Source: Asaia bogorensis (GTDB taxonomy: Bacteria > Pseudomonadota > Alphaproteobacteria > Acetobacterales > Acetobacteraceae). From it: a stretch of 45,998 nucleotides of DNA. Below the pieces are notes generated by a model. It was not told the DNA's origin and did no database searches. It was given only the letters and a program-made list of their open reading frames with translations. Positions within the stretch are counted from its first letter, which is position 1. Every line of letters begins with the position of its first letter. Of the stretch, positions 1 to 45,998 are shown piece by piece. The DNA lies in the NCBI GenBank assembly GCA_945874805.1, contig CAMCJI010000002.1, positions 1-45,998 on the forward strand, read 5' to 3'. The translations under genes and the position numbers were made by a program.

Positions 1-314
1 TGCGGGCGGCGGCGTGGCGGCGAATGGGGTTTGTGCTGATCGCAGCCGTGGCCTTCAACCTACTGTTGCATATCGATTTTCAGTTTCGCGGCAGCGTTTA
101 TCTCTATGCCGCGCATCTGCATGTGCCGCTGTATCTGCTGGGCGCCGGCGGGCTGGTGCTGGGGATGCGGGAGCGGGCCGGCGCGCTGGTGGTGGCGCTG
201 CTGCTGGCCGGCCTGTTCGCGGCACAGAACCTGCCTTTGGCCTGGAGTTTCGCCGCCGGGTTCGATGCGGTGGACGTGCCCTGCCCCGCGCCCTGCGCCG
301 CCGGCGGGGTTTAG
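1..314 (+). CDS. C-terminal part of an integral membrane protein (partial)
   Basis: The reading frame is open from base 3 (RAAAWRR before the first Met at base 24) and ends with TAG at 312-314, so this is the 3' end of a longer gene cut by the window edge. The visible 103 residues contain about three hydrophobic stretches (VLIAAVAFNLLLHI, VPLYLLGAGGLVLGM, GALVVALLLAGLFAA), so it is a membrane protein. I do not recognise the family. It lies on the same strand as pyrB, 65 bases upstream, but a promoter-like sequence between them suggests separate transcription. Confidence 0.6.
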   Translation, partial: RAAAWRRMGFVLIAAVAFNLLLHIDFQFRGSVYLYAAHLHVPLYLLGAGGLVLGMRERAGALVVALLLAGLFAAQNLPLAWSFAAGFDAVDVPCPAPCAAGGV

Positions 315-320
315 GCGATA

Positions 321-348
321 TTGCTCTTTGCCGGTCCTGGCTTATAGC
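321..348 (+). promoter_or_regulatory. Possible sigma70-type promoter for pyrB
   Basis: TTGCTC (321-326) and TATAGC (343-348) are separated by 16 bases and lie about 30 bases upstream of the pyrB start, in the only non-coding gap of this block before dprA. Similarity to consensus is moderate (4/6 in each hexamer). No PyrR-type or attenuator hairpin was seen. Confidence 0.3.
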
Positions 349-379
349 TTTGCGATAGGGAACCGACCGGAACGCCAAC

Positions 380-1315
380 TTGAACCACGCCAGCCGCCAT
401 CTGTTGCAGATCGAGGGCATGCACCCCCCGGCGATCACCGCGCTGCTCGATCTGGCGGAGAGCTATGTGCTGCTCAACCGCTCCGGCCAGACCCAGCGCG
501 ACCTGCTGCGCGGGCGGACGCTGATCAATCTTTTCTTCGAGGATTCAACGCGGACGCGCACCAGCTTCGAGCTGGCCGGCAAGCGGCTGGGCGCCGATGT
601 GATCAACATGTCGGTCGCGACCTCGAGCGTGAACAAGGGCGAGACCCTGCTCGACACCGCCGCCACGCTGAATGCGATGAACTGCGATCTGCTGGTGGTG
701 CGCCACGGCGAATCCGGCGCGCCGGCGCTGCTGGCGCAGAAGGTCGAGGCGGCGGTGATCAACGCCGGGGACGGCACGCACGAGCACCCGACCCAGGCGC
801 TGCTGGACGCTCTGACCATCCGGCGCCGCAAGGGGCGGCTGGAGGGGCTGTGCGTGGCGATCTGCGGCGATGTGCTGCACAGCCGGGTCGCGCGGTCGAA
901 CATCCATCTGCTGACGTCGGTTGGCTGCCAGGTGCGGGTGATCGGGCCGGCGACGCTGATCCCGTCCGAGGTGGCGCGGCTGGGGGTTGAGGTCTTTCAC
1001 GATATGAAAAAAGGGCTGGAGGGCGTTGATATCGTGATGATGCTTCGCCTGCAGCGCGAGCGCATGTCGCGCGGGCCCGTGCCGAGCGCACGGGAGTTCT
1101 TCCGGTTCTACGGGCTCGATGCCGAAAAGCTCGCCTGGGCCAAGCCGGACGCGCTGGTGATGCATCCCGGGCCGATGAACCGGGGGGTGGAGATCTCCTC
1201 GGCTGTGGCGGACGACCCCGTCCGCAGCCTGATCCGCGAGCAGGTCGAGATGGGGGTGGCCGTGCGCATGGCGGTGCTGGACGTGCTGGCGCGGCGCAGC
1301 AGGCCGAATTCATGA
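380..1315 (+). CDS. pyrB: Aspartate carbamoyltransferase catalytic subunit
   Basis: This enzyme condenses carbamoyl phosphate with aspartate to N-carbamoyl-aspartate in de novo pyrimidine synthesis, in the cytoplasm. The 311-residue protein has the usual catalytic-chain length and shows the carbamoyl-phosphate loop STRTRTSFE (residues 56-64), HPTQ (136-139) and MHPGPMNRG near residue 260. The start is TTG at 380: an in-frame TAG lies at 356-358 with no ATG or GTG between, and residues before the next ATG (RHLLQIEGM) belong to the conserved family N-terminus. The stop overlaps the pyrC start (ATGA), indicating translational coupling. No pyrI regulatory subunit is nearby. This fits the class of enzyme that assembles with a PyrC-like partner. 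Confidence 0.96.
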
Positions 1316-2598
1316 GCGCCCCCCGCGACACCCTCATCACCCGCGTCCGGCTGATCGACCCCGCGCAGGGGCTGGACAGCGAGGGCAGCCTGCTCATCCG
1401 CGATGGGCGGATCGCCGATTTCGGGGCGGCGCTGGGCGTGCCGGCCGGCGCGGTGGTGATCGACGCCGAGGACTGCGTGCTGTGCCCCGGCCTGGTGGAC
1501 ATGCGCGCCGAGGTGGGCGAGCCCGGCGGGGAGTATCGCGAGACCATCGCCTCGGTTGCCATCGCCGCGGCGGCGGGCGGGATCACCACGCTGGCCGCCC
1601 TGCCCGACTCGTCTCCGGCGATCGACGACCCGGCGCTGGTGCGCCTGTTGCGCAGCCGGGGGGAGGAGACCGGCAGCCTGTCCATCCTGCCCTACGGCGC
1701 GGCGACGAAGGGCTGCCGGGGCGAGGAACTGGCGGAGATCGGCCTGCTGCGCGAGGCGGGCGCGGTGGCCTTCACCGACGGTGCGCGCGCCATCGGCAAT
1801 ACGCGGATGATGCGCCTCGCTTTGCAATACGCGGCAGGTTTCGGGGCGCGGATCATCCAGCACCCGGAGGACCCGTCGCTGGCCGCCGGCGGGGCCGCGA
1901 CCTCGGGCGAACTGGCGACCCGGCTGGGCCTGCCGGCGATCCCGACCGCGGCAGAGGCGATCCTGGTGGCGCGCGACATAAGGCTCGTGCAGTTGACCGG
2001 CGGGGCGGTGCATTTCGCCCATGTCTCCACCGGCGAGGCGCTGGACCTCATCCGCCGGGCCAAGGAGGCTGGGCTGGCGGTGACCTGCGATACCGCGCCG
2101 CCGTATTTCGACCTCAACGAAACGGCGATCGGCGCCTGGCGCACCTATGCCAAGCTCTCCCCGCCGTTGCGCAGCGATGCCGACCGGCGGGCGGTGGCGG
2201 CGGGTCTGCTGGACGGCACGATCGACGCGGTGGCCTCCGACCACCAGCCGCGCGATGCCGACGACAAGCGCCTGCCCTTCGCCCAGGCGGCGGCGGGCGG
2301 CACCGGGCTGTCCACCCTGCTGGCGGTGACGCTGGCGCAGGTGCATGGCGGTGCGCTGCCGCTGGGGCGGGCCATCGAACTGCTGACATCGGCCCCGGCC
2401 AGCCTGCTCGGCAGTGCCGCCGGCACGCTGGCCCGCGGGGCGGCGGCCGATCTCTGCCTGTTCCATCCCGAGCGCGCCTGGCAGGTGGAGGCCGGCGCCA
2501 TGCCGGGGATCGCGCAGAACACCCCCTTCGACGGCCGCGCCCTGGAGGGTCGCGTGCTGGGCACCTGGAAAGCGGGACGGAGGGTATTCGGCGGATGA
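1312..2598 (+). CDS. pyrC: Dihydroorotase-like protein, probably non-catalytic (PyrC')
   Basis: This is an amidohydrolase-superfamily protein of 428 residues, homologous to class I dihydroorotase, which closes carbamoyl-aspartate to dihydroorotate. The key sites are eroded. The segment that is VDLHVHLREPG in active enzymes reads [11 protein letters not shown] (residues 62-72), so both metal-binding histidines are Arg65 and Glu67 and the substrate-binding arginine is Gly69. The VTPHH motif reads DTAPPYF, and DHAPH reads D310-H-Q-P-R. HPEDP and HFAHVST remain. In Pseudomonas an inactive PyrC' is a structural partner needed for assembly of aspartate carbamoyltransferase; the ATGA coupling to pyrB supports the same role here. 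An active dihydroorotase would then be encoded elsewhere. The gene also overlaps plsY by ATGA. Confidence 0.9.
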
Positions 2599-3194
2599 AC
2601 GGCTCGGTGATCTTCATTGCCATTGCGACGATTTCGTATCTGCTCGGCTCGATCCCGTTCGGCCTGCTGCTGACCCGGGCAGCGGGGATGGGGGATATCC
2701 GCGATATCGGCTCGCGCAGCATCGGGGCGACGAACGTACTGCGCACCGGCAGCCGGCGGCTGGCGGCGGGCACGCTGCTGCTGGACGGGGCGAAGGGCGC
2801 GATCGCGGTGCTGATGGCCGGCCATGTGGCGGGCAGCCCCGGCGTGGCGCTGGCGGGGCTGATGGCCGTGGTGGGGCATATCTACCCGGTGTGGCTGGGG
2901 TTTCGCGGCGGCAAGGGGGTGGCGACCGGGTTCGGCGTGCTGATCGCCGCAGCCCCGCTTCCCGGGTTGCTGGCGGGGGCCATCTGGATCGGCATGGCCG
3001 GGGCGGTGCGGATCTCCTCGGTTGCCGGGCTGTCGGCGTTCCTGGCGGCGCCTATCCTGGCCGCGCTGTTCGGCGTGCCGTTCGTCATCGTGGTGACCCA
3101 GGTGGTGATCGCCGGGCTGATCTGGCAGCGGCACAGCGAAAACATCGCCCGCCTGCTGGCCGGCAAGGAGCCGAAGATCGGCCGCGGCAGGTAG
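2595..3194 (+). CDS. plsY: Acyl-phosphate--glycerol-3-phosphate acyltransferase
   Basis: PlsY is an inner-membrane enzyme that transfers the acyl group of acyl-phosphate to glycerol 3-phosphate, the first step of phospholipid synthesis in most bacteria. The 199-residue protein is of usual length, strongly hydrophobic, and carries the family's conserved loops: YLLGSIPFG near residue 15, GSRSIGATNVLRTG (about 39-52), and the GHIYPVWLGFRGGKGVATG block (about 93-111). The start ATG overlaps the pyrC stop. A pyrC-plsY-dprA-topA order recurs in Rhodospirillales, so this is probably the ancestral arrangement rather than a functional link with pyrimidine synthesis. Confidence 0.96.
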   Translation: MNGSVIFIAIATISYLLGSIPFGLLLTRAAGMGDIRDIGSRSIGATNVLRTGSRRLAAGTLLLDGAKGAIAVLMAGHVAGSPGVALAGLMAVVGHIYPVWLGFRGGKGVATGFGVLIAAAPLPGLLAGAIWIGMAGAVRISSVAGLSAFLAAPILAALFGVPFVIVVTQVVIAGLIWQRHSENIARLLAGKEPKIGRGR

Positions 3195-3267
3195 GCGCCA
3201 GGCTCATTGCATAACGACACGGAAGCGACGCATCCTGGCCGCGTGCTGTGCGGAGGGTTTTGCCGTC

Positions 3268-4359
3268 GTGAATGTTGATCTGCAGCGGTTGCGGCTGGCC
3301 CGCACCGAGGGGGTCGGGCCGGTTGCCTATCGCCGGCTGCTCGCCCGCTTCGGCGATCCCGCCGCTGCGATCGAGGCCCTGCCGCGGCTGGCCGCCGCCG
3401 GGGGGCGGGCCGGCCCTCCCGCCACCCCGACTGCCAGCCAGGCCGCACGCGAGGCCGATTTCGTTGCCAGGCTCGGCGGCCAGTTGCTCTTCATCGACAC
3501 GCCCGGCTACCCCGAAGCCCTCGCCGCGACAGAGGGGGCGCCGGCGGTGCTGAGCGTGCTCGGCGACCCCGCCTGCCTTTCGGCCCGGGCGGTGGCGGTG
3601 GTGGGCAGCCGCAATGCCTCGGCGAATGGCCGGCGGATCGCCGAGACGATCGCGGCGGAGCTGGCCGAGGCGGGGCTGGTCGTAGTCTCCGGTCTCGCGC
3701 GGGGCATCGATTCGGCGGCGCATCAGGGGGCGCTCAGGGGCGGGCGCACGGTTGCCTGTATCGCCGGCGGCATCGACGTCGTCTATCCGCGCGAGAACGC
3801 CGCCTTGCAGCGCGCGATTGCCGAGCGCGGCTGCGTGGTGGCGGAAGCGCCGCCGGGGGCCGAGCCGTTGGCCCGGCATTTCCCGCGCCGCAACCGGGTG
3901 ATCGCCGGGCTGTCGCTCGGCGTGCTGGTGGTGGAGGCGGCGTTGCGCTCGGGCAGCCTGATCACCGCGCGGCTGGCCGGCGAATTCGGCCGCGAGCTGT
4001 TCGCCGTGCCCGGCTCCCCGCTCGATGAGCGGGCGCGGGGCACCAATGCGTTGATCCGCGAGGGCGCGCATCTGACCGAGACGGCGGCCGATGTGCTCGC
4101 GCTGCTGCCCCCCGCCTGGACCCCGGCCGAGCCCGCACGCGGGCTGTTTGAGCCCCGGTCCGCCCCGCCAGAGCCGCCGGAGCGGCCGGCGCAGGAACAT
4201 GCGGCGGTACTCACCTTGTTGTCAGCCGCGCCGACGGATGTTGACGATCTTGTGCGGCGCTGCCATTTGCCCGCACCTGCCGTGCTCTCGGTGCTGCTCG
4301 ATCTCGAGATCGCAGGGCGGATTGAAAACTTGCCGGGCGGCCGCGTGGCCCTGCTCTAG
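3268..4359 (+). CDS. dprA: DNA-processing protein A
   Basis: DprA protects incoming single-stranded DNA during transformation and loads RecA on it. The 363-residue protein has an N-terminal helical (SAM/HhH-like) region (LRLARTEGVGPVAYRRLL), the Rossmann-type core (VAVVGSRNAS at about residue 110, VVSGLARGIDSAAHQGAL, AGGIDVVYPREN, FPRRNRVIAGLS, GSLITARLAGEFGRELFAVPG) and a C-terminal winged-helix-like domain after a Pro/Glu-rich linker (about 288-312). The start is GTG at 3268 with AGGG about ten bases upstream; no alternative start lies in the preceding in-frame codons. It is 73 bases downstream of plsY and 50 bases upstream of topA, probably in the same transcript. Confidence 0.95.
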   Translation: MNVDLQRLRLARTEGVGPVAYRRLLARFGDPAAAIEALPRLAAAGGRAGPPATPTASQAAREADFVARLGGQLLFIDTPGYPEALAATEGAPAVLSVLGDPACLSARAVAVVGSRNASANGRRIAETIAAELAEAGLVVVSGLARGIDSAAHQGALRGGRTVACIAGGIDVVYPRENAALQRAIAERGCVVAEAPPGAEPLARHFPRRNRVIAGLSLGVLVVEAALRSGSLITARLAGEFGRELFAVPGSPLDERARGTNALIREGAHLTETAADVLALLPPAWTPAEPARGLFEPRSAPPEPPERPAQEHAAVLTLLSAAPTDVDDLVRRCHLPAPAVLSVLLDLEIAGRIENLPGGRVALL

Positions 4360-4409
4360 GGCCGTGCTCCGCCTTATCGCCCCCGCTGACGGGGCACGAA
4401 CAGGATGCC

Positions 4410-7094
4410 ATGACCGACGTCGTCGTCGTCGAATCGCCCGCCAAGGCCAAGACCATCAACAAGTATCTGGGCAGCGGGTACACCGTGCTGGCCAGCTTCG
4501 GCCATGTGCGCGACCTGCCACCGAAGGACGGGTCCGTCCGCCCGGACGAGGATTTTGCCATGGACTGGGCCGCCGATGAGCGGGGCCAGAAGCAGATCGG
4601 CGCCATCGCCAAGGCGCTGAAGGGCGCCAAGACCCTCTATCTCGCCACCGACCCTGATCGCGAGGGGGAGGCGATCTCCTGGCATGTGCGGGCGATGCTG
4701 GAGGAGAAGAACCTGCTGCGAGGCATGCAGGTGCATCGCATCACCTTCAACGAGGTGACATCCAAGGCGGTGAAATACGCCATCGCCCACCCCCGCGACC
4801 TCGATGCCCCGCTTATCGACGCCTACATGGCGCGCCGGGCGCTGGATTACCTCGTGGGCTTCACCCTCTCGCCGGTGCTGTGGCGCAAGCTGCCTGGCAG
4901 CCGCTCGGCCGGGCGGGTGCAGTCCGTGGCGCTGCGGCTGATCTGCGAGCGCGAGGCCGAGATCGAGATCTTCAGGCCGCGCGAATACTGGACGGTCGAG
5001 GCGGGCTTCCAGACCCCCGCCGGCGCGCCGTTCATGGGCCGGCTGACGCATCTGGACGGCAAGCGGCTGGACCAGTTCGACCTCAACACCACGGCGCTGG
5101 CCGAACGGGCCGAGGCGGCGGTGCGCGCCGGTTCGTTCACGGTAGCCAGCGTCGAGCGCAAGCGGGTGCGGCGCAATCCGTCGCCGCCGTTCACCACCTC
5201 CACCTTGCAGCAGGATGGCTCGAACAAGCTCGGCATGGGCGCGCAGGCGATCATGCGCACCGCCCAGGGGCTGTACGAGGGCGTGGATATCGACGGCGAA
5301 ACCACGGGTTTGATCACGTATATGCGCACCGACGGGGTGCAGATGTCGGCTGACGCCATCTCTGCCATCCGCAGCCATGTCGGCGAGGCCTTCGGCGCGA
5401 AATACCTGCCCGGCCTCGCCCGGGAATACAGCACCAAGGCGAAGAACGCGCAGGAAGCGCATGAGGCGATCCGGCCGACCGACGTCTCCCGCACGCCGGA
5501 TTCGGTGGCGCGCTACCTCACCAACGACCAGAAGCGCATCTATGAGCTGATCTGGAAGCGGGCGGTGGCGAGCCAGATGCAGTCCGCCGAGTTCGATCAG
5601 GTCGCGGTGGATATCGCGGATCCTGCTGTAAAAGATGGCCCCCGCCTGCGCGCCAACGGCTCCATCCTCGCCTTCGACGGCTACCTGCGCCTCTACCGCG
5701 AGGATGAGGGCGACGACACGAAGAAAGACCCCGACGACCGCATGCTGCCGCCGATGGCGGAGCGCGATCCGCTGCGCCTCGGCGAGGTGCTGCCCGAGCA
5801 GCATTTCACCCAGCCGCCGCCGCGCTTCTCGGAAGCCAGCCTCGTCAAGCGCATGGAGGAGTTGGGCATCGGCCGGCCCTCCACCTATGCGTCGATCCTG
5901 ACGGTGCTGCAGGACCGCAATTATGTGAAGCTGGACAAGCGGCGCTTCGTGCCGGAGGACCGGGGCCGGCTGGTCACCGCCTTCCTCGTCAGCTTCTTCG
6001 AAAAATACGTGGACCCCAACTTCACTGCCGGGCTGGAAGACCAGCTCGACCAGATTTCCGCCGGCCAGGCGAACTGGCGGGCGGTGATGCGCCGCTTCTG
6101 GGAGGATTTCTCGGCCGCGATCGCCCAGACCAAGGATCTGAAGATCGGCGACGTGATCGACGCGCTGGACGCCGATCTCGGCTCGCATTTCTTCCCCGCC
6201 CGCGAGGACGGCACCGACCCGCGCTCCTGCCCCTCCTGCCAGAAGGGCCGGCTGGGGCTGAAGCTGGGGCGGCATGGCAGCTTCATCGGCTGCTCGAACT
6301 ATCCCGGCTGCCAGTTCACCCGCCGGCTCGCCGTCGATGGCGGCGATGAGGCGAACGACACGCTGCGCGAGGGCATGCGCGTGCTGGGCCATAGCCCGGA
6401 GACGGGCGAGGAGATCAGCGTCCGCCGCGGGCCCTATGGCGTCTATGCGCAGCAGGGCGAGCAGATCAAGGACAGCAAGACCAAGCCGCGCCGCACCAGC
6501 CTTCCCAAAGGGTTGGAGGGCGACACGATCACGCTGGAACAGGCGCTCGGCCTGCTCTCGCTGCCACGGCTGGTCGGCATCCATCCGGAATCGAAGGAGC
6601 CGATCGAGGCGGGGGTGGGGCGCTTCGGGCCGTTCGTGAAGATGGGCGGCATCTTCGCCTCGCTCGACAAGGACGACGACGTGCTGGTGGTCGGGCTCAA
6701 CCGCGCCGTCGATCTGCTGGCGCAGAAGCTGGCGAGCGTGCGGGCGATGGGGGCGCACCCGAAAACCGGGGAGCCGGTGATCGTCCGCAAGGGCCGCTTC
6801 GGGCCGTATGCGCAGAGCGGCAACCTCGTCGCCAACCTGCCGCGCGGGGTGGAGATGGCGGAGATGACGCTCGAGGAGGCGGTGGCGCTACTGGCCGAGA
6901 AGGGCAAGACGCTGAAGCCGAAGCCCGGTGCCGCCAAGCGCGGCAAGCCCGCGAAGGCGGCTGCGGCCAAGGCTCCCGCGGTGGCCAAGCCCGTCGCCGC
7001 GCCCGCCGCCAAGAAGGCCGCGCCGAAGAAGAAGCCGGCCGCTAAAAAGAAGCCCGCAGCCAAGCCGAAAGCCCCCGCCAAGGCCAAAACCTAG
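4410..7094 (+). CDS. topA: DNA topoisomerase I
   Basis: This type IA topoisomerase relaxes negative supercoils by a covalent tyrosine intermediate. The 894-residue protein starts with the Toprim domain (VVVESPAKAKTI at 4-15; DPDREGEAISWH with the metal-binding acidic residues near 81-92). The catalytic tyrosine is Tyr304 in GLITYMRTDG (codon 5319-5321). One four-cysteine zinc motif (CPSC...C...C, bases about 6227-6312) is followed by C-terminal topoisomerase repeats. The last 70 or so residues are a Lys/Ala/Pro-rich tail (from about base 6890), as in many alphaproteobacterial TopA, probably for DNA contact. AGGA lies just upstream of ATG. The stop is one base before the rnr start. Confidence 0.97.
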   Translation: MTDVVVVESPAKAKTINKYLGSGYTVLASFGHVRDLPPKDGSVRPDEDFAMDWAADERGQKQIGAIAKALKGAKTLYLATDPDREGEAISWHVRAMLEEKNLLRGMQVHRITFNEVTSKAVKYAIAHPRDLDAPLIDAYMARRALDYLVGFTLSPVLWRKLPGSRSAGRVQSVALRLICEREAEIEIFRPREYWTVEAGFQTPAGAPFMGRLTHLDGKRLDQFDLNTTALAERAEAAVRAGSFTVASVERKRVRRNPSPPFTTSTLQQDGSNKLGMGAQAIMRTAQGLYEGVDIDGETTGLITYMRTDGVQMSADAISAIRSHVGEAFGAKYLPGLAREYSTKAKNAQEAHEAIRPTDVSRTPDSVARYLTNDQKRIYELIWKRAVASQMQSAEFDQVAVDIADPAVKDGPRLRANGSILAFDGYLRLYREDEGDDTKKDPDDRMLPPMAERDPLRLGEVLPEQHFTQPPPRFSEASLVKRMEELGIGRPSTYASILTVLQDRNYVKLDKRRFVPEDRGRLVTAFLVSFFEKYVDPNFTAGLEDQLDQISAGQANWRAVMRRFWEDFSAAIAQTKDLKIGDVIDALDADLGSHFFPAREDGTDPRSCPSCQKGRLGLKLGRHGSFIGCSNYPGCQFTRRLAVDGGDEANDTLREGMRVLGHSPETGEEISVRRGPYGVYAQQGEQIKDSKTKPRRTSLPKGLEGDTITLEQALGLLSLPRLVGIHPESKEPIEAGVGRFGPFVKMGGIFASLDKDDDVLVVGLNRAVDLLAQKLASVRAMGAHPKTGEPVIVRKGRFGPYAQSGNLVANLPRGVEMAEMTLEEAVALLAEKGKTLKPKPGAAKRGKPAKAAAAKAPAVAKPVAAPAAKKAAPKKKPAAKKKPAAKPKAPAKAKT

Positions 7095-7095
7095 C

Positions 7096-9258
7096 ATGGC
7101 CCGCCGCCCGCGCTCGGCTGCCGGGCAATTGCCCTCGCGCGACGAGATCCGCAAATTCGTCCGCGAGTCCGCCGGCCGGGTGGGCAAGCGCGAGATCAGC
7201 CAGCATTTCAACCTCGGCCCCGAGCACCGCGTCGCGCTGCGGCAGTTGCTGAAGGAACTGGCCGGCGACGGCGCCGTGGCCCCGGCGGGGCATCGCCGGT
7301 TCACGGCACCTGGCAGGTTGCCGGATGCGATGGTGGTGCGGATCACCGGCACCGACCCGGACGGCGACGCCATCGCCCGCCCGGTGGAATGGCGCGAGGA
7401 TGGCCCGCCGCCGATCATCTATATGGCGGCCGTGCCGCGCGGCCGGCCCGCTCTGGCGCCCGGCGAGCGGGTGCTGGCGCGGCTGAAGCCGATCGGCCAG
7501 GGGAAGTATGAGGGGCGGACGCTCAAGCGGCTGTCCGAAGCGCCCGGGCGCATCCTCGGCGTCTATACCAACGGGCGCATCCAGCCGACGGACCGGCGGG
7601 CGAAGGCGGAGTGGACCGTGCCGCCCGGCGAGGCGGGCGGGGCGGAGGACGGCGAGATCGTGCTCGCCACCCCCCTGCCCTCGCCGCCCAGCCGGCATTT
7701 CGGCCTCAAGCCGGCGCAGGTGGTGGAACGGCTGGGGCGGATGGGCGATGCCCGCTCGGTGAGCCTCGTTGTCATCCACACGCATGACATCCCGACCGTG
7801 TTCCCCGAGGAGGCCGTCGCCGAGGCCGAGCGGGCCCGCGGCGTAGGGCCGGACGGGCGTACCGACATCCGCGATCTGCCGCTGGTGACCATCGACGGCG
7901 AGGACGCGCGGGATTTCGACGATGCGGTGTTCGCCGAGGCGGATGGGGCCGGCTGGCGGCTGGTGGTCGCCATCGCCGATGTCGCGCATTACGTGCGGCC
8001 GGGCTCGCCGCTGGATCGCGAAGCGAGGAAGCGGGGCAATTCCTGCTACTTCCCCGACCGCGTCGTGCCGATGCTGCCCGAAGCCCTCTCCAACGGCTGG
8101 TGCAGCCTGCGCCCTGATGAGGATCGCGGCTGCCTGTTCGTCGAAATGAAGCTGGATGCGACAGGCGCCAAGACCTCGCACCGCTTCGGCCGGGGGCTGA
8201 TGCGCTCAGTGGCGCGGCTGACCTATGAGCAGGTGCAGGAAGCCCACGACGCCGGGCGCGACGGGCTGCCGATCGCGCCCTTGTATGCCGCCTTCCGGCT
8301 GTTGCTCGACCAGCGCAACGCGCGGGGCACGCTCGATCTGGACCTGCCTGAGCGCAAGGTGGTGCTGGGCGAGGACGGCAAGGTCGCCTCCGTCGCCCCC
8401 CGCCCGCGCCTGGACAGCCACCGGCTGATCGAGGAGTTCATGGTGCTGGCGAACGTGTGCGCCGCCGAGGAGCTGGAACGGCTGCACCAGCCCTGCGCCT
8501 ACCGCGTGCACGCGCCGCCCTCGGTGGAGAAGCTGGCCAACCTGCGCGCCTTCCTGCGCGGCTTCGACATCTCGCTGCCGCCGGGGGACCAGGTGCATCC
8601 GCGCGATCTAGACCGCGTGCTGAAGCAGGTCGCCGGCAGCGAGCAGGCGCCGCTGGTCAATGAGGTGGTGCTGCGCAGCCAGAGCCAGGCGGCGTATGAC
8701 GTGGACAATATCGGCCACTTCGGCCTGTCGCTCGCCCGCTATGCGCATTTCACCAGTCCGATCCGCCGCTATGCCGATCTGGAAGTGCATCGGGCGTTGA
8801 TCGCCGGGCTGCGACTCGGGGCTGGCGCGCTGACGGCGGAGGCCGCCGCAGCCCTGCCGGACACCTGCGAGCACATCACTGCAACCGAACGGCGGGCCGC
8901 CCTGGCCGAGCGGGACGCGATCGACCGCTATCTGGCTGCTTTCATGGCAGATAAAGTGGGTTCGACGTTCGATGCGCGCATTTCGGGCGTGACCCGCTTC
9001 GGGCTTTTCGTCACACTGGCGCAGAACGGTGCAAGCGGACTTGTCCCCGTGTCCAGCCTGCCAGACGATTTCTGGATGCACGATGAAGCTGCCCAAACCC
9101 TCACGGGGCGGCGGTGCGGTGTGTCCTTCCGGCTGGCCGAGGAGGTGGAGGTTCGCCTGTCCGAGGCCAGCCCGGTGACCGGCGGGTTGGTGTTCCATAT
9201 CCTCCAGGGCGCTGCCGGCGCGCGCCCGCGCAGAAAAGGCCCGGCTCGGCCCCGGTGA
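7096..9258 (+). CDS. rnr: Ribonuclease R
   Basis: RNase R is a processive 3'-5' exoribonuclease that degrades structured RNA, including rRNA and tmRNA-tagged messages. The start at ATG 7096, directly after the topA stop, gives 720 residues. Order of domains: an N-terminal winged-helix/cold-shock region (EIRKFVRESAGRVGKREI...), the RNB catalytic domain with the acidic cluster in IDGEDARDFDDAVF (near residues 268-281) and YFPDRVVPMLPEALSNGWCSL, FTSPIRRYADLEVHR, then a C-terminal S1 domain (ISGVTRFGLFVTLAQNGASG). A longer in-frame extension upstream would lie entirely within topA and is rejected. A basic tail (RPRRKGPARPR) ends the protein. The stop overlaps a GTG that could start the next gene. 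Confidence 0.96.
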   Translation: MARRPRSAAGQLPSRDEIRKFVRESAGRVGKREISQHFNLGPEHRVALRQLLKELAGDGAVAPAGHRRFTAPGRLPDAMVVRITGTDPDGDAIARPVEWREDGPPPIIYMAAVPRGRPALAPGERVLARLKPIGQGKYEGRTLKRLSEAPGRILGVYTNGRIQPTDRRAKAEWTVPPGEAGGAEDGEIVLATPLPSPPSRHFGLKPAQVVERLGRMGDARSVSLVVIHTHDIPTVFPEEAVAEAERARGVGPDGRTDIRDLPLVTIDGEDARDFDDAVFAEADGAGWRLVVAIADVAHYVRPGSPLDREARKRGNSCYFPDRVVPMLPEALSNGWCSLRPDEDRGCLFVEMKLDATGAKTSHRFGRGLMRSVARLTYEQVQEAHDAGRDGLPIAPLYAAFRLLLDQRNARGTLDLDLPERKVVLGEDGKVASVAPRPRLDSHRLIEEFMVLANVCAAEELERLHQPCAYRVHAPPSVEKLANLRAFLRGFDISLPPGDQVHPRDLDRVLKQVAGSEQAPLVNEVVLRSQSQAAYDVDNIGHFGLSLARYAHFTSPIRRYADLEVHRALIAGLRLGAGALTAEAAAALPDTCEHITATERRAALAERDAIDRYLAAFMADKVGSTFDARISGVTRFGLFVTLAQNGASGLVPVSSLPDDFWMHDEAAQTLTGRRCGVSFRLAEEVEVRLSEASPVTGGLVFHILQGAAGARPRRKGPARPR

Positions 9259-9269
9259 CTTGGAGTGAC

Positions 9270-10910
9270 GTGAGCTGGCGTGTCTCCCTTCCCGCCCTCG
9301 TCTTCGCGGCCCTGCTGCTGGCCGTGCTGCTGCGCGCCGCCCCGGCGGGGGCCGAGCAGATCGTGCCAGGGCAGGCGCTGAACCAGGGCCAGGTCGCCGC
9401 CGTCACCGCCGCCGCCCTGGCGTTCATGGCCCCGCGCACGCTCGAGCCGGTGGGCATCCCGCAAATGGCCGTCTGGGGCCTGCGGGGGCTGACGACGCTC
9501 GACCCGCGCCTGACCGCCGACCTCGCCACCGACGATGCCGGCACCGCCATCCTGCGCCTGATCGGGCCGAGCCGGGTGCTCTACCAGCGCCCCGCCCCGC
9601 CGGTGGGCGACGCCGCCGCCTGGGGAGCCGCCGTCGGCCAGGTGATCCGTACCGGCTGGGATGCGTCCGACGTCGTGCGGCGGGCCGGCACGCAGACCGT
9701 GCTGCGCAGCTTCTTCGATGAGCTGTTCAACCATCTCGACCCCTATTCCCGCTACGCCCCGCCCGCCGAAGCCGCCGCCGACCGGGTGCGCCGGGCCGGG
9801 CGGGCGACGCTGGGTATCCAGCCCGGCCTGTCCGGCGGGGCGTTCATCGTGCGCGCCGTACAGTCTGACGGGCCGGCGGCGGTGGCGGGCATCCGGGCGG
9901 GGGACCGCATCCTGGCGATCGACGGGCAGACGGTGCAGGGCGCGGACCTCCAGGCCGTCGGCGCCCTGCTGGCCGGGCCGGAGGGCAGCCGCGCCCAGCT
10001 GACCATCCGCGGGCGCGACGGCCGGCCGCGCGTGGTGGAGATGGAGCGCGTGCTGCTGCCGCCAGAGACCGTCACCTCCGCCCGGCGCGACGACTTGCTG
10101 GTGGTGAACATCGCCAGCTTCGCCCGCAACACCGCCGCCCGCTTCGCGCAGGAGGTGATCCGCGGCGTCGATGCCGCCCCACCGCCGCGTGCCGTGGTGG
10201 TCGATCTGCGCGGCAACCGCGGTGGCGTGCTGCAACAGGCCGTCGCCACCGCCGCCATGCTGCAACCCGAGGGCGTGGTGGCGATCACCGCCGGGCGGGA
10301 CCCGGAAGCCGCCCACGAATTCCGCGCCGAGGGCCGGGACCTCGCGCGCGGCCTGCCGGTGGTGGTGCTGGTGGACGGGCGCAGCGCATCAGCCGCCGAA
10401 ATCCTCGCCGCCAGCCTGGCCGACCAGCGCCGCGCCGTTGTCGTCGGCAGCGCCACGCTGGGCAAGGGGCTGGTGCAGACCATCGCCGGCCTGCCCGACG
10501 GGGGCGAGCTGCTGGTGACGTGGAGCCGGGTGCTGGCCCCGCGCGGCTGGCCGATTCAGGGCCTGGGCGTGCTGCCGCAGCTCTGCACCAGCCTCGGCAG
10601 CGACGCCACGGCTCGACAGATCGAGTCGCTCGCGGCCGGCGTGCAGAAGCTCGCACCCGCTCTGGTGCGCCATCGCGCCGCCCGCGCGCCGGTGAAGCCC
10701 GGCGATGCGCTGGATATCCGCGCCGTCTGCCCGGGTGCCGAGGGGCGCGAGGACGACCTTGCCGCCGTGCGGGCCCTGTTCGCCGCCCCCGGCGCCTATG
10801 CGGCCGCGCTGATGGGGCCGGCCCCGCCGCCCTCCATCCTGGGCAGTGCCCAGCGCGGCCCCACCTTCACTGGCACGGGCTTGACGGGCACCCCGCCTGT
10901 CCGTAATTGA
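9270..10910 (+). CDS. Carboxyl-terminal processing protease, S41 family
   Basis: This is a secreted or periplasmic serine protease of the CtpA/Prc type that trims C-termini of envelope proteins. The N-terminus is a signal peptide (LPALVFAALLLAVLL...APAGA, cleavage before EQ). A PDZ domain (about residues 170-250, with GIQPG and GIRAGDRILAIDG) precedes the S41 core: VVVDLRGNRGG, the nucleophile block GRSASAAEI (bases 10377-10403) and the lysine in ATLGKGLVQ. A C-terminal extension of about 100 residues follows. I chose GTG 9270 because GGAG lies four bases upstream; GTG 9255, overlapping the rnr stop, is the alternative and adds five residues. The substrate is unknown. It is 30 bases from rpmG. 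Confidence 0.9.
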   Translation: MSWRVSLPALVFAALLLAVLLRAAPAGAEQIVPGQALNQGQVAAVTAAALAFMAPRTLEPVGIPQMAVWGLRGLTTLDPRLTADLATDDAGTAILRLIGPSRVLYQRPAPPVGDAAAWGAAVGQVIRTGWDASDVVRRAGTQTVLRSFFDELFNHLDPYSRYAPPAEAAADRVRRAGRATLGIQPGLSGGAFIVRAVQSDGPAAVAGIRAGDRILAIDGQTVQGADLQAVGALLAGPEGSRAQLTIRGRDGRPRVVEMERVLLPPETVTSARRDDLLVVNIASFARNTAARFAQEVIRGVDAAPPPRAVVVDLRGNRGGVLQQAVATAAMLQPEGVVAITAGRDPEAAHEFRAEGRDLARGLPVVVLVDGRSASAAEILAASLADQRRAVVVGSATLGKGLVQTIAGLPDGGELLVTWSRVLAPRGWPIQGLGVLPQLCTSLGSDATARQIESLAAGVQKLAPALVRHRAARAPVKPGDALDIRAVCPGAEGREDDLAAVRALFAAPGAYAAALMGPAPPPSILGSAQRGPTFTGTGLTGTPPVRN

Positions 10911-10940
10911 CCCTTCTCTCTCCCGCTGGAAGACGCTCCC

Positions 10941-11108
10941 ATGGCCAAAACCAACACCATTCAGATCAAGCTCGTGTCCTCCGCCGACACCGGGTATTTC
11001 TATGTGACGAAGAAGAACGCCCGCGCGCAGACCGGCAAGATGGAAATGCGCAAGTACGACCCCGTCGCGCGCAAGCACGTCGTGTTCAAGGAAGCCAAGA
11101 TCAAGTGA
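10941..11108 (+). CDS. rpmG: Large ribosomal subunit protein bL33
   Basis: Translation from ATG 10941 gives 55 residues beginning [20 protein letters not shown] and ending FKEAKIK, the standard length and sequence pattern of L33. It lacks the CxxC pairs, so it is the zinc-independent (C-) form. GGAAG lies ten bases upstream. It is a component of the 50S subunit near the E site. A perfect hairpin terminator follows 47 bases after the stop. The neighbouring gene on the other strand is pleD-like; proximity of rpmG and pleD is common in alphaproteobacteria. Confidence 0.96.
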
Positions 11109-11155
11109 TCGCGGCCTTCCTTTAGGGGAAGGCGGGCTCTCCATTAGCGAGGTGG

Positions 11156-11180
11156 AAAAGCGGGGTTTACCCCGCTTTTT
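11156..11180. terminator. Bidirectional intrinsic terminator between rpmG and pleD
   Basis: AAAAGCGGGG (11156-11165), loop TTTA, CCCCGCTTTT (11170-11179) form a perfect ten-pair stem with a T run on the plus strand and an A run that becomes T on the minus strand. It lies between the convergent rpmG and pleD-like genes and should stop both transcripts. Confidence 0.88.
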
Positions 11181-11221
11181 GCATGTACACGGCCGGCGCG
11201 TGATCGAACTGGCAGGGCGGG

Positions 11222-12583
11222 CTATGCCACCCGGGTCTCCGCCATCACCACCCGGTTGCGCCCGCCGCGCTTGGCCTCGTACAGCGCGGCATCGGAGTCG
11301 GCGAGCAACGCCTCGACCGACATGCCGGGGATGGTGCAGGCGACGCCGATGCTGACGGTCAATTGCAGGTTGGTGCCGCCATCGGTGAAACGCGCGGCGG
11401 CGATGGACTGGCGCAGGCGCTCGGCCGCCGCGGCGGCGTCCTCCTGCCCGGTGCCGGGCATGACGATGACGAATTCCTCGCCGCCGAAGCGGGCAATGCT
11501 GTCGAACACGCGCACGCGGGCGCGGAGCACATCGGCCAGCATACGCAGGGCGGCATCGCCGGTCGGGTGGCCGTAGCTATCGTTGATTGCCTTGAAATGG
11601 TCGATATCGATCATCATCACCGCCACCGGGGTGGCGCCGGCCGTCATCACATGCGCGATATGGCGCATCATGTAGCGGCGGTTGTGCAGGCCGGTCAGCG
11701 GATCGGTCAGCGCCATCTCCAGCGCCTGGCCGAGGTCCATGCGCAGCCGCGCCTGATACACCTTGCGGCGGATCTGGTTGCGGGCACGGGCGCGCAACTC
11801 ATTGGGGTCCAAAGGCCGCAACAGCCAGTCATTCGCACCAAGGTCGAAGCCGCGCAGGATGCGGTCGCGCTGCTCCGGCTCGGCCACCAGCAGAAGCGGG
11901 ATGTCCTGGCTGATGTCCGACGCGCGCAGGCGCGAGGCCAGCCGCAGCGGATCGTCGGCGCCCAGCGTGAGGCTGATCACCACGAGATCGAAGGCGACGG
12001 TGCCGATGGCCTGCATCGCCTCCGCCTCGCTGCGTGCGCGCGCGGTGAGGATGCCGTCGGCGGCCAGCGCCGCTTCGATCGCGGCGGCCCCGGCCTCGCT
12101 GTCATCCACCACCAGCGCCCGGCTGCCGGCCACCGGCGGCGGGGCGAGCGCATCGGCGTCCAGGCCCAGGGCGCGCGCCGTCTCCGCGCGCATCCGCCAC
12201 TCGTCGAGCAGGCGCTTGAGGCGCACCAACGAGCGCACGCGGGCGAAGAGTGTCGGGAAATCGACGGGCTTTGAGAGAAAGTCGTCCGCGCCCGCTTCCA
12301 GGCCGCGCACGCGGGCGGCCCCGTCATCGAGCGAGGTGATCATCACCACGGGGATATGCAGGGTCCGGCGGTCGGCCTTCAGGCGGCGGCAGGTCTCGAA
12401 TCCATCGATCCCCGGCATCATCACGTCGAGCAGCAGCAGGTCCGGCTGCCATTCCTCGGCCAGCCGCAGGGCGGTCTCGCCATCATGGGCGATGGCGGAC
12501 TGGTAGTATTCCGCGCCGAGACGCGCTTCGAGGAGCCGCGTATTCGCCGGCACGTCGTCGACAATGAGGATCCGGGCGGTCAT
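11222..12583 (-). CDS. pleD: PleD-like response regulator diguanylate cyclase
   Basis: The 453-residue protein has two receiver domains and a GGDEF domain, the architecture and length of Caulobacter PleD, which makes cyclic di-GMP during polar development. Receiver 1 keeps the acidic pair D9-D10 and phospho-acceptor Asp53 (LLLLDVMMPG) and the lysine in SKPVD. Receiver 2 (from about residue 155, LVVDDSEAG) has Ser in place of the acceptor Asp (VVISLTLG) and is therefore an unphosphorylated adaptor, as in PleD. The cyclase site is RFGGEEF, preceded by an inhibitory RxxD site (RVFD) at the correct five-residue distance, so product inhibition is expected. The start is MTARILIVDD; a longer frame to 12622 has no family support. 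DivK is not adjacent. Confidence 0.93.
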   Translation of the reverse strand: MTARILIVDDVPANTRLLEARLGAEYYQSAIAHDGETALRLAEEWQPDLLLLDVMMPGIDGFETCRRLKADRRTLHIPVVMITSLDDGAARVRGLEAGADDFLSKPVDFPTLFARVRSLVRLKRLLDEWRMRAETARALGLDADALAPPPVAGSRALVVDDSEAGAAAIEAALAADGILTARARSEAEAMQAIGTVAFDLVVISLTLGADDPLRLASRLRASDISQDIPLLLVAEPEQRDRILRGFDLGANDWLLRPLDPNELRARARNQIRRKVYQARLRMDLGQALEMALTDPLTGLHNRRYMMRHIAHVMTAGATPVAVMMIDIDHFKAINDSYGHPTGDAALRMLADVLRARVRVFDSIARFGGEEFVIVMPGTGQEDAAAAAERLRQSIAAARFTDGGTNLQLTVSIGVACTIPGMSVEALLADSDAALYEAKRGGRNRVVMAETRVA

Positions 12584-12785
12584 GGGCGGATGCGGCAGTG
12601 TTGCGGTTGCACCGTGAAGCAAGCACGCCCGACGCTGCCGGGCAACCGCGGAAGGTCGGTCCTACCAACAATTCATCACGCAATGCCGGAAGTAGAGGGG
12701 TGCGCCACCGCCGCACGCGCACCCGCGCCGCTACACCCCGACGGCAAATCGCTCTAGAACGCGGCACAAGACCGGAGGAAAGAGC

Positions 12786-14417
12786 ATGACCGCTAGGGAC
12801 TATGACCTGCCGAAGAATGCGGCGAACCACGCCCAGCTTTCCCCGCTGAGCTTCCTGTCGCGCGCGGCGGATATCTACCCCGACCGGCTCGCGGTGGTGC
12901 ACGGCGCGCGCCGCTATTCCTGGGCGGAGGCGCATCGCCGCTGCCGGCGGCTGGCGAGCGCACTGGCGCGGCGCGGCGTGGTCCGCGGGGACACGGTCGC
13001 CTGCATGCTGACCAACACGCCGGAGATGTTCGATGCGCATTTCGGCGTGCCGATGCTCGGCGCGATCCTCAACGCCCTGAACTACCGGCTGGACTCGGCC
13101 TCGATCGCCTTCATCCTCGGCCACGGCGAGGCGCGCGTGCTGATCACCGACCGCGAATTCGCCCCCACCGTCGCCGCCGCACTCGCCACCATCCCCGCCG
13201 AACACCGCCCGCTGGTGATCGACGTGGACGACGTGCTGGCGCCGCCGGGAGCCTTGCTCGGCGAGATGGACTATGAGGCGTTCCTGGCCTCCGGCGACCC
13301 CGATTTCGCCTACGACCTGCCGCCGGACGAGTGGGACGCGATCGCGCTGAACTATACGTCGGGCACCACCGGCAACCCCAAGGGCGTGGTGTACCACCAT
13401 CGCGGCGCCTATCTGAACGCGACATCCAACGTGCTCACCTGGGGCATGGGGCCGCACCCGGTCTATCTGTGGACGCTGCCGATGTTCCACTGCAACGGCT
13501 GGTGCTTCCCCTGGACGATCACGGCGATGGCCGGCACGCATGTGTGCCTGCGCCGGGTCGAAGCCGCAGCCGTGCTGGATGCGATCACCCGCCACGGCGT
13601 CACCCACATGTGCGGCGCGCCGATCATCGCCAACATGCTGGTCAACGTCGCCGACGCCGACTTCCCCGACTTGGCCGACCGCGTCGTGAAGTTCATGACC
13701 GCCGGCGCCCCGCCGCCGGCCGCGGTGATCGAGGCGGTGGAGAAGCGCGGCTTCCACATCACCCATGTCTATGGCCTCACCGAGGTCTACGGCCCCGTCA
13801 CCGTCTGCGCCTGGCAGGACGGGTGGGACGCCCTGCCCGCCCCTGAGCAGGCCCGCATCAAGGCCCGCCAGGGGGTGCGCTATCACTCGCTCGAGGGGCT
13901 GATGGTCGCCGATGCCCGCACGCTCGCCGAAGTGCCGAAGGACGGCGTGACGATGGGCGAGGTGTTCATGCGCGGCAATCCGGTGATGAAGGGCTACCTC
14001 AAGAACCCGAAAGCCACCGAGGAGGCCTTCGCCGGCGGCTGGTTCCACACCGGCGACCTCGGCGTGTGGCACGCGGATGGCTATATCGAGCTGAAGGACC
14101 GCAGCAAGGACATCATCATCTCCGGCGGCGAGAACATCTCGACCATCGAGGTGGAGGACGTGCTCTACCGCCATCCCGCCGTGCTGGAGGCCGCCGTGGT
14201 CGGCCGGCCGGATGCGACCTGGGGGGAGACGCCTTGCGCCTTCGTCACCCTCAAGCCGGGGATGGAGGCAACGGAGGCGGAGATCATCGCCTTCTGCCGC
14301 GCCAACATGGCCCGCTACAAGGTGCCGAAATCAGTCGTGTTCGGCGGCCTGCCGAAAACCAGCACGGGGAAGATGCAGAAATACGTGCTGCGGGAGCGGG
14401 CGAAGGCGCTCGGCTGA
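12786..14417 (+). CDS. Acyl-CoA synthetase, AMP-binding family (DmdB/fatty-acyl ligase type)
   Basis: This is an ANL-superfamily ligase that activates a carboxylic acid with ATP and joins it to CoA. The 543-residue protein has the P-loop YTSGTTGNPKGV (about residues 189-200), the GLTEVYGP motif (A5-like), GWFHTGDLGVWHADGYIELKDR split over A7/A8, the SGGENIS hinge, and the catalytic lysine near the C-terminus in KTSTGKMQK. GGAGGA lies seven bases upstream of ATG. Sequence pattern resembles 3-(methylthio)propionyl-CoA ligase (DmdB) and medium-chain ligases; the substrate cannot be told from sequence alone. It is a single gene, divergent from pleD and convergent with the PEP-CTERM gene. Confidence 0.9.
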   Translation: MTARDYDLPKNAANHAQLSPLSFLSRAADIYPDRLAVVHGARRYSWAEAHRRCRRLASALARRGVVRGDTVACMLTNTPEMFDAHFGVPMLGAILNALNYRLDSASIAFILGHGEARVLITDREFAPTVAAALATIPAEHRPLVIDVDDVLAPPGALLGEMDYEAFLASGDPDFAYDLPPDEWDAIALNYTSGTTGNPKGVVYHHRGAYLNATSNVLTWGMGPHPVYLWTLPMFHCNGWCFPWTITAMAGTHVCLRRVEAAAVLDAITRHGVTHMCGAPIIANMLVNVADADFPDLADRVVKFMTAGAPPPAAVIEAVEKRGFHITHVYGLTEVYGPVTVCAWQDGWDALPAPEQARIKARQGVRYHSLEGLMVADARTLAEVPKDGVTMGEVFMRGNPVMKGYLKNPKATEEAFAGGWFHTGDLGVWHADGYIELKDRSKDIIISGGENISTIEVEDVLYRHPAVLEAAVVGRPDATWGETPCAFVTLKPGMEATEAEIIAFCRANMARYKVPKSVVFGGLPKTSTGKMQKYVLRERAKALG

Positions 14418-14433
14418 AGCGCCCCGCGCCGGC

Positions 14434-15078
14434 TCATGCCGTGGCGCGGCGCCGCCGGGCCACGGCCAAAAATCCGAGTCCAGCGCCAAGAATCGCCAGG
14501 CTCGCCGGTTCCGGCACCGTCGCGGCGTCAAAGCCGTAACTGACGTCGTAGATTTCGTGGTTCACAACCGCGCAGGTCATGCCGTCCTTGAAATACGGCT
14601 CGCTCGCAAAGCTGCCGCACGCCGCGCCGATCGCGGCGAACTGCCCGTCGACCAAAGCGGCCGCGATCGTGATCTCGGCATCTCCCGCCAGCGTCCCCGG
14701 CGGCAGGAAGTCGGCGATGGCGCCGGTGCCGTTGGGGTCGATGACGTAGTAGAGATCAAGCGTGCTGAATTCGTCGAAGATCAGGCTGCCCAAACCCCCG
14801 GCGATGTCGGTCGCGGCATAGCTGAACGCCGGGATCAGCGAATTGCCGGTGAAGGCCACCGCCAGCGAGGAAACCTCGGTCGGGCCGCAACCGCAGTCAG
14901 GGAATGCGCCGATCAGGATGCCGTCGCCGTCCGCATCCTCCCCCTCGAAGGAAAAGCTGAGCGCCGCCCCCTCGCTGAACCCACCGATGGTAAACCCATA
15001 GGTCGCAGCCCCCGCCGGCACGGTCGCCAGCAGGCCAAGTGCGACCGTCGCCGCCAACCCCAAAGCACGCAGCAGCAT
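14434..15078 (-). CDS. PEP-CTERM sorting-domain protein
   Basis: This is a small secreted protein of 214 residues. It has a signal peptide (MLLRALGLAATVALGLLA...AGAA) and a C-terminal PEP-CTERM tripartite anchor: VPEPASLAILGAG, a hydrophobic helix, and the basic tail ARRRRATA. PEP-CTERM proteins are sorted and cleaved by exosortase (EpsH/XrtA) and go to the cell surface or extracellular matrix. The central part is rich in Gly, Ala and Asp and includes a CGCGP segment; I recognise no enzymatic domain. I chose ATG 15078 because GGAG lies eight bases upstream; the in-frame GTG at 15087 overlaps that ribosome-binding site. No exosortase gene is in the window. Confidence 0.8.
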   Translation of the reverse strand: MLLRALGLAATVALGLLATVPAGAATYGFTIGGFSEGAALSFSFEGEDADGDGILIGAFPDCGCGPTEVSSLAVAFTGNSLIPAFSYAATDIAGGLGSLIFDEFSTLDLYYVIDPNGTGAIADFLPPGTLAGDAEITIAAALVDGQFAAIGAACGSFASEPYFKDGMTCAVVNHEIYDVSYGFDAATVPEPASLAILGAGLGFLAVARRRRATA

Positions 15079-15154
15079 CACCGACACTCCAATCCCAATC
15101 GTTGACCGATGTTAATGGCGGCACCGCGAAACGCCAGTGACATATCGCGACAAT

Positions 15155-15850
15155 CTAGCGCGCGGCGAACTGCGTCCGGCCGAACATCACCTCGCGCTCC
15201 GCATCGGTGATCGGCGCGCGTCGGACGTTTTCGGCCAGCACGGCGCAGCCACGCTGCACCGCCGGCCGGGCGTCGATCACATCGAACCAGCGCTTCACGT
15301 TGGGGAACTCGTCCATGTCGATGTTCCGCCGCTCGGGGAAGCGCAGCCACGGATAGGTGATCATGTCGGCGATCGAGTATTCGCTGCCGGCGAGCCATTC
15401 CGCCTGGGCCAAACGCTTGTCGAGCACGCGGTGCAGGCGCTTCACCTCGTTCTGATAGCGCTCGATGGCGTACGGGATCTTGTCCGGCGCATAGGTGTTG
15501 AAATGCCCGAACTGGCCGAACATCGGCCCGATCCCGCCCATCTGGAACATGATCCATTGCAGGCAGGCGTAGCGCTCGTGCGGGTCGGACGGGATGAACC
15601 TTCCCGTCTTTTCCGCCAGATAGATCATGATCGCACCGGATTCGAACAGCTCAATCCGCTTGCCGCCCGGCCCATCGGTATCGACCAGCGCGGGGATGCG
15701 GTGGTTGGGCGTGATGGCGAGGAAATCCGGCTTGAACTGGTCGCCACGGCCGATGTTGACCGGGATGACGGTATAGGCGAGCCCCATCTCCTCCAGCGCG
15801 ATATGCACCTTGTGGCCATTCGGGGTGGGCCACGTCCAGCATTCGATCAT
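15155..15850 (-). CDS. Glutathione S-transferase (nu-class/YghU-YfcG-like)
   Basis: This is a cytoplasmic glutathione-dependent transferase or disulfide-bond reductase. The 231-residue protein has the N-terminal thioredoxin-like domain with WPTPNGHKVHIALEE (residues 7-21, Asn-based glutathione site of the Ure2p/YfcG group), ITPNHRIPALVD and LFESGAIMIYLAEKTG, then an all-helical C-terminal domain (ADMITYPWLRFPERRNID). The start ATG 15850 precedes MIECWTWP; the longer frame upstream overlaps the aminotransferase gene and is not family-like. The gene begins 13 bases after the aminotransferase stop and is probably co-transcribed with it. The substrate is unknown. Confidence 0.9.
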   Translation of the reverse strand: MIECWTWPTPNGHKVHIALEEMGLAYTVIPVNIGRGDQFKPDFLAITPNHRIPALVDTDGPGGKRIELFESGAIMIYLAEKTGRFIPSDPHERYACLQWIMFQMGGIGPMFGQFGHFNTYAPDKIPYAIERYQNEVKRLHRVLDKRLAQAEWLAGSEYSIADMITYPWLRFPERRNIDMDEFPNVKRWFDVIDARPAVQRGCAVLAENVRRAPITDAEREVMFGRTQFAAR

Positions 15851-15863
15851 CGCACCGGCTCCG

Positions 15864-17048
15864 TCAGCTGTTTCCTGACAGGTAGTCAATCGCCGCCTGG
15901 GTTCCACCCCTGGCATGCGGAACGCCGGCCACGCGCAGGCCGATCTCGATCCCGCCCAGCGTGCCGACCAGCGCGAGATCGGAGAAATCGCCGAGATGGC
16001 CGATGCGGAACACCCGGTCGTTGAGCTGGCCCAAGCCGTTGCCCAGGCTCATGTTGCACTTCGCCAGGATCGCCGCCCGCAGCGCATTCGCGCTGTGCCC
16101 CTCCGGCACGCGCACGGCGGTGAGCGCGGAGGAGTAGTCGCGCGGCTCGGCGCATTGCACCTCCAGCCCCCAGCTCCGCACGGCCCGGCGCGTGGCCTCG
16201 GCATGCCGGTCATGCCGCGCGAAGACCGCGGGCAGCCCCTCCTCGGCCAGCATCGAAAGCGCCGTGTCCAGGCCGTAGAGCAGGTTGGTCGCGGGCGTGT
16301 AGGGGAAGTAGCCGGTGGCATTGGCTGCCAGCATCGGCCGCCAGTCCCAGTAGCTGCGGGGGATCTTGGCCCCCTCCGCCGCCGCCAGCGCCTTGGCGGA
16401 GATGGCGTTGAACGACAGGCCGGGCGGCAGCATCAGCCCTTTCTGCGAGCCGGCGACGGTGACATCCACGCCCCATTCGTCGTGCCGGTAATCCATCGAG
16501 CCGAGCGAGGAGATGGTGTCCACGAGCAACAACGCCGGATGCCCCGCCGCATCCATCGCCGCCCGCACCGCGGCCACATCGGAGGCGCAGCCGGTCGATG
16601 TCTCATTATGGACGACGCAAACAGCCTTGATCCTGTGGGATTTATCTTCCGCCAACGCCGAGGCGATGCCCGCCACGTCCGCCCCCCGCCGCCAGTCGGT
16701 CTCGATGAACTGCGCGGTCAGGCCGAGGCGGGTGGCGAGTTCATGCCACAGCGTCGCGAACCAGCCGGTGCGGCACATCAGCACGTGATCGCCCGGCGAG
16801 AGCGTGTTCGCCAACGCCGCCTCCCACGCGCCGGTGCCGGATGCGGGGTAGATCACCACATGCCCGGCGGTGCCGAACACCGCCTTGATGTTGGTGAGAA
16901 TCCGCGCGCCCAGCAGGCCGAAATCCGGGCCGCGATGGTCCATCGTCGGGTTGTCGATCGCCCGCAGCACCCGGTCGGGCACGTTGGTGGGGCCGGGGAT
17001 CTGCAGAAAATGCCGTCCGGGGGCGTGGTGGGAGGCGAAATAGGCCAT
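15864..17048 (-). CDS. sgaA: Serine--glyoxylate aminotransferase (class V)
   Basis: This PLP enzyme transfers the amino group of serine to glyoxylate, giving hydroxypyruvate and glycine; it works in the serine cycle of methylotrophs and in glycolate/glyoxylate metabolism. The 394-residue protein shows the class V pattern: IPGPTNVPDRVL at the N-terminus, MDHRGPDF, PASGTGAWEAALANT, VHNETSTG, LLVDTISSLGS, and the PLP lysine in GSQKGLMLPPG (Lys203). Near the end FRIGHLGDF is typical of the SGAT/alanine-glyoxylate group. AAGGAGAT lies nine bases upstream of ATG 17048. It is divergent from the FAD/Fe-S dehydrogenase with only 61 bases between them, which suggests shared control. Confidence 0.9.
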   Translation of the reverse strand: MAYFASHHAPGRHFLQIPGPTNVPDRVLRAIDNPTMDHRGPDFGLLGARILTNIKAVFGTAGHVVIYPASGTGAWEAALANTLSPGDHVLMCRTGWFATLWHELATRLGLTAQFIETDWRRGADVAGIASALAEDKSHRIKAVCVVHNETSTGCASDVAAVRAAMDAAGHPALLLVDTISSLGSMDYRHDEWGVDVTVAGSQKGLMLPPGLSFNAISAKALAAAEGAKIPRSYWDWRPMLAANATGYFPYTPATNLLYGLDTALSMLAEEGLPAVFARHDRHAEATRRAVRSWGLEVQCAEPRDYSSALTAVRVPEGHSANALRAAILAKCNMSLGNGLGQLNDRVFRIGHLGDFSDLALVGTLGGIEIGLRVAGVPHARGGTQAAIDYLSGNS

Positions 17049-17109
17049 GATCGTATCTCCTTGCGGCGGCCAGTTTGCGGGAGCGGCGGGGTTTCGCCAA
17101 CATGCCGGC

Positions 17110-19968
17110 ATGAACGCGATCCCCAACGCCCCCCTCGCCACCTCCGCCTTCGCCGTCCGCCTGCGCCGCGAGGTGAACGGTCAGGTGCTGTTCGGCCTGG
17201 CCGACCGGGGGCGCTATGCCACCGATGCCTCGATCTACCAGGTGATGCCGGCCGGCGTGGTGGTGGCGGAGAGCATCGCGGACGTGCAGGCGGCGATGAC
17301 GATTGCCCGCGAGGCCGGCATCTCCGTTCTCGCCCGCGGCGGCGGCACCAGCCAATGCGGCCAGACGGTGAACGCCGGCCTCGTCATCGACTGCTCAAAG
17401 CATCTCCGCAAAATCCTGCACATCGACGCCAAATGCCGCACCGCCACCGTCGAGCCCGGCCTCGTCCTCGGCCACCTGAACGCCGCGCTCAAATCGCATG
17501 GCCTGTTCTTCCCCGTCGATCCCTCCACCCACAGCCGCTGCACCATCGGCGGCATGGCCGGCAACAACTCCTGCGGCAGCAAGTCCATCCGCTACGGGCT
17601 GATGGCCGACAACGTGGCGGCCATCGACGCGCTGCTGGCCGATGGCAGCCGCCACCGCTTTGGCCCCACGCCGGATAATCTGGGTGCGGACCTCCCCGCC
17701 GGCATCGCCGCCCTCATCCAGGACCTCCGCAGCCTTGGCGCCCGCGAGGCCGAGGAGATCGCCGCCCGCTTCCCCGATCAGCTCCGCCGCGTCGGCGGCT
17801 ACAACATCGAGTCGCTCACGCCGGCCGCCCGCGCCGCCGGGCGCGACAACCTCGCCCGCCTCCTCGTCGGCTCGGAGGGCACGCTGGCCTTCTCCGCCGC
17901 CCTCGAACTCACGCTACAGCCGATCAAGCCGCGGAAAATGCTCGGCATCTGCCAGTTCCCGGACTTCAGCTCGGCGATGGATGCCGCCCAACACCTCGTC
18001 ACCCTCGACCCCGAAGCCGTCGAGCTCGTCGATTCCACGATGATCGCGCTCGGCCGCGCCATCCCGATCTACCGCCCTACCATCGACCGCATCGTCTCGC
18101 CCGGCACCGACTCGCTGCTGATCGTCGAGTTCCACGGCCATGCGGATGCGCCGCTTCTCGCCAAACTTGCCGACCTCGACACGATGATGGCCGATCTCGG
18201 CCGGCCGAATGCCGTCGTCCGCGCCACCGACGCCCCTTTCCAGGCCGCCATCGCCGAGGTGCGCGAGGCCGGGCTCAACATCATGATGTCGATGAAAGGC
18301 GACGACAAACCCGTCTCCTTCATCGAAGACTGCGCCGTGCCCCTGGCCGACCTCGGCGCCTACACCGACCGCCTCAACGACGTCTTCGCCCGCCACGACA
18401 CTAAAGGCACCTGGTACGCCCACGCCTCCGTCGGCTGCCTCCACGTCCGCCCGGTCCTGAACATGAAGGACCCCACAGACGTCAAAAAGATGCGCGCGGT
18501 GGCCGAAGAATGTTTCGCCCTCGTCCGCGAATACAAAGGCAGCCATTCCGGCGAACACGGCGATGGCATCGTCCGCAGCGAATTCAACGAAACCATGTTC
18601 GGTCCCAAGATCGCCCGCGCGTTCGAGGCTGTGAAAGACCGCTTCGACCCCGAAAACACCCTCAACCCCGGCCGCGTCGTCCGCCCGCCCCGCATGGACG
18701 ACCGCAGCCTGTTCCGCTACCCGCCCGGCTACGCCCCCTCCCCCTTCACGCCCGTCCTCGACTGGTCCGCCCATCCCGGCCACCTGCTCGGCGCGGTGGA
18801 GATGTGCAACAACAACGGCACCTGCCGCAGTTTCGACGCTGGATCAATGTGCCCCAGCTACCGCATCACCCGAGACGAAGCCCACGTCACCCGCGGCCGC
18901 GCCAACACCCTGCGCCTGGCCCTCTCCGGCCAGCTCGGCGCCAACGCGATGGCCGGGCAGGACGTGGCAGACGCCCTAAAACTCTGCGTCTCCTGCAAGG
19001 CCTGCCGCCGCGAATGCCCCACCGGCGTCGACATGGCCCGCATGAAGATCGAGGCCACCGCCGCCCACGCCCGCACCCACGGCGTGCCGCTGCGCACCCG
19101 CGCCATCGCCGAACTCCCCCGCTACGCTGGCTTGGCCGGCCGCCTCGCCCCGCTCGCCAACGCAGCGACGAAGGCCCTCGCCCCCCTCCTCGGCTTCGCC
19201 CGCACGCGCCCCCTGCCCCGCTTCCGCACGGATGCCTTCCGCGATGCCGAGGCAGCCTGGATCACCGGCCACCGCGAGGTCCACGTTTTCGCCGACTGCT
19301 TCAACCGCCATTACGAGCCGGAAAACCTGCGCGCCCTGATCCGCGTGCTGGAGGTCGCGGATGTGCGCCCGGTGCTGCCAGCCGCACCCGGTCGGCCGCT
19401 GTGCTGCGGGCGCACCTACCTCGCCGCCGGCATGATCGACCAGGCCCGTGCCGAAATGACCCGCACCCGCGACGCCCTGGCGGGAGACGGCCCCATCATC
19501 GGCCTCGAACCCTCCTGCCTGTTCACCCTGAAAGACGAACTCCCCGCCCTCCTCCCCGGCCCAGCCTCCGAAGCCGTCGCGGCCAGGATCACCCTGGCCA
19601 CCGACTGGCTCGGCACCATCGACCTCCCTTTGAAGCCGCTCGAAACGACGGCACACGTCCACGGCCACTGCCACCAGAAAAGCTTAGGCGCCTTCCCCGC
19701 CGCCCTGGCCAGCCTCAAGCGCATCCCCGGCCTGGACGTCCAGCCCATCCCATCCGCCTGCTGCGGCATGGCCGGCAGCTTCGGCTACCAGGCGGAAACC
19801 CAAACGGAATCAAAAGCCATGGCCGAAGCCACCCTCCTCCCCGCCATCCGCGCGGCCACGCCCGAGGCCGTGATCGTCGCCGACGGCACCTCCTGCCGCC
19901 ACCAGATCGCGGATCTCGGCGGCCGGGCGGCGATCCATTCCATCCGGCTGCTGGAGCGCGCGCTATGA
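17110..19968 (+). CDS. FAD-linked oxidase/Fe-S fusion: D-2-hydroxyacid (D-2-hydroxyglutarate-type) dehydrogenase
   Basis: This is a large flavin and iron-sulfur dehydrogenase of 952 residues, like E. coli YdiJ. Domains in order: FAD-binding type 4 (ARGGGTSQCGQTVN near residue 76, GGMAGNNSCGSKS), FAD-linked oxidase C-terminal domain ending in SGEHGDGIVRSEF and FDPENTLNPGRVV, a 4Fe-4S region with NNNGTC...MCPSY and CVSCKACRRECPTG, then a C-terminal CCG region (CCGRTYLAAG, CCGMAGSFGY, HGHCHQKSLG). It probably passes electrons from a D-2-hydroxyacid (hydroxyglutarate, lactate or glycolate) to the respiratory chain. The start ATG 17110 lies within a 61-base divergent spacer shared with sgaA. The stop overlaps the DUF924 start (ATGA). 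Confidence 0.9.
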   Translation: MNAIPNAPLATSAFAVRLRREVNGQVLFGLADRGRYATDASIYQVMPAGVVVAESIADVQAAMTIAREAGISVLARGGGTSQCGQTVNAGLVIDCSKHLRKILHIDAKCRTATVEPGLVLGHLNAALKSHGLFFPVDPSTHSRCTIGGMAGNNSCGSKSIRYGLMADNVAAIDALLADGSRHRFGPTPDNLGADLPAGIAALIQDLRSLGAREAEEIAARFPDQLRRVGGYNIESLTPAARAAGRDNLARLLVGSEGTLAFSAALELTLQPIKPRKMLGICQFPDFSSAMDAAQHLVTLDPEAVELVDSTMIALGRAIPIYRPTIDRIVSPGTDSLLIVEFHGHADAPLLAKLADLDTMMADLGRPNAVVRATDAPFQAAIAEVREAGLNIMMSMKGDDKPVSFIEDCAVPLADLGAYTDRLNDVFARHDTKGTWYAHASVGCLHVRPVLNMKDPTDVKKMRAVAEECFALVREYKGSHSGEHGDGIVRSEFNETMFGPKIARAFEAVKDRFDPENTLNPGRVVRPPRMDDRSLFRYPPGYAPSPFTPVLDWSAHPGHLLGAVEMCNNNGTCRSFDAGSMCPSYRITRDEAHVTRGRANTLRLALSGQLGANAMAGQDVADALKLCVSCKACRRECPTGVDMARMKIEATAAHARTHGVPLRTRAIAELPRYAGLAGRLAPLANAATKALAPLLGFARTRPLPRFRTDAFRDAEAAWITGHREVHVFADCFNRHYEPENLRALIRVLEVADVRPVLPAAPGRPLCCGRTYLAAGMIDQARAEMTRTRDALAGDGPIIGLEPSCLFTLKDELPALLPGPASEAVAARITLATDWLGTIDLPLKPLETTAHVHGHCHQKSLGAFPAALASLKRIPGLDVQPIPSACCGMAGSFGYQAETQTESKAMAEATLLPAIRAATPEAVIVADGTSCRHQIADLGGRAAIHSIRLLERAL

Positions 19969-20513
19969 CCGCAGATGACGTTCTCGAGTTCTGGTTCCAA
20001 GGCGACCCGACGGTCTGGCGCCCCTGCTGGTTCAAGCGCGACGACAATTTCGACGCGGCGATCCGCGCCCGCTTCGCCGACCTCGTCCCCACAGCGCTGG
20101 CCGGCCAGCACGACGCCTGGGCCGCCACCCCCGCCGGCGCGCTGGCGCTGGTCATCACGCTCGACCAGTTCCCCCGCAACCTCTACCGCGCCACCCCCCG
20201 CGCCTTCGCGGCCGACCCGCGCGCCCGCACGCTGGCCGAGGCCGCCATCGCCGCCAGCCAGGACCAGGCGCTGACGCCGATGCAGCGCGTGTTCCTATAT
20301 CTGCCGTTCGAACACAGCGAAGACCTCGCCGATCAGGACCGCTCAGTGGCGCTGTTCGAGTCGCTGCGCATGGCGGAGGTCGCGGACTACGCCCACCGCC
20401 ACCGCGACGTCATCCAGCGCTTCGGCCGCTTCCCGCACCGCAACGCCGCCCTCGGCCGGACCAGCACGCCGGACGAGCTGGCCTACCTCGCGGAGCCCGG
20501 CGCGGGGTTCTGA
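19965..20513 (+). CDS. DUF924 family protein
   Basis: The 182-residue protein has the DUF924 signature: VLEFWF at the start, WF(K)...FD..IR.RF, LVITLDQFPRNLYR (about residues 62-75) and FLYLPFEHSEDL...Q. The family is all-helical, related to TPR folds, and of unknown function. It is coupled to the preceding dehydrogenase by an ATGA overlap. Its last 31 bases overlap the 3' end of the convergent HD-domain gene. Confidence 0.9.
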   Translation: MTADDVLEFWFQGDPTVWRPCWFKRDDNFDAAIRARFADLVPTALAGQHDAWAATPAGALALVITLDQFPRNLYRATPRAFAADPRARTLAEAAIAASQDQALTPMQRVFLYLPFEHSEDLADQDRSVALFESLRMAEVADYAHRHRDVIQRFGRFPHRNAALGRTSTPDELAYLAEPGAGF

Positions 20514-21154
20514 ACGCCGATCTCCTCCTCGAAATCGACGAGGAAGCCAGCGATCCGCCGCGTCCGCTCGGCTGCCAGGGCAGCACCCGTTGGGGTCTGG
20601 AAGCCATCGGCGAGCTTGAGCAGTTTGGCGCGGAAGTGGTCGGTGGCGAACGCCCGGTCGTCCAGCGGCCGGCCGGCCGCCTGCGGGTCCGCCGGATCAT
20701 ACAGCGCCGAGCCCATCCGCCCGGCGGTGTAGAAGCAGCGAGCCACCCCCACCGCACCGATCGCGTCCAGCCGGTCCGCGTCCTGCAGGATGCGCGCCGT
20801 CAACGATGCCGGGGCGATGCCGGCGGAGAAGCTGTGCGCCTCGATCGCGTGCGCCACGGCATCGATTTCAGCGGGCTGCCAGCCAAGATCGGCCAGGATC
20901 GCCCGCGCACGCGCGGCCGCGAGGCGCGAGGCCTCTGCCCGCAGCGGCGAGGATTTCTCGACCGCGACGCCATCGTGCAGCAGCACGGCGGCGGCCAGCA
21001 CCCGGTCCGCCCCGCCTTCGCTGGCAGCAATGCGCATGGCGTTGGCCCAGACCCGACCGATATGAGCGAGGTCATGCGCGCCGTCCCCCACCTCGATCAG
21101 CGGTAGCAGGCGGGCGGCAAGGTCGGCGAAAGGGGCGAATCGGAGGGATGGCAT
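20483..21154 (-). CDS. HD-domain phosphohydrolase (YedJ-like)
   Basis: The 223-residue protein is a metal-dependent HD-superfamily hydrolase. Metal ligands are visible: H27/H31 in GAHDLAHIGRV, the HD pair H60-D61 in AVLLHDGV, and the distal aspartate in LQDADRLDAIGA. The pattern matches YedJ-type proteins, whose substrates are not settled (nucleotides suspected). GGAGGG lies just upstream on the minus strand, but it would overlap the first codons if read from 21154, so the start has moderate support. Its 3' end overlaps the DUF924 gene. Confidence 0.85.
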   Translation of the reverse strand: MPSLRFAPFADLAARLLPLIEVGDGAHDLAHIGRVWANAMRIAASEGGADRVLAAAVLLHDGVAVEKSSPLRAEASRLAAARARAILADLGWQPAEIDAVAHAIEAHSFSAGIAPASLTARILQDADRLDAIGAVGVARCFYTAGRMGSALYDPADPQAAGRPLDDRAFATDHFRAKLLKLADGFQTPTGAALAAERTRRIAGFLVDFEEEIGVQNPAPGSAR

Positions 21155-21179
21155 GGCCTTGCCTTATCATGCCCCGCGG

Positions 21180-22199
21180 CTACCAGGACATCGCGCTGAG
21201 CTGCTTCTTCTTCGACGGGCGGGGGCGCTGATCACCGGGGGACTGCCACTCCTGCGTCGGCATGTAGCGCGGGGCGAGGAACTGATAGGTGCGGTTGATC
21301 AGGCTCCAGATCCCCTCGCCCGGGTCCGCTGCCACCTCATCCCACTCGCGCAGGATGGGCTCCCAGGACCGCAGGCTGCGATACAGGGGGTCGCGGTTGG
21401 AGCGGATGAAGGATTGCTGACTTTCGATGTTCCGCAAAGCCGACATAACCTCGCCGGTCTGCGCGTCCACCTCGTCGAACCGCAGCGCCATGCTGGCCAG
21501 GGCGGTTGCGGCCAGGCGCTGCACTTGCAGCAGCGTGGTGCCGCGCGCGGAATCGCCGCGCAGCCCACGGCCGAACAGGCCGACGCGGGTAAGCATCGCC
21601 TGCACTCGGCGCAGCAGGCCGTCGCGCAGCGCCTCGATATAGGCGAGCTCGTCCGCGAGTTCCTGCAGCTTGCCGATCACCTCGGCGCCACTGGCCAGGC
21701 CGAGCGTGCTGGCCGCCTGCTCGAAGGCGGCATGGACCTGATGGCGCAGCGCCGGGTCTTCATCGAGCCGCACCCCGGACTGCACATCCCCGCTCGCCGC
21801 GCCGCGCACCGGGGTCGTGGTCGACTCCGGGAAGATCCAGCTGACCAGCTGCGCCTTCAGCCGCGCCTCGGCGATGCGGCGGTGGCGCGGCTCGGGCTCC
21901 CAACTGGCCCGGCCGGTCAGCACCTCCGCGGGCAGCCGCTCGCCCAGATGCAGGCCGGCGACATAGTCCAGGCTTTCGGCGATCAGCCCGAGCATGCGCC
22001 CATCCGGCGTCTCGTCACCGATATCGAATTCGCGCTGCAAGGCGCGCAGCGGCACGGCCGCCTCTCGGTCGCCCATCTGGATGATCATGACCGGCGTGCC
22101 GTCCGCCTCGGCCCGCCGGAAGGTCACGTCGCCAAAGCGGGTGAACACCTGATGGACGAGAACACAGCGATCGGCCGTGGCATCTGAGTCGGTATCCAT
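21180..22199 (-). CDS. Uncharacterised alpha-helical protein
   Basis: I do not recognise this 339-residue protein. It lacks a signal peptide or membrane segment. The N-terminal 90 residues look like a compact domain (VLVHQVFTRFGDVTFRR..., MIIQMGDREAAVPL). The middle (about 150-270) is strongly helical and amphipathic (GKLQELADELAYIEALRDGL, QRLAATALASMALRF), possibly coiled coil. The C-terminus is basic (RPRPSKKKQ). ATG 22199 is preceded by GGAG at a seven-base distance; an upstream TTG at 22211 is part of that site. It lies 25 bases from the HD gene on the same strand and shares a 141-base divergent region with the EAL gene, so a link to signalling is possible but unproven. Confidence 0.75.
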   Translation of the reverse strand: MDTDSDATADRCVLVHQVFTRFGDVTFRRAEADGTPVMIIQMGDREAAVPLRALQREFDIGDETPDGRMLGLIAESLDYVAGLHLGERLPAEVLTGRASWEPEPRHRRIAEARLKAQLVSWIFPESTTTPVRGAASGDVQSGVRLDEDPALRHQVHAAFEQAASTLGLASGAEVIGKLQELADELAYIEALRDGLLRRVQAMLTRVGLFGRGLRGDSARGTTLLQVQRLAATALASMALRFDEVDAQTGEVMSALRNIESQQSFIRSNRDPLYRSLRSWEPILREWDEVAADPGEGIWSLINRTYQFLAPRYMPTQEWQSPGDQRPRPSKKKQLSAMSW

Positions 22200-22293
22200 G
22201 ACGGGCTCCAAGGGGGCGCGGGCGGAAGGATGCGGTGGAAATGTTACCGTTGGGATAATGCGGCACCCGCGCGGGCATTAACCGAATCCACAG

Positions 22294-22325
22294 ATTTGTC
22301 GTCTATTTTTGGAATGACGACAAAT
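22294..22325. promoter_or_regulatory. Perfect inverted repeat in the leader of the EAL gene
   Basis: ATTTGTCGTC (22294-22303) and GACGACAAAT (22316-22325) are perfect ten-base inverted repeats separated by 12 bases. The right arm ends two bases before the GGAG ribosome-binding site (22328-22331) of the EAL gene. It can be an operator for a dimeric regulator or an mRNA hairpin next to the ribosome-binding site. A possible promoter (TTAACC at 22278, TCTATT at 22302) would place the left arm on the -10 box. The sequence is AT-rich compared with its surroundings. Confidence 0.6.
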
Positions 22326-22340
22326 TTGGAGACAATTCCC

Positions 22341-23168
22341 ATGCATACGCTCGACATGTCGCACAGCGAGACTTCGCCGCCGCGGCTCCCCCTTCGCCAG
22401 GCCAGCCCCGAGACCGACCGGCGGCGGCTGCGGCGGGAACTCGCGCAGGCAGTCGAGCGCGGCAGCTTCGCCCTGCACTATCAGCCGCGCCTGTCGCTGC
22501 GCAGCGGCCGGGAAGTCGCGGCGGAGGCCCTGCTGCGCTGGCCGAACGGCCCGCGTGGCATGATCTCGCCCGCGACCTTCCTGCCGATCGCCGCCGAGGC
22601 CGGTCTGGCCCTGGCGATCGGCGGCTGGGTGCTGGCCACCGCCTGCGCTGCCGGTGCGGCCTGGCCGGGCGAGAGCATCATCTCGGTCAACATCGCCCCG
22701 CAGCAGCTTGAAAGCCTGGCACTTTCGGGCCAGGTCGCCGCCGCGCTGGAGCAGTCCGGCCTGCCGCCGGAGCGCCTCGAACTCGAATTGCCCGAGGACG
22801 TGCTGACCGGCATCGACAGCGACGGGCTGCTGACCCTCTCCGCCCTGCGCGACATCGGCATGGGGCTGACTCTGGACGATTTCGGCGCCGGCATCGCCAG
22901 CCTGTCCATGCTCCGCCGCCTGCCCCTCACCGGGCTGAAGCTGGATCGCTCAGTGGTGCGCAGCCTGCCGGACAGCCGCGAGGATGCGGCGATGGCGCAG
23001 GCCACGATCCACCTCGCGCATATGCTCGGCCTGTCGATCACCGCCGAGGGGATCGAGACGGAAGCCCAGCGCAGCTTTCTCGCCACCGCCGGCTGCGACG
23101 ACGGCCAGGGCTATCTGTTCAGCATGCCGCTGCCGGCGGAGCGGATGCTGGCACGCAGCCTCGGATAG
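22341..23168 (+). CDS. Stand-alone EAL-domain protein (cyclic di-GMP phosphodiesterase)
   Basis: The 275-residue protein is a single EAL domain after a short N-terminal segment. Motifs for catalysis are present: EALLRW (EAL), VNIAPQQL (metal-binding Asn), the Glu of ELELPE, DDFGAG (both Asp; the usual Thr of DDFGTG is Ala), LKLDRSVV (Lys), AEGIET (Glu) and GQGYLFS (Gln). It is therefore likely able to hydrolyse cyclic di-GMP, opposing the PleD-like cyclase at 11222-12583. No sensory domain is attached, so control probably lies at transcription or translation, where the inverted repeat is found. ATG 22341 has GGAG nine bases upstream; an in-frame ATG at 22314 lies inside the repeat spacer. Confidence 0.9.
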   Translation: MHTLDMSHSETSPPRLPLRQASPETDRRRLRRELAQAVERGSFALHYQPRLSLRSGREVAAEALLRWPNGPRGMISPATFLPIAAEAGLALAIGGWVLATACAAGAAWPGESIISVNIAPQQLESLALSGQVAAALEQSGLPPERLELELPEDVLTGIDSDGLLTLSALRDIGMGLTLDDFGAGIASLSMLRRLPLTGLKLDRSVVRSLPDSREDAAMAQATIHLAHMLGLSITAEGIETEAQRSFLATAGCDDGQGYLFSMPLPAERMLARSLG

Positions 23169-23205
23169 GCATTGTCACCGGGGCGGCCAGCGCCATTTAT
23201 TGCGG

Positions 23206-24192
23206 ATGACCCCAACCCGTTCAATTGCCGTTGTCGGCGCCGGCATCGCCGGCCTCGCCTGCGCCACCCTCCTGGCCCAGGCCGGGGTCCGCGTCACCGT
23301 CTTCGACAAGGGGCGCCGCCCGGGCGGCCGGGTCGCGACACGGCGGGCCGGTGCGCTGACATTCAACCACGGCGCCCAGTTCGCCACGGCGAAGGGCCAC
23401 GCCTTCACCGCTCTGCTGGACATGCTGCAGAACGCGGACCGCATGGCCTTCTGGCCGGAGGCGGGTGCGCGCGCGCGCGTCGGCCTTCCCGGCATGTCCG
23501 CCTTGCCGGCCGCCATGGCCGAGCAGGCGCAGGCGGCCGGGGCGGGCTTCGCGCTCGACCGCCACGTCGCCTTCCTCACCCGCGGCGAGGGCTGGGAGCT
23601 GCGGCATCTCCCGGCCGCCGAGGCCCGGCCGGGCGAAGTGCGCGAGGCCGGCGAGGCGGCTGGCCCGTTCGATGCCGTGCTGCTCGCCCTCCCCGCTCCG
23701 CAGGCCACCCCCCTGCTGCGCGCCGCCGGCCACAGCTTCGCGGCTCAGACAGAGCATGCGGTGATCGCCCCCTGCTGGGCGGTGATGGCTGGCTACACCG
23801 CAGCAGTGCCCGGCCCGGCGGTGCTGCGGCCAGCCGACTCGCCGCTGGGATGGGCCGCCCGCGAGACCTCCCGCCCCGGCGGCAACGGCGCCGAGGCATG
23901 GACACTGCACGCCACCCCCGCCTGGAGCAGGGCCAATCTTGAAGCAAGCCCCGCCGAGGTCACCGCGGCGCTGACCGCCGCCTTTTCCGCCCTGACCGGC
24001 GCGCCGGCGGCGGAGAGTGCCATCGCCCATCGCTGGCGGCACGCTCTGGTCGAAACCCCGCTGGGCCAGCCCTGCCTGTGGGACGCGGCGTCCGGCCTGG
24101 GCCTCTGCGGCGACTGGTGCCTGGACCGGCGGGTGGAGGCGGCCTTCGATTCCGGCCAGGCCCTTGCGAATGCCGTGCTCACCGGCGCATAG
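23206..24192 (+). CDS. FAD-dependent oxidoreductase, renalase-like
   Basis: The 328-residue flavoprotein starts with the dinucleotide-binding motif VVGAGIAGLACA (about residues 9-20) and ADP-contact VFDKGRRPGGRVATRR, then FNHGAQFAT, the pattern of renalase-type amine/dihydropyridine oxidases found in many bacteria. The C-terminus has the second FAD motif GLGLCGDWCL. It probably oxidises a nicotinamide or amine-like substrate; the true substrate is unknown. It heads a tight operon with the DUF3253 and DUF1499 genes (six-base gap, then an overlap). Confidence 0.88.
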   Translation: MTPTRSIAVVGAGIAGLACATLLAQAGVRVTVFDKGRRPGGRVATRRAGALTFNHGAQFATAKGHAFTALLDMLQNADRMAFWPEAGARARVGLPGMSALPAAMAEQAQAAGAGFALDRHVAFLTRGEGWELRHLPAAEARPGEVREAGEAAGPFDAVLLALPAPQATPLLRAAGHSFAAQTEHAVIAPCWAVMAGYTAAVPGPAVLRPADSPLGWAARETSRPGGNGAEAWTLHATPAWSRANLEASPAEVTAALTAAFSALTGAPAAESAIAHRWRHALVETPLGQPCLWDAASGLGLCGDWCLDRRVEAAFDSGQALANAVLTGA

Positions 24193-24198
24193 GGGCAC

Positions 24199-24456
24199 AT
24201 GACCGACAGCCGCATCGCCGACGAGATCCTTCGCCAGACCGCGGCACGCGGGCCGGATGCCTCGATCTGCCCCAGCGAGGTCGCCCGCGCCCTCGCGCCC
24301 GTTTGGCGGCCGCTGCTCGGAGAGGTCCGGCGCACCGCCATCCGTCTGGCCCAGGCCGGGCAGATCGAAATTCTGCGCAAGGGCAAGCCGATCGAACCTG
24401 CTGAACTGAAAGGCGTCGTGCGCCTGCGCGCGCGCCTGGAGGTACCGACATGCTGA
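24199..24456 (+). CDS. DUF3253 family protein
   Basis: The 85-residue protein has the DUF3253 pattern: I..EIL.....RGPDASICPSEVARAL, W, then a winged-helix-like segment EVRRTAIRLAQAGQIEILRKG. It looks like a small winged-helix domain, but no DNA target is known. The start is ATG 24199, six bases after the flavoprotein stop, and its last seven bases overlap the next gene. Confidence 0.88.
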   Translation: MTDSRIADEILRQTAARGPDASICPSEVARALAPVWRPLLGEVRRTAIRLAQAGQIEILRKGKPIEPAELKGVVRLRARLEVPTC

Positions 24457-24914
24457 GCTGGTGGCATCTGCTCGTGGGTCTCGTGCTGCCGGCCTGCGGC
24501 GGCGAGGGCGCCGCCGGCCTGCCGATGCCGGCGCAAATGGACATGGCGGCGATCATCCGCCCAGCCAGCCCGAACACCGCCCTGGCCGCACCACCGGGCT
24601 TCGCCCCCGCGCCAGACATCGTCACCCGCCGCTACGTCGTACCACCCGAAAGACTCGCCGCGGCCCTCGCCCAGGTCGCCGCAGGAGAGGCCCGGGTGTT
24701 CGAGCAGGCGAGATTCCCGGCGGCCGGGCAGACCCACTGGGTCGCCCGCACGAAGCTGATGAACTACCCCGACCTGATCATGGCCCAGGTGAATGCCGAC
24801 GGTACGCTGATCCTGTGGTCACGCAGCGTCTATGGCTGGTCCGACGTGGGCGTGAACCGCGCGCGCCTGGAACATTGGCTCGTGCGGCTCGACGCCCTTC
24901 TAACTGCGAGCTGA
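24450..24914 (+). CDS. DUF1499 family protein, probable lipoprotein
   Basis: The 154-residue protein has an N-terminal hydrophobic segment with a lipobox-like LPAC (residues about 13-16), so it may be a membrane-anchored lipoprotein. The C-terminal signature SRSVYGWSDVGVNRARLEHWL is diagnostic of DUF1499, a family of unknown function. It overlaps the DUF3253 gene by seven bases. Its stop is directly abutted by the stop of the convergent formate dehydrogenase gamma gene, with no space for a terminator. Confidence 0.87.
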   Translation: MLSWWHLLVGLVLPACGGEGAAGLPMPAQMDMAAIIRPASPNTALAAPPGFAPAPDIVTRRYVVPPERLAAALAQVAAGEARVFEQARFPAAGQTHWVARTKLMNYPDLIMAQVNADGTLILWSRSVYGWSDVGVNRARLEHWLVRLDALLTAS

Positions 24915-25883
24915 CTACTCCGCCGCGCCGCGCTGCTTGGCCAACTCCTGCGCCGCCCATTTGTCGTGATGCGCCTTCGCCCAGTTGACGTCCACGCGGC
25001 CGTTGCCCATGGCGTCGAACGCGCCCTCCATGCCAACCGAGCCGATATAGATATGGCCGAGAATGGCGGCGATCATCACCACGGACAGCGCCCCGTGGAT
25101 CACCTGCATCACCTGCATGCCGCCGATATCGGTCACCGTGAAGGGGAACATCAGCACGAACCCGGTCGCCGCGATCAACCCGCCGAAGCCGACGACGATC
25201 CAGAAGATCATCTTCTGCCCGCCGTTGAACCGGCCCGACGGCGGATGGCCCTTGCCGATCAACCCGCCGCCCTGGCGGAACCACTCCAGATCGATCTTGT
25301 TCGGGATGTTGTGGCGGATCCAGACCAGCAGCATCAGCACGATGCCCAAGGTGAAGGGGAACGCCATGTAGTTGTGGCTATACTTGGCGATCTGCGCGAA
25401 AGCGGCGAAGGCATCCGCCCCGATCAGCGGCATCAGCACCTTGGCCCCGATCGCCACATTCAGCCCCGAAATCGCCAGAACGATCCAGGACACCGCAACC
25501 AGCCAATGCATGAACCGCTCGAACCCGCCGAAGCGGGTCAGCGTCCGGCCAGACGGCCCGCCCTCGATCGGGATGCGCCCGCGGGTGAGATAAAAAAGCA
25601 CGAGCGCGACGGTGGTGCCGATGACGAAAATGCCGATCAGCCAAGGCAGTACGCCGCGATGGTAGTCGCGGTAGGCCTGCCCGTCGGGTTGGATGAGCAC
25701 CGCCGCCTTGCCGTCCGGAATGGTGATCGACCCCGTCACCGGCTTCAACGCGCCGAGCAACTGCTCCTCCGACACCGCGGAGGTGGTGGGATTGAAACCG
25801 GAAACCGGTGCCGGCGGCCGCGTCTGCGCGTCGGCCGCGCCGGCGATGAGAAGTGCCGCAAGAGCGAAAAGAAGAGCCCGCAT
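24915..25883 (-). CDS. fdoI: Formate dehydrogenase, cytochrome b556 (gamma) subunit
   Basis: This membrane subunit takes electrons from the beta subunit through two b hemes to quinone. The 322-residue protein begins with a cleavable signal peptide (MRALLFALAALLIAGAADAQ) and a periplasmic segment of about 70 residues, then five hydrophobic helices (for example LPWLIGIFVIGTTVALVLF, HWLVAVSWIVLAISGL, MAFPFTLGIVLMLLVWI). Histidines at helix ends (FMHWLV, YSHNYM, VIHGAL, LGHIYIG) are candidate heme ligands. It has the family motif IRHNIPNKIDLEWFRQGGG. The start at ATG 25883 overlaps the beta-subunit stop (TGATG); a longer frame to 25919 lies within that gene. Confidence 0.93.
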   Translation of the reverse strand: MRALLFALAALLIAGAADAQTRPPAPVSGFNPTTSAVSEEQLLGALKPVTGSITIPDGKAAVLIQPDGQAYRDYHRGVLPWLIGIFVIGTTVALVLFYLTRGRIPIEGGPSGRTLTRFGGFERFMHWLVAVSWIVLAISGLNVAIGAKVLMPLIGADAFAAFAQIAKYSHNYMAFPFTLGIVLMLLVWIRHNIPNKIDLEWFRQGGGLIGKGHPPSGRFNGGQKMIFWIVVGFGGLIAATGFVLMFPFTVTDIGGMQVMQVIHGALSVVMIAAILGHIYIGSVGMEGAFDAMGNGRVDVNWAKAHHDKWAAQELAKQRGAAE

Positions 25884-26482
25884 CAGACTTTCACCGTTTC
25901 CTTGTAGGCCGTTTTCCAACCCCAGGCGCCGGAGCCGTAGCCGCGCTTGAGCACGCGCTCACGATAGATCTGCGCCACCATGTCGCCATCGCCGGCGAGC
26001 AGCGACTTCGTCGAGCACATCTCGGCGCACAAGGGCAACTTGCCCTCGGCCATGCGGTTGGCGCCGTATTTGGCGAACTCCACCGCCGAGCCGTCCGCCC
26101 CTTCCGGGCCGCCCGAGCAATAGGTGCACTTGTCCATCTTGCCGCGGCTGCCGAAATTGCCGACGCGCGGATACTGCGGCGCGCCGAAAGGGCAGGCGTA
26201 GAAGCAGTAGCCGCAGCCGATGCAGAGGTCTTTGCTGTGCAGCACCACCCCGTCGGCGGTGGTGAAGAAGCAATCCACCGGGCAGACGGCCGCACAGGGC
26301 GCGTCCGTGCAGTGCATGCAGGCCATCGAAACCGAGCGCTCGCCCGGCTTGCCGTCGTTGATGGTCACCACGCGGCGGCGGTTGATGCCCCAGGGCACTT
26401 CGTTGGCGTTCTTGCAGGCGGTGACGCAGGCGTTGCACTCGATACAACGATCGGCGTCGCAGAGGAATTTGACGCGGGCCAT
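25883..26482 (-). CDS. fdoH: Formate dehydrogenase, iron-sulfur (beta) subunit
   Basis: This 199-residue ferredoxin-like subunit carries four 4Fe-4S clusters between the molybdopterin subunit and cytochrome b. Cysteine groups are visible: CIECNACVTACK (near residues 13-24), CMHCTDAPCAAVCPVDC, CIGCGYCFYACPFGAP, and CTYC with CAEMC. It is shorter than E. coli FdnH/FdoH because it lacks the C-terminal membrane helix, as in other alphaproteobacterial enzymes. It begins two bases after the alpha-subunit stop. Confidence 0.95.
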   Translation of the reverse strand: MARVKFLCDADRCIECNACVTACKNANEVPWGINRRRVVTINDGKPGERSVSMACMHCTDAPCAAVCPVDCFFTTADGVVLHSKDLCIGCGYCFYACPFGAPQYPRVGNFGSRGKMDKCTYCSGGPEGADGSAVEFAKYGANRMAEGKLPLCAEMCSTKSLLAGDGDMVAQIYRERVLKRGYGSGAWGWKTAYKETVKV

Positions 26483-26484
26483 TT

Positions 26485-29394
26485 CTATGCCGCCCCTTCA
26501 TTGGCTTTGGTGATCTGGCAGAGGGTGACCTTGGTTTCCTGCATGTAGGTCACCGGGTCGTAGCCATAGGTGGTCAGCGAGTTGACGCTCTCGCCCAGCA
26601 CGTAGGGATCGGTGCCGGCGGGGTAGTTTTTCCGCTGGTCAACGCCCTGGAACCAGCCGCCGAAGTGGAAGGGCATGAACGCCACACCCTTGCCGACGCG
26701 CTCGGTCAGCATCGCCTTCACCTTCGCCTTGCTACCGTTCTCCGGCCCGGTCACCCAGACCCACCCGCCGTCCTTGATGCCGCGTTCGGCCGCATCGGCG
26801 GGATTGATCTCCACGAACATGTCCTGCTGCAACTCGGCCAGCCAGGGGTTCGAGCGCGTCTCCTCGCCGCCGCCCTCGTATTCGACCAGCCGGCCCGACG
26901 TCAGCACGATCGGGAACGACTTAGCGGTGCCGGCATCCACCGCCTTTTTCTGCACGGTGCCGCCGATATTGGCCATGCGGAAGGCCTTATAGTCCGGCAG
27001 GGTCGGGTATTGCGCCACCAGATCGGGCCGTGAGGTATAGATCGGCTCACGGTGCACCGGCACGGGGTCGGGCAGGTTGAAGGCGTTGGCCCGCGCCTTG
27101 GCATTGCCGTAGGGCACAACCCCGTGGGCGATGCACACGCGCTGGATGCCGCCCGAAAGGTCGATCGCCCAGGACACGTTGTCCGGATTATTGCCGCCGA
27201 CCCGCCGTATCACCGCCATCTCGGCCTCGGTCAGTTCGCTGTCCCAGCCGAGCTTCTTCAGCACGCCGAGGGTGAATTCCGGATAGCCGTCCTTGATGTC
27301 CGAACCGAGCGAGAAGCTGCCTTCGGCCAGCAGGGTCTCGCCGTTGCGCTCCACGCCGAACCGGGCGCGGAACGTGCCGCCACCGTCCTTCACGTGCAAT
27401 GCCGTGTTGTAGAGCGTGTGCGTGCCGGGGTGCTTCTGCTCCGGCGTGCCCCAGCAGGGCCAGGGCAGACCGTAGTAATCGCCGGCCACCGAGCCTTCCT
27501 TGGCGCGCAGGCTGGTGATGTCGAACAGATGCTGGTTCGCCATATGCTCCTTCAACCGCTCCGGCGACTGGCCGGTATAGCCGGTGGACCAGGCGCCGCG
27601 GTTGATCTCGCGGGTGATATCTTCGGCAACCGGCTGCTTGCCCTCGACCTTGATGTTCTTGAACAGCTTGTCGGCGAAGCCGAGCTTCTCGGCGAGGCGA
27701 TACATCACCTCATAGTCGTCGCGGCTCTCCCAGATCGGCTTCACCACCTGCTCGGACCACTGGATCGAGCGGTTCGAGGCGGTGCGGCTGCCCGTCGTCT
27801 CGAACTGCGTGCAGATCGGCAGCAGATAGGTGCCGTTCTTGCGCTCGCTGATATGGGCGAAGGTGGTCGGATGCGGGTCCGCCACGACGAGCAGGTCGAG
27901 CTTCTCCAGGCCCTTCACCATCTCCGGCATGCGGGTGACGGTGTTGCCGCCATGGCCGAAGACCACCATGCCCTTGATGTTGTCGCGCTGGGCAAGCTGG
28001 TCCTTGGGCAGCAGCACGGCGTCGAACCAGCGGGTGGTGGGGATGCCGCTGGCCTCCATCATCGCCTTGCTGTCAAAACGCTCCTGAAGCCATTGATAAT
28101 CAACTTCCCACACCCGCGCCCAATGGCGCCAGGCGCCCTCGGCGAGGCCGTAGTAGTAGGGCAGCGAAGTGACATCGAGGCCGGCATCCGTCGCGCCCTG
28201 CACGTTGCAATGGCCGCGGAAGATGTTCGCGCCGTTGCCGAACCCGCCGACATTGCCGGTGGCCAGCAGCAGGATGCAGTAGGCGCGCACGTTGGCGGTG
28301 CCGACAGTCTTTTGCGTCGCACCCATGCACCAGATCAGCGTGGCCGGCTTCTGCCGCGCCATCATCTCGGCGACGCGCTTGAGCTCCTCGCCCTTGATGC
28401 CGGAGACGCGTTCCACCTCGGCCGGCGGCCACTTCGCCACCTCCTTGCGCACGTCCTCCATCCCATACACGCGCTGCTTGATGAAGTCCTTGTCCTCCCA
28501 GCCGTTCTGGAAGATGTGCCACAGCATGCCCCAGATCACCGGAATATCGGTGCCCGGACGCAGGCGCAGATAGTCGGTGGCGTGTGCGGCGGTGCGGGTG
28601 AAGCGGGGGTCGATCACCACGAGATTGGCGCGGTTGACCTCCTTGGCGACCATCAGGTGCTGGAGCGAGACCGGGTGCGCCTCGGCGGGGTTGCCGCCCA
28701 TCACCACCATGGTCTTGGAATTGCGGATGTCGTTATAGCTGTTGGTCATCGCGCCATAGCCCCAGGTGTTGGCAACACCCGCGACCGTGGTGGAGTGGCA
28801 GATGCGCGCCTGGTGGTCCACCGAGTTGGTGCCCCACATCGCCGCGAACTTGCGATACAGATAGGCGCCTTCGTTCGAGAACTTGGCGCTGCCGAGCCAG
28901 AACACGCTATCCGGCCCTGAATTCTTCCGTATTTCCAGCAACTTGTCGCCGATCTCTGAGATGGCGACATCCCAGGTGATCTTCTGCCACTGCCCGTTCA
29001 CCAGCTTCATGGGCGAGCGCAGGCGCCGCGTCCCCTTCACCAGTTCGCGCACGGCAGCACCCTTGGCGCAGTGGCTGCCACGGTTGATCGGGCTGTCGAA
29101 AGCGGGCTCCTGACGGATCCACACGTCGTTCTGCACCTCGGCGATCACTGTGCAGCCGACCGAGCAATGCGTGCAGATTGCCTTGATGCGCTTGATCGGC
29201 AGCTTCGGATCAACGGCGGCGGCCTCGGCCTTGCGGACGGCCCCCAGCGTCACCGCGGCGGCGCCAAGTGCGGCGGTGGCAAAGCCGGCGCGGCGCAGGA
29301 AGGCGCGCCGGTCGAGCGCGCCGGATGACAGCTCGCCGAGGACGGATTGCAGACGGGTCTTCTGGACCTGGGAGTCGCGGCGTTTGATCAACAT
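26485..29394 (-). CDS. fdoG: Formate dehydrogenase, molybdopterin (alpha) subunit
   Basis: This catalytic subunit oxidises formate to CO2 on a molybdenum or tungsten bis-pyranopterin. The 969-residue protein has a twin-arginine signal (DRRAFLRRAGF, residues about 28-38), so it is exported folded to the periplasm. The N-terminal 4Fe-4S motif is CTHCSVGC followed by HCAKG. The active-site residue is Cys199 (codon TGC at 28800-28798, in ARICHSTT), where E. coli FdnG has selenocysteine; His200 follows. GGNPAEAHPVS and the C-terminal molydopterin-binding barrel (GWVWVTGPENG) are present. GAGGG precedes ATG. The chaperone and Tat protein genes lie upstream in the same operon. Confidence 0.96.
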   Translation of the reverse strand: MLIKRRDSQVQKTRLQSVLGELSSGALDRRAFLRRAGFATAALGAAAVTLGAVRKAEAAAVDPKLPIKRIKAICTHCSVGCTVIAEVQNDVWIRQEPAFDSPINRGSHCAKGAAVRELVKGTRRLRSPMKLVNGQWQKITWDVAISEIGDKLLEIRKNSGPDSVFWLGSAKFSNEGAYLYRKFAAMWGTNSVDHQARICHSTTVAGVANTWGYGAMTNSYNDIRNSKTMVVMGGNPAEAHPVSLQHLMVAKEVNRANLVVIDPRFTRTAAHATDYLRLRPGTDIPVIWGMLWHIFQNGWEDKDFIKQRVYGMEDVRKEVAKWPPAEVERVSGIKGEELKRVAEMMARQKPATLIWCMGATQKTVGTANVRAYCILLLATGNVGGFGNGANIFRGHCNVQGATDAGLDVTSLPYYYGLAEGAWRHWARVWEVDYQWLQERFDSKAMMEASGIPTTRWFDAVLLPKDQLAQRDNIKGMVVFGHGGNTVTRMPEMVKGLEKLDLLVVADPHPTTFAHISERKNGTYLLPICTQFETTGSRTASNRSIQWSEQVVKPIWESRDDYEVMYRLAEKLGFADKLFKNIKVEGKQPVAEDITREINRGAWSTGYTGQSPERLKEHMANQHLFDITSLRAKEGSVAGDYYGLPWPCWGTPEQKHPGTHTLYNTALHVKDGGGTFRARFGVERNGETLLAEGSFSLGSDIKDGYPEFTLGVLKKLGWDSELTEAEMAVIRRVGGNNPDNVSWAIDLSGGIQRVCIAHGVVPYGNAKARANAFNLPDPVPVHREPIYTSRPDLVAQYPTLPDYKAFRMANIGGTVQKKAVDAGTAKSFPIVLTSGRLVEYEGGGEETRSNPWLAELQQDMFVEINPADAAERGIKDGGWVWVTGPENGSKAKVKAMLTERVGKGVAFMPFHFGGWFQGVDQRKNYPAGTDPYVLGESVNSLTTYGYDPVTYMQETKVTLCQITKANEGAA

Positions 29395-29404
29395 GGCAGG
29401 GCCC

Positions 29405-29605
29405 TCAGTACCGGTTCACGCGATAGAACTGCTTCACGTGCTCGTTTTCCTTGTATTGGCTGCCACCCTTGCCTGCCGGCGGCTTCATCGCCTCGGCCGG
29501 GGCGGTGCGGGTGGCCACGGCGACGGCCACGGCGGCCGTGCCCAAGCCGAGGCGTTTGAGCACGCGGCGGCGCAGGCTGGTTTCGGCGTCGGTCTTGTCG
29601 GTCAT
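29405..29605 (-). CDS. Small formate-dehydrogenase-region Tat-signal protein
   Basis: The protein of 66 residues has a twin-arginine-like signal (RRRVLKRLGLGTAAVAVAV...APAEA) and a short mature part ending YKENEHVKQFYRVNRY. It matches the known 'formate dehydrogenase region TAT target' family found beside fdoG in many proteobacteria; its function is not established. ATG 29605 has GGAGG eight bases upstream. An in-frame ATG at 29623 overlaps the stop of the chaperone gene (ATGA) and would give 72 residues. It ends ten bases before fdoG. Confidence 0.85.
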   Translation of the reverse strand: MTDKTDAETSLRRRVLKRLGLGTAAVAVAVATRTAPAEAMKPPAGKGGSQYKENEHVKQFYRVNRY

Positions 29606-29619
29606 CGCTTGGTCCTCCG

Positions 29620-30387
29620 TCATGCCGGCAGCGCGAAGGCTGCCTGCTCGATCTCAATCACGACGCGGCCGAGCTGCCCCAGCGCTGCATAGAGCGGGGC
29701 ATCGGTGACGCGTTCCAGGTCCTTGAAGAAGCCGCGCGCCCAGGGCTGCAAATGGCGCGCGAAGAAATGCCCGTCATCGAGGGCCAAGGCGCCCTCCCCG
29801 GCGCGTATCAGCCCGGCCATCGTCTCGCACAGGAAGGCGATATGGTCCTCAGGTTCGGCGATGCCGTCGCCACGTACCAGACCCATGCGATGCAGATCGG
29901 CACGAATCTCCGCCAGCGGGCGTTCATGCAAAAAGCCGGTCAGGTAGTAGGAGGCATAAGGCATCAGCTCGCCGCCGCCGACGCCGGTGAACAGGCGGAA
30001 ATGCGCCCGCTCCTCCTGCTCCGGCGAGGTTGCGCGCGCTGCCGCGGCCAGGGCGGCGCGGGCGGTGCCAAGGTCGGACGAGTCGCCCGGCAACTGCCCC
30101 AGCCTGGCCAGCAAAGCCGCATCCGGCGCCTGCCACATCAGGGCGGCCAGCAGCGCATAGGCATCCGCCCGGCCGGCAGAAACGGCGTCGAGCTCGGCCG
30201 CAGAGACCAGCGCGGATTCGGTGTAGAGGTCGGGGCGCAGCAGCGTTCGGGGGATACCGCTGGCCGCCTCGACCGACAGAACACGATCTGGCGGCACCCG
30301 GCGCCAAGCGGATACGGCCGGCTGCGACACACCGATCAGCCGGGCCAGGGCGCTGACGCCACCCACCACTGCTATCGCCTTGTCCAA
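29620..30387 (-). CDS. YdaS-type HTH / TorD-family chaperone fusion
   Basis: The protein joins two domains. Residues about 1-58 are a Cro-like helix-turn-helix of the YdaS type: GGVSALARLIGVSQPAVSAW, VPPDRVLSVEAASGIPR and the family ending LLRPDLY. The rest (about 70-255) is a TorD/DmsD-like helical chaperone (ADAYALLAALM, LLARLGQLPGDSSDL, YASYYLTGFLHERPL, EPEDHIAFLCETMAGLI, FFARHLQPWARGFFKDLE), which would bind the Tat signal and help cofactor loading of FdoG. No ATG exists in frame. I chose TTG 30387 (GGGA seven bases upstream); TTG 30405 and 30456 are alternatives, but 30456 lies upstream of the predicted -10 box. It is the first gene of the fdo operon. Confidence 0.85.
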   Translation of the reverse strand: MDKAIAVVGGVSALARLIGVSQPAVSAWRRVPPDRVLSVEAASGIPRTLLRPDLYTESALVSAAELDAVSAGRADAYALLAALMWQAPDAALLARLGQLPGDSSDLGTARAALAAAARATSPEQEERAHFRLFTGVGGGELMPYASYYLTGFLHERPLAEIRADLHRMGLVRGDGIAEPEDHIAFLCETMAGLIRAGEGALALDDGHFFARHLQPWARGFFKDLERVTDAPLYAALGQLGRVVIEIEQAAFALPA

Positions 30388-30445
30388 CGCCGCATCCCGC
30401 AAAGGCCGCCCCCCGAAGGCGGAGCTTGCCCCGCCACATTGGGCA

Positions 30446-30464
30446 CCATAAGACAAGCTTATGG
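30446..30464. promoter_or_regulatory. Palindromic operator candidate of the fdo operon
   Basis: CCATAAGACAAGCTTATGG has perfect seven-base arms (30446-30452, 30458-30464) around a five-base centre. It covers the predicted -10 box and part of the spacer of the fdo promoter, a position typical for repression. CAAGC also recurs 20 bases away (30454 and 30474). The HTH domain of the first operon gene is the obvious candidate regulator; binding is inference. Confidence 0.6.
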
Positions 30465-30476
30465 CCGCCGAGGCAA
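30448..30476 (-). promoter_or_regulatory. Predicted sigma70-type promoter of the fdo operon
   Basis: On the minus strand TTGCCT (30476-30471) and TCTTAT (30453-30448) are 17 bases apart. Transcription would start near 30441, leaving a leader of about 50 bases to TTG 30387. Match to consensus is moderate (4/6 each). Confidence 0.45.
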
Positions 30477-30506
30477 GCCTAATTCATACGCCCGCGGTCG
30501 GTCTGA

Positions 30507-31535
30507 TCACGCCTTCCGGCGGCGGCGGGAGAGCACGCCAAGCCCGGCGAGCCCGGCGCCAAACAGCAGAGCCGATGCGGGTTCCGGCGCGTTGGCCAGC
30601 ACCAGGCCGCTCCAGGGATTCGCCCTGATCAGCGCCCCGTTGGCGGTGAAGAAAAGTTCGGTCGATGTGGTCGAGAGCGAGTTGGTCATGAACACGCCGC
30701 CATCCACGGTGCCCGCCACCGACATGGTGGTGTTGGGCGCCACGAAATAGCTGCCGACCGAGGTCTTGCCCGACCCGACGACGACGGTCGTGCCATCGGC
30801 CGCCACCACGATGACATTCGTCGCAACGGTCGAACCGGCCAGCGTAATCGAGCCCGCGGAGGTCATGCCGCCCTGGAGATAGACGAAGAAGTAGTTGCTC
30901 GCGCGCGTGCCGGACAGCACGAGATTGGTCGTCAGCGCCCCCGTCACCGTCACGGCGTTGTAGCCGTTGCGGCCGACGGAAACCGTGCCGCCCGTGCCGC
31001 CCGCCACCGTATGATCGGCAGTCAGGCCGGCAACCGTCGTACGAACGCCCTGCACCGCGGCGACGGCGGTGCTCATGTTGATCCCGGTCTTGTTGGCGTT
31101 CTCGCCGGTCAGCGCAGCCGGCGGCGTCGGCGTGCCGGTGGAGCGATAGACATCCTTATTGTAGGTCACGCCACCATTCGTGGCGTTGACCATGTTCGTC
31201 GTATCGCCGGTGCCACCAGCAATAAACCGCGAACCGACATTGTTGGCGTTGGCGGCGCCCAAGGCGACCGTTCCCTGGATCGTCGAAACGGTCGTTCCGG
31301 TGACATTCTGAATTCGGATCTGCGAATACTTCGTCGAGCTCAGGCCGCCCGCATAAACGGTGGCGCCCGCCGTGGTGATGACGTTGTTCACGTCGAACGC
31401 AGCGCCGACGCCGCCGGCTGCAAGCGAGCCGCCAAGCGAAAGCGCCTGCACGCTGGTATAAGCCACAGCCGACGCAACCGACGGCATCGCCATCGTCGCT
31501 GCCGCCATGCCAGCGAACAAACCAACCTTTTTCAT
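30507..31535 (-). CDS. Secreted choice-of-anchor A-like protein with PEP-CTERM anchor
   Basis: The 342-residue protein has a signal peptide (MKKVGLFAGMAAATMAMPSVASA) and a C-terminal PEP-CTERM anchor (APEPASALLFGAGLAGLG... then SRRRRKA). The mature part is rich in Thr, Val, Gly and Asn. Residues about 230-310 (TNVIVVAADGTTVVVGSG, GSYFVAPNTTMSVAGTVDGGVF) resemble the beta-helical 'choice-of-anchor A' adhesin-like domain; I base this on pattern memory. The next in-frame ATG upstream (31556) has no ribosome-binding site, and a frame running to 32003 enters the DUF3306 gene, so ATG 31535 is preferred. It interrupts the formate dehydrogenase island between its two minus-strand operons and has its own promoter-like sequence. 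Confidence 0.82.
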   Translation of the reverse strand: MKKVGLFAGMAAATMAMPSVASAVAYTSVQALSLGGSLAAGGVGAAFDVNNVITTAGATVYAGGLSSTKYSQIRIQNVTGTTVSTIQGTVALGAANANNVGSRFIAGGTGDTTNMVNATNGGVTYNKDVYRSTGTPTPPAALTGENANKTGINMSTAVAAVQGVRTTVAGLTADHTVAGGTGGTVSVGRNGYNAVTVTGALTTNLVLSGTRASNYFFVYLQGGMTSAGSITLAGSTVATNVIVVAADGTTVVVGSGKTSVGSYFVAPNTTMSVAGTVDGGVFMTNSLSTTSTELFFTANGALIRANPWSGLVLANAPEPASALLFGAGLAGLGVLSRRRRKA

Positions 31536-31584
31536 ATCCACTGATTCTAAAAACATGATTCGGAGCGCCTGTGAAAACGAGTCA

Positions 31585-31613
31585 GCAATACCAGAACGAC
31601 AGTCGGGGGTCAA
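31585..31613 (-). promoter_or_regulatory. Predicted sigma70-type promoter of the choice-of-anchor gene
   Basis: On the minus strand TTGACC (31613-31608) and TATTGC (31590-31585) are exactly 17 bases apart; each matches four to five consensus positions. Transcription would start near 31578, about 43 bases before ATG 31535. The rest of the 214-base gap 31536-31749 shows nothing else convincing. Confidence 0.5.
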
Positions 31614-31749
31614 CGATCTTGCGGCCAGACCGGGCGAGGCGGCATCACGGTACCGCCATCTCTCATATCCCTCACCCAACGATCCGTCATCCATCCCGCC
31701 CGCAGGTAGAGTTTTGTAACCATTTGGAGAGTTGCATCCGCGATTCCAC

Positions 31750-32244
31750 CTAGACCGGGGCCGCGCCCCCCCCGCGCCGCCGTGGCGGCGGCCCGGATTC
31801 GGGCACCGGGGCCGGCAGCGCCGCCGGCGTCGGCGGCGTCTCGGCCGGGCCCGCCACGACGACCGGCGCCGCCTCCTCCACCGGCAGTTCCGGCTCGCGC
31901 GGCGCCGTTCCCAGCGCGCGTTGCAGCAGGTCCGCCACATTGTCGATCGCCTGCAACGGCCCGTAGAACGGTGCCCCGCCCGGCGTGTTCCAGTCCCACG
32001 CATAATCCGCCAGGCCGACGAAACCGCGAATGCCCGGGTCGGTCACCCAGATGCGCCGCAGCGCCGCCGTCTTCCACGCCTCCGGCACCCGGCGCTTCAG
32101 CCAGGGGCCGATCTCATCGAGACCCAGCGAGTCCAGTATCGGCGGCTCCTCCATCGGCGGCTCCGGCACGGGTGCGGGCGCCACCGCTTCCGGCACGCCG
32201 CGCTTGCGGCGGGACCAGCGGGCGGCAAAGCCTTCCTCACTCAT
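31750..32244 (-). CDS. DUF3306 family protein
   Basis: The 164-residue protein starts with the basic FAARWSRRKR segment typical of DUF3306. It continues with a Pro/Glu-rich linker, the conserved core (SLGLDEIGPWLKRRVPEAWKTAALRRIWVTDPGIRGFVGLADYAWDWN pattern, about residues 39-86), and a Pro/Ala-rich C-terminal tail. Proteins of this family are encoded with formate dehydrogenase genes in many alpha- and betaproteobacteria; their role is unknown. It overlaps the DUF3305 gene by eight bases and is last in its operon. Confidence 0.88.
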   Translation of the reverse strand: MSEEGFAARWSRRKRGVPEAVAPAPVPEPPMEEPPILDSLGLDEIGPWLKRRVPEAWKTAALRRIWVTDPGIRGFVGLADYAWDWNTPGGAPFYGPLQAIDNVADLLQRALGTAPREPELPVEEAAPVVVAGPAETPPTPAALPAPVPESGPPPRRRGGGAAPV

Positions 32245-32719
32245 CCTCGTCGTCCTCCGGCGTCCAGTTCCGGCGCTTGCGCTTCAGGAACGGCCGCTCC
32301 ACGTGATGCTCCGCCACGAAGGCGGCGACGAAGGCCGCGATCTCCGCCGGCATCGGCACCGATTCGACGATATCGTCCCCCGCCTCGGTGAACGACTCCC
32401 CCTCCGCCGGATCGGCCGTCACGCCCACGATGGCCAGCGGCACCGGCCCCTCGCCCAGCCGCGCGCAAACCCACATGCGCGGCGTGCCGGTGGCGAGATT
32501 GTCGCGGTAGGTCGCGGTGTCCGTCCGGTGCAACGCCATCTCCCACGCCCCGGCGTAAAACCGCTCCGCCGGCCCGTCGCTGCCCAGCGCGGTCCCGGGC
32601 GCGGCATCCGGCAGGCCCGCCAGCACGGCCACCGGCCGCCACAGCGCATCCGCCCAGCGGGTGACGGCCTGCCGCCGCTCCACCACCACGCCGACCATCA
32701 TGCTGGCGGTCGCACTCAT
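32237..32719 (-). CDS. DUF3305 family protein
   Basis: The 160-residue cytoplasmic protein shows the DUF3305 pattern: VGVVVERR...TRWADALWRPVAVL near the start, WEMALHRTDTATYRDNL (about 59-75) and PRMWVCAR. The C-terminus is charged (FLKRKRRNWTPEDDEDE). It is a formate-dehydrogenase-linked family of unknown function. Its start overlaps the stop of the DUF6352 gene (ATGA), indicating coupled translation and perhaps a complex. Confidence 0.88.
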   Translation of the reverse strand: MSATASMMVGVVVERRQAVTRWADALWRPVAVLAGLPDAAPGTALGSDGPAERFYAGAWEMALHRTDTATYRDNLATGTPRMWVCARLGEGPVPLAIVGVTADPAEGESFTEAGDDIVESVPMPAEIAAFVAAFVAEHHVERPFLKRKRRNWTPEDDEDE

Positions 32720-33690
32720 GCGTCCGCCCGCAGCGGCAGCCCGGCCAGCAGGTTCTGCGGTTTGATCCGCACCACCCGCTCCCCGTCCATCGCCAGCAGC
32801 AGGCTGACCTCCTCGGCCAGGCCGGGGGCGGTGAGGCGATACAGCGCGAGCAGATTATCGGCCTCCGCCGGCGCCTCGCCCTGCCACAGGGCGTTGCCGA
32901 TGCGCGTGGCATGGGCGTCCAGCCCGACGAACCACCGCCAGTCCCGCGTCTCGATCCGCGCCACCGGCTCGATGGTGGCGGCGAGGCCCAGCAGATGCGC
33001 GAGCCACAGCCGGATCACCTCGGCCAGCGCCGCCCGGGCCGCCGCGAGGTCGAGCACCATGTCGTGTGAATCGCTGCGTCCCCAGTAGGATGCGGCATTC
33101 TCCTCGTTCAACACATCAAATTCGGTCGCCGCCGGCGGCGCGAGCATCGCAATCAGCGGCACCGCCTGCCGGCGCTGCTCCGCCGCCTCCACCGCCTCCG
33201 CATCGGCCAGCAGCACCCGCCCCTGATGCACGGTCGCCCGCTGCGGGCGGAAGAACATCTCCCCCGCCCGCACCACCATCGCGTCCTCGCAGGCGTCCAG
33301 CGCATTGCGCAGGATGACATGCGTCAACTGCGCGAAGATCAGCGGCGGTATCCGCCCCACCCCATCGCGCACCATGCCGAGATAGGCGGCCTCGATGCTG
33401 GGGGCGGCGAGCAGCCGGGCGCGCAGCTCCAGAAACACCTCCCAGTTCTCCCGCGCATCCGCATCCGCGATGGCCGCGACTTCGGCGGGCGCCACCGCGC
33501 GCAGGGGCTCATCGAACAGGCTGGCATGCAAAGCGCGCTCGGCATCGCACGCCTCCTCTGGCGGCAGCAGCTCGGGGCGGGCGAGATAGGCGCGGAACAG
33601 ATCGCCGGTGGCCACCAGCAGCCCCCGCGCGTCCCGGTCGAGCAGCAGATGGCCGGAGCCGACCCAGAATTCATGGCCGCGCCGGGTCAT
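32716..33690 (-). CDS. DUF6352 family protein
   Basis: The 324-residue protein begins HEFWVGSGHLLLDRD and GLLVATGDLFRAYLARPEL, the pattern I associate with DUF6352, a family found only beside formate dehydrogenase genes. The sequence is mixed helical, without signal peptide, membrane segment or cysteine motif. Its function is not known. It is coupled by ATGA overlaps at both ends (DUF6505 upstream, DUF3305 downstream). Confidence 0.82.
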   Translation of the reverse strand: MTRRGHEFWVGSGHLLLDRDARGLLVATGDLFRAYLARPELLPPEEACDAERALHASLFDEPLRAVAPAEVAAIADADARENWEVFLELRARLLAAPSIEAAYLGMVRDGVGRIPPLIFAQLTHVILRNALDACEDAMVVRAGEMFFRPQRATVHQGRVLLADAEAVEAAEQRRQAVPLIAMLAPPAATEFDVLNEENAASYWGRSDSHDMVLDLAAARAALAEVIRLWLAHLLGLAATIEPVARIETRDWRWFVGLDAHATRIGNALWQGEAPAEADNLLALYRLTAPGLAEEVSLLLAMDGERVVRIKPQNLLAGLPLRADA

Positions 33691-34208
33691 GCCAGCCCCC
33701 CCAACTGCCGCAGATCGACCGCGTCAGGCTCCGGATCGTCCTCGCGCACCAGGGCGAACACCGGCGCGGGCCGGTCGGCGCGGGCGGAGAGGCTGCGGAA
33801 CCGCTCGCGGATCTCGCCCCCCTCCAGGCTGCGATGCAGGGCGATGACGGTGCCCAGCGGCAGATCGGCCACCGAGGCGGCGAAGGCCAGCTCATCGGCC
33901 GCCGCGGCCTCGGCGCTGGCCGCATCCGGCGCGCCGTGGGCCTCGCACAGATGCGCGGCCAGGGCGGCGAGGGCCGCGGCGTGTTCGGCGGGGCTGGCCT
34001 CGGCCACCTCCACCAGCGTCGAAAACCCGAAGCTGCCCAGGCCGAGAAAGCCGGAACGAAACCCCACCAGCGCCTTGCGCGGCAGGGTCGCGGGGTCCGC
34101 GCCATGGAAGGCGAACCCGCCCGGCACCGCCCATTCCCCCGGCTCGGCCGCGCGCTCGAACACGAAGCGGTCGGAGGGGTCGAGGCGAAGGGTGCGCGGC
34201 AGCCTCAT
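33687..34208 (-). CDS. DUF6505 family protein
   Basis: The 173-residue protein starts LPRTLRLDPSDRFVFERAAEPGEWAVPGGFAF-like, with FRSGFLGLGSFGFSTLVEV in the middle, the pattern I associate with DUF6505. No catalytic motif is visible. Its function is unknown and known members occur with formate dehydrogenase clusters. ATGA overlaps link it to the ligase-like gene upstream and DUF6352 downstream. Confidence 0.82.
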   Translation of the reverse strand: MRLPRTLRLDPSDRFVFERAAEPGEWAVPGGFAFHGADPATLPRKALVGFRSGFLGLGSFGFSTLVEVAEASPAEHAAALAALAAHLCEAHGAPDAASAEAAAADELAFAASVADLPLGTVIALHRSLEGGEIRERFRSLSARADRPAPVFALVREDDPEPDAVDLRQLGGLA

Positions 34209-34858
34209 GCGCGTATCCCCCCGCTGACCGGATCACGCCAGGACGGTGCTGCCTGCAACGCGGCGAGATCGGCCGGATCAGCCGGGCCGTGGCCATCCCA
34301 GCGCTCCCGCCAGCGCGCCAGCACGGCGGCGGGCCCGCGCGCGGACCAGTCGTCCAGCGCCAGCATCAGATGCCGCGCGTAGCTCTCGACGAAGCCGCCG
34401 GTATCGAAATCGGGAAAGCCCTCATCGCCCAAGGCAGCCGGCGGTGCCGCTCCGGGCACCCCGTCGGCCCAGACGCGCAAGGCGAGACCGAGCACCAGCC
34501 ACTCCGGCACCGCATCTTCCGGGCAGTCCACCGGCCAGCCGAGCCTGACCCCGCCGACCAGCCCATTGTCATAGAACAGCGCATCCGGCCAGCGGAACAC
34601 CAGCGGCTTCTCCGGCGGGCAATCGACCGCCAGCGCATCCGCCGCGGCGTTCAGCCCGGCACATGCGACCTGGCGCGCGACGGCCAGGCGCTGCGCCGGT
34701 TCCAGCACCACGGCGCAATCGACGATATCGGCACGGCGCACCCATACCAGCGTGCCGGCCCCCTCCTCCGGCGCCAGCGCGCTGGCGGCTGCGAACGCGT
34801 CCGCCCCTTCGGGCAGGGCGACGAGCGAGTAGGGCGGCGGCAGGTCGAGGGTCGTCAT
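34205..34858 (-). CDS. Biotin/lipoate protein ligase-like protein without catalytic lysine
   Basis: The 217-residue protein has the biotin/lipoate A/B ligase fold in pattern: a substrate-loop region (SALAPEEGAGTLVWVRR, residues 26-42), VDCAVVLEP, the equivalent of KWPND (RWPDA, 89-93) and of RKLAGI (NGLVGGV, 98-104). The lysine that activates the carboxylate in BirA/LplA is Leu100 here, so normal ligation is doubtful. Members of this group are encoded in formate dehydrogenase islands. ATG 34858 is preferred; GTG 34870 adds four residues. It heads a five-gene coupled operon and is divergent from the polyferredoxin with 65 bases between, a region that contains AT-rich TATATGG on the plus strand but no clear promoter pair. 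Confidence 0.8.
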   Translation of the reverse strand: MTTLDLPPPYSLVALPEGADAFAAASALAPEEGAGTLVWVRRADIVDCAVVLEPAQRLAVARQVACAGLNAAADALAVDCPPEKPLVFRWPDALFYDNGLVGGVRLGWPVDCPEDAVPEWLVLGLALRVWADGVPGAAPPAALGDEGFPDFDTGGFVESYARHLMLALDDWSARGPAAVLARWRERWDGHGPADPADLAALQAAPSWRDPVSGGIRA

Positions 34859-34923
34859 GCCGGCAGGCACTCCCGGTTGCAGCGATCTCGCTCTATATGG
34901 GGCTATCGCGCAGAGGATGACAG

Positions 34924-36915
34924 ATGCCGAGCCTGGACCCGCACACCGGAAACCGAATCGTCTTCGCCTGCTCCTGCGAGGACACGATGCGCCTGGACGC
35001 GCGCGCCCTGCGCGCCGCCGGCGGCGAGGTGCGGGAATGCAGCTTCCTCTGCCGCACCGAGGTCGGCCGCTTCCGCGCGGCCCTCGCCGAGGGCCGCCCG
35101 ATCACCGTCGGCTGCACCCAGGAAGCCCCGCTGTTCCAGGAAATCGCCGAGGAGGCCGGATTCGCCCCATCGCTGGTCTTCGCCAATATCCGCGAGGCCG
35201 CCGGCTGGTCCGACGAGGGCAGCCGCGCCGGGCCGAAAATGGCCGCGATACTGGCCGCCGCCGCGGTGCCGATGCCCGCCACCCCCCTGGTCTCCCTGAC
35301 CAGCGAGGGCATCGCCCTAATCTACGGCCGCGACGAAGTCGCCATCGCGCTGGGCCGCGAACTGGCCGAGGCGCTGGACGTCACCGTGCTGCTCAGCCGC
35401 CCCGGCGAGGTGACCCCCCCGGCCAGCGGCGCCTTCCCCGTGCTGCGCGGCACGATCACCGCCGCGCGCGGCCATCTCGGCGCCTTCGAACTGACGGTCG
35501 GCGACTACGCCCGCCCCTCCCCCGCCTCACGCGCCCGGCTGCTCTGGGGCGAGCCGCGGGACGGCGCGGTCTCCCGCTGCGACATCCTCATCGACATCTC
35601 CGGCAACCCGCCGCTGTTCCCGGCCTGGGAGACGCGGCCCGGCTATCTCCGCGCCGACCCCGCCCGGCCGGAGACCATCGCCCGCGCCGTGCTGGAGGCC
35701 TCCCGCCTCGTCGGCACCTTCGACAAGCCGCGCTACGTCGATTTCCACGAAGGGCTGTGCGCCCACAGCCGCAGCCGGCGCACCGGCTGCACCCGCTGCC
35801 TGGACCTGTGCCCCACCGGCGCGATCAGCCCAGCCGGCGATCACGTGGCGATCGACGCCGCGATCTGTGCCGGCTGCGGCGCCTGTGCTGCCGTCTGCCC
35901 GACGGGGGCTGCCACCTACGCCCTCCCGCCCGCCGATGCCGTGCTGCGCCGGGTCCGGGCGCTGCTGATGGCCTACACCGATGCCGGCGGCAAAGCCCCA
36001 GTGCTGCTGCTGCATGACGAGGCGCACGGCCAGGCGATGATCGATGCCGCCGCCCGGCACGGGCGCGGCCTGCCGGCGCATGTGCTGCCGCTGCGGCTGA
36101 ACGAAGCAACCCAGGCGGGGCTGGACCTGATCGCCGGCGCCTTCGCCTATGGCGTGGCCGGCATCACCTTCCTGCTGCGCGGCCGCCCCGCGCATCCGCC
36201 GGACGGGCTTCACCGCACCGTCGCCCTGGGCAACGCCATCCTCGCCGGCCTCGGCCTGGGCGCCACCCGCTGCACCGTGCTGGAATCCGACGACCCCGAC
36301 GCGCTCTCCGCCCTGCCCGCCCTGCCCCCCGGCGTCACCGGCCCCAGCCGCTTCCTGCCGATGGGCGAAGGCCGCGCCCTGACGCTCGCCGCCCTGAAGG
36401 AGTTGCACCGCGTTGCCGGCGCCCCCGCCGCCGCCATCGCGCTGCCAGATGGCGCGCCGTTCGGCGGCCTCGATATCGACGCCGCCGGCTGCACCCTCTG
36501 CCACGCCTGCGTCGCCGCCTGCCCGACAGGTGCATTGCGTTCCGACGCCGACAAGCCGGCCCTGCGCTTCGCCGAAGATGCCTGCGTGCAATGCGGCCTC
36601 TGCCGCGCCACCTGCCCGGAGAAGGTGATCGCGCTGGCCCCGCGCCTCGCACCCGCCGCCTGGACCGCCGCCCCGCTGACGATCAAGGAGGAGGAGCCCT
36701 TCCCCTGCATCGTCTGCGCCAAGCCCTTCGGCACCCGCAGCAGCATCGAGCGCATCGCCGCCAAACTGGCAGCGAGCCACTGGATGTTCACCGGCCCGAA
36801 CGCCAAGCGCATCGACGTGGTGCGCATGTGTGAGGACTGCCGCGTGGAGGCGGTCATGAACGAGAGCTTCGATCCCCACGACGCCCCGCCCCGCCCGCCC
36901 CCGCGCGTGGGATGA
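34924..36915 (+). CDS. 4Fe-4S polyferredoxin-like protein of the formate dehydrogenase island
   Basis: The 663-residue protein has an N-terminal region resembling the HdrA/CoB-CoM-type 'FACSCEDT' domain (VFACSCEDTM at 13-22, SFLCRTEVG, VGCTQEAPLFQE), then two ferredoxin modules: CTRCLDLCPTG with CAGCGACAAVCPTG (about residues 287-325), and CTLCHACVAACPTG with CVQCGLCRATCPEK (about 523-570), so four 4Fe-4S clusters. A C-terminal CIVCAKPFG / CEDCR group suggests one further metal site. It has no signal peptide, so it is cytoplasmic. It may pass electrons to or from formate metabolism or serve in maturation. The stop lies five bases from the convergent OmpA-like gene. Confidence 0.88.
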   Translation: MPSLDPHTGNRIVFACSCEDTMRLDARALRAAGGEVRECSFLCRTEVGRFRAALAEGRPITVGCTQEAPLFQEIAEEAGFAPSLVFANIREAAGWSDEGSRAGPKMAAILAAAAVPMPATPLVSLTSEGIALIYGRDEVAIALGRELAEALDVTVLLSRPGEVTPPASGAFPVLRGTITAARGHLGAFELTVGDYARPSPASRARLLWGEPRDGAVSRCDILIDISGNPPLFPAWETRPGYLRADPARPETIARAVLEASRLVGTFDKPRYVDFHEGLCAHSRSRRTGCTRCLDLCPTGAISPAGDHVAIDAAICAGCGACAAVCPTGAATYALPPADAVLRRVRALLMAYTDAGGKAPVLLLHDEAHGQAMIDAAARHGRGLPAHVLPLRLNEATQAGLDLIAGAFAYGVAGITFLLRGRPAHPPDGLHRTVALGNAILAGLGLGATRCTVLESDDPDALSALPALPPGVTGPSRFLPMGEGRALTLAALKELHRVAGAPAAAIALPDGAPFGGLDIDAAGCTLCHACVAACPTGALRSDADKPALRFAEDACVQCGLCRATCPEKVIALAPRLAPAAWTAAPLTIKEEEPFPCIVCAKPFGTRSSIERIAAKLAASHWMFTGPNAKRIDVVRMCEDCRVEAVMNESFDPHDAPPRPPPRVG

Positions 36916-36920
36916 ACGCA

Positions 36921-37502
36921 TCAGTCCAGCCGGGTGACCTGCACCCGGCGGTTGACCGGCGCGGTCGGCGCGGACGCGTCGTACAGCTGCGACCGGCCGA
37001 AGCCCACGGCCGTCAGCCGCGCCGCCGGAACGCCCGCGCGCTCGATCAAATAGCTGCGCGCCGCTTCCGCCCGCCGCTCGGACAGCTTGAGGTTGTAGTC
37101 GGCGCTGCCCGACGCATCGGTATGCCCGCCGATCTCGAACCGGGCCACGGCCAGCGCCGGGTCCTTCAACGCCGCGCCAAGTGCGTCAAGTGCCCGGGTG
37201 CCGGCCGGGGTCAGATCGGCCGAGTCGTAGCCGAAGGGCACCAGCAGGTTCACGGTCGCACCCGCCGGGCGCGCCGCGGCCGGCCGGGCGGCAGCGCTCG
37301 TCGCGGCCGACGGCGCGGACTGCACCGTGGGCCGGATGCCGCGGGTGGTGGAATCCGCCCCCGGCTTGAGGCAATCGATGATGCTGGCCGTCGCCAGTTG
37401 CCCGGCACAGGGGTCTGCCGCGAGGGCCGGCCCGGCAGAGACGGCAAGCACGGCGGCAGCAGCGGCGATGGATGCGGCAAGGCCGCGCGCGAGTGGCAGC
37501 AT
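36921..37502 (-). CDS. OmpA-family peptidoglycan-associated protein
   Basis: The 193-residue protein has a signal peptide (LAASIAAAAAVLAVSAGPALA, just after the start) and a C-terminal OmpA-like domain (about 85-193) with GHTDASGSADYNLKLSERRA (about 135-154) and RRVQVTRL at the end. The aspartate and arginine in those motifs bind meso-diaminopimelate. The short middle part is Ala/Pro-rich; there is no beta-barrel and the signal peptide has no lipobox, so it is probably a periplasmic wall-binding protein. It has a 183-base divergent gap with the next gene. Confidence 0.9.
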   Translation of the reverse strand: MLPLARGLAASIAAAAAVLAVSAGPALAADPCAGQLATASIIDCLKPGADSTTRGIRPTVQSAPSAATSAAARPAAARPAGATVNLLVPFGYDSADLTPAGTRALDALGAALKDPALAVARFEIGGHTDASGSADYNLKLSERRAEAARSYLIERAGVPAARLTAVGFGRSQLYDASAPTAPVNRRVQVTRLD

Positions 37503-37685
37503 GAACGTTCTCCTGCGGAATAGTCTCGCTGTTATCCTGCATGTCGGCGCTGGCGCCGCAAGCGTGAAGCGGTACGTTCCCGGTCAAAACCCCGCGACGA
37601 AGCTATTGCACCAGTGCGCGAGAGGTTGGATACGTCACCCCATCACGACCGGTAGAGCCGGGTCACAGGCCCGCGCGGAGACGCA

Positions 37686-38903
37686 ATGCATATGAAGATC
37701 ATTGGCCATGTCGATCGCTGCGACAACCAGTACATCGAAGGCTGGCTGTTCTGCCCGGAGCAGCCCGACGCCGAATTCGCCCTGCAGATCTTCGCCGGCA
37801 CCGACGTGATCGGTGAGGTCCGCGCCGACATCCACCGCCCCGACCTCGAAGCCGCCGGGTACGGCAATGGCCGCTGCGCCTTCTCCTGGGTGGTGCCGGA
37901 ATTCCTGCCCCCCAACGCCATCCAAAACATCCGCCTGCGCCTGATCGGCAGCGACGTCTATATGGTGCCTCCGGCCACCTTCGCGCCGGCCGAACAGAAG
38001 GATGCCTTCTCCAGCCGCTTCGGCGGCCTGTGGATCGACCGCGCCAACTGGATCGATACGCTTGCCGAAAAGCACCGCCGCGGCCAGATCGACGACGACA
38101 TGGCTGGCCAGCTGTTCCGCTTCGTACGCGACGGCTTCCTGGTCATCCCCAATGCGGTGCCGCCGCGCATGATCGCCGCCCTGAACGATGAGATCGACCG
38201 GTTCTGGAACCGCCCGCCCGAAGGCATGCTGATCGAAACCTTCGAGCCGGACGATGTGATGAAATACATCGCCCCGGACATGCGCATGCGCGACGGGCGC
38301 ACCAAGCTGCTCGACATCTTCGCCCATTCCGAAGTCGCCCGCCGCGTCACCGCCGCGATGGCGCCGATGAAGTTCCTCTCCACCCTGTTCGACGAAACCC
38401 CCAAGGTCATCCAGCAGCTGGCCTTCTGGAAGGGCACCCAGCAGCCCAAGGCGAAGGACAGCGCCTACGTCAAGATCGACTCCAACCCGCTGGCCATGGC
38501 CGTCAGCTGGCTGGCGCTGGAGGACATCACCCCTGGCACCGGTGAGGCCGAATACTTCGTCGGCAGCCACCGCGCGCCGGACTTCCTGTTCGGCGGCGTC
38601 AGCAAATGGGCCGAGACCTTCGGCGAAGACCATCCCCGCTTCCTCGCCAGCATCGAGGAGGATGCGGTGAAGTACGGCCACCGCCGCGCCTCGTTCCTGG
38701 CGCGCGCCGGGGACATGCTGATCTTCCACGCCGACCTCGCGCATGGCAGCGCCCGCATCACCCGCCCGAACGCCACGCGGCGCAGCCTCGTCACACACTT
38801 CACGCCGAACTCGGAACAGCCGTTCTACCGCCGCTTCTCCAACCACACCGAGCTGAAGATGCCCACCTGCGTCTTCGTCTCGCAATACGGCCCGGTGAAG
38901 TAG
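37686..38903 (+). CDS. Phytanoyl-CoA dioxygenase-like protein with an N-terminal accessory domain
   Basis: The 405-residue protein has two parts. Residues 1-95 (GHVDRCDNQYIEGWLFC...) form a small beta domain often seen attached to surface-glycan enzymes. Residues about 145-390 resemble phytanoyl-CoA dioxygenases (DGFLVIPNAVP, VSWLALEDITPGTGEAEYF, GSHR, DLAHGSARITRP). In Fe(II)/2-oxoglutarate enzymes the HxD motif precedes the SWIALED block; here it reads A256-K-D258, so the first iron-binding His is absent, while D258, His353 (LAHGS) and an arginine remain. Activity may be lost or changed. ATG 37686 has GGAG five bases upstream; ATG 37692 is possible. A 16-pair terminator follows 18 bases after the stop. 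Confidence 0.8.
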   Translation: MHMKIIGHVDRCDNQYIEGWLFCPEQPDAEFALQIFAGTDVIGEVRADIHRPDLEAAGYGNGRCAFSWVVPEFLPPNAIQNIRLRLIGSDVYMVPPATFAPAEQKDAFSSRFGGLWIDRANWIDTLAEKHRRGQIDDDMAGQLFRFVRDGFLVIPNAVPPRMIAALNDEIDRFWNRPPEGMLIETFEPDDVMKYIAPDMRMRDGRTKLLDIFAHSEVARRVTAAMAPMKFLSTLFDETPKVIQQLAFWKGTQQPKAKDSAYVKIDSNPLAMAVSWLALEDITPGTGEAEYFVGSHRAPDFLFGGVSKWAETFGEDHPRFLASIEEDAVKYGHRRASFLARAGDMLIFHADLAHGSARITRPNATRRSLVTHFTPNSEQPFYRRFSNHTELKMPTCVFVSQYGPVK

Positions 38904-38920
38904 CCGGGGCTCACGGCACA

Positions 38921-38956
38921 AAAAAGGGGCTGGGTCCTGCGACCCAGCCCCTTTTT
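38921..38956. terminator. Bidirectional intrinsic terminator
   Basis: A perfect 16-base stem (AAAAAGGGGCTGGGTC at 38921-38936 and its complement at 38941-38956) with loop CTGC lies between the convergent dioxygenase-like and coxM genes. The A and T runs at the stem base give a U tract in both directions. Confidence 0.92.
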
Positions 38957-38976
38957 CATTGCAAGTGAAGGCGGCG

Positions 38977-39765
38977 TCAGCCGGCCGCCACAACCGCCCG
39001 CTTGGTGATCACGCCGATCAGATGCGCGCGATACTCGGCGCTGGCGTGGATGTCGCTGTTCAGGCCATCGGCCGAAGCCTTCACACCCGCGAGCGCGTCA
39101 GCCGACCAGTTGGCGGCAAGTGCTGCCTCGGCGGCGGTGTGGCGAAACACCCCGCCCTGCCCGGCACCTGTGACGGCAACGCGCGTGCCGGCCGGGCCCT
39201 TGGCCACGAACACGCCGACCATCGCATAACGCGAAGCCGGGTTCTTGAACTTCACATAGGCGGCCTTGCCCGGGATCGGGAAGGAGACCGAGGTGATGAT
39301 CTCATCGGCGGCCAGCACCGTGGTGAACATGCCGTCGAAGAACTGATCGGCGGCGATGCTGCGCTTGTTGGTGGTGATCGTCGCCCCCAGGGCCAGCACG
39401 GCCGACGGATAGCAGGCCGACGGGTCGTTGTTGGCCAGGCTGCCACCGATCGTGCCGCGGTTGCGGACCTGGTTATCGCCGATGCCGCCGGCGAGTGCCG
39501 CCAGCGCCGGAATGGCGCGCTTCACGTCGGCCGAGTTGGCGACGGTGGCATGCGTGGTCATCGCCCCGATCACCACGGCGCTGTCGGTGACGGTGATGCC
39601 GGACAGGCCGAGCTTGGCCAGGGCAACCACCGTTTCCGGCTTGTTCAGCCGCTGCTTCAGCACCGGGATCAGGGTCTGCCCGCCGGCCAGCGCCTTGGCG
39701 TCACCCGCGAGGGCGGCCACGGCATCGGCGACGGTTGTGGGGCTTTTGAAAGCGAAATCGTACAT
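38977..39765 (-). CDS. coxM: Molybdenum hydroxylase FAD-binding (medium) subunit
   Basis: This 262-residue FAD subunit of the xanthine oxidase/CO dehydrogenase family takes electrons from the 2Fe-2S subunit. The FAD sites are AGGQTLIPVLKQRL (residues about 27-40) and TIGGSLANNDPSACYPSAVL (about 104-123). GAGGG lies nine bases upstream of ATG 39765. A much longer in-frame extension (to 40245) lies inside coxL and is rejected. The gene order S-L-M differs from the M-S-L order of classical cox operons. Confidence 0.92.
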   Translation of the reverse strand: MYDFAFKSPTTVADAVAALAGDAKALAGGQTLIPVLKQRLNKPETVVALAKLGLSGITVTDSAVVIGAMTTHATVANSADVKRAIPALAALAGGIGDNQVRNRGTIGGSLANNDPSACYPSAVLALGATITTNKRSIAADQFFDGMFTTVLAADEIITSVSFPIPGKAAYVKFKNPASRYAMVGVFVAKGPAGTRVAVTGAGQGGVFRHTAAEAALAANWSADALAGVKASADGLNSDIHASAEYRAHLIGVITKRAVVAAG

Positions 39766-39785
39766 GTGTTGTCCCTCGCGGATGC

Positions 39786-42167
39786 TTACTCGGCCGCCAT
39801 GCGCGGGGCGGCGGCGTTGATGATCGACCAGATCTTCTGGGCGGTGGCGGGCATTTCGACGTGGCGCACGCCGTAGGGCTTCAGCGCGTCGACAACCGCG
39901 TTGATCACGGCCGGCGGCGAACCGATGGCACCCACCTCGCCGCAGCCCTTCGACCCCAGCGGATTGTGCGTGCACATCGTATTCTCGGTCGAGACGGCGA
40001 AGTTCGGCAGATCGTCGGCGCGCGGCATCGTGTAGTCCATCATCGAGCCAGACAGCAGCTGCGCGTTCTCGTCGTAGATCGCCGATTCCAGCAGCGCTTG
40101 GCCGATGCCCTGGGCCACGCCGCCCTGCACCTGGCCCTCGACGATCATCGGGTTCACCACCCGGCCCACGTCGTCCACCGCGGTGAAGTTCACCACCGTG
40201 GTCACGCCGGTCTCCGGGTCGATCTCGACCTCGCAAATGTGGCAACCGCCGGGATAGGTGAAGTTGTGCGGATCGTAGAACGCCGTCTCGTCCAGGCCCG
40301 GCTCGATTTCCTCGATCGGGTAGTTGTGCGGCACATAGGCGGTCAGCGCGATCTCACTCAGGGTCTTCGACCGGTCGGTTCCCGCCACCGAGAACTTACC
40401 GTCCTTGAACTCGATGTCGTCCACTGCGGCTTCGAGCAGATGGGCGGCGATCTTCTTGCCCTTGGTGATGATCTTGTCCATCGCCTTCACCATGGCCGAC
40501 CCGCCGACGGCCAGCGAACGGCTGCCGTAGGTGCCCATGCCGAAGGGGATCTTCGAGGTGTCGCCGTGGACGATATCCACCTGGGAGAACGGCACGCCCA
40601 ACTGATCGGCGACCAGCTGCGCGAACGTCGTCTCGTGGCCCTGGCCATGGCTGTGCGTGCCGGTGAACACCGTCACCGAGCCGGTGGGATGCACGCGCAC
40701 ATTCGCCACTTCATACAGGCCAGCACGGGCGCCGAGCGAGCCGACGACCTTCGACGGCGCGATGCCGCAGGCTTCCAGATACGTCGAGATGCCGATGCCG
40801 CGCAGCTTGCCCTTCGCGGCGGCGGCGGCCTTGCGGGCCGGGAAGCCGGCCCAGTCGGCCACTTTCAGCGCGGCGTCGAGCGTCGCGAAGTAGTCGCCGC
40901 TGTCGTATTGCAGCGCCACCGGGGTCTGATACGGGAAGGCGTCGCGCGGAATGAAGTTGCGGCGGCGCAGTTCCACCTTGTCCATCCCGGTGTCATGCGC
41001 GATGGCATCCACCAGCCGCTCCAGCAGGAACGTCGCTTCCGGCCGCCCGGCGCCGCGATAGGCGTCCACCGGCACGGTGTGGGTGAACACGGCCTTCACC
41101 TCGGCATAGATCACCGGCGTCTTGTAGGTGCCGGCCAGCAGCGTCGCATAGAGATAGGTCGGCACCGCAGGCGCGAAGGTGGAGAGATAGGCGCCCATGT
41201 TGCAGAGCGTGCTGACCTTCAGCGCGAGGAAGTTGCCGTCCTTGTCGAGCGCCATCGAGGCGGTGCTCACATGGTCGCGGCCATGCGCGTCGGACATGAA
41301 GGACTCGGTGCGATCCGCCGTCCACTTCACCGGGCGTTTGATCTTGCCGGCGGCCCAGGTGACGATTGCCTCCTCGGCATAGTGGTAGATCTTGCTGCCG
41401 AAGCCGCCGCCCACGTCGGGGGCCACCACGCGCAGCCGGTGCTCGGGCAAGCCGAGCACGAAGGCGCCCATCAGCAGCCGGATCACATGCGGGTTCTGGC
41501 TGGTGGTGTACAGCGTGTAGTCGCCGGACATCGAATCGAAGTCGCCGATCGCCGCGCGCGGCTCCATCGCGTTCGGGATCAGCCGGTTGTTCGAAAGCTC
41601 AATGGTGACGACCTTGTGGGCCCCGGCAAAGGCGGCTTCCTGTGCCGCCTGGTCGCCGATATGCCAGTCGTAGCACTGGTTGCCGGCGATCTCGTCGAAC
41701 ACCAAGGGCGCGCCGGGCTTGACCGCATCGGTCACGGTGGCGATGGCCGGCAGGTCCTCAAGCTCGATCACCAGCAGCTCGGCCGCGTCCTTCGCCTGCT
41801 GGCGGGTCTCGGCGATCACCACGGCGATGGGGTCGCCAACATGGCGCACCTTGCCCTCGGCGAGCACGGGGTGCTTCGGCTCCGCCATCGGCGAGCCGTC
41901 CTTGGAATGGATCTGCCAGCCGCAGGGCAGGCCGCCGATCGCCGCGAGATCGGCGGAGGTCAACACCGCCACCACACCCGGCGCGGCGAGCGCTGCCGTG
42001 GCGTCGATCGAGACGATGCGCGCATGCGGCCGGTCGCTGCGGCGGATGATGGCGTGGGTCTGGCCCGGACGGTTGATATCGTCCGTGTAGTTGCCGCGGC
42101 CACTGATGAAGCGCAGGTCCTCCTTGCGGCGGACGGAGGCGCCAATCCCTTCAAACGGTGCGTTCAT
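39786..42167 (-). CDS. coxL: Molybdenum hydroxylase large subunit (CoxL form II type)
   Basis: This 793-residue molybdopterin-cytosine-dinucleotide subunit carries out hydroxylation of its substrate. It has the family N-terminus ([20 protein letters not shown]), [11 protein letters not shown], and the C-terminal [12 protein letters not shown] holding the catalytic glutamate. The active-site loop is AYRGAGR (bases 41063-41043), the form II signature; true CO dehydrogenase (form I) has AYXCSFR with the copper-binding cysteine, which is missing here. The substrate is therefore probably an aldehyde, N-heterocycle or other compound, and CO oxidation is doubtful. It stands between coxS and coxM. 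Maturation genes (coxD-G) are not in the window. Confidence 0.93.
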
Positions 42168-42246
42168 GGAGGTCCACCCTGATGCTTATTTGCCCGTGGA
42201 CCCGGCGCGGACGATACCGCACCGGTCGTCCCGGGCATTTTCCGTT

Positions 42247-42732
<486 letters not shown>

Positions 42733-42802
42733 GTTTGTTCCCTTCCTGATCCCGGTCTCGATTGTCTGCCGGTCCGTGTGGGCGGAGTGTTGTCACCCGG
42801 GC

Positions 42803-42832
42803 CGGATATGGTCAAGCGCGGTTGATTGACAA
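42803..42832 (-). promoter_or_regulatory. Possible promoter of the coxSLM operon
   Basis: On the minus strand TTGTCA (42832-42827) and TATCCG (42808-42803) are 18 bases apart, in the 110-base gap upstream of coxS. The -35 hexamer matches 5/6; the -10 is weaker. No activator motif was recognised. Confidence 0.33.
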
Positions 42833-42842
42833 TAATGAATCG

Positions 42843-43853
42843 CTATGCGCTGACGGATACAACGCTATCCGGCACCACATCCAGATGGCAGGCAGACACC
42901 CGCCCAAGCCCCACATCGCGCAGCTGCGGCTCCTCGCTTTTGCACCGATCGAACACGAACGGGCAACGCGTATGGAACCGGCAGCCCGACGGTGGATTGA
43001 TCGGGCTCGGCACATCGCCCTTGAGGATGATGCGGCTGCGCTTCACCGTCGGGTCCGGCACCGGCACGGCCGAGAGCAGCGCCTTCGTGTAGGGATGATG
43101 CGGGGTTGCGAACAGCGTCGAGCGGTCCGCCACCTCCACGATCTTGCCCAGATACATCACCGCCACTCGATGCGTCAGATGCTCGACGATGGCGAGGTCA
43201 TGGCTGATGAACAGCAGCGCCAGTCCCAGATCGTCCTGCAGGTCGGACAGCAGATTGACGATCTGCGCCTTGACCGACACGTCCAGCGCCGAGACCGCCT
43301 CATCGCAGATGATCAGGTCGGACCCCGGCGCGAGCGCGCGCGCGATACCGATGCGCTGGCGCTGGCCACCGGAAAACTCATGCGGAAACCGGTGCATCGC
43401 ATCGCGCGGCAGCCGCACCTTGTCCATCAGGGCTGCGACTCGGTCCTCCAACTCAGACCCCCGCGCGAGCCCGAAATTGACGATCGGCTCGCCGATGATG
43501 TCGCGCACCCGCTGGCGCGGATTGAGCGAGCTGAACGGGTCCTGGAACACCACCTGCACCCGCCGGCGCATCGGGCGCAGCGCGGCGTTGGACAGGTTGT
43601 CCACCCGCTTGCCGTCCAGCAACACCTCGCCATCGGTGATCGGATACAGCCGCAGGATGGCCTTGCCCACGGTCGATTTGCCGCAGCCGGACTCGCCGAC
43701 GATCGACAGGGTCTCGCCCTTCTTGATCGAGAAGGACACGCCATCAACGGCATAGACGTTGCCGGTCTGCAGGCCAAGAATGCCGCCATGCAGCGGAAAA
43801 TGCTTCTTGAGGTTGCGGACTTCGAGCAGCGGAGGGGGGGAGATTGCGTTCAT
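42843..43853 (-). CDS. dppF: Dipeptide/oligopeptide ABC transporter ATP-binding protein (DppF/OppF type)
   Basis: This 336-residue ATPase energises a peptide or nickel-type importer at the inner membrane. Walker A is GESGCGKST (about residues 52-60), the Q-loop FQDPFSSLNP, the signature FSGGQRQR, Walker B LIICDEAVSALD, and the H-loop FISHDL. The C-terminal oligopeptide-transporter extension has GCRFHTRCPFVFDRC, which in relatives can bind a 4Fe-4S cluster. ATG 43853 starts MNAISPP; a longer frame runs into the upstream gene and is rejected. It is the last gene of the operon. Confidence 0.93.
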   Translation of the reverse strand: MNAISPPPLLEVRNLKKHFPLHGGILGLQTGNVYAVDGVSFSIKKGETLSIVGESGCGKSTVGKAILRLYPITDGEVLLDGKRVDNLSNAALRPMRRRVQVVFQDPFSSLNPRQRVRDIIGEPIVNFGLARGSELEDRVAALMDKVRLPRDAMHRFPHEFSGGQRQRIGIARALAPGSDLIICDEAVSALDVSVKAQIVNLLSDLQDDLGLALLFISHDLAIVEHLTHRVAVMYLGKIVEVADRSTLFATPHHPYTKALLSAVPVPDPTVKRSRIILKGDVPSPINPPSGCRFHTRCPFVFDRCKSEEPQLRDVGLGRVSACHLDVVPDSVVSVSA

Positions 43854-43864
43854 CCGGTGCGTCC

Positions 43865-44872
43865 TCAGGCCACGTTGCTGCGTTCGGCGTAGTGGCAGGC
43901 AACCATATGCCCCGGCGACTTGATCTCCACCGCCGGCGCGACATTCCGGCAAAGATCGGTCACCAGCGCACAGCGTCCGGCGAAGGCGCAGCCCTTGATG
44001 CGCTGACGCAGGCTCGGCACCTGGCCCGGAATCTCCGTCAGCTTCGTGCGCCCCACATGCTCCATCGACGATCCCAGCCGCGGCACCGCGCCGAGCAGGC
44101 CGCGCGTGTAGGGATGCTGCGGGTTGAGGAACACCGCCTCGGCCGTGCCTTCCTCCACCTTGCGCCCGGCATACATCACCACCACCCGCTGCGCCATTTC
44201 CGCCACCACGCCGAGGTCGTGCGTGATCAGCATGATCGCACTGCCCAGCCGCGTCTTCAGGTCGCGCATCAGGTCGAGGATCTGCGCCTGGATCGTCACG
44301 TCCAGCGCCGTTGTCGGCTCGTCGGCGATCAGCAGCTTCGGGTTGCAGGCCAGCGCCATGGCGATCATCACCCGCTGGCGCATGCCGCCCGAGAGCTGGT
44401 GCGGATACTCGCGCACCCGCCGCCCCGGCGCGGGAATACCCACCAGCGTCAGCATCTCCACCGCCCGCTGTTCGGCCTGCTGCTTCGAGCGCCCCTCATG
44501 CCGCCGCACCGTCTCGCCGATCTGAAAGCCGACAGTCAGCACCGGATTGAGGCTGGTCATTGGCTCCTGGAAGATCATCGAGATGTCCTTCCCGCGGATC
44601 TGCTCCATCTCCATCGGCGTGGCGTCCAGCAACTCGCGCCCCTGGAAGCGGATCGAGCCGGCAATCTTGCCCGGCGGCTCCTGGATCAGCCGCAGGATCG
44701 ACATCGAGGTGACGGACTTGCCGCAGCCGGACTCGCCCACGATCGCCAGCGTCTCGCCCGCGTCGATATGGAAGGACAGGCCCTCCACCGCCCGCACCAC
44801 GCCATCCACCGTGCCGAAATGCGTCTGTAAATTCTCGACCTCAAGCAGAGGCCGATCAGATGTGCTGCTCAT
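43865..44872 (-). CDS. dppD: Dipeptide/oligopeptide ABC transporter ATP-binding protein (DppD/OppD type)
   Basis: This is the second ATPase subunit, 335 residues, partner of DppF. Walker A is GESGCGKSV (about residues 44-52), Q-loop [10 protein letters not shown], signature LSGGMRQRV, Walker [14 protein letters not shown], and H-loop LITHDLG. The C-terminal extension contains [18 protein letters not shown], the OppD/DppD cysteine motif. ATG 44872 (MSSTSDRP) lies five bases after the permease stop; the longer frame to 45004 is inside the permease gene. Confidence 0.93.
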
Positions 44873-44877
44873 GCGGA

Positions 44878-45789
44878 TCAGACCTTCTTGGCCATGCGCG
44901 GATCGAGCGCGTCGCGCAGACCGTCGCCGAGCAGGTTGACCGCCAGCACGGTGATGGAAAGGAACACGGCGGGGAAGAACACGATGTAGGGCTTCACCTG
45001 CCACAGCGCCCGGCCCTCGGCCATGATATTGCCCCAGGACGGGATGATCGGCGGCGTGCCTGCCCCGATGAACGACAGCGTCGCCTCGGTCAGCATGGCC
45101 GAGGCGGTGATGAACGTTGCCTGCACGATGATCGGCGCCATCGTGTTCGGCAGGATATGCTTGAAGATGATCTTCGGCGTGCTGGTGCCGGACGCCACCG
45201 CCGCCTCCACATAAGGCTGCTCACGAAGGCTCAGCACCACGCCGCGGACGAGACGCGCCACGCGCGGCACTTCCGCCACTGTGATGGCGATGATCACGTT
45301 CTGCACGCTGCCCCGCGTCAGCGCCATCAGCGCGATGGCGAGCAGAATGCCGGGAATGGACATCAGCCCGTCCATGATCCGCATGATGATCGCATCGGCC
45401 AGCCGCACGAAGCCGGATGTCAGCCCGATGGTCAGCCCGATGATCGAGGCGAAGAACGCCACCGAAAACCCGACGATCAGCGAAACCCGCGCGCCATACA
45501 GCACCCGCGAATACACGTCCCGCCCCAGCATGTCCGTGCCGAACCAATAAAGCTCGCTCGGCGCCCGCGTGCGCTTCGAGGGCGCCAGCGCCGTGGGATC
45601 GACCGTCCACAACAACGGCGCGAAGATCGCCATCGCCACGATCAGCGCCAGCAGCGTTCCGCCTACCGCGATGGTGGGGTAGCGGTAGATGAACATACCC
45701 ACCTTCCCGCGCGCGCGGCGGGCCGGCAGAACCTCAGGAAGCTCGGGGGCCGCCGCAACGTCCCGTGCGGTCAGGATGGTGGTGCTCAT
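44878..45789 (-). CDS. dppC: Dipeptide/oligopeptide ABC transporter permease (DppC/OppC type)
   Basis: This 303-residue inner-membrane permease has an N-terminal OppC-type segment and about six transmembrane helices (for example [42 protein letters not shown]). Conserved sites are [21 protein letters not shown] (about 82-102) and the EAA cytoplasmic loop [21 protein letters not shown], which contacts the ATPases. Its start overlaps the stop of the upstream permease (TGATG). Confidence 0.94.
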
Positions 45790-45998
45790 CAGTAACGGAT
45801 CCTCGGGTCGAAGACGGTATAGAGCAGGTCAACCAGCAGATTCACGACGACGTAGACGAAGCTGAACATCAGCACCACGCCCTGAATCACCGGATAGTCG
45901 CGCCGCAGAATGGCATCGACGACCAGCCGCCCCAGGCCCGGGATGGCGAACACGCTCTCGGTCACCACAGCACCGCCGATCAGGGCGGCAAAGCCGAT
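45789..45998 (-). CDS. dppB: Dipeptide/oligopeptide ABC transporter permease (DppB/OppB type), C-terminal part
   Basis: Only the last 69 residues are in the window. The visible sequence (GGAVVTESVFAIPGLGRLVVD ... VVNLLVDLLYTVFDPRIRY) is the standard C-terminus of DppB/OppB-type permeases, including the ESVFAIPGLGRL segment. The frame is open to the window edge and the stop TGA at 45791-45789 overlaps the DppC start. The substrate-binding protein is probably further upstream, outside the window. Confidence 0.92.
   Translation of the reverse strand: MGFAALIGGAVVTESVFAIPGLGRLVVDAILRRDYPVIQGVVLMFSFVYVVVNLLVDLLYTVFDPRIRY

Follow-up and report, generated by a model that had tools for sequence, protein, structure and literature searches.

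A formate dehydrogenase chaperone of Asaia bogorensis carries a DNA-binding domain, and nearly all its relatives with such a domain have matching palindromes at the promoter of their own gene. In a stretch of 45,998 nucleotides from this organism (the window), the gene at the head of the formate dehydrogenase operon codes for a YdaS/Cro-type helix-turn-helix (HTH) domain fused to a TorD-type chaperone. The findings would best be explained by a bifunctional protein, chaperone and autoregulator in one, with an operon output following the balance between chaperone and client, and we regard this explanation as a whole as reasonably likely. The features concerned are listed in Table 1.

Table 1. 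Features of the window and HTH fusions of other proteins (locus number before the position)
Feature	Position	Strand	Basis or remark
HTH-TorD fusion gene, 259 aa	29620..30399	-	TTG start at 30399; Pfam matches to both domains
YdaS/Cro-type HTH	30217..30387	-	recognition helix SQPAVSAWRR, LRPDLY end; PF15943, P22_Cro, AlphaFold2, Foldseek
TorD/DmsD/NarJ-type chaperone domain	29725..30084	-	EPEDHIA motif; PF02613, Foldseek
Candidate operator CCATAAG-N5-CTTATGG	30446..30464	.	perfect 7-bp arms; centre 56 bp upstream of start codon
Putative promoter TTGCCT-N17-TCTTAT	30448..30476	-	read by eye; conserved in relatives
PEP-CTERM protein gene	30507-31463	-	between DUF3306 and HTH-TorD genes, just upstream of candidate operator
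Formate dehydrogenase region TAT target (TIGR02811)	29405..29623	-	start overlaps stop of fusion gene
fdoG, formate dehydrogenase alpha subunit	26485..29394	-	presumed chaperone client; TIGR01591 1.2e-135
fdoH, iron-sulfur subunit	25883..26482	-	Fer4 domains
fdoI, cytochrome b subunit	24915..25919	-	open frame, true start inside; PF01292 2.6e-26
HTH-MobB fusions	L241:2954-3781, L242:2987-3742, L243:2945-3838		PF03205 to 9e-52
HTH-pyruvate kinase fusion, 549 aa	L245:2309-3958		N-terminal P22-Cro/YdaS-type HTH
HTH-NAD(P)HX epimerase/dehydratase fusion, 575 aa	L247:820-2547	minus	YjeF_N plus Carb_kinase; YdaS HTH 5.6e-21

The original prediction, made from the sequence alone, had joined a YdaS/Cro-type HTH ending in LRPDLY to a TorD/DmsD-like chaperone. 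Profile searches bore this out, the motif included: both domains lie in a single minus-strand frame and exceed the curated Pfam cut-offs, with 4.3e-13 and 49.3 bits for YdaS_toxin (PF15943; cut-off 30), 3.9e-8 and 33.4 bits for P22_Cro (PF14549; cut-off 30.2) and 2.8e-26 and 92.6 bits for Nitrate_red_del/TorD (PF02613; cut-off 22.2). The upstream edge had to be corrected, as position 30387, where the gene had been taken to begin, is the beginning of the HTH profile match and no start codon; we set the start at the TTG codon at 30399, because the relatives begin with a conserved M-R-D-x-G-L. The Pfam name YdaS_toxin carries no implication of toxicity for the fusion protein, in which the HTH is the N-terminal domain of a chaperone and not a free-standing small protein like YdaS. 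The fusion is present in a single copy in the Asaia bogorensis genome, which contains a second, weaker PF02613 match elsewhere.

Structural comparisons agreed with these assignments. In a PDB sequence search, the C-terminal part led to DmsD and the N-terminal part to Cro proteins. An AlphaFold2 model built on 57 sequences shows both folds at a mean pLDDT of 91, with HTH helices at residues 3-12, 15-22, 26-31, 37-47 and 51-54 and a dip in confidence at residues 61-70, the linker. Using Foldseek, the HTH part was matched to Xfaso 1 Cro (3bd1; 43% identity, rmsd 1.2, TM by target 0.81) and the chaperone part to DmsD (3efp, E 5e-5, and 3cw0) and NarJ (8jzd), which share the all-helical fold of maturation proteins. 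In the E-P-x-D-H motif, P183, E184 and D185 are invariant and H186 is conserved to at least 90% among 59 fused and unfused members.

The fusion gene had also been proposed to be the first gene of the fdo operon. This holds for the tight torD-TIGR02811-fdoGHI unit, which is nearly gapless and has the HTH-TorD gene at its head; the unit itself lies within a longer co-directional cluster. The TIGR02811 match of the second gene (5e-12, 46.0 bits) is slightly below the curated cut-off of 48.45, and a twin-arginine leader, DRRAFLRRAG, can be read from the translation of fdoG. Upstream follow co-directional genes for LplA-like, DUF6505, DUF6352, DUF3305 and DUF3306 proteins, an order that does not differ between genomes with the fusion and those without. 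The congeneric genome G756 (locus L113) shows the same insertion of a PEP-CTERM protein gene between the DUF3306 and HTH-TorD genes.

The promoter region of the fusion gene contains a perfect palindrome, the candidate operator, and relatives have homologous palindromes at the corresponding promoter. The 4.53-Mb genome contains its core, CATAAG-N5-CTTATG, a single time, and a search for copies with one mismatch found none. We therefore discarded a wider regulon in the own genome, given that there is no second exact operator; the loose pattern ATAR-N7-YTAT occurs there 14 times versus 28 times for a reversed-pattern control, i.e., without excess. In the putative promoter, which scores under the threshold of the promoter scan, the -10 box shares bases with the right half of the operator. 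A TTG is found 16-18 bp before the right half-site in 13 of 15 loci with an ATAA-type site, placing the half-site at the expected -10 position.

HTH-TorD fusions proved to be common across the Acetobacterales and Hyphomicrobiales; Bradyrhizobium and Roseococcus are among the genera that have one. In the sample from the window's own order, full-length fused matches were obtained in 19 genomes (its own included) and matches to the chaperone part only in about 75. The family of genome G1119 has the gene fused in 58 places and unfused in about 22, and that of genome G361 has about 80 fused and 10 unfused copies. A sample of the phylum gave no full-length fused match outside the Alphaproteobacteria. 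Chance and artefacts of annotation or assembly were ruled out as origins of the fusion by its recurrence in dozens of independent genomes and by the profile scores. A copy on a Bradyrhizobium plasmid is publicly annotated merely as "molecular chaperone TorD family protein", and its HTH goes unnamed.

On reading the promoters of the fused genes, we saw a palindrome in nearly every one. The HTH domains were assigned to subtypes by their recognition helices, QPxxSxW for subtype A, RRTVFxW for subtype B and KQANVWHW and relatives for subtype C; B and C also exceed the PF15943 cut-off. In the first set of dereplicated loci, ATAR-N7-YTAT was present in all 16 of subtype A, GTGCA-N7-TGCAC in 13 of 14 of subtype B and ACAAA-N4-TTTGT in 3 of 3 of subtype C. 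There was no cross-subtype occurrence of the patterns, and none of the three was found in the promoters of unfused orthologues (0/67). Dinucleotide shuffles of the promoters gave on average 0.11, 0.01 and 0.0 matches for the A, B and C patterns, respectively. Because all three had been composed after inspecting the first promoter set, we tested the subtype A pattern, fixed beforehand, on loci fetched later. It was present in 8/8 new fused and 0/6 unfused loci of a first held-out round and in 57/58 fused loci (51/52 non-redundant) of a second, for which the controls gave 0/981 background tiles from the same loci and 2/58 reversed promoters. Taken together, 75 dereplicated loci of subtype A were examined, and 74 have the site.

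Where 5-kb flanks were included, the torD promoter was the place of the site; the few additional copies mostly lay next to it. Genomes with subtype B contain two to five copies of GTGCA-N7-TGCAC, the fdo promoter always being among them. In all 13 subtype B loci with a site, it directly follows TTGAC, and it is only about 10 bases away from the start codon. The sites of subtype B and of the window's clade overlap the predicted -35 and -10 boxes or lie between them; many others, including those of Hyphomicrobiales loci, lie beside, over or upstream of the -35 box. Five loci (L037, L042, L123, L129 and L039) show a second palindrome about 70-100 bp upstream of the fusion gene, e.g., TTGAGAATGCTTCGCATTCTCAA or TTAATAATCATTATCAATTAA. 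The second palindrome of subtype B promoters resembles iron boxes of the Fur/Irr type, which suggests that these promoters may be under additional iron control.

Exceptions and substitutions were also recorded. Among the subtype B loci only L091 lacks an intact site; there the operator and the HTH are both degraded, the HTH to below the PF15943 cut-off. The unfused genes of L028, L078 and L134, whose proteins are nested among or beside fused subtype A proteins, have no site. Locus L227 retains an intact HTH and has no operator in its promoter. Within subtype A, proteins with QPA in the recognition helix have an ATAA/TTAT operator in 15 of 18 cases and those with QP[STP] in 0 of 56, while Ser, Thr or Pro goes with ATAG/CTAT in 56/56 (Fisher 4e-13). 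This association is not phylogenetically independent: on the tree it traces back to five changes, of which a single one is a well-supported contrast, too few for a phylogenetically corrected test, and a code by which the helix residue would track the operator base is therefore suggestive only. In a tree of the chaperone domains, subtype C stands apart from A and B. A single clade of all fused proteins was rejected (AU test, p 0.0014), implying that the fusion either had several origins or has moved, and A plus B as one clade is compatible with the test (p 0.14). Because subtype B is nested within a clade of unfused Acetobacteraceae proteins, its HTH would have been either lost repeatedly and changed, or regained.

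HTH-only matches in large open frames turned out to be other fusions, namely of MobB, pyruvate kinase and NAD(P)HX epimerase/dehydratase. The genes for the fusions of MobB, the molybdopterin-guanine-dinucleotide adapter, adjoin moeA and mobA; MobB has a part in making the cofactor needed by FdoG. Further HTH-MobB fusions were noted in L250-L254, and the family of G361 has well over a hundred MobB copies, of which at least six are fused. Among the HTH-MobB genes examined, only that of L243 has ATAG-N7-CTAT upstream, the others having at most a half-site. An intact HTH thus does not always imply autoregulation. HTH matches like that of the pyruvate kinase fusion were seen in many Acetobacteraceae genomes, in open frames 545-594 aa long.

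The DNA-binding role that had been proposed for the fusion gained strong comparative support, since the HTH is real and subtype-specific operators at the gene's own promoter co-occur with it. We are highly confident that the protein binds DNA at the candidate operator, and it very probably autoregulates the torD-TIGR02811-fdoGHI operon. In the proposed mechanism, a dedicated TorD-type chaperone of the Tat-exported FdoG would have received a grafted Cro/YdaS-type HTH, which as a dimer would bind the palindrome inside its own promoter and control the operon, most likely by repression. The position of the sites, on the -10 box for the ATAA type or right behind TTGAC in subtype B, predicts this mode, to which we assign a good likelihood; the position relative to the promoter varies among loci, and repression need not be the mode in all of them. 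Immature FdoG in the chaperone domain would then probably alter dimerisation or DNA binding, and the output of the operon would follow the chaperone/client balance. The chaperone domain is taken as the sensor because of the architecture, a PF02613 protein adjoining FdoG, its presumed client encoded by the operon to be controlled. Modulation of DNA binding by the client, to which this architecture alone points, has in our judgement an even chance of being correct, and the folding-to-transcription feedback is a well-founded hypothesis. We slightly prefer the free over the client-loaded chaperone as the repressor, because newly made client would then call for more chaperone. A farther-reaching version is possible, if somewhat doubtful: the chaperone would read the pool of cofactor-free FdoG via the signal peptide and tell the promoter, and it would be one case of a wider, so far unrecognised alphaproteobacterial class with a grafted Cro/YdaS-type HTH on TorD, MobB, pyruvate kinase and NAD(P)HX repair proteins, each sensing the state of its own substrate.

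All operator evidence would fit equally well with plain autoregulation, in which the HTH keeps chaperone and operon at a set level by negative feedback and no signal comes from the client. The structural model has its lowest confidence in the linker, so the two domains may be uncoupled. On the other hand, this chaperone has acquired an HTH on two or more occasions, with differing subtypes, which would be odd if a separate small repressor sufficed, and we consider autoregulation without client signalling the less probable course. The fusion might also activate the operon, at least where the site precedes or covers the -35 box, as in many Hyphomicrobiales loci; in the window's clade and subtype B, where the site is on the -10 box or in the spacer, this is hard to envisage, and activation appears improbable.

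The remaining alternatives detach the palindromes from the HTH. If another regulator, e.g., of the LysR type, used them, the HTH would be vestigial or serve for dimerisation only. Subtype A sites do fit the T-N11-A box of LysR regulators, and exact look-alikes (ATAAG-N5-CTTAT) occur beside LysR genes in G559 and G564; the subtype B and C sites, however, do not fit this box, the sites come and go with the HTH and change with its subtype (74/75 for A, 13/14 for B, 3/3 for C and 0/67 for unfused genes), and no LysR gene was found among the recurring genes of the conserved fdo neighbourhoods mapped for fused genes. Such a regulator is therefore very improbable. Exact CATAAG-N5-CTTAT sites away from fdo were noted at L179:7298 and 2683, L180:2991 and 7656 and L181:5049. 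Where checked in relatives, the non-fdo sites belong to unrelated operons and lie beside LysR-type genes in two of three loci (L180 and L181); they are probably LysR boxes that share the half-site by chance. Even less credible is a role of the palindromes as hairpins of a leader RNA controlling translation or termination. They are inverted repeats upstream of a start codon, only about 10 bases away in subtype B, but their arms are short (4-7 bp), and they coincide with -35 and -10 elements and differ by HTH subtype.

How the synthesis of a large molybdoenzyme is matched to the capacity for its folding and loading is an open question, and in HTH-TorD the link between folding factor and promoter lies within one protein. 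Judged from the comparative evidence, the cell probably sets the amount of enzyme through the chaperone itself. Three natural HTH/operator pairs, together with many HTH-less orthologues as controls, make the question directly testable. Behind many TorD annotations, and behind some for MobB or pyruvate kinase, there may be hidden transcription factors.

The fusion protein shares its fold, the conserved EPxDH motif and a gene position beside a Tat-exported molybdoenzyme with the TorD/DmsD/NarJ chaperones, whose known members differ from it in having no DNA-binding domain. One TorD homologue serving a formate dehydrogenase is FdhM of Campylobacter jejuni (PMC10609526). Another periplasmic formate dehydrogenase under study is the fdh3DABC product of Methylorubrum extorquens (PMC12180729). 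A text search in a 2023 review of redox-enzyme chaperones met no mention of a DNA-binding domain. Our search covered a library of open-access papers, with most subscription journals outside its scope, and found no paper describing a TorD-HTH or MobB-HTH fusion; within the same library, we found no precedent among molybdoenzyme chaperones for HTH-bearing versus HTH-less forms. The prophage Cro proteins (Xfaso 1 Cro, 3bd1; P22 Cro, 1rzs) and YdaS have a similar HTH but are free-standing small phage regulators. PutA and other trigger enzymes likewise are metabolic or maturation proteins with a fused DNA-binding domain, which in PutA is a ribbon-helix-helix; PutA senses the redox state or the membrane, and no chaperone is involved. 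In type III secretion circuits such as SicA/InvF, the occupancy of a chaperone feeds back on transcription. There, the chaperone works via a separate activator (PMC10977090), whereas the HTH is fused to the chaperone in HTH-TorD. The biotin protein ligases offer a further parallel, as group II enzymes (BirA) contain an HTH and group I enzymes do not (PMC4016012). As in BirA-like regulators, a maturation protein with an N-terminal HTH has HTH-less orthologues in the same gene context and, here by comparative evidence, an operator before the genes of its own pathway; the two systems differ in the HTH family and in the ligand, which is biotinyl-AMP for BirA and would be a protein client for the fused chaperone.

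Follow-up and report, generated by a model that had tools for sequence, protein, structure and literature searches.

Five overlapping genes and a divergent polyferredoxin beside a formate dehydrogenase locus in Asaia bogorensis: a candidate maturation module

Layout of the locus and its formate dehydrogenase

We analyzed a 45,998-nucleotide stretch of an Asaia bogorensis contig, referred to here as the window, in which five overlapping genes lie between a divergent polyferredoxin gene (PFD) and the genes of a formate dehydrogenase (FDH). The features are as follows:

34924..36915, plus strand: polyferredoxin PFD, core gene, divergent from the five genes across a gap of 65 bp
34205..34858, minus strand: ligase-like protein of 217 aa in the BPL_LplA_LipB_2 family, probably a pseudo-ligase (Pfam PF16917, E 2.6e-45)
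33687..34208, minus strand: DUF6505, 173 aa (Pfam, E 4.4e-50)
32716..33690, minus strand: DUF6352, 324 aa (Pfam, E 1.7e-54)
32237..32719, minus strand: DUF3305, 160 aa, core gene (Pfam, E 1.7e-39)
31750..32244, minus strand: DUF3306, 164 aa, core gene (Pfam, E 2.4e-11)
31535-30507: PEP-CTERM gene, between the five genes and torD-fdh
29620..30456, minus strand: chaperone of the TorD/DmsD type whose N-terminus carries a YdaS/Cro-like DNA-binding domain (Pfam Nitrate_red_del, E 2.8e-26; YdaS, E 4.3e-13)
29405..29623, minus strand: small "formate dehydrogenase region TAT target" protein (TIGR02811, E 5e-12, 46.0 bits, just under the cut-off of 48.45)
26485..29394, minus strand: FdhA, catalytic subunit, Cys-type, with a Tat-type N-terminus (TIGR01591, E 1.2e-135, below the equivalog cut-off)
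25883..26482, minus strand: FdhB (NF038355 FDH3_beta, 330 bits, cut-off 240)
24915..25919, minus strand: FdhC, membrane subunit, an open reading frame with an uncertain start codon, named from its position and from homologous loci

The first-pass annotation had described a five-gene operon with overlaps of 4 to 8 bases and a divergent polyferredoxin, and both descriptions hold. All five reading frames are borne out on the minus strand (31750-34858), every one starting with ATG and exceeding the cut-off of its Pfam family, with overlaps of 4, 4, 4 and 8 bp for ligase-like/DUF6505, DUF6505/DUF6352, DUF6352/DUF3305 and DUF3305/DUF3306, respectively. These overlaps are kept, in the same order, in 38/45, 36/47, 32/46 and 39/44 loci, counts that depend on heuristically chosen start codons and include the window's own region (L001). 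Scanning the region for promoters and terminators gave nothing above chance. The spacing between DUF3306 and torD ranges from -212 to 261 bp in 40 other loci, so the PEP-CTERM insertion is a peculiarity of the window genome.

The FDH itself is of the FDH3 type, as its beta subunit scores above the NF038355 equivalog cut-off. Its alpha subunit has the Cys-His active-site motif and the Tat signal of this type: the window FdhA carries RICHS from residue 195, and both an R.CHS motif and a Tat-type motif are present on FdhA in 56/56 loci. The FdhC set has a hydropathy above 1.6 in all 54 cases. Because FdhA bears the Tat-type motif throughout and has FdhC as its membrane partner, the mature FDH3 should face the periplasm.

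Distribution of the set among genomes

The annotation had also stated that these genes travel with formate dehydrogenase, and the link proved stronger than stated. Among 219 Pseudomonadota genomes, FDH3 (scored by FDH3_beta above its cut-off) was present in 36, and DUF3305 and DUF3306 each occurred in exactly those 36. The ligase-like protein and DUF6505 share an identical set of 20/219 genomes, which are 20 of the 36 FDH3-positive ones, taking ligase-like matches of the strong class as distinguished from generic ones by a split (95.9 vs 58.4 bits) set after the list had been inspected. DUF6352 occurs in 14/36 FDH3 genomes, all 14 carriers being FDH3-positive. Frequent occurrence in genomes devoid of FDH, named in the annotation as grounds for rejecting the link, was looked for, and no genome among the 219 carried DUF3305, DUF3306, DUF6505 or DUF6352 without FDH3. 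PFD, followed by its middle domain, was found in 36/36 FDH3-positive genomes and in 0/44 FDH3-negative ones, the latter picked by hand from the 183 negatives. Hypergeometric figures for these co-occurrences ignore kinship and do not represent probabilities.

Since the 56-locus set was found with DUF6352, linkage within it is not independent evidence for this protein. DUF6352 is confined to FDH3 genomes even when unlinked, as in four individual genomes (G016, G019, G175 and G194) and in 9/9 Azospirillum genomes; in G016, PFD, DUF6505, DUF6352 and the ligase-like gene are all located away from fdh. Co-occurrence also persists within families that hold both states (f1, f2, f12, f30, f38 and f53). 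Strict co-occurrence of this kind would also fit an unrecognised subunit or regulator.

The overlaps had been read as indicating strict stoichiometric expression and one complex, and this does not stand. The set splits into parts present in 36/36, 20/36 and 14/36 FDH3 genomes, and in several genomes DUF3305-DUF3306, ligase-like-DUF6505 and DUF6352 form separate transcription units. In the genomes G174 and G200 a single PFD accompanies two FDH3_beta genes, and G200 has a single accessory set for its two FDH3 copies. In view of the splitting by genome and of G200, we abandoned the idea of a single fixed-ratio complex of five proteins; the set instead consists of a core (DUF3305, DUF3306 and PFD) and an optional add-on.

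The DUF proteins and the polyferredoxin

AF2 models of DUF3305 (pLDDT 94.9, a predicted soluble fold) and DUF6352 (pLDDT 93.5) gave no Foldseek match against the PDB at E <= 0.001. VIA returned Z scores of 2.9 for DUF3305 (3.4 A, 82 aligned) and 5.7 for DUF6352 (6.6 A, 80 aligned), both within the range of unrelated models. Profiles searched against PDB sequences gave nothing meaningful for DUF6352 and DUF6505 and no match for DUF3305. Missing fold matches do not make these folds new; with models lacking a convincing match, any active site or ligand is only putative. Conservation is pronounced in DUF6352 (35 invariant columns in 38 sequences), and DUF3306 has a conserved RWSRRK-like motif at its N-terminus and a Y..D motif centrally. 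The helper proteins appear cytosolic: although DUF3305 and DUF3306 are called putative membrane proteins in the accessible part of PMC4464133, a strongly hydrophobic 19-residue stretch is absent from DUF3305 in 63/70 sequences and from DUF3306 in 67/68.

PFD combines an HdrA-like N-domain, a middle weakly resembling MvhD/FlpD, two dicluster ferredoxins and a C-terminal CxxC...CxxC formed by conserved Cys pairs (595/598/636/639). It resembles methanogen HdrA both in the N-domain (aligned to HdrA residues 50-162, E 8e-6) and in a ferredoxin module of the HdrA C-terminal type, but the window PFD differs in that YGRDEVA replaces the FAD-site glycine motif in the alignment view; the HdrA alignment ends shortly past this point, and a complete HdrA flavin domain was not seen. 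The match of the middle to methanogen MvhD is below significance (E 0.11), FlpD was matched in 2/29 members (best E 0.05), and the C-end resembles the HycF-type ferredoxins of FHL. Hydropathy of PFD is ambiguous (above 1.6 in 38/66), and the protein has no recognised export signal. A short type of PFD (L075-L077, L082 and L087) is without the HdrA-like N-domain.

A candidate maturation role and its alternatives

Cofactor-assembly genes adjoin the core genes in other genomes. Four of the 20 MobA regions examined (L096, L097, L098 and L106) have MobA immediately upstream of the DUF3305-DUF3306 pair; the 20 were chosen partly for that arrangement and are not a random sample. In all six short-PFD loci examined (L075-L078, L082 and L087), DUF3305 and FdhD are divergent neighbours, with TupA and MobA nearby in L082 and MobA and MoeA nearby in L077. 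NCBI curates a MobA-DUF3305 family (NF011058, "MobA, DUF3305 domain-containing"), which the window DUF3305 protein matches at positions 217-364 of 382 only (E 4.6e-28), lacking the MobA domain itself. No fully fused MobA-DUF3305 gene stood among the listed matches from 289 genomes; two matches spanning both parts (G405 and G325) are two genes split by a stop. The DUF3305 of L081, considered as a possible MobA fusion because of its long open frame, was dropped, its upstream part being read as unlike MobA. The genes of the window themselves have neither MobA nor FdhD as a neighbour, and MobA is on another contig of this genome.

These neighbours favour the maturation apparatus that the annotation had offered as one possibility. 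We propose, at a probability of about 0.62, that the gene products are a cytosolic module dedicated to the maturation of FDH3-clade enzymes, which are Tat-exported, membrane-bound Mo/W FDHs. The proposal draws on the exact co-occurrence of the core with FDH3, on the cofactor genes nearby elsewhere, on the Tat-type motif of FdhA, on the lost lysine of the ligase-like protein, on the predicted soluble fold of DUF3305, and on G200 and G174, where two FDH3 copies share one accessory set or one PFD. A maturation role of the set as such is likely, and we lean slightly towards the cofactor step within it over another maturation step.

The annotation's other suggestion, electron delivery, is unlikely if read as a respiratory partner. 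Here PFD and some of the DUF proteins would be an electron-transfer arm through which FDH reduces PFD and thereby cytosolic acceptors, much as FlpD/HdrA take electrons from methanogen formate dehydrogenase. The HdrA-like, weakly MvhD/FlpD-like and HycF-type parts of PFD fit such an arm, as does its being linked to FDH3 as strictly as the enzyme itself; however, with a Tat-type FdhA and with FdhC the mature enzyme should face the periplasm, whereas no export signal was recognised in PFD, and G174 and G200 have one PFD for two FDH3_beta genes, making the arm improbable. Assembly of Fe-S clusters or folding of FdhA/FdhB, instead of Mo/W cofactor handling, would suit a PFD rich in conserved Cys pairs and an FDH3 with several Fe-S clusters, but the known neighbours are the cofactor genes MobA, FdhD, MoeA and TupA (isc/suf-type genes were outside the search), and we regard this role as quite improbable too. 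A good deal of the evidence is gene neighbourhood, as conserved neighbours hitch-hiking in an operon with no common function would also produce, yet co-occurrence survives loss of linkage in G016 and Azospirillum and holds inside the mixed families, leaving hitch-hiking very little room.

The ligase-like protein clearly belongs to the BPL/LplA fold family, as judged from PF16917, from BirA (E 4.3e-4) and from a homologue of solved structure (3bfm, "biotin protein ligase-like protein of unknown function", E 8.3e-66). That it is an active lipoate/biotin/octanoate transferase modifying a component of the system is hardly credible despite this membership, and was dropped: the column of BirA K183, the catalytic lysine, as placed by the BirA alignment, holds Lys in 0/53 aligned sequences, GRGxxR, the adenylate loop motif of biotin/lipoate ligases, is absent at its place (its one occurrence in 53 sequences, at residue 178 of L042, lies elsewhere), and no lipoyl or biotinyl domain was found by Pfam in the nine proteins scanned. 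The protein is a probable pseudo-ligase.

In the favored maturation model, the set would act around MobA, FdhD and TorD ahead of Tat export, with DUF3305 and DUF3306 acting at the stage where FdhD and the TorD-like chaperone receive MobA-made bis-MGD, to be inserted into FdhA. PFD would feed electrons to this handover, most plausibly reducing bis-MGD and letting FdhD install the sulfido ligand, while the ligase-like protein, DUF6505 and DUF6352 would be the optional add-on, the dead ligase fold serving as a binding or scaffold protein. Loaded FdhA-FdhB would be exported by Tat and then join FdhC. According to the accessible part of PMC12140954, FDH sulfuration needs a reductant, and PFD is a concrete candidate electron source for it, although that its electrons serve sulfuration is a speculative proposal. 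Slightly more speculative is the complete version, in which PFD, through its HdrA/MvhD/HycF-like parts, would be the in vivo low-potential reductant while DUF3305-DUF3306-FdhD hold bis-MGD for sulfido installation before export, with a dead-ligase scaffold in alphaproteobacteria. Production of CO2-converting FDHs is held back by the difficulty of loading and sulfurating their cofactor; if the model is right, DUF3305, DUF3306 and PFD are likely missing factors for heterologous FDH production.

The FdhD/FdsC and MoeA1-MobB-MobA pathway presumably acts on enzymes of an FDH type other than FDH3. Like the proposed module it serves Mo/W-bis-MGD FDH (PMC13197769, PMC12140954, as far as accessible), and its MobA and FdhD adjoin the core genes in other genomes; the accessible parts of both papers do not mention these helper proteins, and "DUF" is absent from the text of PMC13197769. 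In open-licence PubMed Central literature we found no paper on DUF6352 or DUF6505 and no relevant study of 3bfm, and recognised by title or abstract start no study of these proteins apart from PMC4464133. The accessible part of a methylotroph paper (PMC12445348) gives fdh3 expression only.

The annotation had called the apparatus not yet described in mechanism, which is partly wrong, the genes' link to fdh operons being partly in print already: a figure legend and text of PMC4464133 (2015; accessible part) place DUF3305/DUF3306 upstream of DmsD/TorD-linked fdhGHI operons, which have DUF3305, DUF3306, fer4 and fdh-tat in common with the present loci. The same part assigns the two proteins no function, gives no test of co-occurrence and reports no link to MobA or FdhD. 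The fdh locus of Shewanella oneidensis MR-1 comprises SO4503 (FdhD), SO4504, SO4505, SO4506 (Fe-S protein), SO4507 (FdhT), SO4508, SO4509 (FdhA) and SO4510 (FdhB) (PMC2535785, PMC3623810, PMC5826389, accessible parts). This order equals that of L078 (FdhD, DUF3305, DUF3306, PFD, TorD, TAT, FdhA, FdhB), and from position we infer that SO4504/SO4505 are DUF3305/DUF3306. Unlike the window, the S. oneidensis-type locus L078 is without the ligase-like, DUF6505 and DUF6352 genes, and PFDs of this type lack the HdrA-like N-domain that the window PFD carries.

Distribution of the gene set with one formate dehydrogenase clade

The minus strand at 31750-34858 carries five genes, all starting with ATG and overlapping their neighbours by 4, 4, 4 and 8 bases, and a polyferredoxin (PFD) of 663 residues starts 65 bp from them on the opposite strand. 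The first-pass annotation was correct in its observation of the overlapping genes and the divergent PFD. The gene order, read along the minus strand from the PFD, is as follows.

34924-36915, plus strand: polyferredoxin
34858-34205, minus strand: ligase-like protein
34208-33687, minus strand: DUF6505
33690-32716, minus strand: DUF6352
32719-32237, minus strand: DUF3305
32244-31750, minus strand: DUF3306
30507-31535, minus strand: PEP-CTERM-tailed protein, between DUF3306 and torD
29620-30456, minus strand: TorD-like chaperone
further downstream: small Tat-target protein, FdhA, FdhB, FdhC

FdhA has the RICHS active-site motif, and FdhB, at 330 bits, passes the 240-bit cut-off of FDH3_beta, marking FDH3, a clade of membrane-bound, Tat-exported formate dehydrogenases. 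Among 219 Pseudomonadota genomes, FDH3_beta exceeded its cut-off in 36 (24 genera, 13 families), with clearly two-sided scores (lowest passing 314.7 bits, best failing 99.5 bits), and set comparison returned the identical 36 genomes for DUF3305 and for DUF3306, bearing out the proposed tie to formate dehydrogenase. The PFD, looked for in 80 genomes through its middle domain, was found in 36/36 FDH3-positive and 0/44 hand-picked FDH3-negative ones. DUF6505 and the strong ligase-like class, separated from generic matches by a cut (95.9 versus 58.4 bits) set after seeing the match list, occur in an identical 20 of the 219 genomes, and DUF6352 in 14, all FDH3-positive; nine genomes have DUF6505 without DUF6352, and three the reverse (G019, G175, G194). 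Neither DUF3305 nor DUF3306 was found in 14 control genomes, E. coli among them, so the classic formate dehydrogenases of E. coli do without both.

Two genera are mixed, g9 (set in genomes G028 and G143, missing from G137 and G155) and g110 (set in G175, missing from G142), implying that its genes come and go as a set. Relatives of DUF3305 also occur on plasmids (88 records, from Pseudosulfitobacter, Sulfitobacter, Azospirillum, Sinorhizobium, Bradyrhizobium and others), and the module may thus move between replicons.

Linkage and copy number

Overlaps were counted in 56 related loci identified by their DUF6352 gene and in the region of the window itself (start codons by heuristic), and are conserved for ligase-like/DUF6505 (38/45), DUF6505/DUF6352 (36/47), DUF6352/DUF3305 (32/46) and DUF3305/DUF3306 (39/44). 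Yet the five do not hold together as one unit: in 20 more distant FDH3 regions the ligase-like-DUF6505 pair is often apart from DUF3305-DUF3306, on the opposite strand, or absent. The 4-base overlaps suggest translational coupling; the strict stoichiometric expression claimed from them does not follow, and the single five-protein complex is not borne out. We conclude that the gene set is real, conserved and tied to one formate dehydrogenase clade, and that it is probably a two-tier maturation module.

Mere neighbourhood is argued against by unlinked genes. Genome G016 has fdhB and DUF3305 at ~1.27 Mb, the PFD at 1.237 Mb, DUF6352 at 1.55 Mb, DUF6505 at 1.65 Mb and a ligase-like match at 2.14 Mb, and FDH3 is present in 9/9 Azospirillum genomes with free-standing DUF6352 and in three further genomes with linked genes (12/12 overall). 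Assembly factors also fit better than subunits with the copy numbers in two genomes having two FDH3_beta genes each, G200 (one set of DUF3305, DUF3306 and PFD) and G174 (one PFD). A Tat-type motif on FdhA in 56/56 loci indicates that the mature enzyme should be exported; sequence inspection and hydropathy revealed no recognised export signal in the helper proteins, with PFD hydropathy ambiguous.

The proteins and a possible maturation route

The ligase-like protein is a member of the biotin/lipoate ligase family (solved relative 3bfm, of unknown function), and 53/53 sequences have no lysine in the BirA catalytic lysine column. Fold searches gave no convincing known relative for the predicted structures of DUF3305, a compact soluble alpha/beta domain (pLDDT 94.9), or DUF6352 (pLDDT 93.5), whose motifs are strikingly conserved (35 invariant columns in 38 sequences). 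DUF3306 is conserved at its N-terminus and centre and variable elsewhere. The PFD combines an HdrA-like N-domain (8e-6), a weakly MvhD/FlpD-like middle, two ferredoxin modules and a C-terminal CxxC...CxxC matching formate-hydrogenlyase-type ferredoxins; the N-domain is absent from short members (loci L075, L076, L077, L082, L087).

One NCBI family is named as a MobA protein bearing a DUF3305 domain, and the window's DUF3305 aligns with the DUF3305 portion of its model. When 289 genomes from the same taxonomic class as the window were searched with this model, two of the matches listed span MobA into DUF3305, each as two genes with a stop between them. MobA immediately precedes DUF3305-DUF3306, in the same orientation, in 4/20 regions examined (L096, L097, L098, L106); the 20 were chosen partly for their promising look. 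DUF3305 has FdhD as its divergent neighbour in 6/6 short-PFD loci (L075-L078, L082, L087), accompanied in L077 by MobA and MoeA and in L082 by MobA and a TupA-type tungstate-binding protein (255 bits, below the equivalog cut-off of 400). This arrangement coincides with the PFD lacking its HdrA-like N-domain (L078 being short by ORF length).

We propose that bis-MGD would be made by MobA and passed on with the involvement of DUF3305 and DUF3306, that FdhD would add the sulfido ligand, and that the TorD-like chaperone would hold FdhA until export. As excerpted from PMC12140954, sulfide sulfuration of the R. capsulatus enzyme is inactive without reductant, sulfide being accepted by reduced bis-MGD only; the PFD would be a natural candidate for this reductant. 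Past co-occurrence and neighbourhood these steps are ones we infer, and the mechanism is plausible.

Earlier reports and further features of the locus

Searches of open-licence PubMed Central turned up no work on the function of any of the five proteins. Excerpts of a 2015 paper name DUF3305, DUF3306, fer4 and fdh-tat in DmsD-linked fdhGHI operons and term both DUFs putative membrane proteins (PMC4464133), and the text of a tungsten pathway paper contains no "DUF" (PMC13197769). Shewanella papers, as excerpted, list FdhD (SO4503), two genes labelled hypothetical, the Fe-S protein SO4506, FdhT and FdhA/B; in such excerpts one regulator mutant shows a decrease in all of SO4504-SO4506 and SO4509 (PMC2535785), and a RyhB data set has SO_4506, 4507, 4509 and 4510 changing in concert (PMC5826389).

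In the window, the TorD-like chaperone has a YdaS/Cro-like DNA-binding domain at its N-terminus, a YdaS match shared by 12/37 TorD homologues scanned, and may couple maturation state to transcription. The DUF3306-torD spacing is too small for a PEP-CTERM gene in 40 other loci. A few kb past the PFD lies a second molybdoenzyme cluster, of xanthine/CO dehydrogenase type.

36921-37502, minus strand: OmpA-family protein, between both molybdoenzyme clusters
37686-38903, plus strand: phytanoyl-CoA dioxygenase-like protein, likewise between them
38977-42732, minus strand: second cluster (large, FAD and 2Fe-2S subunits)
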